A stretch of DNA of 64,000 nucleotides from Hyperoplus lanceolatus (taxonomy: Eukaryota > Chordata > Actinopteri > Uranoscopiformes > Ammodytidae): assembly GCA_026929865.2 (NCBI GenBank), contig CM049408.1, positions 2,947,501-3,011,500 on the forward strand, in the 5' to 3' direction. The position numbers and the translations under genes are program-made. Positions within the stretch are counted from its first letter, which is position 1; the number at the start of each line of letters is the position of its first letter. Shown here one piece after another: positions 1 to 64,000 of the stretch. The notes under the pieces are model-generated. The model was not told where the DNA came from. It saw only the letters and a program-made list of their open reading frames with translations, and did no database searches.

Positions 1-599
1 GCAGAGATCCAGTGATTTTAGTTGACATCTCTGACTATATTCTCTCTCAAATCTTGCCCTTACGACCATGGCCACGTTTGTGTCTTACAGAATGTGTCAA
101 CGTACAGATTTTATAGTCACTGTGAAGCTCTTGGAACTGGCAGTATAGCATTCCCCCTTAAAGGTGAAGTAAGCGATTTATTTATGTTAATATTAGTGTT
201 AAATCGCTCTTTATTCATACAGTGATCACTTATATAGTGCGCGTGTTTCATAAAGCCGATCTCTCAGTCACTAGCTCCGCATGTAATCGGCAAATAAACT
301 CTTCGGGGATCCCACTATACTAACCAATCAGAAGAGAGAACGCTACAAACCGGCACCCGTCTCACTGCCGGTGCACGCGCAGAGAGCAACAGAGGGGTGA
401 ATGTTTATGCTCCTACAATGGCGGAGCAGGTAAAAATCCTTCCCAATGTCTGTTTATGTATGTTTTGATGGTTTTTATCATGTTTTATCTCACTTCTCTG
501 AGATGATGCTAGATAACTCGCTGCTTGAAGACCGCAGTGCATTAATGTGGTGACGTGGGGACGAGGGAGGGGACTGCTAACTGCAGTCACTGACAGTCA

Positions 600-1250
600 C
601 TAAATGTATTTATAAATATTAGTGCTGTCAGTTTAACGAGTTATTAACGGCGTTAACGCAAACCCATTTTAACAGCGTCAATTTTTTTTATCGCGCGATT
701 AACGCTCGTCATGGCCTAGCAAACGTTGTGGTTTTTTCTCATGCTATTGTATCAACTAGTAATGTTTGAACAACTGAAACACCACAAACTATACATATGG
801 CTCACAATTAAGTTACTGTCAATTCAAACGGAACATGTCCTACAGCATAATTTCACATTAAGATCATTTAACTGGCAAAATGGCTAAACGTCAAGTCAAT
901 TCTGACTTTTATTTTGAAGCAGAAACCGGAACCTCACTTCCTAGCCCAGCTGCGCGACCCTCACTAGTAGAGTCTTCCATGTGTGACTCTGGGACTACGC
1001 GGAAAAGAACAGAAAAGAAAGCTTGTCATTTGCAAAAATCCTACTTATAACCCTGCGCCCCCACCAAAAACCTCCATGAATGTTGATGGCAGCTGCCAGT
1101 CATTCATTTTCACTTTAATTTTCGCTACGAAGCCTCGGCTGCAGCAGCACCATGGCAACCACCTGCACGTAGGCATAGTGTGTCCACTCCACACACAGTC
1201 TGAAACAAGCCGACTCCCAAAACATTTAGGCATACAACAACCACTTTAAT
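600..1250. repeat. Dispersed repeat, partly related to 33490-33780
   Basis: The start (TTAACGAGTTATTAACGGCG then TTTATCGCGCGATTAACG) looks like a widespread teleost repeat with A/T-rich palindromic segments. The part from about 840 to 1060 (GACTTTTATTTTGAAGCAG, AGAAAGCTTGTCATTTGC) resembles the arms of the inverted-repeat element at 32999-35823. Short frames here have no recognisable domain. Confidence 0.5.
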
Positions 1251-1296
1251 TTAGCCTTTATACTCATTTGTTTTATATACCCTATGTTGTTTTATG

Positions 1297-1342
1297 TTTT
1301 TTTTTTTTTTTTTTTTTTTGGGGGGGGGGTGTAGGGGGGGGG
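1297..1342 (+). repeat. Poly-T/poly-G homopolymer run
   Basis: Twenty-three T followed by ten G, then GTGTAGGGGGGGGG. Run lengths in such sequence are often uncertain in an assembly. Confidence 0.9.
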
Positions 1343-1370
1343 TCTATATTGTTATTTGCACTGAATTGCA

Positions 1371-1446
1371 AATTATGATATTTTAGAAGAAATACACTGA
1401 ATTACACCATTGTAATTCAGTGTATTTCTTCTAAAATATCATAATT
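1371..1446. repeat. Perfect 36-bp inverted repeat with 4-base loop
   Basis: The left arm 1371-1406 and right arm 1411-1446 are exact reverse complements; the loop is CCAT. The arms begin AATTATGATATTTTAGAAGA. No coding content. Confidence 0.95.
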
Positions 1447-1508
1447 AGAATGGGTGTGATAAGAGCATTAAAATGAGAAAAAATAATGGGACAAAAAGAA
1501 ATCAGGGG

Positions 1509-1605
<97 letters not shown>
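1509..1605. repeat. (ATCT)n microsatellite
   Basis: About 24 tetranucleotide units without interruption. Confidence 0.97.
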
Positions 1606-1978
1606 CATTAACTGAAGTTTATTTGAGCTAGTCTTCCAGCCTGTCCATGTGTTGTGTGTTGTGTGCTGCTAGCGTGCATGGAAAGCCAACGTTACAGGGA
1701 TTGGCTGAAAGCAGCTGCTGCAGCTGGAAACGATGGGATGAGACTCAACCAAAACAGTGAAATGTTGTCTCAGTGAAAATGAAAAGAATCAGCTAAAAAG
1801 ACATGGAAAAGCTCTGCAGGGCGTAGAGTGTAGAATTATCCTCAATGTTACTTCAAGTGACACATTGGATCCACTGTTAATAAAAAAATAAAGAAATAGA
1901 ACTTACTGGTGGTAGCTCTCAACTTTCCTTACACTTACTTACTGTATATCTTCCAACAATATGGGACCAGTGCTCCCA

Positions 1979-2011
<33 letters not shown>

Positions 2012-2077
2012 CGGACACACACACACACACATACACTTACGCTCACACACACACACACTCACACACACACACACACA
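1979..2077. repeat. (CA)n microsatellite, imperfect
   Basis: CA array with CG, TA and CT interruptions. Confidence 0.95.
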
Positions 2078-2079
2078 AC

Positions 2080-2240
2080 TCCATGTCTAATGGCTTTAGG
2101 AGCATTAAGACGTTTGTTGGCCCCTGCCTCCTCCATTGTCAGATTAATTAGGCGGCTAACTGATTAGTCCATTCTAATTGAGAGGGGATTAGGGGCTCCA
2201 TGGGCTCCAATTGGCTTGTCTTTGTGTTTCTCAATGGACT
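2080..2240. promoter_or_regulatory. Cluster of homeodomain-like motifs, candidate enhancer
   Basis: Within about 60 bases there are AGATTAATTAGG, CTGATTAGTCC, TCTAATTGAG and GGGATTAGGGG. The stretch is unique-looking and bounded by a CA microsatellite. Function is inferred from motif density only. Confidence 0.3.
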
Positions 2241-2832
2241 CCACTGTGGGTATAGGCTGCTGTTTGCATGTGTATTGACATTACACTTAGGGACAGCTTC
2301 AACAGCTCATTCTGTCTGGATACACAATCGGATGTTGCAATGAGTGAAATAGCTGCGATATCCTTCAGGGGAGCATTATGAAGTTGTATTCTTTTTCTGC
2401 AAATGCCTAGACAGTAAAAAGAGAGAGAAAAAATGTCCCGATGGTTCATAAAATATGTCTTATTTATCTCAAACACTGGATTGGACCTCTTGGCTTAATT
2501 GAATAACTTTGAGTCTGAGGGGGAATCAAAGTAAAGCAACCTGATACACAGACTTCAGCAACAATTGAATTTTCAGAAATATCCTTCGCTCTGCTCACCA
2601 CCACCAGGAAAAAAAAATCAGCGGCCTGGGTCTCTTTAGCATACATGGGGAAAAGTTATCCCAGAGTCCCCCCTCCCCCCCTCCTCCTCCCTGGCCGGGG
2701 GAAGGACCGCATCGCATTTGAACTGGCTGATTTCATAGAAACAAAACACTGGATGGATTTGGAGATATTTCATTAATCTTTCTTCTCATTCTTTTTTTTT
2801 GCAAGAGGAAATGAAGGCAACAAGAGTTCATA

Positions 2833-2855
2833 ACACACACACACACGCACACAGT

Positions 2856-2941
<86 letters not shown>
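2833..2941. repeat. (CA)n microsatellite
   Basis: CA array with two interruptions near its left end, then a pure run of more than 70 bases. Confidence 0.95.
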
Positions 2942-2942
<1 letters not shown>

Positions 2943-2995
2943 GCCAGGGACAATTCTCTGGAAGTATAGACTCAATTAGCTGCGCCAGAGTCCAT

Positions 2996-4001
2996 GGGCC
3001 TATCCGAATAGTATTTTTAGCATAGGAAATTTCCTTTCCTATCGAGATGACCCGGAAGTACTCGGTGGATAGGTGATCCGAATTCTCAAAATGCTTAGGA
3101 AAGGCATAGGAAAGGAGCCTCGATTCATACTTTAACCCTCCTTTAGCATAGGTTACTCCGGACCAACCTATGCTAAAGGAAAGGAGATAGGATAATTCTT
3201 TACGGCGGCAAGATTTAAAGCAACAGGCCACCGCCGGAGTTTACCGACTCTACACGAATACGAATGAGAGGTAAAACAGAAGAGAGGAGAGGAGAAGAGA
3301 GGAAGATTTAACTCGGCTAAAACAAAATACCCCCCCCCCACACACACACACAGGCTAAAGATAATAAAGAACTAATAATAATAGTTATTTTCGTAGCACA
3401 TAATTTACACCATAAGAAAATAAAATACCAACTTCACATTTAATGAAGTTACTGGGGGCAGTTCATTTCAACATCAACACAAGTGTAGCCTATTTTTATT
3501 CCACATGTGAATTGGGATATATGGGAGTGATTCTCACTCTGTTGGAGACAACCTGATTAAAATCAATATGAAAAGAACGCATGGATCAAACGAGCGCTTG
3601 TTGTAGTCAATTTTCGGAGAATAGGCTAGTGTAGTTTCACGCTAGTGACTCACGTCAGCAATACTTGCCGTCGCGCAATGACGTCGGTTAGGAAAAGTGG
3701 AGTAGAATTCTTTTGAAACAGTGCTGTCCTTTCCTATGTTCGATAGGAAGCACCTTTCATCTCTCCTTAACCCCGATGACGTTTAGGGGTTAAGGTATAG
3801 GAAAGGAGGCTTATAGGTTAGGAGATTGGACTTTTCGGATAGGCCCGTGGAGTCGAATTCTTTTGAAACAGTGCTGTCTTTTCCTATGTTCGATAGGAAG
3901 CACCTTTCATCTCTCCTTAACCCGTCCCCGATGACGTTTAGGGGTTAAGGTATAGGAAAGGAGGCTTATAGGTTAGGAGATTGGACTATTCGGATAGGCC
4001 C
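2996..4001. mobile_element. Inverted-repeat DNA element with 3-bp target duplication
   Basis: The left end is GGGCCTATCCGAATAGT and the right end ACTATTCGGATAGGCCC. CAT flanks both sides (2993-2995 and 4002-4004). No transposase frame. The right end is tandemly duplicated: about 3697-3845 and 3847-4001 both run from GAATTCTTTTGAAACAG to CGGATAGGCCC. A 3-bp duplication would suit a PIF/Harbinger-type non-autonomous element, but the superfamily is uncertain. Confidence 0.8.
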
Positions 4002-4004
4002 CAT

Positions 4005-5641
4005 GGCTGATCCCTCCCACTGATTGGATGTGTATTGTGCTGCAGCTGTAAACATGAGAGCGCAGGTGTTAAACCGGCAGAACATTTCACGTCTATTATT
4101 AAACTGAGTATGAAGGCATTTCAAATATTCTAATATTCTACAGGTGCTTCATTTAATAGCACGGCTTTCCATTTGAGAGCAGCGGATAGGTCATAGGTCA
4201 CTGTAAGGCTTTGTACATTGTTTCAGCATTAGCGTGAGAGAGACATTTTCCATAATAAAGTAGCTTTATGCAGAAATACTCTGTAAGTATAAACCTGGCA
4301 TGTTTCACTAAAATAAAGTTACAGTAGTTTTATCCGCAAAAAATATATATAGGATTTTGATTTTGAGTAGGAATTTATTCTAAATATTTTTACTTCTGGT
4401 TTTTTTGGTTTTTTTGAAGGAGCAGTGAAAGACATGTCTCATAGCCCCTAGTCTGGACGTATTAAATATACTTTTATTTTTTTTTTTTAATCTTAAAATA
4501 ATAAAATCAAAATATTTTAAATATTATTTTGAGGTACTTTTTGGCCTTCTTACATTCATTAATTCAGGCAGGGAGCTCCCTAGTTGAGTATTTACTCTGC
4601 GGCTTTTAGGCGTAAACCAATTGTGAGAGAGCGGTCATTGCAGTTGAATCCAATATTTGCTTGTGAAATATAATGAAAATAAAGTTTAAACTTCCATAAA
4701 ATGGACTTACTATACACACATTGACACACTATGTACATAAAGCATTTCAAACTTAAGTACAGTACTTATAACAAAGGCAGAGTTTCACAAACGGTTAACT
4801 GCCTCTTCTGTCTTCTTGTGGTTAACATGTATCTCAGACATCAGTGTTTATTGTCCTACGGAACATAGCCTTTTGCATTTGCTTTGCATTTGTTTTGCAT
4901 TAGAGCGTTTGATTGTTAGTGGATGGGAAAAATCGTTTCCTATGAAGTCAGTGGTTAACAGACGCTGCACATCTCTCTCTCTCCTTTCCATTGTGTATTT
5001 TTTTTTTAAATACTTGTGTTTGGAACTGTTTCGCTGTTTATGCCAAGTTGTATTATCTCTATAATCTGCAAACCAAGATTTTTCCCATAATTGAATATTT
5101 AAAAAGAAACGACATTAACCTTGACATGAGCCATGCAGGGCGATTTGGTTGGAGGCTAAAGCGCTAGTAGAAAATACCCTCATATGCTTATTGAATTACC
5201 CCCAACCTGTGATAGTAATCTGCAGTGGTTTATGTGCCAATAACAACATAGTGAGGATGAGGGGGTTGCAGTTTAAGCTTGAGTAGAGGTTTAAAGCATT
5301 ACCAGGCATTGTTTATTGCAACCGATACACACTGGCTGTAATGAAATGTTCTGTTCATTTTAAGGCATGGAGAAAGTCTTTCAAAACCTGGTATATAGAC
5401 AGAGCCAGGGATTTTTTTTTCTACTTGGGGACTCGGGCATGGCTAATAGGATCTGCTAAATGCCCACATCCTTTAAAAAAAACAGCCCATAAATATATCT
5501 GCACCCCAAACCTTATCCGTGGTGGGGTTTTTTCAATTTTTCTTAAAACAACCTTTTTCTCTGTGCGATTGAAATCCATTGTAGTGATTTGAATTACTTC
5601 CAAAACCAATTCGGTAATTGAATTTTACACAAAAAAAAGCC
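4005..5641. other. AT-rich intergenic sequence, no feature seen
   Basis: Short frames only, none with a recognisable domain. I see no repeat ends or RNA genes. Confidence 0.6.
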
Positions 5642-5654
5642 TTCTCTCTCTCTG

Positions 5655-5734
<80 letters not shown>

Positions 5735-5749
5735 TCAGAGAGAGAGAGA
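5642..5749. repeat. (CT)n microsatellite followed by a short (AG)n run
   Basis: CT array to about 5732, then CCTCAG and an AG run of about 13 bases. The CT and AG parts could pair as a hairpin. Confidence 0.95.
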
Positions 5750-6509
5750 AGGGGGGGAAATATGGAAGTTGAACTGTTACACTCCTGGGAGGAAAAGGAG
5801 CGTATATATCCTGAAGATTGCTGCGGGGGGCAAAAAGCTAGCAATAGTTTTCAGCTTGAATGTTAATATGTATTTCCTATAGGGATTATTGAGTTAGAAA
5901 GAGAGAAAAAAATGACAAACGTCTCGAGGAACGCGCCATTGCATCGGCTTCAGGTTCCTATATAAAGCAGAGCCCTGGTCATCTCCACGCTCCAGTTACC
6001 CCTAATGAGGGTCATTATTACATGGCTTAACTGTAATGCTGGATTGATTCTCAGGCTCCTGAATAGCCCCACCCACCTCCTCAGCTGGGGCCCACAAAGG
6101 CCACGTTGAGGTATGGCAAACAAGCCAACCTCAAGCCTGGCAACCTGTGTGTGAGTGTTTTTGATGAGGGTTAATACTCAAGCCCCGTATAAAGATGGGA
6201 TTAGGGCCCGGGCTTACAGGAAAATTGAAAAAGGTTGGAGGCAAATATGCAGGGCTAATTCCATTCTGTCATCGGTGGATATTAAAGATATTTTTCAGCC
6301 GCTCTCTGTCAAAATTATTTGTAAATCACAATGGCCGGCACTGTTTAAAAATGGGCTTTCATTTCCAGGGGGCAAGAAGAAGTGAGCAGGCCAGTTTTAA
6401 GTGGGTTATTGTCTGGTATCAATCCCCCTCATGAGACCCTCATAAGGTTTTTAAAGGATTTACATCAGCCTGTTGAAAAGTATCCAGGCATTTCCTTTTG
6501 CCTGACTAA
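5750..6509. other. Non-coding sequence, no repeat ends seen
   Basis: Unique-looking sequence. The part at about 5940-6110 (CCTATATAAAGCAGAG, CCCCTAATGAGGGTCATTA) is free of recognisable repeats and might be regulatory. No coding call can be supported. Confidence 0.4.
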
Positions 6510-6810
6510 AGGTTATGTCAGAGATTCTGGACAAATGTTTTGTTGTCAAAATCACTTTTGGTCAAAATCAGTTAAAATTTCCTGACGAAAAAAATCCAGT
6601 TTTAATACACATCCTAGGCTCTGTAAACAGGCCTGATGCTAGCTATGGTGGGCCGCCCATTGGTAACATTCCTTTTGTTACATACCAGTTTTACTGAGCC
6701 TAAGCTGTGTATTGATACTAGATTTATTTTTAGCGCACGCAAATTACGGACAAGAAGCGGCATCGGGACGGGATATTCACAAGTGTTCTCCAGAACCGCT
6801 GACTTCACCT
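6510..6810. mobile_element. TTAA-type inverted-repeat element, relative of 14805-15247
   Basis: Starts AGGTTATGTCAGAGATTCTG and ends with TTCACCT before TTAA at 6811-6814; the left flank CTAA is a decayed TTAA. The interior (CACATCCTAGGCTCTGTAAAC, TGGGCCGCCCATTGGTAAC) matches the interior of 14805-15247 and the copy starting at 13707. No transposase. Confidence 0.7.
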
Positions 6811-6814
6811 TTAA

Positions 6815-8448
6815 TACCCCACAATATCCCCGCAAACTTACCCAACGCAGGCGCACGCCCCCCCTTGCAGTGGGTTGTGCCTGGGCTATTTGGCACCTGT
6901 AGTGGATTAATGGGGGGGACCTCTGCCAGTAGCTCCAGAGAAAGTTAAGCTTTTAGATTGAGTTACACAGAGGGAGTGGGGAGCCCATACAGGCCAGGTG
7001 CTGGCTAAGGTAATACCTCCCAGATCTCCAACAATCTGTTTGTGTTTCAGCGCTGCACTGCCGTTCCCCTTGCTTCCCCCTGCTCAGCCCCTGGGTCTCT
7101 GTATTTATCAAGCCTCTCCAGGTATATATATGTGGCAGGTCTGTCAACCACTGTATGTGGGCCCCATACAGTGTAGAGTAAGGACACGGGCCTCATGATT
7201 CAAGATGGTATTGAACAACAATTACCACAGCAGTCTTTGGCAATGTGATTCTCAAGTCCCAGGCTCCTCTCAACAATATGATATAGAAGAAGAAAAACAC
7301 AAGTGAAGATAGCGACACCAGACACACAAATAAACACAACAGTAGTGCAAGGACACAGTGCAGATAAACAGTGTAGAGATAACTATAAAGTAGAATGCAG
7401 AATAAGGTTAAGGTAAATGTAGAGGAAATAGAATACTATCATGAAATGAAATATAACAATAACTGTAGTGAAATAGAATGGTGTTAAATATCATTTTGAA
7501 ATATGTATACGCGATATGTATCCAGCTGCCTGTTTGCACCATGCCACCACTATCTACAGATGGGTGAATTACAAAGCCGAATAAAACCTTCGCTCACCAA
7601 TTTGTCTGGAAATGTTTAAGTAAATGTTCAAATTTGGCAATATATAACTAATTATGCATGAATCTGCATCTCTTTAAAAAAAATAAAAAATCTAGATGTT
7701 GGATTAAGCCAGAGTTAAAAACATTTTTTTTTACAATATAGGCCTACTGTATTAGTCCAAAGTTTTTACAGAACAGATTTTTGGATACAGCCCATTTTCA
7801 TTTTTATAAATCCCAAAATACTAAGTATGGTCTTTAAATGCATTGTTGGCACGTTTTTAAGAACAGAAGTGTGTTTTATTAATCATCAGTACGTACAATT
7901 GGGCAAAGTGAGCGCCTTAAAGTTAAGCAGTTGGTAAACGCTTGACTCTGTAAAGTAAAAGGCCGATCACTGTAAGTGAACACAAAGCCATCAGTGAGGA
8001 GGAAGAGTGGGGAAAGGACATAATGAGAGTATTATGACAAATGTGGTTTATATAATGCAAAAGCCAGGCAATGCACCACATGTAAGGAATGAGTTCCCAT
8101 GTTTAGCAGACAGGTCAGGCAGGCCTCGGCTTCCGAAGCTACAAACAACAAGCATAGTTAATATTGACGCTCTCTTTGTCTTTGACAGTGCAATAAGAAC
8201 AGATCCTGGAGCAGTATTGTGTGATAGCAGTGATACTCTCCATGTCTGGACCATACAGCAGAGAGCTACTGGAAACAGAAACACAGCTGCAGCTACAAAT
8301 GCAGCTGCTTTATGTCAGCACTATCTCTCCTGGGGCAGTCCATCACTATTCAGTCCCTTGGCCCCTGACCATTCTAATACATATTATTCCTACATGTTGA
8401 CTAGGGGTGGGCAAAAATTGATTCATGTTTTTATTTATTTTTTAAACA
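6815..8448. other. Non-coding sequence with one dispersed repeat copy
   Basis: About 7608-7830 shows clear similarity to 17045-17260 (shared AAATTTGGCAATAT/GAAGTTTGGTAATAT, GCATCTCTTTAAAAAAA, AGTCCAAAGTTTTTAC, GGATACAGCC), so it is a dispersed repeat of unknown family. The long frame at 8007-8597 has no recognisable domain and runs into a DNA element, so I do not call it a gene. Confidence 0.5.
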
Positions 8449-8450
8449 TA

Positions 8451-8692
8451 CAGCCGTGGAAAAAATTAAGAGACCACTTCAAATTTCAGTTTGTTTTCAG
8501 TGTCTCTTGTTTCACTATTTATATGTTTTGTTTGAGTGGAATGAACATTTTGGCTTTATTTTATAAACTATTGACAACATTTCTACCAAATTCATAATAA
8601 AAATATTGTCATTTAGAGCCTTTTCAATAAGTAATGTAGAGACAAAGCTTGAAGAGAAGTCCAGACTGGTCTCTTCATTTTTTCCACGGCTG
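8451..8692. mobile_element. Tc1/mariner-type MITE (242 bp)
   Basis: Ends CAGCCGTGGAAAAAATTAAG and TTTTTTCCACGGCTG as inverted repeats, flanked by TA at 8449-8450 and 8693-8694. A diverged copy without ends lies at about 49695-49878 (shared GACAACATTTC and TTGTCATTTAGAGC). Confidence 0.85.
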
Positions 8693-8694
8693 TA

Positions 8695-9509
8695 TGTATT
8701 TTGCTCCTGCCGGTAATGTTGACTTAAAATCACAATGCATTAAAAACTTCACATTAAAACAGACATAAAATATACATAGATAAGGCATGGACTTCATTTC
8801 ATTTCATGCCATAATGCCTCGTAGCACACACTGGACTGGAGTTGATCCTGAAATCCTTTTACACTGAATACAGAAATGGATTTTTGAAATTCGATTCGGG
8901 AATCGTTTCGCATTGGAATAGGGCCCCTTAATGTTGACCTCCCTACTCTGGAGAACATGAAAACCTGTATCACAGTTTCATAGTAATCCGTTAAGGCTAT
9001 GGGCTCTATTTTTTGCAGGTGATTTACAACAATGCATTACTTAAAGTCAAATATATCAAATATCCTCACACAATCTTATAAACTCTTATGTGGATACAGT
9101 CCGACAACATTTATTATAATGAATGTCATCTAATAAAAATTGTGTACCAAATGCACACACTGAATTTTTCACACACTGTCATGCATGTCAATCCCATGTG
9201 GATATGTAAAAGGCATTTCAAAGTGCAGTGTTTAAGACATGGTTTGAGCGAGGTTTTAAAAATTATAATGTGTTCAATCCATCCTGACTGTGTGTGTCAA
9301 TGGCTGGCTTGTTATGATAGAATAATTCTAGGTTCTATTATGTTCCTGCCACGGCCCGGAGAGCTGATTTGAATTTCTTATAATTCCAAAGTGTGTTAAG
9401 TAGCACCTCTGTGAAAGGAAGGGGGAGTCGCAGAGCATGTTTCAAAACCTGCTAATGTGTAAATGTGTTTCTGATTCCTGAAATGACACACGGTCAGACA
9501 GACAGCACC
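8695..9509. other. Non-coding, nothing recognised
   Basis: AT-rich sequence with only short frames. Confidence 0.6.
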
Positions 9510-9562
9510 GTGCGTGTGTGTGTGTGTGTGTGTGCATGTGTGTGTGTGTGCGTGTGTGTGTG

Positions 9563-9601
<39 letters not shown>

Positions 9602-9655
9602 ATGTGTGTGTGTGCATGTGTGTGTGTGTGCGTGTGTGTGCGTGCGTGTGTGTGT
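9510..9655. repeat. (GT)n microsatellite, imperfect
   Basis: GT array with CG and CA interruptions over about 146 bases. It produces Cys/Val and Thr/His frames that are not genes. Confidence 0.95.
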
Positions 9656-11319
9656 TTCCTTGATCCTGGCTGCCTGTAATCAGTAATTACCAGGATTGCT
9701 TGATGGATTGTGGTTATAATGAATGATTGATGACCCCTGAATGAAAGCGGGACTGGGGCTTTTTTTTCTGTCCTGTGACAGCATGACGTGAGCGCTGAAT
9801 TGAAACCATTTAAGTAGAAAATGACTGGACACACGGGCAAAAGGAAAAGGGGGCTCAATAGAACGTATACCACACTTGCCACTTTGAAAATGGACATGTT
9901 TTTGCATTGGCCCCCTGCTTTGAATAGTCTGTATATTCATGTGACTCTTGAAATGGGAACTGGTATTGCTGCCAACAGAGCTCAGAGCTGTTCTTAAGGG
10001 GGGGAATCTGAGGCAAAAAAAGCTAAAAAAAAATGTTGACCTATTCCTTTAAAGCAGTGGTAGGCCTACAACGTGACATGTGTTTACGCTCGGAGACAAA
10101 GGCCTTTCAGCCACAGGAATGCCATGGGGAGGTGAGACTGCTATAGAGTCAACCACAGAGGGAGGGGGTCAGGGTGGACCCACTGGTCCTCTTTCAACCA
10201 GTGAACCGCTGTTTGTTTCTGCTGACAGTCAGCTTGGGTTTCCACCATGTAACCATAACAACAACAGTTCAAAGTATTCATTTGAATCCAAAACCATGAT
10301 CGGTCCCTAAACCCTGACCAGAGGGGTATACTACGAAGAGAGATTAAGGGCTGAGCGAGGTCTGTTGAGTCTAAAGCCAGAGTTTTCAGTATCACGAAAG
10401 GTGGCTCTCTTTCTACCTGGCTAGATCACCGTGGTAACAGAGGCTGCACGGCTAACCTGCTCAGACCAGTTTTTGTTCCAGAGTTTGAGCTTTAAATTCG
10501 GCTCTTAGAGTGCTGCCCTTTAAGGAAACTACACCTTTGAGAAATACTAGTTGACAGACAAACTGGAAATCTTAGCCATATTCTCACATTTCTTAACATA
10601 CCGTTACAATAAACGTCATAAAATATTACGAGAAAAAAAAGGTTCCACGATATAACCGCTGTCGTGTATGTGTGTCTTTCACTGTTCATCTTTGATTCTA
10701 CCACTGGGGGGTGCCACAATCAGATGCATTTTGAATACAATACATAGGGCTTTAAACACTTTGCATTCGTGTTATTTTGTTAACAAAAATATGCAATATG
10801 CATATATAATAAAATGCAACTTTAAAGGAAAACCGAGGATAAAGTGAATTAGACTTTGTCCTGACAGTATGTGCTACAGAAGAAGCCTGAATAGCTCATC
10901 ACTGCCACTTCCATTCCAGTAGGCAGAGAGGCCTTTGTGTGTGAGGATTATTACGTTTACAACTATAGCGTCAACCTCATGTGGGAAGTACATGACAGCT
11001 GAATGAAAAAACAACATCTTGTGACTGGTGTCTCTTTGATGTGTGTGCAGATATTACATTTGTGGTCAGGCATACGGCCCCTCTGCGGTTTAGTTTGAGA
11101 AGAAGGTTCAGTTTTGAATGGGGGAAAGATGGTGGGAATGGTGAGGAAGAAAGAAGGAGAAGGGGAAAAGACTCCTGGAACTGCAAGCAAATAGTTTGGA
11201 GTAACACACATGGGTTTGATCGCGGACACTGAGCATATAGTCCTCTGGCTCCTTAAGGAACCACTGTAGAATACTGCAGCTTTCTACATGACACTTCTGA
11301 CATTGTACCATAAATACAG

Positions 11320-11320
<1 letters not shown>
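9656..11320. other. Non-coding; a fragment of a TTAA element end
   Basis: Mostly unrecognised. At about 10034-10053 ATGTTGACCTATTCCTTTAA matches the right terminus of the 11506-12293 family, so a broken copy is present. Confidence 0.5.

Positions 11321-11402
<82 letters not shown>
11321..11402. repeat. (TG)n microsatellite
   Basis: About 41 uninterrupted TG units. Confidence 0.97.
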
Positions 11403-11403
<1 letters not shown>

Positions 11404-11505
11404 ACAGGCTCGTATTGCTATCTTTGTGAGGGCCATTTTCGGATTCAACCCCTTGTCAAAAGGACATTTAAGGTTAAAGCTAGAATGAGGTTTGGTTAAG
11501 GTTAA

Positions 11506-12293
11506 AGGAATAGTTCAACATGTTTAGCCTTTTGCCTCACTCTCCGGCTCAAGAAAAAGGCGACAGAAATCGTTCTTGTCACAGTGTGTGCATTTTTGGC
11601 GCTCTTACCCACTGTGCCACGAGCGCCCCTTTGTTGGGACTTTTTATTTGTTTATTAGTTATGTTGCGCTCTATATTTTTTCACATTCCCTGCGTTCTAG
11701 TCCCAGTACTTTCTGCTATTTAGTATGGTAGATGTGTTGAAATCAGCAGCTATTTGGGCGATTGTGACCCACAATCCAGTGCACACCAGAAGTAACGTCA
11801 AATCAACCGAGCTTCCGCATGAAAATAATCAGGGGATGCGACGGATATAAAAGCAAGAGGCAAGATCAAGGTGCAATGTTATGATGAAATAAATAAGTAA
11901 AATTATGTCCCAATTGTGTACCTACTGCATGCTAACTAGTTTATGCTTATGGTCAGATGTAGTATGTAGAATAGAAAAAAGGAATAGTATGCGATTTGGA
12001 ACGCAGGGTTATTTCATTTTAAACCAAATACATCTTTCTTTCCAGTATTCTAGTATTTGATTGTAAAATAGTGCAACATTATATGGTAAATAAACAAGTC
12101 ATAACACAGGAGCGTTTATTGATGTGGTAAAGTTTATATTTTGAACTGCTCCCATTGACTAACCTGGAAGAGCAACCTTTGTCCATTTATAAATCAAACA
12201 TGCACGCAGTTACAGGAACATTTTTTTTTTTGCCTTTTATTGAGCTGGAGAGTAAGGCAAAAAGCAAAACATTTAAAATGTTGAATTATTCCT
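11506..12293. mobile_element. TTAA-type inverted-repeat element with a nested repeat
   Basis: Ends AGGAATAGTTCAACAT and ATGTTGAATTATTCCT, flanked by TTAA at 11502-11505 and 12294-12297. A shorter relative lies at 43417-43887. A second repeat bounded by CCCTGCGTTC and GAACGCAGGG (about 11688-12010) sits inside it; its interior matches 36903-37150 in reverse orientation. No transposase. Confidence 0.8.
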
Positions 12294-12443
12294 TTAACTA
12301 AAGGGCCAGGGAATGCATTATGTGAGTGAGGGTCCTAACAAGTATCCAAAGACAAACTGGTGTGTCTGTGTGTGAAAAAGTAGATGGGACTGAAAGTGCT
12401 CTGTTGTGTTCTCTGTCTCTCCTCTCACATACACAGGAAGTAA

Positions 12444-12445
<2 letters not shown>

Positions 12446-12482
<37 letters not shown>

Positions 12483-12520
12483 ATAGAGACAGACACACCC
12501 ACACACACACACACACACAC
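12446..12520. repeat. (CA)n microsatellite, two blocks
   Basis: Two CA runs split by CCATAGAGACAGACACACC. Confidence 0.95.
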
Positions 12521-12612
12521 TCACATACAGACAGAAACACCCACACAGGTCTGTCTGGCACCGCACCAGCCTGCATGTGTAATTTTGTATGTGTCTATCA
12601 CTCACATTCACA

Positions 12613-13415
<803 letters not shown>

Positions 13416-13461
<46 letters not shown>
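13416..13461. repeat. (CA)n microsatellite
   Basis: About 23 uninterrupted CA units. Confidence 0.95.
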
Positions 13462-13462
<1 letters not shown>

Positions 13463-13706
13463 AATCAATCAATCAATATCCTTTACTTAACCAGAATGTA
13501 ACATTCTCAAGCTGTTTTGAGGCCCTTATCGTTTCCGTTTTGCATACACTTTAATGGTGCATATTATCAAGCTAATTGCACAAGCCCAGCCTTGATGGAC
13601 AGACAATCTGAAGATTTGATTTTAAGTTATCAGCATTTATATCAAACTCATGTACAAACTTTTTTCTGTGGTTGGGTTGGCACGCTGTATAACCTAATGC
13701 CTTAAA

Positions 13707-13915
13707 GGTGGGGTAAGCAATTCTGGTAGAATGCTTGTTGACATAATCTGGTGTTAATACACAGCCTATAGGCTCTGTAAATGGGCATGTTTACAAGCTA
13801 CTGTGGGCCCCATTTGTTAACATTCCCTTTGTTTACATACAGGTTTTACAGAGCCTAGGCTATGTATTAACACCAGATTTATTTTCAGTGCGCACACACA
13901 GTACAGACAGGAGGA
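13707..13915. mobile_element. Truncated copy of the 14805-15247 TTAA-element family
   Basis: TTAA precedes AGGTGGGGTAAGCAATTCTG; the interior (ACACAGCCTATAGGCTCTG, TTACAGAGCCTAGGC, TATTTTCAGTGCGCACAC) matches the 6510 and 14805 copies. The right end is missing: a TATC microsatellite follows. Confidence 0.65.
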
Positions 13916-13928
13916 AAAACAGGAGAAA

Positions 13929-14000
<72 letters not shown>

Positions 14001-14052
14001 CATCCATCCATCCATCCATCCATCCATCCATCCATCCATCCATCCATCCATC
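13929..14052. repeat. (TATC)n(CATC)n compound microsatellite
   Basis: About 18 TATC units followed by about 13 CATC units. Confidence 0.97.
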
Positions 14053-14800
14053 GGTGCTTTTGTGATGATGTAAATGCAGATGCCTCGTTCATTCTCCCTC
14101 CAGTCAAAGATACGACGCCGTGAGTGTGAAATCGTAGACAGCTCTCTCCCCATGTATTTATCCCCTCTTTGAAGGATGCATTACCAAAGAGTGTGTCTGT
14201 TTCTATGTGCGCTGTTTAAGCAGGTTTTTACAGATCAGGCTCTCTGATATATACAGATGCATCTGCTATTGTGAGTCTTGAGCGGCCTGATTGACGCTTT
14301 CCATTCACCTATAAGTGCAGCCTTCAGCACGCTTTTGCCTGGGCTTTTATTTTCAAAATGGATGTTTGGTTTTATACAGCGATTTCCCTTTTGAAATCGC
14401 TCCTTTCAACCGCCACTTGGAAGTAGAAGAAATATAGAAATAAATGTTAAAATAATAACAGCACATGCACGGCCCTGTTTTTTTACTCTCCACTCTGTGA
14501 CTTAATTACAGAAAGGTCTTTTCAGAGGGCGACATTTTTCCATATCAAAAGGCTCAAACAAACAGCTTCTATCAGCTTCTATCAGACTGATGCATTCAGG
14601 GAGGGTAGGAAAACTCATCTTGATCCTCTGCTATTATTACATGCATCCAACTTGTGGATTACTTGGGCTAACATGTAGATAGGGAATACACATTTAAACC
14701 TAATTGTAAAACCAGAAAATCCTGTTTTTGCTTTTCATGTTACTAAGCATGTAAAGAATACCTAAGAGGGGCTAAAAAGCTGCATAGTTTACAGTCAGCT
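14053..14800. other. Unique-looking non-coding sequence
   Basis: No repeat ends or coding frames. The stretch from about 14090 to 14420 is comparatively complex and could hold regulatory sequence; nothing more specific can be said. Confidence 0.4.
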
Positions 14801-14804
14801 TTAA

Positions 14805-15055
14805 AGGTGGAGTCAGTGATTCTTGTTGTTAAAATCACTTTTTGTCAAAATCAGTGAATAACTCCTCACGATCTGCTACATGTCTGTACTGAAAAAGGAA
14901 TCCAGTGTTATACACAGCCTAGGCTCTTTAAACTGGTATGTAAACAAAGAACAAAAGTGGCCCACCGTAGCTAGCAACATACAGAGCCTAGGTTGTGTAT
15001 TAAAACTGATTTTTTTTTTCAGCACAACAGTATATACCCAGACACTCACAGACAA

Positions 15056-15116
<61 letters not shown>

Positions 15117-15247
15117 ACACCTCACAGAAGTTAAAAACACATGTGCATTGTTCACATCTACTGTAGTTTATGCACAGGTAGCAGATTCACTGTTTTTGAC
15201 AAAGTCATTTTGACTACAAGCATTCTCCAGAATCACTGACTCCACCT
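14805..15247. mobile_element. TTAA-type inverted-repeat element (443 bp)
   Basis: Ends AGGTGGAGTCAGTGATTCT and AGAATCACTGACTCCACCT are exact reverse complements, flanked by TTAA at 14801-14804 and 15248-15251. It contains a (CA)n array at 15059-15111. No transposase; non-autonomous. Confidence 0.9.
15059..15111. repeat. (CA)n microsatellite
   Basis: About 26 CA units inside the TTAA element. Confidence 0.95.
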
Positions 15248-15490
15248 TTAATAACCTACAGGTGAAACTCGAAAAATTAGAATATCGTGCAAAAGTTCAT
15301 TTATGTCAGTAATTCAACTTTAAATGTGAAAATAATATCTTAAACAGACTCATTACATGCAAAGTGAGATATGTGAAGCCTTTATTTGTTATAATTGTGA
15401 TTAATATTAAAAAAAATCAAAATCTCAAAAAATTAGAATATTACATAAAATCAATAAAAAAAGGATTTTAAATACAGAAATGTCGGCCCT

Positions 15491-15775
15491 CTAGAAAGTA
15501 TAATCATGCATATGTACTAAGTACTTTGTTTGGGCTCCTTTTGCACGAATTCTTGCCTTAATGCGGCGTGGCATGGATGCTATCAGTCTGTGGCACTGCT
15601 GAGGTGTTATGGAAGCCCAGGTTGCTTTGATAGTGGCCTTCAGCTTGTCTGTATTGTTGGGTCTGGTGTGTCTCATCTTCCTCTTGACAATAGTCCATAG
15701 TTTCTCTATGGAGTTCAGGTCAGGAGAGTTGTCTGGCCATTCATGCACAGTAATACCATGGTCAGTCAACCAGTT
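15491..15775 (-). pseudogene. Tc1-like transposase C-terminal fragment, left arm
   Basis: Contains HEWPDNSPDLNSIEKLW (around the last catalytic Glu of the DDE triad), TRPNNTDKLKATIKATWAS, and ends RAKGAQTKYLVHMHDYTF. About 90 residues against about 340 for a full transposase. Confidence 0.8.
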
Positions 15776-16290
15776 ACCAGTGGTTTATGGTACTGTGGGC
15801 AGGTGCCAAGTCTAGCTGGAAATGGAAATTGTCATCACCATAAAGCTTGTCAACAGACAGAAGCATGAAGTGCTCTAAAATCTTCTGGTTGATGGCTGTG
15901 GTGACTTTGAACTTGATAACACAGTGGACCAACAGCAGCAGATGACATGATACTTCAAATCATCACTGATCCAAATTAAATGTTGCGTTTCATTTGGAAA
16001 TCAAGGTTCCACAGTTCCACAGGAAGAGTGGAGAGGCACACAATCCAAGGGGCTTGAAGACCACTGTCAAGTTTCAACAGTCAGTGATGATTTAAGGCAC
16101 CATGTCATCTGCTGGTTTTGGTCCACTGTGTTATCAAGTCCAAAGTCACCACAGCCATCTACCAGGAGATTTTAGAGCACTTGATGCTCCTGTCTGTTGA
16201 CAAGCTTTATGGAGATGCTGAATTACTTTTTCCAGCAAGACCTGACACCTGTCCACAGTGCCAAAACCACAAGTAGCTGGTTGACTGACC

Positions 16291-16557
16291 ATGGTGTACT
16301 GTGTTGATTGGCCAGACAACTCTCCTGACCTGAACCCAATAGAGAAACTATGGAGTATTGTCAAGAGGCAGATGAGACACACCAGACCCAACAATACACA
16401 CGAGCTGAAGGCCTCTATCAAAGCAACCTGGGCTTCCATAACACCTCAGCAGTGCCACAGACTGATAGCATCCATGCCACTCTGCATTGAGGCAATCATT
16501 TGTGCAAAAGGGGTCCAAACCAAGTACTTAGTACATATGTATGATTATACTTTCTAG
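16291..16557 (+). pseudogene. Tc1-like transposase C-terminal fragment, right arm
   Basis: Contains DWPDNSPDLNPIEKLWSIV, TRPNNTHELKASIKATWAS, and ends AKGVQTKYLVHMYDYTF. Inverted partner of the left-arm fragment; the two differ at several residues, so they have diverged since the fold-back formed. Confidence 0.8.
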
Positions 16558-16808
16558 AGGGCCGACATTTCTTTATTTAAAATATTTTTTTATTGATTTG
16601 ATGTAATATTCTAATTTTCTGAGATTTTGAATTTGGGGTTTTCATAAACTGTAAGCCATAATAATCACAATTATAACAAATAAAGGCTTTAAATATCTCA
16701 CTTTGAATGTAATGAGTCTATATAATATATTAGTTTCACCATTTAGGTTGAATTACTGAAATAAATGAACTTTTGCACGATATTCTAATTTTTCGAGTTT
16801 CACCTTTA

Positions 16809-18159
16809 TAGTGTTACTACAAACTCTGCCCCACACACATAAGAGATTAAGAGGGTTTGAGTCCTGAGACACTCAACTAGAGCCTTTAAAGAAGCATTAA
16901 CCTTTTACTGAAGGTTGTTACCATGAGGCCAGACACTGCAGGTGAATACAGTCATATTTTAACTTTCAGAAATCATCAATAAACTTTTCAGGTTTATTAA
17001 TTAGGCTATATTAAAACTATTATTTTTTGGTATTAAAATCTTTTCAGAAATGTTTGAATAAATATTGAAGTTTGGTAATATTCAACTAATTTTGCGTAAA
17101 TTTGCATCTCTTTAAAAAAAAATCAGGATGTTTGATGAAGTTAAATGGTATTTCATTTTTACATAATATTACAGTCCAAAGTTTTTACTGATCAGATTTT
17201 GGATACAGCCTTTTTTTATTTTATAAATAATTCAAAAAACACGTAACATGTCTTTAATATGTGAACAAACCTTTTTGTAATAACCTTCAGAATAGCGCTG
17301 AAGGATTAGGAAAGTTGAGTTGACGTAAGTGCTTTAGAAGTTGAGATTTTTGTTTCAGAGTATCAAAATAAGCTAATGTTGGGATAATGGCCGTTAAAGA
17401 TGGTTGTAGGAGAAATATACAGACAGAAACAGACAAGGTTTAGTCAAATAAATACCAAAATGTACATTTTGGACCTTTGATTTATACTAGTATGAAAGAA
17501 GACATGTTGTGGAAATTATTGACAAAAATCTCTGAATCGACCAGTGCTTGAAAACAACAATGTTTTCCCATGCCGTTTCTCATCTTAACAGAAAGTGTTT
17601 CCTCAGCCTTTATTAATATTAATAATTATATACAAATATTTCCATTGTCACACATTTTAATAAAAAAGTACATGTTTTTGATTAAACACATGAGCTGACT
17701 TGTGCCCTATTGTATTTTCAATTAGGAACTAAATGTGTATCAATGTAAAACCATCAGTCACCCATTAACATAGCACTGACAGAGGATATTATTCTTTTTA
17801 TTTATCGTTTAGTTTTTTTTAATTCATGCAAAAAGAATAAAAAAGCGACCATGTTAAGAACCGTTTCGTAGAAATAACTCCCATAACATTCCAAAACACT
17901 TCAAGAAATCGGGACGGTTAAAAAGGAGCTTTTATAATTCATTTTCTTAATACAGACACACAGCTTAACACATGGGTAAATATCAAGTATATGTAATAGG
18001 CTGACGTTTATGCTAAGTACTTTAATTTGCACAGTATTCAAAATAGCCTGAGATATATTAATATAATTCATATGTGTGTGCAGTGGAAACAAGCAGTCCT
18101 TTTTCGAGAGGATCGAAATCAGTTTTGCTTCTAGGCGCATTACGCTTCAAACAGAGCTC
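16809..18159. other. AT-rich non-coding sequence with one dispersed repeat copy
   Basis: 17045-17260 is the second copy of the repeat at 7608-7830. The rest has no recognised feature. Confidence 0.5.
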
Positions 18160-18560
18160 TAACTGTGGGCGCTAATCATCTCCCATATATCTTAACGGGC
18201 ACATTTTCACAAACGTATCAGTCCGCCTGGCGTGAGCATAGTGTTAAAAGCCCATTGATTTTCTAAATGCAATCAGAGCTCCCCATTAGGCTTCGGGACT
18301 GGGAATCCACGTTCCTCCACACAGTGTGGGTCAGCGCTTCCTCCACTCAGCCCCCGTGTTGATTAGCGGCTGTAAATATGCAATAAGCTTTGTGAATGGA
18401 GGCGATAATGGGCCCGTTATCTTATCGCGGTCAGGGGGGAAATTGTCCCCGCAGAGAGAGAGCCATGTGCCGGGGGAGGAAACACGCCGATCAGCGCCCC
18501 CGCGGAGAGGCGAGCGGAGGAGAGGCTATAATGAGATGAAGCGCAACAGGCAAAACATGC
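18160..18560. promoter_or_regulatory. Candidate upstream control region of gsc
   Basis: A stretch free of recognisable repeats, more GC-rich than its surroundings, 1.4-1.8 kb before gsc. It contains TGATTAGC, CCATTGATTTT, TTATCTTATCGCGG and other factor-like motifs. Conservation cannot be judged from one sequence, so this is only a candidate. Confidence 0.3.
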
Positions 18561-19544
18561 TTCATATTCATTCACTCATATCACCAACTAAATAATAAAA
18601 TATTTGATTATAGATTGTAGTGCACCTTTACTCAACCAATGTCCGTACGGCTACAGACCAACAGTGTTGTATTAACTATGCTGTTTATAGCCTATAAGGC
18701 TATCAAATTAATAACGATGAAAAAGTGCGTTCAGATTCCACATGCCTGTGATATTAGTCTATCTATTTCCCTATCAAAAAATCTTTGAAAAAAATCGTCT
18801 ATATGCCTATATAGCGCAGCGTAGGCGAATTACCTGGCCACTTAAAATAGGTAAATTAAAGATAAGACTTATCTTGGGATAACTATCTTAACCACAGTTA
18901 CGCGCAGGCTGTGAAGTACAGCCTATTAAAAAGTACCTTTGAATTACAACAAGCAACGAAAACTCTTCTTCTCTTCTTGGCCTACACCTCCTGAAAACAA
19001 TCTTTAAAAAAATGCAAAATAAAAATGTAGCCTAACTCTGCTGTCCCAATACAATTTTGAGATAATAAACTAGTTGATAAATGCCTTTATTTAGGGTGTG
19101 TTTAAAGGTTTGACCCTGTCTATAATTTGGTGAGGAAAAGGCCTCACCTGCCCTGCTATTGTAACAAAGTCTTTATGTAGGCTAGGTCTATAGCCCGGGG
19201 CACCTTCTGAAACGGACTTACAATTAAAGCAAAATAATAATAATAATTTATTATTATTATTATTACAAAACAAAACAGTGGTTAAAAGCCAGATAAGATA
19301 ACTTCAAATAGCAGCAATGAGCATCAATTAATAAAAGCTAAAGTGAAGAAGGAAAAAGGCGAGTCTTAAGAATAGATTCCAGAGAATGTGTGTGATTTAG
19401 TATTTGTCAGTGGACCTTTCCCCTTAGCCGGCCGCACACAGGTAAGCGCTGATTGGGTGTGATGTGGTCGCAGGGCCCGCTGTGTGTTTGGCAGAGCTGT
19501 GAAACACTGGTGTAAATGTGTTCCAAAGATTATGATGCTTTCGC
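18561..19544. other. gsc upstream flank, no repeat ends seen
   Basis: Non-coding. A short (AAT/ATT) inverted run lies at about 19236-19265. GC-rich islands near 19420-19490 precede the proximal promoter. Confidence 0.5.
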
Positions 19545-19735
19545 TGAAGAGGAAATAATCGGATTAGTTTGTATAGGAGCCTCTGTGAATTTTTCTAAAA
19601 GTCTGCAAACAGAGCGCGCGGGATTATCTTAATTCAATTAATTCTCAATACACACATTTGTGTCCGGTGGAGAGGAGAGCCGAGGAGCAGCAGCTGATCC
19701 ACAGATCGGCCGTGTGACGTCAGCGGGCTATAAAA
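19545..19735 (+). promoter_or_regulatory. gsc: gsc proximal promoter with TATA box, CRE and two P3 homeodomain sites
   Basis: Seen: TATAAAA at 19729-19735; the full CRE palindrome TGACGTCA at 19715-19722; the palindrome TAATCGGATTA at 19556-19566 (two K50-type TAATC/GGATTA half-sites three bases apart); a second palindrome TAATTCAATTA at 19630-19640; and an isolated GGATTA at 19621-19626. Known: in frogs the gsc promoter has an activin-responsive distal element and a Wnt-responsive proximal element within roughly 230 bp of the start, and Gsc represses its own promoter. Inferred: with transcription starting near 19760, the two palindromes fall at about -200 and -125, matching those positions. 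Confidence 0.75.
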
Positions 19736-19782
19736 GCCAGCCCCGCTCCGAGCCGGTCCCATAGAAAAAGCAGCAGAGCAGC

Positions 19783-19824
19783 ATGAAGCGAACAGCAACA
19801 GCACCGTGCATGATGCAGCTTTAA
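19783..19824 (+). CDS. Upstream ORF in gsc 5' UTR (13 codons plus stop)
   Basis: ATG at 19783 with A at -3 and A at +4, reading MKRTATAPCMMQL and stopping at TAA, 93 bases before the gsc ATG and in a different frame. It lies downstream of the predicted start site (about 25-30 bases after the TATA box), so it should be in the leader. It may dampen Gsc translation; this is inference. Confidence 0.5.
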   Translation: MKRTATAPCMMQL

Positions 19825-19917
19825 GAGAACGCGGAGACCTTTTTTCTGTATACGGAGACATTTGAACTTTTGACCGAGCTATTTCCTATTCCTCTAGCGG
19901 CTTTTCCCTTCGTCGTG

Positions 19918-23352
<3,435 letters not shown>

Positions 23353-23367
23353 TAACAATATCACGGC

Positions 23368-23465
<98 letters not shown>

Positions 23466-23710
23466 AGGACTCGTCGACGACATGCTGGCGGTGTATAATG
23501 ATATGAAACGTGTTGCCATGTTGCACAGTTGTACATAATCCACATTTTATTATTGATCCTGTGCCCGCTCTATTTATATTTAATTTAAAGTTTTGTAAAT
23601 GTAATACTGAGGCCCGCCCGGTTGGATTAACGGACTTGTCTGAATATATCGTAACGTTATTATTATATGTGACATTTTTATGAATATTAAATGTAAACCG
23701 CTTTTCTTTC
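23353..23710 (+). other. gsc: gsc 3' untranslated region (predicted)
   Basis: Follows the stop codon. It starts with 18 bases, then a (GT)46 array, then AT-rich sequence with TTTATATT and TTGTAAAT motifs. A possible polyadenylation hexamer ATTAAA lies at 23686-23691. The exact end cannot be fixed without transcript data. Confidence 0.6.
23371..23462 (+). repeat. (GT)46 microsatellite, probably in gsc 3' UTR
   Basis: A pure GT array of 92 bases begins 18 bases after the gsc stop codon. Unless the transcript ends very early it will be transcribed as a UG repeat. Confidence 0.95.
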
Positions 23711-24836
23711 CGATGTAACATTAATGGAGACTGTAAAAAAACATTCATCATCACACAACTGTTATTCACAAGACTCTCTTACTATTATCTTATTCGGCAC
23801 AAATAAGAAAAAGCCAAAGGGACAACTACTATAGCCTACATTAAAATGAAAGTGAAACAAATTTGGCCATTTTTGTCTGATTTTTATTTCATGGAGACGG
23901 TTGGCCAATATGGTGGTACGTGACAGATGTGTTCACTCATGATGGATATAGGTTTTTTTTTAAGTTAAAACAACTTACCATGAGTTTATGGTTGTAAAAA
24001 TAAAACTATGTAGCCTATGGCATCAACACGTAATCCCAGTCCATGGTAAAGTATAGGAGTTTCGTAAAACAATATGGGATATTGAAAATACAAAGCGATA
24101 GACTCCTTCCTGTCAGTTACTCAGAGCGGGAGTGTATCAATAATATGGGAAAATATGACGGGATAAAACTAGGCTTGATCAGGTAAAGTTAACACGTCAT
24201 GAATTACGTGAGTCAGTGTTGCTGTCTTTACAACTGAATTGTATCCACCAAACCATATTCCGCTTTACATGAATTAAACGTCCCATTTGGTGCCATATAA
24301 ATCTGGGATGATTGGGATGACCCCCTCAGGGCCATCCCAATTCATGGGACCAACACAATTCCATATTAATATGAATATGTAATACTTATGAAAGTGCAAC
24401 TGACTAACCATTGAAACTGAAAACACCTGGATGTTTAAATATATATATATATTTGGGAAGTGTTTGTTCTAGTAAATTTAGTGTGAGGTACTGACCTAGC
24501 TGTATTTTATAGGTTTATTAGGCAAATAAATAAAGAATTAGATTAAATAGAAGAAGCCCTTTGTGGCAACGACTTTGAAATATAATTTAAATTCTGAGAA
24601 ATCAAATAATAAAAAAGGATAATATAAATGGAGATTTTGAACAAACAGATTCATTTACCTAAAATGGTCATATTACAACAATTAAACCTGTTAGAGCCTC
24701 TCAGAACATTGGAATAATAATACACTTGTAACAATATGAAATATAATATAATAATATTGCGATTCATTATTATGGTGGTTGATGTAGCAGTGAAATGGTA
24801 ATTCACCATGAGCACAATGAAAACCTAGAAGACCCT
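23711..24836. other. Non-coding sequence downstream of gsc, nothing recognised
   Basis: AT-rich, only short frames. About 24240-24360 contains imperfect CCCATT/TGGGAT repeats. Confidence 0.6.
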
Positions 24837-25157
24837 GGCTGTGTTCGAAAAGCCATACCAACGTCCAACTCATACTATAAGCCCTACTAACGTCCTACTA
24901 ATGTTGACCTTGTGGTTGTGTATGCGAGTTTGTGTGGGTGAGAAATGCCCGGATGAGTCCTTACTTCCGGGAAGATTTTGTTTATGGATCTATAGGTTAC
25001 TTTTCCTACTCAACCACAATGCATTACGTCTTTTCAAACGACACAGAAGATTTTTTTTTAATCACACAATTGATTGTTTAGTAGACAGTATGTAGTGTAT
25101 ACATGTTGAGTATGTAGGAGGGAGGATGTTAGTAGGGTTTTTTTTTCGAACACAGCC
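24837..25157. mobile_element. MITE with CTGTGTTCG ends, copy A
   Basis: Left end GGCTGTGTTCGAAAAGCCAT; right end TTCGAACACAGCC. The interior (ATGCCCGGATGAGTCC, CTTCCGGGAAGATTTTG, CTTTTCAAACGACA) matches copy B at 47399-47884. No clear target duplication and no transposase. Confidence 0.8.
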
Positions 25158-25201
25158 CATATCCTCGTACAAATGCTGTCGCTTTCATACTGTATACATG
25201 T

Positions 25202-27055
25202 TGAAACGGCAAACCCTTTGTTCGCCCTCTTAGTTTTGAGGCAGAGATAGTCTGACACACGTCCTTTGGATAAGCACGCACGGAGAGATGTTTACGTTGG
25301 TGTAGAATGATTTATTTTAAACAATAACTCCGGTTGACTTTCCTAAAAAATAAAAAACATAACAACTCCAAAAATGCCATCAATTTGCGGCCAAAACAGG
25401 GTTCTTAATATACAAAAAAAAACAATACTTTTCAATGTGAAATAATGTGTTGCAATGTGCAGGGCCGGCCATGACCAATTTGGCGCCCTAGGCAAGATTT
25501 TAGCTGGTGCCCCCCATTGTATTGTAGTCAGGTCCACCACTGTTCATACACTCACACATAACTGGATAACTTTGTCTTTGACATTTAATTTTGTTTTAGA
25601 CAGAAAATAACCCTCACAATAAAAACCATATTACAAAACAAGTGTCATAACATTAAAAAATTAATACAATATTACGATTTGCACAGAAAAATGCAGACGT
25701 TAAAATTTAAAATTATAATCTATTACAAGTATAGTAATAAATCATAACTTTGCATTGAATATAATTCCACACAAAAGCTATATTACAAAATTAAATGACA
25801 GAGACCTCTGGATTTCACTGCTATTTAACTTGATTCCAACAGAGAGCTGTCTACATTTAGATGTTAAGACCTCATCTTCATATCTCAACAAGCTCACCTC
25901 ACCTTGCTACAGCCTGACTACTCTTGCCTTTGGGTCTATTGGTGAAGCCTTTATTCCTCATGCTGCATCACTGGGCTGTGCTAAGGTGGAGAAGATGTCT
26001 GCAGGACAGGTGGCTCAAAGTATTTCAAATGAAAACCTGAAGAGAGAAGAGAAGTATACATGTTATTACATTATTTTTATTAATATATGGTGAAAAGCTT
26101 TAAAATGGAAATTAGATAAGAACTCTTGTCATTAAAATGAAATGCAGTTTAGCATCCAACCAGAGTGAAGAGAAGCAGTAACTAATGGAAAGCTATAGGC
26201 CTAGGTAAGGTACAATCAAACGGAAAAGTTTGCTCCTGCTTTTTATTAAATCAGGATCAAGCCTTCTGATGATACCTCATGGCTTTATGTATAGCACTTT
26301 GATTTACCTTGTGTTGAAAAGTGCCTCACAAATAAACTTGACTTGCCTCAGGAATGCAATATTAACAGTTATTATACTGTGCGCTTTTAACACTGATGTA
26401 AACTAACACAATAAACCCAAGGTTGACAACCATTAATTATAGTGGAAAAGGAATAGCTTTCTAATAACCATTACAAGCAGTGCAAACTTTGGCAAGTTAT
26501 GTCAGGGGATGTAGGCTACCTGAAAAATATTTCTAAATGTCTCTAATGAATGCGCTTAATTTTTTTTCTTATAGTTTGTCTATCCTCAGTAGTTGTCATA
26601 TTTTAAGCTTAACTTAAACATTTTGAAATTATAGTATTAACAGTATTATTAAAAACAAATAAAATAAAATTTTGGAAGCCCATTTATTTTTATTTTTTTT
26701 GTAGCGGCGCCCCCTGCGGATGGATGCGCCCCTAGCATTTGCCTATACTGCCTATGCCCAGGGCCGGGCCTGGCAATGTGTTTAACGCACAAGAGCTCGC
26801 GGTCAAAAAACTGTAGGCTCTCTGCCTTCCAAAACCAGAATGACAGGCATTCTCCTCCCTAAAGTGAGGTAACACCCCTCACTCCCCAGGTGACACCAAT
26901 ACCTAATCACCACCAAGTGCATAACTAAACATATGAATAAACATTTGATTAATATTTTACACACTTACTAATTCATAAATCATAATTTGCCATAAACTAA
27001 AAATGTATTTACTTAAAATATATTAAACACAAAAAATCTTTAAATGGCTCCAACA
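25202..27055 (-). repeat. BEL/Pao 3' LTR, interrupted by a hAT element
   Basis: LTR halves 25202-25459 and 26781-27055 (with the 8-bp duplication) correspond base for base, apart from a few substitutions, to the right LTR. The 3' position follows from the minus-strand gene order. The purine-rich AGGGGCCGG (minus strand) just inside it may be the plus-strand primer. Confidence 0.9.
25460..26772. mobile_element. Non-autonomous hAT element inside the BEL/Pao 3' LTR
   Basis: Ends CAGGGCCGGCCATGACC and CCAGGGCCGGGCCTG; the exact 8-bp duplication GCAATGTG is at 25452-25459 and 26773-26780. No transposase motif. Near its right end about 26225-26345 reads like an L2-type LINE tail (TATAGCACTTTGATTTACC, AAGTGCCTCACAAATAAAC). 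The frame at 25755-26093 has no recognisable domain. Confidence 0.92.
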
Positions 27056-27904
27056 TACCGGCCCCTAATTGTGATGTTACCACAAAACAATTACTTAAAT
27101 TAACTATATGGAGCCAGGTAAGTACAAATATTAATCAATTAAATTCTTCAAAAATATGTCAAGTAGCTTTACACTAACACATCACACCCAGCTTAAATAT
27201 CAAAATTCACTATGACACAATTTACATAATCCCCTCTTGAATTCCCCCCAAAGTTCAAGTTGCATGAATGTCTCTTAGGCAGGGATAACCAGTCCAGTGA
27301 ACGCGGAGTTCATGTATGCAAGGAAGGTGTGTGCAGGGCTATTTGTAGAGGGGCATGTATGTGTGTATGTGTGTATGTGTGTGTATGCACAGTGGCATTC
27401 TTCATGTTATTAAGCTCAGTTTTCAGCTTCCAAAAGCAAGCAGAGCTTATCGATGGGCCTTTGCAGGGTATTCGTCTTTGTTCGGACCAGAACACTTCGG
27501 ACGAGACCTTTGGGCCCGGGCAAAGTCTTTACTACACGGCCAAGGGGCCATGAGTTCCTTGGTGCAGTTTCATCTACGATGACCACCACATCGTTGATGT
27601 TGAAGTTTCTTCTGATGTTAGTCCACTTTTGGCGTTGCTGCATGAGTGGCAGATATTCCTTTATCCACCTCTGCCAGAACAGATCTGCGATGTATTGGAC
27701 TTGTTTCCATCTCTTCCTGCTGTAGATGTCGTCTTTGCAGAAGAGTCCAGGTGGCATGAGAGGTTTAGCTTTCAGTTGCAGTAGGTGGTTCGGAGTTAGG
27801 GGTTCTAAGTCGTTAGGATCAGTTGATACAGTCGTGATGGGTCTGTCGTTGAGTATTAATTCCACTTCACATAGAGCTGTCTGGAGCATCTCATCGTCCA
27901 CTGT

Positions 27905-28140
27905 CCTTCTCTGCAGCACTGTCTCCTTCCCCCTCCTCTTCTGCATCATCCCCGTCCTCTTCCTCCTCTTCTTCTTTTTCTTCTTCTTCTTCTTTGTCCA
28001 ATTCTTTCTCAGCCTTCTTGTCGTTTTCTGTCTTTTCTTCACCTCCATTTCCCAAACTTTTCTTTTCTTTCTCTTCCTCTCGCCGACGTCTGACATCTCC
28101 GCGTCCTCATCTTCCTTCTCTGCCATGGCGTCGTACACCT
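27905..28140 (-). repeat. Charged low-complexity stretch replacing the BEL/Pao polymerase core
   Basis: On the minus strand a purine-rich tract codes for Lys/Arg-rich or, in another frame, Glu/Asp-rich sequence ([13 protein letters not shown]). It lies exactly where reverse transcriptase, RNase H and integrase should be. It may come from a captured transcript; the source is not recognised. Confidence 0.6.
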
Positions 28141-28627
28141 GAACTCTCATCTCCTCTCTATTCTTCTCGTCAATGAGTACTTGCTCTTGGGGTACCTTCT
28201 CTGCGTAGCCTTTCTGCAGCACATTTTCCATGAAGACCTTGTATTCTTCAGCATAGGTAAAGTCTCTCTTGAATTTCCCAGCCAGGTTCAATGTCCGCTG
28301 CAGTGCCACGTTGTAATTATTTGGCATGACTAGCTCTTTTTCTCGAAACGGCAGGGGCAAGATGTAATGTCCACTTTCAAACGCTTTAGAACTTTGGGCC
28401 AACTCCATAAATCTCCTGTCCTCACATGACATCTCTTTCTTCTTCTCAGATTCCTTTTCTGAGAACTCTTGGTTGTACTGCCTGAGTAGCAGGTCCTTCA
28501 GATTTTCCATTGAAATGCGATTGACTGTCATTGATGCTCTGTGGTTATCCATTGCAGATGAAGACTTGAGCGGCCCATTCACCACCCATCCGAGAAGTGT
28601 CTTCACTGCGTATGGTCCATTACTCTG

Positions 28628-30067
28628 GGGCCGGTTTCCCGATAACGTCCTCTCTTAGCGAGCTACGAAGACTCCTACGCTATGACTTACCAAAGTTGTT
28701 TACCTCTGTAGTCGTGGTTCCAGAACGGTGTCTTAGGAGAAACACTCCTTACGTCGTTCGTACACTGCTGAAATCGGTTGCTCCGAGTTCGATTATCCAT
28801 TTCCTGCTCATTTCATGCGCAGCTGCATCTGTATGCTGTCTAATCAAATCTACCCGTGCATTTCTAGTGTAATATAAAGTCATAAATTAGTTTGTTGAAT
28901 CATCATCTGTGTTTTGGAACTCTTGTTTTATAATCAAAGTATCTTTAAGAACACTAATCACGTTACTTGGTGGGTCAGTAATGAAACTGAAAGTAGATAT
29001 AATATCGCCAATAGCCTATATAAATAAACAGACGGCCCAAACAGCGTCCAAATGAGCTAAAATCCTAAATACAATAAACAGTAACATGGCACACTTATTT
29101 TAAGGTAAGCTTTAATTGATTATTCATTAATTTTTTCGCACGTTTACATGTTTTGAGGCGGAGGATCCGACGCACTCTGCCCGGGCGCAGCTGACAGCTC
29201 TCAGCTGTCAGCTGAGCCCGTGTGGAACACAGTGCGGAGGTTCTAGTGTTAACCATGTCGAACATACTACCATAGCCTATACTGATTTAAAAAAAGATAT
29301 AGAAACAGCGGAGGAGATGAAGATTATTTTCATTATGAATGACTTGTGGCAGTTCCATGCGCAACAGGGATGTGACTCGTGTCCGTTTTACGCATGGTGC
29401 TTTACGGAAGGAAATGTGGGGGTTTGTATCTCTGGCGATGCCACAGCGATCGCAGGGACTTTCACTTGTGTAATTAAACTTATACATCTGACTGTATTTC
29501 ATATCACAGGGACACAGCGATGACTGTATTTAATAACAAACTGATAAAAACGATCCGACTGTAGGCTATAGTATCACGTATAAAGTATGTTCATATTGAG
29601 GGACATCGCATCCATTCAGTTAATGCTGATTGTCAAGTCAGTTAGATGACTAAAAAGTAGGCTACTTGTTCATATATTTTGAACACTTTGTGAATCAGAG
29701 TTAATGGTATTCTGCTAAAATATATAATAGCCTAAGCCTACTTTAAATATACGTGATATACACTATACAGTTGGATCGTTTTGAACAGTTTGTTATTAAA
29801 TACAGTCATCGCTATGTCCGTTTGATATAAAATACAGTCAGATGTATTAGTTAAATGACACAAGTGAGAGCTGAAACATCCCTACGGTAGAGCTAAGAAG
29901 GCTCTGCGGGCGCTCCAGACCAACCTTACCAACGTATGACGTACGAAAGAGATTCGTAGCAAAGAACGTTTCGGGAAACAGGCAAAACGTTAAGTAGGAA
30001 CTCTACGTAGGGGTTACGAATGACGTAGCGTTAAGAAGGCTCTAAGAAGGCTTTGGGAAACCGGCCC
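28628..30067. mobile_element. Inverted-repeat DNA element inside BEL/Pao pol
   Basis: Ends GGGCCGGTTTCCCGATAACG and TTTGGGAAACCGGCCC, with CTG on both sides (28625-28627 and 30068-30070). Internally, about 29467-29586 and 29747-29872 are a roughly 120-bp inverted repeat, and 29190-29217 is a short AGCTGACAGCT palindrome. No transposase. A 3-bp duplication suggests PIF/Harbinger or a relative, but CTG is not the usual TWA. Confidence 0.85.
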
Positions 30068-31476
30068 CTGGCTGTTAATTATCTGCCAGGGTTCCATCGC
30101 TTTAGGAACATTCATTCCTATCAACATTTCAATGTCAGCATCAATCTCTTCCATTTGGATTCCACAGAGGTAAGGCCATTTTCTGAGTTCTGATTGGGTG
30201 AGTAGGTTTCCTTTGAAACAGGGATTTTAGCTTGTGTATAAACTTCAGGTAGGTCAATAAATTCATTTCCATCTAGATTGCCAACTTCCAGTCCTGTGAT
30301 CTCATAACTGCTCACATTGTTTTCCTGCCCCATCGTCCGCAGCAGAATGTCAGTTTTGCGTCCGGTCACATTCAGTTGGTTCATTAGCTTTTCAGTGCAA
30401 AATGTGGCCGAGCTTCCCGGATCAAGGAAAGCGTACGTTTGAATGCACTTACTTCCTTTTGCAGCTTTAACTTGAACTGGAACAATAGCGAGAGCACATT
30501 CTTTACCGGCCCCTGTTGCATCATCCGCCGACACTTGTACACTGTTTATTGATGTCTGCTTTGGTGCTGGGGAATTGCGGTTTTGCAGGGGTTCCTTATC
30601 TGAGGTTCTGGTGTCAATATGTAGCAGGGTTGGATGTTTCCGCTGACATGTTTGGCAGTCCAGTTTTGTCTTGCAGTCTTTGCTCATGTGACCCTTCTTT
30701 AAGCAACCAAAGCAATATCCATTTATTTTCAAACATTCCACCTTTTCGTTGTGTGGCTGCGATTTAAACTTGAAGCAGTCCAGTAGTGTATGCTTGCCTT
30801 CACAGAAACAGCAGACAGCTGAAGTAGCAGCATTAAAGTTGGTGTGTTGTTGCCCTTTAAATGCATACTGTCTGGTGTCTTGTTCTCCAGGTGCTGCCAC
30901 AGCTGTCACAAATGTACTTCTGCTTTTGAGTGTCCTTATTTCAGTGCTCCTGTTAGTTGGGGATATTCTTTGAGTAGGAGTAGGGTCTTTAATGTCTCCA
31001 AATGCTGGGTGCAGTAAGATGTTCGCTTGATTTTCAATAAATTCAACAAGATGTCTGAATTTTGCCCGCATCTCTCTTTTCTGAAATTCCTCATATGCTC
31101 TTGACCGCCACCTCTCTCTAAGCTTGTAGGGAAGCTTGGATACAATGAGCTTTAAGGTGGATGTCACATCCAGTTCATCCATGTACTCCAAGTCCTGCAT
31201 GGCGTTGTGGCATTCCCTCAAGTATAGAGAATATGCCTGAAGTGCATTCCCATCCTCCGCTTTAATAGCTGTCCAGTTTAGCGCTTTATTCAGATAAGCA
31301 TTTGCAATCTTCATCTCATCACCAAAATGTTTTGCCAGCAGTTGCATTGCTTCTGAATATCCTCTTCGTGCATCCATGTGCATACAGCTACGAACAAGGT
31401 CTCTGGCCTGACCTGCTGTAAACTTTTCAAGAAAGTAGAGCCTATCCTGGGAACTACTTGTCTTGTCCTCTATTAA

Positions 31477-32078
31477 AGAGGACCTATTATGCTACTTTTC
31501 TGGTCTCAATTTCTTGTTTTACACTGCTATAGAGCAACCTGACACGAATCACATCACAAAAAACTATGTAGATTTTCGGGAAGCTCTTTCTCTTATTTTG
31601 GCGATCCAGCACATCCTGTCAACACTTGAGTGTGTGTGCTTCGGCTCCCTCCGCCTGTGCTTCGGCCATCTCCGCTCCCCTCCCCCCCCCCTGCAAACCC
31701 CACTCCGTTGTGATTGGTTACCTTCCTTCCGGAACACTTTCAGTGGCGGGAAGCGCGAGCATGGACCTATAAGGGCGCGAGGCAGACGGGAACAGGGAAG
31801 TGACAGCATTACCATACATGGAAACATCCGCGTGGAGACGTCACAAAGTTTTATGCGACGTCACAAATTATGAAAGGGTAGACCGCTTTGAAGACGTGAC
31901 TTCTCGACTGGCTAGGATAGTGTTTAGTGCTCTGCACAGACACCCCAGATGGTCAGCAGGGAATATGTCGAAATGCATGTAAGTCATTATTTGATAATTT
32001 AGTATGGTTAAGCATGACTATGAATCATCATAACAACGTTTATAGGTCATAAAAGTCAAAAAGCATCATAGGTCCTCT
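31477..32078. mobile_element. TTAA-type MITE inside BEL/Pao gag (602 bp)
   Basis: Ends AGAGGACCTATTATGC and GCATCATAGGTCCTCT; TTAA at 31473-31476 and 32079-32082. The gag reading frame continues on either side with one TTAA retained, so the insertion point is exact. TTAA duplication is typical of piggyBac-type elements. No transposase; frames inside are not genes. Confidence 0.92.
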
Positions 32079-32998
32079 TTAAGTATTTGAATGCATGCAT
32101 GAAAGGTTGGTATGATAGTGGATCACCTTTAAACACTGGCACTTCTCTTTTAGGCAATAGAGACAGATTTTGTTGCATTATCATGAGCTCAGTGATATCC
32201 CTTTGACTTTTAACCATTGTGCTGATGTTATCATGAGTGATATGACTGGTTGCAGGGTTTTCCAGGTGTGGGGTTGGAGCCCTTGTTGTCACTTGAGAGC
32301 TATTATGAATGCCACCAACCGTTCTCTGTAGTGGAGTTTTAGGCACAGCACCTAATTGAATGAATTCCAAAGCAGATGTGTCTGTAAATGTTTGTTCCAC
32401 ATTTGCCTGTTTGCTTGTTCCCTCAAAATATTCATTCATAGCATCACCATCAGACTCTTTTACATTTGGGTTTAGGAGTACTTTTATTTTTGCATCTGCT
32501 GCTGCAATTTCTCCATCCAGTTCCACTTTTTCCATTTTTGATTTGATTATAGTTTCCTGCAACTGCAATGAATGTTTTTCCTTAATGCAGCAGATTTTGC
32601 CTCCAGAGCTGCTTTCTCAGCTGAAGCCAGCTGAGCAGCAGAAGAAGTGGTTGATGCAGTTGTTTTCCTTGAGATGTTTGATATGCTGTCCAGTGGGTCA
32701 ATCTTTAACTGTGCACTCTGTTCCCTTTTCCATGTTTTAACCTCATATGTTAAGTAGTTGAAGTTCATCACTCTGGGCTCATACCAGTCCAGAGTGTCAG
32801 TTTATTTTTCCTCTTGTGATAAGAGCTCTTGAACAGCAATGTGCACTTTGTTAAACTCATCCACAGCTTGTTTGAACATATACATAGATTTGTCAACATC
32901 ATCAATATTTCCCCCTTCAATCATCAAGGCTTTTGTTTCATGCATTCTCCTTGTGCACACTCCAAGTTTCCCTCTGCGTGTCGCAATCAGAGATTTTA

Positions 32999-35823
32999 GG
33001 CCCTGTTCTCACGGCAACACGAAACGGTGCAAACGCGGAAAAATTCCTGCGGTTGCACTATATCATGTCCATGAAAACAGCAAACGCAGGCATGAAACCG
33101 CAAGTTTTTGAGATCTACTCCCAGGGAGGATTTTTTGGAAAACACAACGGTTTTGGTTTCATGTGAACACCGAAAACATTTCCCCTGGTAACGCTGACGT
33201 CACGGCTCCACTTCACGTATGCATAGTCTATAACATTTGCTGTCAATACCCACACGCGAGTTATAAAGTTAGAAGACAACATAATGTGCAGGGCTTAAAT
33301 AGGCCTATAACACTCGCCAATTTAGTCTGTAGTCTATTAGTAAGTTATTGATACCATGCACCCGCCACTTTGTCTGGGGAAAGATTTGTGCTCTGCCTCT
33401 TTTTCTAGCAAAATAAACTTGTGTACACGGCTCTCTCTACATTAAAAAACACTATCCATAGTTCAGCGCGCAGTGGTTAAGTTACTGTTCAACAAAAGGA
33501 GCATTAAGGCTACGGCTTCACAGTAAAAGCATTTCACTGGCTAAACATTAATAGCATTTCACCGGACAAACGTGAGTTGACTTTTATTTTGAAGTACGCC
33601 TAACAGGAAAAGTAGCCGCTCACAAAGCTCCTTCACTATCAGCATGTCTTCTGTTTTCACGGGTTCAATGCGGTGAAATAAGAGGACAGAAAGCTTGTCA
33701 TTTACAATACTTGTAACCCCAAGCTTACACCAACTGCTTTATGAACGTTAGTGACATTAATTTTCGGTTTCAGTAAGGTTTTGTGCATCAAATTGTACCG
33801 GAAAAGCTATCTACTACTACCTTGTACCGCCAACTGCTGGCCTGGCATGCTTACTAAATCGATTTCGTCCCGTTTCCTCTGAAAACATGTGCACGGGTGA
33901 AGATGTCAGATAAATTGTGTCTGAGGGGCACTTTACACTGTGAAAACGTGACAGTTTTCCAGTTTTTGGTTTAAAAAAAAACCCCGTTCAGACACAATTT
34001 ATCTGACATCTTCACCCGTACACATGTTTTCAGAGGAAACGGCCAATCCTGTAGAAGCAGTGTAGCAGCCATGCCAAGCCAATAGTCAGCTGTGACACAG
34101 CCTAGGAGATAGCTCTTCCAGTACAATTTGATGCATAAAACCTTACTGTAACCAAAATGAATGCCACTAACGTTCATAAAGCGGTTGGTGAAGTTGGGGT
34201 TAAAGTATTGTAAATGACAAGCTTTCTGTCCTCTTATTTCACCGCATTGAACTCGTAAAACAGAAGACTTGCTGATAGTAAAGGGGCTTCGTGAGCGGAT
34301 ACCTTCCTGTTAGTGTACTTCAAAATAAAAGTCAACTCACGTGTTCCATAATCTATTAATGTTTACCAGTGAAATCTTTTACTGTGACGTAGCTTAATGC
34401 TCCTTTTGTTGAACAGTAACTTAAGCTGCCGCGAACTATGGATAGTGTTTTTTAATGTAGAGAGGCGTGTCGCTGCCCTGGCATAGAAGCTACACAGTTT
34501 ATTTGGCTAGAAAAACCGGCGGAGCACATATCTTTCCCCAGACAGTGGGTGGTCTCAATAACTTACTAATCGCTTAGACTAAATTGGCGAGTGTTAGGCT
34601 ATATTTTAGCCCTGCACGTCACTCTCCGCTGATCACAGTGATGGTGCCGTGGAGACACCGTTCATGTTGTCTTCTAACTTTATAACTCGCTTGTGTTGTG
34701 GGTATTTTGACAGCAAATGTTATAGACTACGCATGTGTGAGGGTGGAGGTGAGTCAGGTTATCAGGGGAAATGGTTTGGTGTTTACAGGAAACCAAAGTT
34801 AAGTTTTCCAAAAATCCTCCCTGGGAGGTGATCTCAAAACCTGCGTTTCAGTCTGCGTTTGCTGTTTTCTGTAAATGATATGTGCAACGCGGGAATTTTG
34901 TTTGCCCGTTTTGTGTTGCGTGTTGTGAAAAGTGACGTTTTCAGTTTTTGGTTTAAAAAAAACCCCGTTCAGACACAATTTATCTGACATCTTCACCCAT
35001 ACACATGTTTTCAGAGGAAACGGGGAAACGCTGTAGAAGCAGTGTAGCAGCCATGCCAAGCCAATAGTCAGCTGTGACACAGCCTAGAAGATAGCTCTTC
35101 CAGTACAATTTGATGCATAAAACCTTACTGTAACCGAAAATGATGCCACTAACGTTCATAAAGGGTTGGTGTAAGCTTGGGGTTACAAGTATTGTAAATG
35201 ACAGCTTTCTGTCCTCTTATTTCACCGCAATGAACTCGTAAAAACAGAAGACTGCTGATAGTGAAGGGGCTTCGTGGGGTACCTTCCTGTTGTCTACTTC
35301 AAAATAAAAGCAACCACTGTGTCCAGTGAAATGCTATTTGTTTGGTGAAACTTTTATGTGAACCGTATAATGCTCCTTTTGTTGAACAGTACTAACCCTG
35401 GGCTGAACTATGGATATTTCTTTAATGTAGAGACTCTACCCGTTTATTTGGCTAGAAACGGCAGAGCACCATCTTTCCCCAGACAAATGGGGGGCAATAC
35501 TTACTAACGTTAGACTAAATGATGTTAGGTATATTTTAGCCGCCTCTCCCTGATCACGGGGTGTTTCTCTTTTCCGCTTGTGTTGTGGGTATTTTGAAGC
35601 AAATGTTATAGACTACGCTGTGTGAGGGTGGGGGGCGGTTCGGGGAGGTTTGGTGTTTGGAAACCAAAACGTAGTTTCCAAACCTCCCTGGGGGGATTCA
35701 AAACGGGTTTCGGTTTGTGTTTTTGTAGTGGAACGTTTGTTGGTCGTGTTGGGAGGTGAACGGGGTTTTTTTTTTAAACCAAAAACGGGAAAACTGTCAC
35801 GTTTTCACCGTGAGAACAGGGCC
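32999..35823. mobile_element. Harbinger-like inverted-repeat element with three arms, inside BEL/Pao gag
   Basis: Ends GGCCCTGTTCTCACGG and CCGTGAGAACAGGGCC; TTA on both sides (32996-32998 and 35824-35826), a TWA target as in PIF/Harbinger. The left arm (about 33000-33890) is repeated in inverted orientation twice: about 33965-34930 and 34932-35823. Shared markers are TTATCTGACATCTTCACCC, TCAGAGGAAACGG, CTTTCTGTCCTCTTATTTC and CTCCTTTTGTTGAACAGTA. The third arm lacks many short pieces present in the second. No transposase domain. Confidence 0.85.
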
Positions 35824-36203
35824 TTAAACGATCCTCCGCTTCCGCGGCCGTTTTAAGTTCAGTCATTGTCCCGTCTTATTGTAGTTTGATTTATTGATTT
35901 CCTTTTATTAGATCGCTTCCTTATTTATTTTGCTCCGTTCGCTTTTCCACCGCGTCCGCGGGATGCGCGTTCACACAGAGCTTCTGTTGCCACTTTCCCT
36001 TTTGTCACTTTTTTTTGTTTAGCGATCGCATCATAGTTCATATCAAACAGACAGTTAGTACGGGGCTTTAAACGCTGATCTCATCCATGCACGACTCATC
36101 CATGGGATTGTTTACTCACGGTATCCAAACGAGTTGCGCGCCCGTCTTCCTTGTTCCTTTGTCCTCTCCAAAAGTTTGTCAGACTCGTGGAGTTTTTTGA
36201 CTC

Positions 36204-36736
36204 TGAAACGGCAAACCCTTTGTTCGCCCTCTTAGTTTTGAGGCAGAGATAGTCTGACACACGTCCTTTGGATAAGCACGCACGGAGAGATGTTTACGTT
36301 GGTGTAGAATGATTTATTTTAAACAATAACTCCGGTTGACTTTCCTAAAAAATAATAAACATAACAACTCCAAAAATGCCATCAATTTGCGGACAAAACA
36401 GGGTTCTTAATATACCAAAAAAAACAATACTTTTCAATGTGAAATAATGTGTTGCAATGTGTTTAACGCACAAGAGCTCGCGGTCAAAAAACTGTAGGCT
36501 CTCGGCCTTCCAAAACCAGAATGACAGGCATTCTCCTCCCTTAAATGAGGTAACACCCCTCACTCCCCAGGTGACACCAATACCTAATCACCACCAAGTG
36601 CATAACTAAACATATGAATAAACATTTGATTAATATTTTACACACTTACTAATTCATAAATCATAATTTGCCATAAACTAAAAATGTATTTACTTAAAAT
36701 ATATTAAACACAAACAATCTTTAAATGGCTCCAACA
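36204..36736 (-). repeat. BEL/Pao 5' LTR (533 bp)
   Basis: Uninterrupted copy of the LTR; TG...CA ends. It should carry the promoter for minus-strand transcription. I could not identify a convincing tRNA primer-binding match just inside it. Confidence 0.9.
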
Positions 36737-36902
36737 CATGTGTTTGCAGTGAAGCCGATATTCATTTTCAGATATTATAGTTTTTGTATGTTTTGTTTCC
36801 ATGCCAACAATATAAGGGAAAAGAATGACATTTTGTAAGGTTATGCTATTTGTGTCAGCTGACCAACAGCAGTCACATGTCAATCTACTACTGCAAAACA
36901 CA

Positions 36903-37150
36903 ATCCCTGAGTTCCGAATCGCATACTCTTTCTTTTTTCTATTCAACATACTACATCTGACCATAAAAATAATCTAGTTAGGATGCATGTAGGCATACTA
37001 TTGGGACATACTTTTACTTATTTATTTCACCATAACATTGCGCCTTGATCTTGCCTCTTGCTTTTATATCTGTTGCATCCCCGTTTTTTTCCGTATGGAG
37101 GCTCTGTCTAAGTGACGTCACTTCACGTGCGCACTGGATTATGGGTCAGA
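36903..37150. mobile_element. Dispersed repeat, inverted partner of 11757-12010
   Basis: Starts CCCTGAGTTCCGAATCGCAT. The interior (TTGATCTTGCCTCTTGCTTT, TGACGTCACTTCACGTGCGC, CTGGATTATGGGTCAGAATC) matches the reverse complement of the repeat nested at 11688-12010. The far end is unclear; a palindrome TGGCCGGATG...CATCCGGCCA follows at 37190-37216. Confidence 0.65.
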
Positions 37151-37216
37151 ATCGGCCAAATAGGATGCTGTTTTCAACACTCAAAATCTTGGCCGGATGT
37201 CTACTACATCCGGCCA

Positions 37217-38430
37217 ATTCTAACTATCCTAAATCTGGCCACAAGAATCGGGACATCCCAAATCTTATTTACCTTGTATCTTTTTTTCTATTTCAATGAT
37301 TACAGATGGCTGGGCAGGAATACAGAAGTCCCTTATGGCATTATTTTACAGAGAGCGCAATTGGCATAGACAATGCACATTTTTGAATTTAAAATATTGT
37401 TCTGTCTACATCTATTTGATTTGAAATGTTCATTTAAGTTACATTTTGTTTATTATTTATTATTGTTAAATTGTTGAATTTTTAAAATGCAAAAAAGAAA
37501 ACACAGACAAAACAACATGATATCATACTGTATATAAAATAAATAGTAAATGTATTCAATTGTCCAAATATTCGGAGAGTACCCAGTAGACTGTATTGTC
37601 ATAGGGCGATTATTAAGCGTTGCGGTAAGAGTTAGCTCAGCAGTGGTTTGGGTTGGGGTTTACTGCAGGCTTCAACATTCAGGAAATACAGAGGCACGTT
37701 GCTGCTTTCAAAATAAAGATATACTTTTACAAAACCATGTAACCGTTTATTCAAATAAATAATACACCCAAGCCCATCCTGATAGTATGGCTGCAGGGGC
37801 TGGATACTCAGCGCTGATTTAAACAGATGGGGGGAAAACAGGTTTGTGAAACCCGGCAACCGCTCACTCGCTCAGACCCTTGTTCTGGTTAAATGACTCT
37901 GTGATCGGATATTTCCTTTTCTTATTTGATACACTGTTTTACTTTAGGGAACTGGAGCCAACCCCTCGTACAACTGTTAATCTGAACCTCTACACTACTA
38001 TAGAACTGTCATTTTACGCTTTTAGGTTACAGTGTCTTCTCACCATTCAGAAATGAGGCTCCGCAAAATATATATGGATTTGGTAGAAGAATGGCTGTTT
38101 TGACTATGTGTGCGTGCAAACTGTACATATAGATAGGACTGACATATATATCGGTCAGAGAAGTACTTTAGTAACACTTTACAATAAGGGTACATTAATG
38201 AATTGTTAGTTAATGTTTAGCCTTTACTTAAAAAGCATTTATTAAGCATGAACTAACCGTTAACCACTGCTTTATGTTGAGTTAATGCTAAAGTCATTAG
38301 ATAACATACTATTAATCAAGCACCAGTCATTTTTCCTCCATGTTTTTTTTATTCTATTCTATCGTTAAGGTTAATATGGTTTCTAACTGTGTTGGAACCG
38401 ACAAAGCAAATACTCTCACCGGCCACTTTA
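37217..38430. other. Non-coding; one dispersed repeat segment
   Basis: 38165-38340 begins TAACACTTTACAATAAGGG and has internal TTAATG/TTAGTT repeats, typical of a widespread teleost repeat. The rest has no recognised feature. Confidence 0.5.
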
Positions 38431-38439
38431 ATGGTACCG

Positions 38440-39230
38440 GATTGGACCTCCTTTGGCCTTCAGGAATGCTTTAATTCTTTGTGGCATACTCTAAGCAAGG
38501 TGTTGGAAACATTCCTCAGAGTTTTTTGTCCATATTGACATGATAGCATCACACAGTTGCTGCAGATCTGGCGGCTGCACATCCATGATGTGAATCTCTG
38601 GTTCCACCACATCCCAAAGGGGCTCTATTGGGTCGAGATCTGGTGACTGTGCAGGCCATTGGAGTACAGTGAACTCATTGTCATGTACACGAAAGCAGTT
38701 TGAGATGATTTGAGCTTTGTGACATGGTGCATTATCCTGCTGGAAGTAGCCATCAGAAGATGGGTACACTGTGGTCATAAAGGGATGGACATAGTCGGCA
38801 ACAATACTCAGGTAGGCTGTGGTGTTTAAACAATGCTCAATTAGTACATATAAGTATATATAAGGAGCCCAAAGTGTGCCAAGAAAATATCCACCACACC
38901 ATTACACCACCACCATCAGCCTGAACCGTTGATACAAGGCAGGATGGATCCATCATGCTTTGATGTTGTTTGCGCCAAATTCTGCCCCTTCCATCTGAAT
39001 GTTGCAACTGAAATCGAGACTCATCAGACCAGGCATGACTTTTCCAATCCTCTATTGTCCAATTTTGTTGAGCCTGTGCGATTTGTAGCCTCAGTTTCCT
39101 GTTCTTAGCTGACAGGAGTGGGACCCGGTGGTCACATCTATTGGTTGGTTCTACTCTTCTTATAGGCCAAAGACAATATCTCACATTTTCATCTGCTAAA
39201 ACCAATAAAAAGTTGATGTGCATTACAATT
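38440..39230 (-). pseudogene. Tc1-type transposase relic
   Basis: Two minus-strand frames together cover most of a Tc1 DD34E transposase. 39223-38837 has IEDWKSHAWSDESRFQL (first Asp), GRIWRKQHQSM and GGGVMVWWIFSWHTLG. 38778-38491 has GYFQQDNAPCHKAQI (second Asp) and AQSPDLDPIEPLWDVVE (Glu). Between them, at about 38800-38840, a TATA-rich stretch replaces part of the protein and breaks the frame. All three catalytic residues survive, but the N-terminal DNA-binding half is missing or too decayed to see, and I found no terminal repeats. Dead copy. Confidence 0.88.
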
Positions 39231-39588
39231 GACCCAGGATCTGAAACGGTTCATTAATCCATCATGGCAGTATGGTATTTCTTTAGGTTTATACTCAAGC
39301 AAAGCAATGTGAAAACAGTACATTTCTATTCTATCAGGAGCTAAACAGCAGACTCTGTGCTACGGAGCATCGCTATATATAGCACACCATTAAAAATGAC
39401 TACATCTATAATCTAGCTCAATATAATTTGATTAGAAGATTGGAATCTAAGTTTTTCATGATAACAAATGTGTTTTTAGTTCTCTGGGGACTCCAGTATT
39501 AATCATGTTGCCTGTATTGATGTTTGGAAAGGAATTTATTGAAATGGTTCCTCATTGAATAGGTATAGAGTATATCACACAACATTTA

Positions 39589-40727
39589 CAGTTTTTTTCG
39601 ATCGCTAAACCACAGTGGGCACAACTGTAGCTCAATGTGCAAAATTTTAACTACAGTCTGCACTACCAACAGTCATTGGAGCTGAACAGTTCACTTCACC
39701 TGCAAAATAGGCTCAGTGCAGCAAACACTATGAATTGTCCTCACTGAGATAACACACACTGTCAGTCAGAATATGCTCCGAGTACAAACACTAGCATCAA
39801 ACCCCAATACACAAATTACAAACTTTTAATATTTACAGTTTGAATAATTTGAGTTATTTCACACAAATTACATAATATTTTCTTTGATGAAAGGGTTAAA
39901 TTCTTTCACATGAAATTGTTTATTTTATAACATACCAGTTTTTTTAGGAAAACAAAAATAAATGAAAATCTGAAGTTTGCTTCAATAGAGACACATTTTG
40001 TATATTTTATTGAAAACATTTCCAAATGTAGTATTTATCTGTGTAAATATTCTATAATTGTAATACAGAAATCTATCCTGTAATGTTGTCATTTACTGTA
40101 AGGAAAGGCAACTCTAAGCTGTTTGTTTGCTGGAAAATTCATATTACAGATGCGACTTTAGATTTTTGCAGATTGGGTTGCACTCTCAACCCTGCCTCTC
40201 TCAATGAGAGACCATGATTCACAACAGGGTCTATCAGTGTAGCCCTTACTGTATTTCATCAGACATTACAGCTCTATGTCTTCCTCCACACATCCACACT
40301 CTCACTGCCACTCTTCTCCCTCCAACAACCTGTCTTCATTGGTCCATTTCCAAAAAAATATTTATTTTTGAGCTTTCCCTTTATACTGTATATTTTCACT
40401 AACAAGTCTAAAACAAGACATCTTAGTGTTTCAGTTGAAATTGCAATCTGCAGTGTTTGAAATGCACTCATTCTGTTTTGAATGTGTGGTTTACAGTTGT
40501 GGCAGTAGTGTGTTAGTGTTTGAAAAAAAGGGCTGGAAATCCACAGTGTTGTGCAGGCTGTGGTTAAGCCATGAGATAGGTGTGTAGAGTTTTGAAAATT
40601 GTGTTTAATCAATGAAAAATGATCTAGAGTTTGGTCTGAATGAACCGCTGCTGTGCATAGTGTAGTTAGAGTTTTGCACTTGTTGTTCCAGTTGTACCCA
40701 CTGTGGTTTAGCAATCGAAAAAAACTG
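39589..40727. mobile_element. TA-flanked inverted-repeat DNA element (1139 bp)
   Basis: Ends CAGTTTTTTTCGATCGCTAA and GCAATCGAAAAAAACTG; the inverted repeat extends about 50 bp (ACCACAGTGGGCACAACTG against CAGTTGTACCCACTGTGGT). TA flanks at 39587-39588 and 40728-40729. The frame at 40274-40714 has no transposase motif. Tc1/mariner-like by target, non-autonomous. Confidence 0.85.
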
Positions 40728-40786
40728 TAAAAAAAATCATCTCAAACCAATACAGCTGATTTAGAAGGGGGTGATTGTTACGGCTA

Positions 40787-40808
40787 ACACACACACACAC
40801 ACACACAC
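40787..40808. repeat. (CA)n microsatellite
   Basis: About eleven CA units directly before a hAT element. Confidence 0.9.
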
Positions 40809-41127
40809 CTTAACCCAGTGGTTCCCAACCTTTTTTGGGCTATGACACCATTTTGACATCAAACATTTCTGGGGACCCCAGAGAATTTTTTTTCTTTAAT
40901 TAGTTTGTTATACTGTGTTTCCATATTAGCGCAAAAATTGATTAAGGCTAAATCAACTGTGTCCATGTGAGCTATTTAGTACTTTTTTCTTGAATAATTT
41001 TTGGAAGCACAGAATTACCAAAAAGCAGGAAGTAGAGGTTTAAAAAATCCAGTCAGCTTCCGGAATTTTGAAAATAATTCCTTATCCTGAAGCTCCTTCT
41101 CTCTTTGAAGTCTTTTTTAATGACTCA

Positions 41128-41307
41128 ATAGGCCCCTGATCTTTGTGGCCCCGAACAACATTATTTAAAAAGTAACTACAATTTACTGCCACATGATAGG
41201 CCCCTGATCTCTGTACGCCCCCCTCTACTAAGATCAGGGGCCTATCATGAGCCAGTCAATTTCTTTTTAAATAATATGATTTGGGTTCTTCAAAGATCAG
41301 GGGCCAG
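41128..41307. repeat. Palindromic repeat built on GATCAGGGGCC
   Basis: AATAGGCCCCTGATCTTTG at the left and CAAAGATCAGGGGCC at the right, with a second GATAGGCCCCTGATCTC / AGATCAGGGGCCTATC pair in the middle. Four copies of the same 11-base core in alternating orientation. Confidence 0.75.
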
Positions 41308-41309
41308 TA

Positions 41310-42300
41310 GGGGAGAACGGGGTAAGTAGGCACACTTTTTACTCTAGTGAGAATTGCTCATCACCTAAACATCTTTCAATAGTCATTCCTACATTAAATT
41401 GAAGCTTAAGGTGTTGGCTTGAAATGTGTACCCCTCACTTTTTCTATCTTATTGTAATCAAGAAGAAATTAATCATCAAAGACACCCTTACACATTGTGA
41501 CAACCATCCCCATCATGGGGTCGGTTGCCACACACTATGGGGTTGTTTGTCACAATGTTATCTTAATGGGAATAATCTTAAAAAGAAGGCAAGAAAGCAG
41601 AACTAAATTTGAAAGTTTAATTGCATTGTCAAGTTGACAAATAGGCCTACATAACTTACTGTAGCCTTGCCAGCTGGTCTAGTTTGGGATGCACTGGGTT
41701 GTTTTGATTTTGTTGCCCTTTTTTCTTTTGCATGCTAGCTGCCTTTTCCTGCTCTATTCTCTCCTTCTCTGGGGTGTCAGTGAGGATACAGCTTGACAAT
41801 TTCTTTCGTTATCGGGTTCCTTTTCTGGCTGCAGCCTTTGGATAACATGTGACAACCAACCCCCCAAAAAATGTGACGACCAACCCCAACTTGTATTTCT
41901 TGCTAGCATCAAGGCCAACAACCATCTGGCAACTAATTAGTTTTTTGGGGCGGGGGGGGGGGGGGGGGGGGCGGGGGCGGGATTAGCTTGCTAACCACAA
42001 TCTAAACTATAGTTTACCCTTCACACTTTTTATGGGTAACAAGTGTTTTGTAATAAACCCATTGTGTAAAAGCCTAGAAGAAAAATACTGAGGAGCTAAA
42101 TATTTTCAATTTGACATGAAAAACACAAACAGTCCTCTCACCTCGAATTCAGCAGTCTAACTCCAAGAAAGACTATGTAGGTGACCTCTGATCCCAATTC
42201 TGGATATTTACATACCAAAATTTCACAGACAGCGCCTTCTGGTTCCGAGCCATAACAATTGTGACAACCAACCCGTGTGACATTTTACCCCATTCTCCCC
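41310..42300. mobile_element. TA-flanked MITE with GGGGAGAACGGGG ends
   Basis: Ends GGGGAGAACGGGGTAA and TTACCCCATTCTCCCC; TA at 41308-41309 and 42301-42302. The motif GTGACAACCAACCC recurs inside in both orientations. A G-run of more than 20 lies at about 41950-41971. No transposase. Confidence 0.75.
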
Positions 42301-42420
42301 TATATTGAGCCAGGATTTTTTTTTCACTCATTTCTACTAGCTTTTCAGGCGACCCCATTTAAATTCCAGGCGACCCCACATGGGGTCGCGACCCACAGGT
42401 TGGGAAATGCTGCCTTAAGC

Positions 42421-43412
42421 TATTGTTAATTATCTTCTATCTCTTAAATCTTTTGAAGTAGCAATATCATATCAAATATCATTTATATATTTATTTCCCA
42501 AATTGTAGATACAACAGCATGTTGTTAAATGTTTTCTTTATTTACTATGAGGACCTATCTTTTTTTTTTGGTGCTATTGCACTCATAGCACACATTGGCT
42601 CTCAGCTAACATAAGCTAACATAAATCAGTTTTTCTTATTTAATTCTTATTAAATGACCTGATGACATACACTTTTGGCTCAACATTTATTAGTTTTTGT
42701 CGGTAACACCCAAATATTTGGGCCGATATTCAAATAAAATAAAGGAAAACGGTTTAATACCAAAAAAACACTCAAACTGCCCAATGAAACAGTTAATGTT
42801 GCAGGTTTTATAGACCGCTACACAGAAACGTTTTGAGGGAAAAAAATTAATGGGACAGACACAACCCCTAAGCGTTCATTTTCTTATTTGGGATATTGCT
42901 GCATACTCATACATACTAGGCACAATGTCTGAAAATGTACCGTTCTTAAGGTTTTGTACATGAAAGTATTTGTGTCACACTACTTGAGGGAAACACACAC
43001 TGTTCTCCTGTGTCTCTCATTGTGTTTTGTATTTCTACATAGAGAGGAAAGGTTTTTATCACCATGGCTCACAATATAGGGCGGCAGCCATAATCATCTT
43101 TTCATGAGTTATCTCTACAGAGCTTAAAATGATACAAAAGTACCATCTCTCCTTACTCTTGACCAAGGTTTTTTTTTAGCAGCCTATACATAGGATATAC
43201 TGTAGGACACAGACTCTGGTGCCCTGTGGTTTGTATGTCCACTGTGACCTGCTCCATATACACTCATTGCATGACAAAATGTTGCCATTTTACAATCACC
43301 TTCCCTTTCGGAATTCCATAGTAGCACATTAACTCAAATTATGGGACACAGCTTGATGAAAAAAAAAAATCTTCTCCACAAAAGTTGAGATATTTAATCA
43401 GAAATTTAAACA
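42421..43412. other. AT-rich non-coding, nothing recognised
   Basis: Short frames only; no repeat ends seen. Confidence 0.6.
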
Positions 43413-43416
43413 TTAA

Positions 43417-43887
43417 GGGATAGATCAACATTTTAAATTGTTGCCCCACTCACCGGCTTTAGGGAAGGTGACAGAAATCGTTCCTGTCACTGTGCATGCA
43501 TTTTTGATATAGAAATGGGCAAAGGTCTCTCATCCAGGCTTAGCTCAAACACTGGTAGTCAAGGGGAGCAGGTCAAAATATACACTACTACAACATCACT
43601 AAACTGTGTGCTTGTTGGGACTTGTTTATTTACATCGTTATGTTGCGCTTTATATTTGAACCACGTTATGTCATTTTAAAATGATATACTGGAGGGAAAC
43701 CAGGAAGTGCCTGTGAGGGTCATGTATTTATTTGATTCTAAAATAAAATAACGTCTAGAAATATAGAGTGTAAAACATAACATGATAGAAAAGGGGACAA
43801 AACAAGCCCCAACAAGCACACAGGAGCGTTTATTGATGTTGTAAAGTTTATCTATTTTTTTTAATAAAAATAATTTAAACTGTTCCT
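43417..43887. mobile_element. TTAA-type element, relative of 11506-12293
   Basis: Flanked by TTAA (43413-43416 and 43888-43891). Shares GACAGAAATCGTTCCTGTCA, TGTTGGGACT, GTTATGTTGCGCT and AGGAGCGTTTATTGATG with the 11506 copy but lacks its nested repeat, which confirms that the repeat there is a later insertion. Confidence 0.8.
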
Positions 43888-43891
43888 TTAA

Positions 43892-46800
43892 ACTGAGCAT
43901 CCTCTCTAGGCATTAAGGGCGCACTCACACTAGGGCCGCTGTTTCGTGCCCGAGCTCATTTGCATACTAAAGTCTAGAACGTTTGGCTAGTGTGACCACG
44001 CCATCCGTATTCCAGCACGGAACACCCCCTTGTCCACAGCACACTTGGGAGAGGTGTGCCAGAGAGAACGGCACGGATGCTAATGAGATGACACGCGCAC
44101 ACGCATGGATACGCAACCTGAGCTGGCTGACGTAGTCCATGCGCCACCCTTTCTCCCCACAATAATTGTAGACAATGGCGGCAAGAGCTTCACGAGTGGG
44201 ATTGGTGCGATCGCGAAGTGGAGTGTTTGCTTGAAATTTGGGCCGGCGACAGTATTCAGTCACAGCCATGGTCGCAGCTGGATAAGACCCACAAAAATTC
44301 TGAGGTGTGTAACTGGAACGCACCATCAGAAGCCGGCTCATGACACACGTGACGACCAAACGTTATGCGATTGGTTGGCTAATCCAGAGTGGCACTGGGC
44401 AGATCCAATAGTTTTAAACTTCAACAGACACCCGCCTCCATGTGAGTGAACGTTTGCCAATTACAGCACTTCCAGACCTTCTGTAGAAATGAAATGAAGT
44501 ACGATGGTCTGGTTGGACCAGGCTAGGTGTTTCTAGGATCAGCCATTTGACACGGATTCTCGGAGTACAAAGAATGACCTCAACTGTTGATCTTTGTAAA
44601 CACTTTTGCAAAAGAAAGCATTTTTTGATCAATGATTGGTGACAGATATTATAATGAGAGGAGAAATGATTAGGCATGGATTAGTGGGGGACGAGGGGGG
44701 GGAGAGGGCATGGTAACATTAGGCTTCTAAGGTGACTTTTGAAAAACCGATTAGTGCATGGAGCAGATCAGGCTCTCTGAGATTTGGCACCAACACAAAC
44801 CATATGAACACACACACCATACCTATTAATTCCTTGTATGTACAGCGGTGATTTATTAAGTGCTTCACTTGCACTGCGCCGCTGAGATCCTCAAAAGCCC
44901 AAAGCCACAGTCATTAATCTTTTTTTTTTCAGCAGCAGCAGTAATTTTCTATTTCACAAATTTAATAAAAAAAAATTCTGAACGGCTTATTTCTTTGACC
45001 TTTTTATGCACAGTTCCCAGCACTTGGAAAAACAAAGGTGGAGTCCAAGAAAAATTAGGTATTGAGTTAACTTTCAGAGTAGATAAATCTTTGTGCTTTT
45101 TTTTTATTCATGTTGTTTTTTTATTGTGTCTCTCCTGCAGTCTGACATTGAGTGGGCGAGCTGCTCTTACGTAAGCCCAGCTGATGATGCAGAGGCCTGA
45201 TTTATTTACTCTTTTTCTACCAAATACCTCCACATCTTAGTACAGTATTGCAGCCTGTGCGCGTGTGTGTGGGTGTGTGTGTCTGTGTGTGTGCGCGTAT
45301 GCCTGTTTGTGCGCGCATGCTTGTGTGTGTGTGTGCGTATGCATGTGTGTGTGTGTGTGTTTGTGCGCATATGTCTGTGTGTGTGTGTCTGTGTGTGTGG
45401 GCGGGTAGGATGTCTCTGAATGATGCTGTTAGTGTTTGGGGGTCTGGACAGCCTTAGCAGTGCTGGCTTTTTGGCGTGTAGACTGACAGCTCTTTGGGTG
45501 GATTCCCTCTCTATAGATAGACAGGGGTGTTGGCTGCTTTGTGGTCCACGGCCAGAAACATTTCAGAAAAACGGCCTCCCTCATCACATGCCGGCCCGGG
45601 CCAGCCAGTCATAAACGGAAAAAGGCCTAAGACAAATAACGCATATTTTTACAAAACGTAAACTTCCCCCTATATCATTACCATATTTCACTGGGATGAC
45701 GCGTGGTTTTGAAAGTTTGTTTTATTTATGTTTTGTTCTGTGTCCACAACTATCTTCTTGTCCAGACAGCATGAGCCTTGAGGCCGCATTAGGGCTGGAT
45801 ACTGTACAGATATGCACTCATGAATGCATGTACAAATACAAACTGCAGAGGGATACCAAAGGCCATTTAGATTAGCCAACACGTGTATGGAGCTGCCTGT
45901 TAACTTCAAGGGGCTATTATATACTTATTTATGGGACCATTTTACTTGACAAATGCATCTAAAACATCATCTCAAATATATACTCAACTGTGATTTCCAT
46001 CTACATGTTAGTATTCCGTGCTCCAAAACCCTAATTACAAAATAATTGGACCATAGAAATGAGTACAAAATCCACACTTCATCCAATTTTATTTTCAACT
46101 GTAGATGTGTATTTACCAATGTTTTGAGCTATACCGTATTATGGCAGAGAAATCATCAGTCAGTTTCCTGGCCGTGACCGTATAAATTGGAATATTTGAT
46201 AACTTTATTTGGAGTCCTTGTGCAAATATTATTACCAGAGCGGAAACATAAAGATGCACATGTCCCATCCTACACAATTACAAACTCTTTCCAGCAGCAT
46301 TTTTTGAGCAGCAGCTGTGCCCCATGCTTCACAAACAGCAGGAGCGTAAGGATTCCTTTTATTGGGCCGAGTTAGCGCCAAGCTAAAAGCTCTTAACTAC
46401 TGTAATGTTCTTTCTGACCAGCCATGTAATTACACTGCCTGTCAGCACACAAATCACAGCACACCCGTCATCTGCTGACTTCAATTAGACTGCCCCCCCT
46501 CATTTACACAAACACACACACACACACACACACATCTGTCTCAAACCACTGCATGCTGGAGGAGGTGACCAGAAAGACCCTGACAGCACTGAGCTCCAGG
46601 GGACAAGACCTGCACTGTAAAAAAAAAAATCAAGCTACTGCTACATCAATACGCAAATGCAAGAGAGAGAGAGAGAGAGAGAGGTTCATTGAAATTGTCT
46701 GCAATATATTACCACACAGCGCTAACATAACCTTGACATTGGCAGATGACCAAACTGTTATTATAGCCCACGCAATGAAACTGAATCCCTTACCTTTTTA

Positions 46801-47398
46801 TAACTTGAAATCACATTAATTTCACAAATGAATGTGAAGTTGCTATTACTGTGTTTTATTGCATATAATGTCATTGATATATAATGAATAGATACACTTA
46901 GGGATTGTTATATATTTAAGATTTTTTTAATTAATTATTAATACATCTAAAAACTGATCAAATAACATTAGAGCATCCCTTTAATGGACGTGGACGTTTA
47001 TTTTGTACGTTTTCAGGGGTTTTCCCTCTTTTTTACCCTTCAACTACCCCTTAAACCATGGGAAAATATCTTCTACTGAAAACTATGATTTGTCATCCAT
47101 TAGACATACTTCACTATATCATAATTGTACCATTTATTGACCCCAAATTTGACTCCAATTAAAAAAAACACAAGGTCCCTTTGAAATGAAAGGATCCATG
47201 TTACTATAACCACATTAGCAATTGATTCATATCAAGGTAAATGATCTGCTCACCATTAGCAGAATGTGCCTTTCTTTTTATTTAAAAATGTACTTCCGTC
47301 TCAACGTTTGTATGCAGTTGCTCATATGTTGTACTTTCAACTGTCAGTCTGTTAACCTGTTGATGGCATGTTGGTAATATAGAAGGATTTTACTCACA
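43892..47398. other. Non-coding, mostly unrecognised
   Basis: Around 43918 GGGCGCACTCACACTAGGGC resembles a repeat terminus, but no partner end was found. Includes an imperfect (TG)n array at about 45262-45409, (AC)n at 46511-46534 and (AG)n at 46662-46683. Several short frames (for example minus 43967-44359) have no domain I recognise. Confidence 0.5.
45262..45409. repeat. (TG)n microsatellite, imperfect
   Basis: TG repeats with CG, CA and TT interruptions. Confidence 0.9.
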
Positions 47399-47884
47399 GG
47401 CTGTGTTCGGAAAGCCATACTAACGTCCTACTCATACTCATTTTGACTTCAATTTGAGTATGTGACGGTTGGGTATGCGAGAAATTCCCGGATGAGTACT
47501 AACTTCTGGGAAGATTTTGGGTATGGATCGATTGGATACTTTTCCTACTCGACTGCCCCACAATGCATCGCGTCTTTTCAAACGACAAGGAAGGTTTTTT
47601 TCAAATTCTTTATTTACAATTCTGCATTTCCTGCACAACACAGGACTGCATGTAAAAATCTAGTTCTATATCTAACCTGTGGAGGGTGGTAATACGCTAA
47701 ACAGCGTCTAAACGGCCGGAATCTTATAAGAAGAAGAAGACATTCTTTATAGCTTGAGTATACTTCAGTGTGAATGTTTCGACGCATCTCGCTTACACAT
47801 TCGATCTTTGAGTAGACAGTATGTAGTATATAGATGTTGAGTATGTAGGATGTAGGACGTTAGTATGGCTTTCCGAACACAGCC
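47399..47884. mobile_element. MITE with CTGTGTTCG ends, copy B
   Basis: Left end GGCTGTGTTCGGAAAGCCAT; right end ATGGCTTTCCGAACACAGCC. The inverted ends are better preserved than in copy A at 24837-25157. No transposase and no clear target duplication. Confidence 0.85.
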
Positions 47885-48419
47885 CCAGTGCTCCAGACAC
47901 CTTCAAATGATTCCTCCCACTTTGCAACTCTATTCTCCAAGGGGGGAAAAGCATTCTGGGATTTGTAGGAAAGTATAAATATTACAGAAACAGTTCATTT
48001 CCCCTATTTACAGTTTCAATTCCTAGACTGCATTTAACATGATCGCCTGATAGTATGTGACAGTGTCAGTGTTGAAGTATAGGTGACTTGGTTTTCCACC
48101 ACGCTGCTCTGTGTTTTTTTTTACAGTACGACTTCTATTCTGGAGTCTTCTCTTTAAAAACTGTAGGACATGTTTGCTGTGGTGGGCTCATGCCAAGACA
48201 AACATTGGGATAATCTAGATGAAGTATATACCTATGAAAACATGTGTCCACGTCCTACCGCCCTGGACAGTGTGCCACCGCAGACTGAGGGTAATTGTGG
48301 TTTTTCAATTGGTTGCTTGATGGAGAGCGTAGCGAGCGTATATATACTGGGATGAAGGTCTGACCACTTGTGACTGCCTCAGAGTGAAGTCTGAGGCTGC
48401 AGACCAGGGGAAAGGGTGT
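47885..48419. other. Non-coding, nothing recognised
   Basis: The short frame at 48170-48355 has no recognisable domain. Confidence 0.5.
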
Positions 48420-48935
48420 GGTTCAGGGCCAATGGGCCATGGAAGCCCCCTCCCTCTGGAACTCCTTACCCATTACACATTGAAGACTGTACCAACCTGG
48501 ACACATTCAAAACACTCATCAAAAGACACCTCTTCAAAATTTGAAAAAGTATGGATGCCTTTTCTCACGTATTTTGACAACATTACCCAGACTGGGTGGA
48601 TTGGGAAGAGTAGTGCCATGAGTGTTTATCCCTTGTCAGAAAGAGTGGTTTCAATTTCATTTGATTTTGTTTGTTTGTTTGTTTGTTTGTTTTTTCTTCT
48701 TCTTTTTCTTCTTCTTTTTCATTGTACTTTAGTTTTTACTTATTGTATTATTACTGCTATTACAACTATTACTTTTGTACTTTATTTAATTTATTTTTTA
48801 TTTTTTTGTGTGTTATTTATATGCATTTAATTGTACATCAGGAGGGGGATGGGGTGGGGAGAAATTGATATATTTCAATGTTGATTTTGTAATTTCTTTA
48901 TATAATGTAAAAACTCAATAAAGAGAAGTAAAAAA
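48420..48935 (+). mobile_element. LINE relic: L2-like RT tail plus an AATAAA-containing 3' end
   Basis: 48440-48545 reads like the end of an L2-type ORF2 (a LWNSL-like block followed by TFKTLIKRHLF-like residues, frame-broken). A TTTG/TTC-rich tract follows, then GTAAAAACTCAATAAAGAGA, typical of a LINE 3' end. It may be two fragments side by side. Confidence 0.55.
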
Positions 48936-49017
48936 AACACAAACCTCTTCAGAATAGCCTTCATTCCAATAATAATATAACATGTTTACATATTTACAAT
49001 CCATATTTATTTTACAT

Positions 49018-49195
49018 AATTACATTACGCCTGCTTTATATGCTGATTTTTACTGTTTCACTTACTTTTAATATACTTGTTTTTGCTTTTGTTTGAGTGT
49101 TGGCTTTATTGCTACACCTGTTTTTAATTTACTCGTGTACTCATTTTATTGTAAAATGTCATTGAGTACCTTGAAAAGCACTATATAATATGAAT
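49018..49195 (+). mobile_element. L2-like LINE 3' tail, second copy
   Basis: Closely matches 21850-22033 in gsc intron 2 (TTTGTTTGAGTGTTGGCTTT, GTACCTTGAAAAGCACTATA). Only the 3' end is present. Confidence 0.7.
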
Positions 49196-49694
49196 TATTG
49201 TTATACAGGAGGAGGAAGGCATGAAAAGAGATAAAAAAGGCCCTGAAGGGAATGTAAGATACCTGCTGATGAGTAAGAGGTGGGAAGAGTACCAAATGAG
49301 GCTGAAAAGAAACATAGAGAATTGTTGCTTATCACATATCATGCTCATTCGTAGGTTCCAAATTATAATTGTGGTTCCTACTAGAAACAGTTTTAATGGT
49401 TTAGTTTTCAGAAAACCCTTTATTTGTTATCACAGGGCCATTGCTAAATCTCCTCTTTTAAGCCTCTGTCTGAAATGCTCCGTCTCTTTTAGCCCTGAAT
49501 CTAACTGCCAGTTTGAATCAGGGGGATTCACATGTTTTTAGAAAGGTGCGGGTGGAGACAAAGATAAACTCATCATACTTTTGGAGTCTCTAGTCACACA
49601 AATTAATTGAAAAATTCATAATTCATTGGAGTGAAAACTTTGTCCTGCTGGTGGTGCCTTGTCATCAATTTCAATAACAAAATACACACGAAAT

Positions 49695-49878
49695 CACTGG
49701 AAAGAATGAGGAGGCCACTCCAAATGATCATGGTTTTTACTATGTATACTGTAGCTTCTGTATGTGTACAAGCAAAATGAACATTTGTGTTAAATTATAT
49801 ATAGACTACTGTACTGACAACATTTCCTCCCAATTCAAATTATTTTTTTTTGTCATTTAGAGCATTTCAATTGTATGT
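49695..49878. repeat. Diverged copy of the 8451-8692 MITE
   Basis: Shares AATGAACATTT, TGACAACATTTC and TGTCATTTAGAGC with 8451-8692; both termini are eroded. Confidence 0.55.
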
Positions 49879-51176
49879 AGCAATGCCGATTTAGGAAAAA
49901 ATTGGAGTGCTGTACTGGCAATCCACCCAATATCTTCGTTGGACGAAAGTGAAAGACTGACAAACCAACCAACTGATCGGTCAACCCTTGAGCCATGATA
50001 TAACCTAAAGGCATACCACTGGAAGAAAACAAAGCTGCACCTCACACCACCAATAAAACTATTACAGAATGTTGCTTTAATCCCCAAAGAAGGGGTAGTT
50101 AATGTGGTGTATCTGTTGGCTTGTTTGGTTTTCTGACTACTTCAAATTCCTAATGTACTTTGAAGCCGTGTCGCAATTGGCACACTATAAGGAAACGGTT
50201 AAGGATATCAAGAAATGGAAAATCAATATCACCTGGATGACAGTGTAAACCAACTCTAAATCTGCTTAAAAGAATTTGGATGTATCAACTATATTGATAA
50301 GGACACTGTCTGCTGGGCAGTGCAGTTTAAGAGCAGTTTGAGTTCATTTGCCCCGTGTGTCCATAATAGTTGCATTTAAAATCAAAACAAATGAAAAAAT
50401 AGGCCCTGCTTAACAAAACAGAGACGATGTCTATGAAGACTTGTTTTGCTAATTGTGATGTGGTTGTAGAGTGTAAAGGGCCCATATGGCCTGGCCCTCA
50501 GGCTTGTGTTTGGGTGTTAGGGGTGTTGGGGGGGGGGGCTTGTAGGTGTACATGATCTGCTGACCTGCAGTGGAATGTTGGCCCCAAGTTCAATCTCACC
50601 CTCGGGGGATTTCTGGGTTCTTTAGCTGTTGCTCACCTCTGTCGCCGACATTATCCAGAAAAGCCCTCACCACAGCCACCACCTCAGACTTCCAGCAGCA
50701 AGGCAGCAGCATATTTATATCACTCTGCCATGTCAACCCATCCTCCCCCACCCAACAGGCCCTGGTTCGCTCCCACAGTGGAGCGCTTGTTTCTGACCCC
50801 AGAGTGTCCCCCTCCCCACCCCCTTGTCCTCCTCCACTCTGTCTTGTATAGTTGCTGAGAGTCGAAGGGGTAAATAAAACAACGTGTGGATTAATGATCA
50901 AGTGATTTGAAAGCTGTGTTCTTCCAAGAGGCCAGAGCCAAACCGCTCTTTATTTACCCAGAAGATAAATCAAAATTATGGGCTGTATCAACAATAGTAA
51001 CTGAGCTCCCCGGAGAGAGAGAGAAAAAAAGTAAATGATAGATCATGATTGGAAAACAGTATGCTATGAAATACACTAAGTCCCCTCTGTCTAGTTATCT
51101 GATAATAGCTGCTCCGTCACACGCAACTATATGACAAACTCATTTATTCAGATGTTTTGTTAAACACCAAGAAAAA
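49879..51176. other. Non-coding, nothing recognised
   Basis: Contains a G-run at about 50528-50538. The frame at 50570-50851 is Ser/Pro-rich without a recognisable domain. Confidence 0.5.
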
Positions 51177-51360
51177 GGGGGGCTCTTGTGGTGTAGTGGT
51201 AAGAGGCTCGGCCCTGGAAGCATGCGTACCTGGATTTGAGTCCAGCCAAGGTCGTTCTCTGCATGTCATTCCCCTCTCTCTTTCCCTTTTCATATCTGTC
51301 TTTCTATCCATCAATAAAGAATGACAAATGCCAATACAAATTTTAAAAAATAAATAAGGG
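51177..51360 (+). mobile_element. tRNA-derived SINE
   Basis: Head with an A-box-like TGTAGTGGTAAGAGG (about 51192-51206) and a B-box-like GGATTTGAGTCC (51232-51243), spaced as in RNA polymerase III internal promoters. Then CTGCATGTCATTCCCC, a CT-rich part, CAATAAAGAATGACAAA and an A-rich tail: the layout of a common percomorph SINE. The B box is decayed from GGTTCRANNCC, so activity is unlikely. It is not a tRNA gene: the cloverleaf is not preserved. Confidence 0.8.
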
Positions 51361-51550
51361 AAGCCCTGTGGATTGTAATGCCTGGTATGATGAAACACAT
51401 GCTGTAATTGTTTCTATTATGATGATGTGTTTCTGGCCGGTGAACAAATGAATTCCGACTTATCAATGTAGTTTTCCTAAGCTTTCACTTGGCATGGACT
51501 GATTTGTGACCCTGACATGGACGGTGGATGAAAAGCTCTAGTAAAAGCTA

Positions 51551-51900
51551 CACTGTAAAAAGTAACCAGGATTTCACAATATTTAACTGTAAAATTTGAC
51601 AATAAATTACTGTGAAAATCACTTTACAGGCAGGTATGTTCACAATATAATACTGTAATTTCAAATGTTACTGTTATTTACTGTGATATTTGCATTACAA
51701 GGATTTCACAACATGTTACTGTAATTTTCCACAGTTAAATACTGTATTCAGACCATTTCCTGTGAAAACACAGTAATTTACGTTAACGCACTGCATTGTG
51801 GGAGGTCCCGCGACTTTTAACCGTCACCGAGCAGTTAGCTGCCATTCCGCGCCAAGTGAAGACAGAGGAGGAAGAAGCTTCAATGATAAGGTAAGTCCCT
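51551..51900 (+). repeat. CTGTAA-rich dispersed repeat with promoter-like tail
   Basis: Many ACTGTAATTT/ACTGTGAAAA motifs up to 51780, then a CpG-rich segment (GCATTGTGGGAGGTCCCGCG) and the splice-donor-like ATAAGGTAAGTCC at about 51887-51899. Resembles a widespread teleost repeat; family not identified. Confidence 0.5.
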
Positions 51901-52686
51901 CTCAGTTTTAGCATTAATAGGTGGTTAATCTTAAACTATTGCGGTTAAATGTGTTAACAGTTAGTCTGAAAATAGAATATGTAAATTTTTTCCACAATCT
52001 TTTAATTTTTTTATGAAAATGTAAATGTTTCTAAAGCCTAAAATATGCTTTTATTCCAAATATTGTTGACTTGATATACTGTTGATTTTGAAAGGACGTG
52101 GACTGATTAATCCAAATGTAAGCACACTCTTACGGAAAATATTGAACTTCGAATGGATATCAATGTAAAATGTGTCTAGTGTTTAGAAAAAAGTGTAAAT
52201 GTGGTGTTTTCCTCTTCAATTAATTAATCAGCTCGCTAAACTGCGTCCCACTAATATGATGTCACTAGTTACTTTGCTGCCCCGGCCAATGCCTATCTAT
52301 GGCTCTGATCCATAGACTGTATATATTCTTTCCTTGCAGCATAAACCCTGTCTACCATGTAAAGGTGCTAACGAGCCAGATCTAGCTGTTGGACGTCTAG
52401 GCTACATTTATTTGGTCCATGTTGTTGTTATAATGGCCGATCTGTTTATTCTGTTGTCTCTCATGGTTTTGAAATGACAGTGATGTATTTCCTATTCGCC
52501 AATCTTTGCAGATAGAATAAGAATTTTAAACTAGAAAATTCTGCAGACATTTTAAAAGTGCAAGACCCCCGCCGCCGACCGTCAGCCCCGCATTCGCGGT
52601 TAGAGGTGACCTTGGATGAAATTAAAACCCAACTACTAAACATTCTACGCAGAGGGAGGGATGGGTGGGGCAGAGACAGCTGAGCT
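51901..52686. other. Non-coding, nothing recognised
   Basis: Only short frames. Confidence 0.5.
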
Positions 52687-52791
52687 GCCCCTGCGTAAAT
52701 GTTTTGGTAAATGGCGGCCATGTTTTGCAAGCCATTCTACTAATCTTGAAAAACATGGCCGCCATTGACCAAAATGTTTACGCAGGGGCTG
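52687..52791. repeat. Inverted repeat with about 40-bp arms
   Basis: CCCCTGCGTAAATGTTTTGG and GGCGGCCATGTTTT on the left are mirrored by AAAACATGGCCGCC and CCAAAATGTTTACGCAGGGG on the right, around a 23-base loop. Confidence 0.85.
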
Positions 52792-53214
52792 GACTTAGCA
52801 GCTAATTGCCCTTAACGCATTGAACATAGGTCCTATCATCATGAAACTTGCTGGAAATGGCAACATGTGTGGTAGCATGTCTCCCAAGGCTTTTAAAGCC
52901 CAATCCATATAGGGGGTGACACAAGAGACCTATAGCTCAGAAACACACGTACAGCTCATGGTGCACCACAATACAGCCTCTTGGACCATAGGGGTCTGCC
53001 ATGATTCATTAATTTTTTGACCTTGGGGGGGCCTGCACTTTTAAAATGTGAATTTTCTAGTTCTATTTCATCCTTACTGACCGCCAGAGGCGCTGCATTA
53101 AGCACTGGATATATCCATCTAGCGCAGTGGTTCTCAACCTTTTTTGAGCAAACGCCCCCTAACCTTACCGAGATACTCTAGCGCCCCCCCCCCCCTCCCA
53201 AAAAAAAAAAAAAC

Positions 53215-53215
53215 A

Positions 53216-53255
<40 letters not shown>
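53215..53255. repeat. (AC)n microsatellite after a C/A homopolymer
   Basis: Preceded by about 13 C and 13 A; inside the hAT left end. Confidence 0.9.
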
Positions 53256-53257
<2 letters not shown>

Positions 53258-54007
53258 TAAGAATATGTTTTGCTACATCCTCTATCAACAATAAAACATA
53301 TTTTCTGTGCTGTTTTGGTTTCTTATAAGAATTATTTAAATGATAGGCAGATTTAACCCACTGTCAGGTGGCTGGTTGCATAAAAAGAAAAAACACTATC
53401 AGCATTGGTTGTAATCTATTTTTTCTTTTTAACCCTAAAACAGGCAACGTGCACTGGGAGATACATACTCTTTAACATCCTGTAGGGGGCTTGCTGGAAG
53501 CTTTTCACTAATCTAGTTAGCATTTATCAAAAGACTTGTCTGTTATTAGCATCTAGGTGACATGATTTGGTTAAAGTTATCTGTCATTGTTTAGTCAGCC
53601 TGATCAGAAATCAACATGGCCGCCAGTGGCGAAGCGCCAGCTTCCTAGGGTGTAAGTAATCATATATTAGACACACTTATTTTCATTAAAATAACCATCT
53701 AAATTCATAGATTGAATTAGGACATTTGTCTTAACATGCTGATGAAGAAGAAAAAAATCCATCTGTGGGATTTTTAGCAGAATTTGAAATGTATGTATCC
53801 CCAGAGATACGTTGCCTGATTAGGGGTAAAAATTTGGTCAATGTTTATTATTCAGAGTTTTATTTAAAACTTGAAGGAATGTTAATAATGACTGCAGAAC
53901 CATATATTATCATGAACAGTTGTGCCCATTACAACATTATTACTGTATTTTACTTTAAAAATTATCTTTCTATATTTATATATACTTAGGGCAGCGCTGC
54001 CTGGAAG

Positions 54008-54033
54008 GCCCTATCCCTAACCCTAACCCTAAC
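54008..54033. repeat. Short telomere-like (CCCTAA)n
   Basis: Four near-consecutive units: CCCTAT then CCCTAA three times, followed by CGGG. Inside the hAT element. Confidence 0.85.
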
Positions 54034-54364
54034 GGGCGGAAGGTGCCTTTCAGGCAGAAAACACCAACAAACTTCACTGCCCAGGGATGGCCAAAGCCAC
54101 TGGCATGGAGAGTAAGCTGCTGTTTATTAAATATATTATTTCAAGCTGGTGGCTGCTGGTCGTTTCAGGCACACAGTGTAGCATCATACTTGCATTGGCT
54201 TTAGAGGAGCATCTGACACACCTGTGGCAGCTGTTTGAAAGGATCAGGGTGCAGTGACTAATAGTCAATCCTGCTTAGTTACAGTTTGGCCTGTCATCCA
54301 TTGATTTCCTTGGACACTGCTTTCCACAAAGGGAGCCTCTAAACTGGTAAAGTAAGACACCGTG

Positions 54365-55530
54365 CCAGGTTCATGCACACCGCACCATATAGTCCCTACA
54401 TTCCTGTTGGGACGGCCTCCACTGCCTTCGTGGACCACACGCCACTGACCTTCGCCATTGCCAAGACTTCTGAGCTGTGGCCTGCACGCCAGCAACATCA
54501 GTTTTCCGCCGTCTCTGAGTTCACCACTGATATTCAGCATGGCTGGTAAGGACAACTTCGGGGTCTGTGCACTTGGGACTCGACAACGCTGTCATGTCTA
54601 AAGACCAGGCCGCTGGCTCAGATGTCCCTACTACACCATGTCCTCCAACTTCAGGCCTGTGGCTGCTGTGCTGTGTTTGATCACGGCAAGGCTCCTCTGC
54701 GATATCTGTACTGACCAGCCCCGCCCGATGGTGCGCGTGGGTTGGGGGCGCCAATGTATATACCTGATCAATGGTTTTATGCAATCTGGGTGTTCAGGCG
54801 TCTACGAGGCTGGTGGGTGTTACATTTGTCTGGCCCCGCCTCAGGAGGGATGTAAACACCTGGGCTAGCTTCAGCGTGGCCTGTCAGCGTGTGCAAGGTA
54901 CACACAATACCAAAGCCCCCTTGGCGTCGATTCTGGTCTCAGAGAGGCATTTCGACCAAGTCAAAAAGGACCTGGTGGGCCCCATGCCTTCCTCCCGTAG
55001 GTTCACTGACCTCCTCACCTTGGTGGACAGCACCACCAGGTAGCCAGAAGCCATTCCTCTGTATTCGCTGAAGTGGACTGGGCATTCTTCTGGTTGTGGG
55101 GGGCCCATTTTGGTATGCCGGCTGACCTCACCTTGTACAGGGGCCCACAGTTCACATCCGAGCTGCATGACTAAGGGGTCGCAACTGGGTTGACTGCCTC
55201 CAGTGGTTAATGTTTGGCCTGCTCTCTGCCCCTAAGGAGGGCCTGCAGTTTTCATCTGCTGAATTGGTTTACGGACAGCCACTGGTGGTCCCAGGAAAGT
55301 TCCTTCAGGACGCTGCGGTTCTGTGGACGGGCGCGTCATATTGGACTTTTGCTCTGGGCAACTCCAGCCCCTTCACTCAGATCCCCCTGAAGCCTCCCCT
55401 ACGATGGGCCCTTCTGTGTCCTGGAGGCAGGGCCCAAGAACTTTGTGGTGGACATGGGGGATAAGCTAGAGCGGGTCACTATGGACCGTCTCAAGCCTGC
55501 CCATCTGGATGTGGCTGATCCAGTTTGATG
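54365..55530 (+). pseudogene. Ty3/gypsy-type integrase relic
   Basis: Integrase core features appear between frameshifts and stops: KKDLVGPMPSSRRFTDLL and LVDSTTR (54960-55040); a decayed GPQFTSEL equivalent near 55140-55165; SSAELVYGQPLVVPGKF (55250-55305); and the C-terminal FVVDMG plus DRLKPAHLDV (55440-55515). The left part (54365-54900) is degraded polyprotein of uncertain identity. No LTRs seen. Multiple stops, so dead. Confidence 0.75.
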
Positions 55531-56069
55531 AAACTAGATTGGTAAAACTGAATAAAATGTACTTAAAAAGTAGTATTTGTAATTTAAATGGACAAGATAA
55601 ACAACAATTTATCATTTCTGTTCATCAAATTAAACATTAATATTTTTACCATTTCGGCTTTTTTTACACCCTAATAGGGCAACGTATCCTGGGAGATACA
55701 ACTCGTAAAACCCAAAATATACAAAGTATAAAAAAAAATTATATGGAAATATTTTTCTTTGGTCTTAAAGAGATGAGTGATAACATGAAAATATTTTTAG
55801 AAACTCATTTTCCACTGTTGCCTGTTTAAGGGTTAATCAATAGAAACATTGAACGTAGGTAACAACATGTCATTTTATAATGGAAAAAAAAACAGGTGCA
55901 CATCACGTGAACAGCATGCACATTGTATTAATTATGAGGTGATTAACCGTTAACTGTTCAACCAATCACGAAACAGAACGTGCACAAGGCCTAATTAGGC
56001 CTATTTAAGTTGGGGATGTAAAATGCAACGGTCATTTTGTGAAGACGCTCAGAGCAGCTGGATAATAAA

Positions 56070-58126
56070 TTAGTGAGAGCCCTGCGGTTGGTGGCCCGCT
56101 GCCAGCGCCTTGACGTTGGGACACTGAGACGTCAATTTCAGTCGAAGAGCACCAGAGCTGACCAGGTTGACACGGTTGCGATATTTTGACTGCATGTGCA
56201 GTGCTTGGCTGAATCCCTGCTCAACGAGATAGGACGTGGGGAAAGCGAGGAGGAGAAGGTGGACTCTCTCCCACAACAGAGGGAAATGCTGTCCGTGTGC
56301 TATCCACAATGCTCACCAACCAGAGGTGCGAAACGTGGCCATCGCTTCAGCGTCATTCTGGAGGTCAATGAGGCTCTCTTGGATGGCCTCCTCGCTGCTG
56401 GCTGCGTCGTGTTGGAGTGGCTCCATCACCCAATCGGGAACGGCCAACTGGTCCAGATCGCTGAAGCGGATCTCCATATCAGCCTTGACAGCCTTTAAGT
56501 GGTACGCGTACACCACCAGATGGTCATCGGTCAGTTCATCCAACACCTGAATGTAAGTCATTACAGTAGGGCCTAAGTTATGTTATTGATGACAATGGCA
56601 GACTAATAATTAAGCAATATCACATGCTACAAGGCAGCCGGCCAAATGCCGAAAATAATCACAGCTGATATTCAGCATGACCGCCGGTGTTATAGGCTAT
56701 TGCTTTTATACAACAGTAGGCCTACTACATTTATTTGTTAACAGTAGGCTAATCAGCGACAGCAAAAGATTATGATTTGTTTGTTTATGAAATAATTTTT
56801 TTGACCCTGCCAACAAAAATAGATCCGAGACTGGGATTTAACTGTTGCTAAGCAACAAACACTGTGGCAGTAATAAGGAACACCTGTAGAGCGGAGTGAC
56901 ACATGTAGGCTAGTTAAACGTTTCGGCCAATCAGATTGTATAAATAATTATTAGCCTACCTTAGCCAACAGTGGGAAGTTGTTGAACTGACGCCTGCTCA
57001 AATTGTGTCCATACAGCTCCAGCTTCGCGAGGAGAGTGCGTATGGCGGCCTTTGAATGGATTAGCGTCACACCATTTCCCTGGAGCTTCAGCGACACTTC
57101 GTTCATCTTCCCAAAGAAGTCGGAAAGATAGAAGACGTCGTGGCGGCAGCCCCATAGCTGGACTTTCAAAGTGTCGTCGGTCTTCTCCAGGAATTCGAGG
57201 ACAGTGAGGAACAGCTCACACAGCCTGGCCAAACAGTTCCCCTTGGAGAGCCAGCGCACCTCTGCGTGGAATAAGAGGCGCTGAAAAGACTCGTCGTTCT
57301 CTCCACAAAGTTGCCTGAAGAGCCGGTCATTAAGCGCATGGGATTTTATTTTGTTTATCGCTTTGACCGCTACATTAAGGGACTGATGGAGCGAGTCGGA
57401 TATGTGCTTTGCCACCAAGTTGTGACGGTGCAGTACACAGTGCACGGTAAGCACATGTGGCACCTGTTTCTTCAGCAGCGGCGCAAAGCCGCGGTACCTG
57501 CCGACCATAGCCGGCGCTCCGTCCGTGGCACAGGCGATGATGTTCTCCATCGGGATGGCCCTCTCTTGCAGGAACTCGGCCAGGGCGGTGAAGATGCTCT
57601 GTCCGCGTGTGTCGGTGGTGAGATACTGCCCAAACAAGAAGTCCTCCTTGAGATCCCCCCCAGACATGTACCGAACATAGCCCATTAAGAGGGCATTGTT
57701 GTCAGCAGTTGTTGTCTCATCTAACTGGATGCTGAAGGGACACGCACGCAGGGTGGCACACAGCTGCTGCTCAGTGTCGAGCGACATCTCCCGTATGCGC
57801 CGGGCAACAGTATCGTTACTGAGCGGGATGGCTTTGATGACTGGCGCAGCATCCCGCTCCATGACTGTCGATATTGCTTCTTTTATTGCCGGAATTACCA
57901 AAGACTCACCCACAGTGAACGGTAAGCCAGACTTAGCAATTAATAAAGCGATGTTGTAGGACGCCACCAACCCGCTTTCGCTTTGATTGACGTTCCGGGC
58001 GAACAGAGAGTTGATGGTGGGCCGTCTTGAATGTTGATCCCTCTGAGACTTAAAGTAGGACGGGATAAATCCATAACTAATGTAATTGGCATTGTACTTC
58101 CGGCACTTTTTCTTGCTATCCGCCAT
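56070..58126 (-). CDS. hAT-family transposase (two exons, one in-frame stop)
   Basis: Exon 1 runs 58126-56960 and exon 2 56546-56070. A 413-bp intron with donor AAG|GTAGGC and acceptor ATTCAG|GTG keeps the frame. The protein starts MADSKKKCRKYNANYISYGF and has the RNase-H-fold blocks of ZBED5/SCAND3-like (Charlie-group) hAT transposases: IQLDETTTADNNALL (first Asp, about residue 135), ACATDGAPAMVGRYRGF (second Asp), HCVLHRHNLVAKH and EVRWLSKGNCLARLCELF. Exon 2 ends with the hAT dimerization block SYLVEQGFSQALHMQSKYRNR. A complete BED finger is not seen. One in-frame TGA at 56315-56313 interrupts exon 2 before the dimerization block; otherwise the frame is open. It would act on hAT ends such as those of this element. 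Confidence 0.85.
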
Positions 58127-59254
58127 GTTTGTTTATGTTATGTTATTAAAGTTGAATATGTTACAATGAATTGTGTACGTTTTCATTGGTTGTTGAACTG
58201 TTATCCCGCGAACTAGCGCTCATGACGTAGCTGTGCTTTGCTGCTGTCATAGGGCTGCTGTACAGGGCTTCAGTGAGCCTCTCGCGGTGCACAGCGTTTA
58301 GTATATCGTCCCTCTCCAACATATGAGGGTTGTGTCTTTAACATGGTTCTGCTTGTGTGTTAGTTAACTCCATGCTTTGGCTGATTACTCTGTGTTTTCT
58401 CCACCTCAGAGACAATAGTTAGTTTAAGTTTGAATCTCGCTGCGCTAGCATTAGCAATATCAGTTAACGTCATTATACTAGTCTGTGATTGGCTGATTCC
58501 TCTGCCGCTAAGGCTTTGATTGGCTGGTTGTTCTGACTCAAAGACCTCTGATTGGCTGTCTGCAGAGCCTTCTCTTTTCTAAGGCTGTGACAGTCAGCAG
58601 ACCGCAGAACGTTGGAGAGAATAGTTAAAAAGAGGTTGAGGGGTTAGATACATGAAAAGTTAAAATAGGCTGTTTATTTCAGGTAACCTATTTTTGCAGT
58701 CAAAAGATTTATACGATTTTTAAGAAAGTTTAAAATATATTTATTAAAAAAAAAAAAAGCTCTCGTGTCCCAGCCTGGTCCCAGCAACCCCCTAGGTTGT
58801 ACGAACGCCCCCGTTGAGAAACCCTGATCTAGCGCATGCGCAGTTTCAAGTACCTAAACCAAAAAAGTCACATGTGACCCTTGTGACACCGGAAGGGCTA
58901 CAGAGGATCTGTTCCTTTCATCTTCTCGCAACGCAGTAGAGTGCCGCGTGCGGACAATCGTTTTTGGAAGGATCGTGCTGACGGTGTGCAGCCTCGCGAC
59001 CAAAGAGGTCGGAGTAACAGGTGAGCTCGTCCTCCAGGGGCTGTTTAGCTGTGTAGCGCTGAAGGAACTATCGCCGCTACTTTGATGGTGGGTCAGCTTA
59101 ATTGGCTTTCCCCCACTGTGTGTAGCCGCTAAGATATAGCTTCCCTTGTGATTTCCTTGATAGAGACAGCTCGGCTGTTTTCTGAATTGCCACATGTTTT
59201 GTCTGGTAAACTTTTTCGTTTTGAAAAAAAAAGAAAGAAAAAAAGAGAATCTAT

Positions 59255-60380
59255 TTTCAGTTGCTTTCCAGTGAAGACAGCGCCCTCGCGTCCTCTCCTG
59301 GTGACCCTGCTGTGTATCTCTTTCCAGTCACTTACTGGTGAAGGCTGCGCTCTCGCGTCCGCTCCTGGTAACACTGCTGTGTATCTCTTTTCAGTCACTT
59401 ATCGGTGAAAGCTGCGCTCTCGCGTCCTCTCCTGGTAACACTGCTGTATATTTGAGCTCAGTCACTTACTGGTGAAGGCTGCGCTCTCGCGTCCGCTCCT
59501 GGTAACACTGCTGTGTATCTCTTTTCAGTCACTTACTGGTGAAGGCTGCGCTCCCGCGTCCTCTCCTGGTAACACTGTTGTGTATTTGAGCTCAGTCACT
59601 TTCCAGTGAAGGCTGCGCTCTCGCGTCCGCTCCTGGTAACACTGTTGTATATTTGAGTTCAGTCACTTAGGCTACTGGTAACACTGTACAGCACTTAGCG
59701 TGCCCGCTCCCTTCCGGCGCTTGTAGCTATTATTATAGCTTCCCTGTTTGCTAATAGAAGCAGCTCGGTTGTTACCACATTTTTGTTTAGTAACTATTTT
59801 TGAAAAAAAAGAGGATCGTTCAGTGTATCTCTTTTTCAGTCACTCTCCAGTGAAGGCAGCGCTCTCGCGTCCTCTCCTGGTAGTACTGCAGAGTGGTTTT
59901 TCGGAACCCACCCCTTGTATTGATTATAATATAATTTTTTTAGTGTACAGTTATGAAATGCTTAACTTAAAGGTTAACACTAGTTGTTAACACGACACTG
60001 CTGTGTATTCTGTTCAGTCACTTATCGGTGAAGGCTGCGCTTTCGCGTCCTCTCCTGGTAACACTGCTGTATATTTGAGCTCAGTCACTTACTGGTGAAG
60101 GCTGCGCTCTCGCGTCCGCTCCTGGTAACACTGCTGTGTGTCTCTTTTCAGTCACTTTCCAGTGAAGGCTGCGCTCCCTGGTTACACTGTTGTGTATTTG
60201 AGCTCATTCACTTTCTAGTGAAGGCTGCGCTCCCGCGTCCGCTCCTGGTAACACTGTTGTATATTTCTTTTCAGTCATTTACTGGTGAAGACTGCGCTCT
60301 CACGTCCTCTCCCGGTAACACTGTCTTGTGTTTTTTGAGTAAGTACCTTACTGGTGAAGGCAGTGCTTTCGCTCCCTCTC
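59255..60380 (+). repeat. 67-bp tandem repeats in the DIRS leader
   Basis: Units such as CAGTCACTTACTGGTGAAGG, CTGCGCTCTCGCGTCC, TCCTGGTAACACTG follow each other at exact 67-bp spacing (the GGTAAC/GGTGAC element starts after 59300, 59367, 59434 and so on). Two unit types alternate, ending in TGTATCTCTTTT or TATATTTGAGCT. About a dozen copies in two blocks (59255-59680 and 59835-60380) with truncated ones; stray partial units recur at 62085 and 62300. Confidence 0.9.
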
Positions 60381-60394
60381 CCAGTATTCTGCTG

Positions 60395-61790
60395 ATGGCT
60401 CATGTGTGTGGTGCCTGTGTGGCCCTCCTAGAGCCTGACGATGGCCATGATCGCTGCCCCTCGTGTCTCGGCTTTGAGCATTTGCGGGAGGGCCTTACTG
60501 AGAGGGCCTGTATGAACTGCGGCTCCATGCCCTTGGCACTCAGGGTGGCTAGACTGGCAGCGGCGGAGCGTCCGACGGCTGTCGACCTTCCCTCAATGAC
60601 ACCACTTCCTTCGGCCCAGCCCGGCCGGTCTTGGCGTCGGGGTAGAGCAGTGCCTCCCCCCCAGGAAAAGGGCTAGGAACAAACTAGCATCCAAGGTGGA
60701 TCGCTTGTCGTCCGACATGGTGAGGATACAGGAGCTCCTCCTGACCCTGCAACCTGGGGCGGTAGCCGTGCGGCTCTGGCTCACCTGGGGCTGGATGCTC
60801 CTCAGGCAGGAGTGGCTCAGCCTTGCGCCTTTTTCAGGTGCAACCCTGCCACAGCCACAGCCTCTTTCTCTGTCCCTCCTTCGGAGGAGTACTTAAAAGA
60901 GCTACACGTGTGCTGGAAGGATGCCAAGGCATCCTAGTCCCAGTGCTCGGGCCTTGGCTGCCAAGCGGGCTCCAGCGCAATATGGGCTGAGTCGCATGCC
61001 ACCCGTTGAGCTTGCCTTTGGCTCCCGATGAAGCTGGATGCCAGATGTCCCTGGCCCTAGTGCAGGGTCGTGGACGACCTGCTTTTAAAGGCCTACGATA
61101 CAGCGGCACGTATGGGTTGGGTAGGCGACTCCCTCACCCACCTAATGCTGGCGCTCTCAACCTCTCTGCAACAAGCTGCAGTTGAGCCATCTCTGCAGAG
61201 GCGTAGCGATGTGTCACTGCAGGCCGTTGCCCTCATGTCCAGGGACTTAGGACACGTTATGTTCACCCTTGTCCAGACTCGCCTCCAGGTTTGGCTGGCT
61301 AAGTCGCCTCTGACGGAGAGGTTCAGGAGGGCTCTCCGCTGGGCCTGTGACGCCGGGGGAGCTGTTTAGATCAGCTGCCCTGGAGACGCCGGAGCGGGCT
61401 GCCCAAGCTTGGGAGACCAGCCAGCAGCTTTCGGGTCTATTCGCAAGAGTGTGTCCACTCCTGGCAGGCCTGGGGACTCCTCGGCTGCCCTCCAGAGCCA
61501 CTCTCAGGCACGTTCTCATCCAGCGAGAGACGATGGCCTACGCAAGTCTCGGCAGCCCACTCAGCGGCCCGCCCAGCAGCCTACTGATAACTTTCGTGCC
61601 CCCGCCCGCCCGTCCTCCGGGCAGCTTCGGGCCTCAGAACCTCACCGGTACCCCCCTCCCCCCACAGAGGCCTGGGGGCCAGGTGCTCGGGCATCAGGGC
61701 CGGCCGCTGGCTGTTTTTCCCAGCAGCAGCGTTGGTTCTGGGTTGACTGTATTATATTACTATGGACCCCTGGGTGGTTTCCACCTTAAC
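60395..61790 (+). pseudogene. DIRS-type gag-like gene, frameshifted
   Basis: Starts MAHVCGACVALLEPDDGHD at 60395 with a Cys/His-rich head (CGAC, HDRCPSC, CMNC) typical of gag-like proteins of teleost DIRS elements. The first frame stops at 60676; the coding signal continues in other frames at 60696-60896 (VDRLSSDMVRIQELLLTL), 61160-61369 (RRSDVSLQAVALMSRDLGH, VWLAKSPLTERFRRAL) and 61347-61790 (LFRSAALETPERAAQAWE, QQLSGLF, then a Pro/Arg/Ser-rich tail). At least three frameshifts. In an active element it would package the RNA. Assigned by recalled similarity to fish DIRS proteins, not by a search. Confidence 0.75.
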
Positions 61791-62400
61791 CCGGGGGTAG
61801 GAATTGCAGCTCTGAAGCCAGCCACAAGCCTTTGGCCGGGTCGGAATGACAGACCCTCAGTGATGCTTCACTGCAGACTTTGCATTATGACTAAGGAGCT
61901 AGGCAGGGTGAGGTCAACTGATTCGTTGGCGCCGCGGGGGTTGGCTGGCGCAGGCCCCCCAGTCGGAGGTGTGTCAACAGACCCTCCGTTCTCTTCCAGT
62001 CGGCCCAGGCCAGACGTTGGGCCAGCTGCACCTCAGGCCCCAGAGCGAAATGGTACCTCTGTGGTACCCCGTGCCAATAGCTTCAGCCACGTCTCGCGTC
62101 CTCTCCCAGTAACACTGTGCAGTGATAAGCTACTTTGTTGTTGAGGCGGCACCTCAGCTCCCCTCCAGCATTCGTAGCTGCTAATTATAGCTTTTTAGTT
62201 TGTGGATAGAAGCAGCTAAGCTATGTTCTAGGTTACCACATTTGTTTGGTAACTCTTTCTTTTAAAAAGAAAAAGAAAAGGGAAGGGTGCTTTTCCAGTC
62301 AGTTACTTACCGGTGAAGACAGTGCTCTCCCGGTAAAACTGCAGTGTTGGTCTGCTGCTCAGGCTCTGCTGCAGCTCGCCTGGGCACCCCACTGACAGGA
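61791..62400 (+). other. Remnant between DIRS gag and recombinase
   Basis: Reverse transcriptase, RNase H and methyltransferase-like domains would be expected here, but only about 0.6 kb remains and I recognise none of their motifs. A TTTTAAAAAGAAAAAG tract and a leader-repeat fragment (62295-62340) suggest rearrangement. Confidence 0.6.
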
Positions 62401-63480
62401 GGGACCTCCTGTCACAGCTGGGGGGTCAGATCTGGCATCCTGACCCACGTTCGCCTTCAGCTCTGGGCTTGGCCACTACAGGGCCCGACTCACTGCTGAG
62501 TGATTGCACTTTCAGGGTTACTGTCCTGAATGCCAGGGCAGCATCAACCAGGAGGCAGTTGGGAACAGGTGGAAACTGTTCTCCAATTGGTGTGCAGCTA
62601 GAGCTGTGGACCCAGTGCACTGCGCTGTGTCCCCTGTTCTGGAGTTCTGCAGCCCCTCCTGGATAGTGGCTGCTCTCACTCCACCTTGGGAGTTGAGGTG
62701 GCTGTTAACTGCTCCCCTACACTAGGGGGTTGATGGTGCCACGGTAGGATGCCACAGGTTAGGGTCCCTCTTTCATTGAGGTGCTTTGAGGCTGCGTCCC
62801 CCTAGGGCCCCGAGGGCTCTGGCATGGAGCCTCCCGCTGGTCCTGGAGGCCTTGTTACCTCCCTCTAAGCCTTCGGTCCAGAGGAGGTCGAGGTGGCTGT
62901 CCATGAGGGATGCAATTTCACTCACCTTAGCCCCTGCAAAGCTGCATGCCCTATCTGGGAACGGTACATGCCGGAGGTGTAACTCTGGCTCATGTATCAC
63001 CCTGTGGCCGAAGGCTGCGTTTCCGCCAAGTCGCTTCCACGCAGTCACCTTAGCCAGCACATCCAGCTGGCACGCTTTCCCCACCCCCCAGCTGAGGAGG
63101 GCAGGTCTGAGCTACTGTGCCCGATGCGGGCTCTTGGGCTTATATTTCTGCTACCACCTGTATTCGTCAGTTGGAGCAGCTCTTTGTTTGCTATTGTGAC
63201 CCCAACAATGGTCAGGCTCTAAACAAAGCAGGGGCTGTCCCACTGGATTGTTCATACCATTGCACATGTCCATGGGACCAGTGGACGCCCCCCGCCATCC
63301 ATTCAACCAGGAGTGTCTCAGCATCATGGGCGGCCCTGAGAGGGCTGCCCCTGAGGACCATCTGTGCCAAGGCATCGCCTTGCACATTTTCCAGGTTTTT
63401 CAACGTCGCCATTCCCCATCCAATGGGGGTGGTCCTATGCCAAGCTCTGCTGTCTCCAACCAGTGAGCTGATTGCTTGGA
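62400..63480 (+). pseudogene. DIRS-type tyrosine recombinase, frameshifted
   Basis: Tyrosine recombinases join the circular DNA copy of DIRS elements into the genome. Fragments in order: GNRWKLFSNWCAARAVDPVH (N-terminal core-binding region, about 62540-62610) and VLEFCSPSWIVAA; then after a gap LHALSGNGTCRRC and ITLWPKAAFPP (62940-63030); CIRQLEQLFVCY (63165-63200); and the catalytic block HSTRSVSASWAALRGLPL (about 63300-63353) followed by TFSRFF. The H-x-x-R of the catalytic centre is visible in HSTR. Frames change at least three times. Dead gene. Confidence 0.75.
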
Positions 63481-63508
63481 TTCTTCGTGACGTTGTTGGT
63501 ATTGGCCA

Positions 63509-63611
63509 TCCAGTGCTTAATGCACCACCTCTGGCGGTCAGTAAGGATGAAATAGAACGCAGAGTTACGTATGTAACTCCGGTTCTATGAATCCTGGATG
63601 ACCGCCAGAGT
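63509..63611. repeat. DIRS internal complementary region
   Basis: Its left half is the reverse complement of the element's left end (GTGCTTAATGCACCACC, GATGAAATAGAAC). Its right half is the reverse complement of the right end (GCAGAGTTACGTATGTAACT, CCGGTTCTATGAATCCTGG). The junction is AAC at 63556-63558. Confidence 0.88.
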
Positions 63612-63831
63612 AACAGGTCACTCAGAAGTCTCGTGGTTCGCGAGAAGATTCTGGGAACAGATCCTCTGTAGACACCGGGCTATATAGCCCTTCCAGTGTC
63701 ACAGGTGACTTTTTTGGTATAGGTACTCGAAACTGCGCATGCGCAAGATGGATATATCCAGTGGTTAATGCACCGCCTCTGGCAGTCATCCAGGATTCAT
63801 AGAACCGGAGTTACATACGTAACTCTGCGTT
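63612..63831. repeat. DIRS right inverted terminal repeat
   Basis: Reverse complement of the left terminus 53060-53124 plus 58835-58930, with GGAACAGATCCTCTGTAG and GAAACTGCGCATGCGC as clearest matches. Confidence 0.85.
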
Positions 63832-64000
63832 TTAATTTATCATTACAATGGCAGGGCACAGCAAATCCCGTGGCATATGAAATGAAATTGTCTTGATCCT
63901 GCTTGGGCCTCTAGCCCTTGTGTTGTTTTTTCCCCTTTCCCCTTGTCTGTGTTCAGGGGCCTATTGCATAAAACTAGGATGAGGGATTAACCCAGGATAT
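63832..64000. other. Right flank, nothing recognised
   Basis: Non-coding sequence after the DIRS element; the ending GGGGCCTATTGCATAAAAC may be a repeat terminus cut by the window edge. Confidence 0.4.

Follow-up and report, generated by a model that had tools for sequence, protein, structure and literature searches.

Pieces of captured cellular genes are known from the maize element Bs1 and from further LTR retrotransposons besides it. Bs1 holds spliced cellular mRNA sequence within an LTR element, and template switching has been described as the way in which LTR elements capture genes (PMC5408686). The element described here is alike in both respects, since it holds spliced cellular mRNA sequence between its LTRs and would likewise be explained by template switching. 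It differs from Bs1 in that the element is an animal BEL/Pao retrotransposon, the captured gene encodes the histone chaperone NASP, and the family is young, with 11 near-identical full copies of the 447-bp captured segment. No paper on a NASP-carrying retrotransposon was found in searches of an open-access library; a table in the accessible part of PMC8303831 lists NASP-annotated transcripts that are similar to ERVK integrase. LTR-mediated gene capture is itself already known, and the NASP-carrying animal BEL/Pao family is a new instance of it.

Compared with BEL/Pao elements in general, the copy studied here retains TG..CA LTRs, a short target duplication, the DUF1759 gag region and the DUF5641 integrase tail, whereas both this copy and its NASP-bearing kin are without reverse transcriptase and the integrase core, and carry host gene sequence in their place. 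The copy has also been hit by four DNA transposons, and in this it resembles the nested transposable elements of repeat-rich genomes: here, too, independent hits with family-typical duplications have accumulated in a defunct LTR element. Apart from unusually clean bookkeeping, there is no essential difference. The nest is real and clean but ordinary; it is the NASP-carrying BEL family that is the finding worth keeping.

The window, i.e. the whole stretch of 64,000 nucleotides that was analysed, comes from Hyperoplus lanceolatus (C14:2947501-3011500, in an assembly of 806.7 Mb in 527 contigs). Its G+C content climbs to 0.45-0.59 at the right end (54001-64000), unlike the remainder. A single integration of a BEL/Pao-type element and the insertions within it are laid out as follows.

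25197-25201 and 36737-36741: CATGT, the duplicated target sequence on either side of the BEL element
25202-36736, minus strand: BEL/Pao-type host element, one copy, with TG..CA LTRs and CATGT on both sides
25202-27055, minus strand: 3' LTR of the BEL element, in two pieces (25202-25459 and 26781-27055) with the hAT-like insert between them
25460-26772: hAT-like element, 8-bp target duplication GCAATGTG
27419-28654, minus strand: 412-aa open frame with the start of pol, the NASP segment and the C-terminal part of the integrase (Pfam DUF5641), extending at its upstream end into the CTG element
27905-28176, minus strand: captured spliced NASP segment, replacing about 2.5 kb of pol (reverse transcriptase, RNase H region, integrase core)
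28628-30067: PIF/Harbinger-like CTG element, named for its 3-bp duplication; 29459-29563 and 29766-29870 form an inverted repeat inside it
30068-31476, minus strand: C-terminal part of BEL gag and protease-like region, with Pfam DUF1759 and a match to Asp_protease_2 that falls below the cut-off
31477-32078: TTAA-flanked, piggyBac-like non-coding element, duplication TTAA
32079-32998, minus strand: BEL gag N-terminal region
32999-35823: PIF/Harbinger-like element X (the TTA insert), duplication TTA; the 991-bp family standard corresponds to 32999-33924 plus 35757-35823
33925-35756: element Y, related to X, in two tandem copies; the pair lies within X in the opposite orientation and is flanked by TGA
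35824-36203, minus strand: BEL 5' leader and start of gag
36204-36736, minus strand: 5' LTR of the BEL element, 533 bp

The 533-bp LTRs with TG..CA ends and the short target duplication CATGT are those of a BEL/Pao element, and the coding capacity agrees with this: DUF1759 and DUF5641 are found in the window. The relative L026 is autonomous and holds Peptidase_A17, RVT_1, DUF1759, Integrase_H2C2 and DUF5641; its LTR pair shows 0 substitutions in 521 sites. The window copy matches the pol of L026 at 1-451 and 2963-3804 only, and the sequence that lies between these two matches, at 27905-28176, is absent from L026. None of the five window ORFs scanned gave an RVT match, and the window copy has neither a reverse transcriptase nor an integrase core of its own. 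Next to the 5' LTR, inspection by eye for a primer binding site revealed no clear tRNA match. The preliminary description had taken the host for a young BEL/Pao element; the assignment to BEL/Pao stands, but this is not an ordinary member, being an internally deleted derivative with host NASP sequence. Between the subfamily of the window copy and that of four relatives (L029-L032), the LTRs are only about 77% alike, whereas gag is 96-97% alike, a contrast that hints at LTR exchange by recombination or at faster change of the LTRs.

The NASP identity of the segment rests on DNA comparisons and, at the protein level, on the longer form of the segment in the relative L031 (3862-4282), whose translation matches NASP chains (7v6p, E 8.4e-13). 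With this longer form (447 bp) as the query of a genome-wide search, all 26 of 26 candidates were scored. Eleven BEL loci hold the full 447 bp at 99% identity or more, and six further BEL loci, the window included, hold the segment in part (two of them only 91 and 44 bp). One non-BEL locus, the source gene (L061, C12:23234493-23236391), has the segment as separate blocks, which are the exons. This gene encodes an SHNi-TPR domain (Pfam E 4.4e-9), and the stretch matches NASP chains at E 5.5e-18. The segment in L031 is without the 670-, 355- and 356-bp introns of the C12 gene, and the window segment is without those of 356 and 106 bp, all of them with GT..AG ends; the spliced aligner rewards GT..AG, the exon c piece in the window is only 8 nt long, and its last intron, of 85 bp, is supported by just 16 nt. 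Gaps of 69 and 79 bp in the spliced alignment have ends other than GT..AG, and we interpret them as deletions rather than introns. A Pfam search of the segment returned no NASP match, the best being CDC45 at E 0.1. Compared with PDB chains, the 412-aa window frame likewise gave no match at E 0.1.

Transfer went from gene to element, since the C12 gene contains introns as well as additional NASP exons. Intron-free cellular exon sequence thus lies inside an LTR element, and the captured part replicates with that element: in this small family of BEL elements it is present, complete or in part, at 17 loci in total, and the LTR pairs of L029-L032 differ by 1, 0, 0 and 0 substitutions, respectively. 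A reading of the segment as 'acidic filler' produced by microsatellite slippage was also considered, and is ruled out by the C12 exons together with the NASP protein match. In the copy on C21 (L062), some 500 bp of extra sequence (738-1239) separate two NASP exon stretches and are perhaps another insert.

The junctions give some indication of how the segment was acquired. At the upstream junction in L031, BEL and NASP share a short stretch of microsimilarity, AAG.T.GTGG. The downstream junction, from NASP to pol position 2963, is common to the window copy, L062 and L063, and in elements of the L029-L032 type NASP is joined to a different part of pol. The upstream junction differs between subfamilies, so that a single capture is inferred rather than observed. 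Most probably, reverse transcriptase that was copying BEL RNA jumped to a spliced NASP mRNA packaged with it and then back; in the resulting non-autonomous BEL/Pao element a spliced NASP fragment stands in place of most of pol. Later deletions and recombination could account for the differing NASP-pol junctions, and the NASP-bearing element would have been copied in trans by the enzymes of autonomous relatives. At the window site the element integrated with duplication of CATGT and then gathered seven LTR substitutions. Four unrelated non-autonomous DNA transposons struck after integration, each by cut-and-paste and each with the duplication usual for its family, and one of these inserts also holds a nested pair of related elements. 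As a whole, the account of a NASP-carrying non-autonomous BEL element that integrated and then received four independent DNA transposon hits is very probably correct.

Among the four young copies examined, L029 and L030 each have gag and the NASP segment in a single open frame, of 1,230 and 1,333 aa respectively. This frame is interrupted in the remaining two of the four, and also in L009 and in the window copy. The open frame follows that of NASP for about 40 residues and then continues in another, lysine-rich frame. Over 88 codons, L031 differs from the host gene by 20 nucleotides and 12 amino acids (dN 0.066, dS 0.133). The nucleotide differences are spread 7/6/7 over the three codon positions, compared with 5/4/14 in the longest gag stretch between L026 and L031, and purifying selection on the NASP part is thus unsupported. 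Because the changes are even over codon positions and the frame departs from that of NASP part way, the NASP part is likelier to be mainly a passenger. That the predicted Gag-protease-NASP fusion works for the element, for instance in histone binding or nuclear entry, is unlikely; if it did, a retrotransposon would have recruited a piece of a histone chaperone.

Turning to the nest, four elements with four distinct target duplications (GCAATGTG, CTG, TTAA and TTA) do lie in one LTR element, as the preliminary description had it, and both coordinates and duplications were verified. Removal of the hAT-like insert restores the left LTR to 258 + 275 = 533 bp, the same as the right LTR. The nest does not have the five layers first proposed; the four are sister insertions at depth 1, and there is one second-depth event, the Y pair at 33925-35756 in the TTA element. 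The coding frame had been thought to continue past three of the inserts. This holds for the TTAA insertion (602 + 4 bp), where the list of open reading frames has the same frame open on both sides, but not for the CTG and TTA insertions, which do lie in coding sequence but have different open frames on their flanks; owing to small indels in the window copy, the frame does not simply resume at these two sites.

A first look at the insert families yielded at least 490 hAT, at least 1352 CTG, at least 875 TTAA and at least 2214 TTA candidates, 40 of each being scored, and target duplications were checked in six other copies fetched per family. An exact 8-bp duplication was found in 4 of 6 hAT copies, CTG or CAG in 4 of 6 copies of the CTG element, TTAA in 6 of 6 copies of the TTAA element, and TTA or TAA in 5 of 6 copies of the TTA element; the remaining duplications were imperfect or shifted. 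The insert at 25460-26772 fits hAT elements, which duplicate 8 bp of target and end in short inverted repeats, and it is labelled hAT-like by the convention on duplication length; other copies of its family are mostly about 300 bp longer near the right end. The CTG and TTA inserts show the 3-bp CWG or TWA duplications of PIF/Harbinger elements. The TTAA insert, whose family copies are at least 99% alike, has the TTAA duplication of piggyBac-like elements. Ends of piggyBac start with CCC, and those of the insert, AGAGGACC..GGTCCTCT, are without the CCC start expected for piggyBac.

Two alternatives to recent, independent insertion into a young element had been raised in the preliminary description. 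One is a composite transposon, i.e. a BEL copy mobilised with the inserts already inside, and internal inserts could in principle travel via RNA-based copying. No support for this was found, however: L009 (C6, the closest genomic relative) and L021 (C13) have nothing inserted at the CTG, TTAA and TTA sites, L026 and L029-L032 run uninterrupted through all three, and the hAT-like insert is present in one LTR only. A comparison of the 27 loci L002-L028 with the four insert families gave nothing as long as 60 bp at E 1e-10. L009 carries two other inserts instead, one between TTAA copies and one between CAG copies (the CAG by eye, with an alignment overlap of 5 bp). Taken together, the empty or uninterrupted sites in relatives and the different inserts of L009 mean that the inserts are private, later and independent; the composite is rejected for every copy examined and is exceedingly improbable. 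The other alternative is an old BEL copy whose LTRs have been made alike by gene conversion, which would leave a longer time for the inserts. The LTRs do differ at few sites, with 7 substitutions and 0 indels over 533 sites, which at rates of 2.5e-9 to 1e-8 substitutions per site and year, rates that may not be those of this species, corresponds to about 0.7 to 2.6 million years. The private substitutions of the hAT insert, 20/1069 (1.87%), exceed those on the two LTR branches, 7/1066 (0.66%; Fisher p 0.018), as gene conversion would have it. Yet this insert must be younger than the LTR, since it sits in it, and its excess is probably older divergence inherited from the source lineage. The loads of the other three inserts are indistinguishable from the LTR branches (CTG 11/1407, p 0.81; TTAA 4/601, p 1.0; the X part of the TTA insert 9/915, p 0.46), and the distances from the window LTR to the LTRs of the sister L009 (10/532 and 9/451) are barely above those within the pairs (7/533 in the window, 6/450 in L009). 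Gene conversion is therefore set aside as unneeded, and we regard it as very unlikely; four independent and recent insertions into a young LTR element are the reading that we retain.

Four hits within about 5.3 kb of element make a dense case, and the four families, with at least some 4,900 first-look candidates in 807 Mb, would by themselves give far below one insertion per element. A locus or element that is a preferred target for DNA transposons, as with the hypermutability suggested in the preliminary description, would fit the four hits in the window copy, the two in the like-aged sister L009 and the inserts carried by some other copies, for a 1,001-bp gag query (window copy excluded) identified one copy split once (1,241 bp, 8-bp overlap) and one fragment split twice. 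With the same query, however, 16 copies at 95% identity or more and three partial fragments proved uninterrupted, and L026 and L029-L032, five copies whose LTR pairs show only 0-1 substitutions, are free of inserts. The numbers are small, and age and the neutrality of dead transposable element sequence are enough as an explanation, so that preferential targeting seems unlikely. Single LTR copies in L027 (773-1704) and L028 (5446-6370) are each interrupted by about 0.93 kb. A further choice concerns the 1.8-kb Y part, which could be true, deletion-biased sequence, and a tandem Y pair flanked by TGA does fit a nested insertion. Its two copies differ from the Y of L045 by 10 and 26 substitutions and by 37 and 57 deletions, with no insertions, whereas the X arm of the same insert, over its 926 bp, differs from L054 by 14 substitutions without a single indel. 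X and Y lie side by side at four other loci: the inverted pair L046 is deletion-biased as well, 14 to 1, but the direct pairs L045, L059 and L060 are not, their mutual differences being 1 to 8 deletions and 2 to 5 insertions. Spealman and colleagues (PMC7229812) report that bases are missed when inverted duplicates are read by nanopore. The deletion-only noise at 33925-35756 is probably long-read consensus error in a palindrome; true deletion-biased sequence is unlikely.

The pattern of deletion noise is a practical warning on inverted repeats in long-read assemblies, and the nest provides a clean, ordinary example of insertions dated by the LTR clock. The wider significance lies in the host element. 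An animal BEL/Pao family is documented in which a spliced host gene fragment has replaced the enzymes and which has nevertheless spread recently. With the junctions, the source gene and the autonomous helper all in one genome, it is a testable case of gene capture, and it can also be tested whether a captured piece of a histone chaperone helps a retrotransposon.
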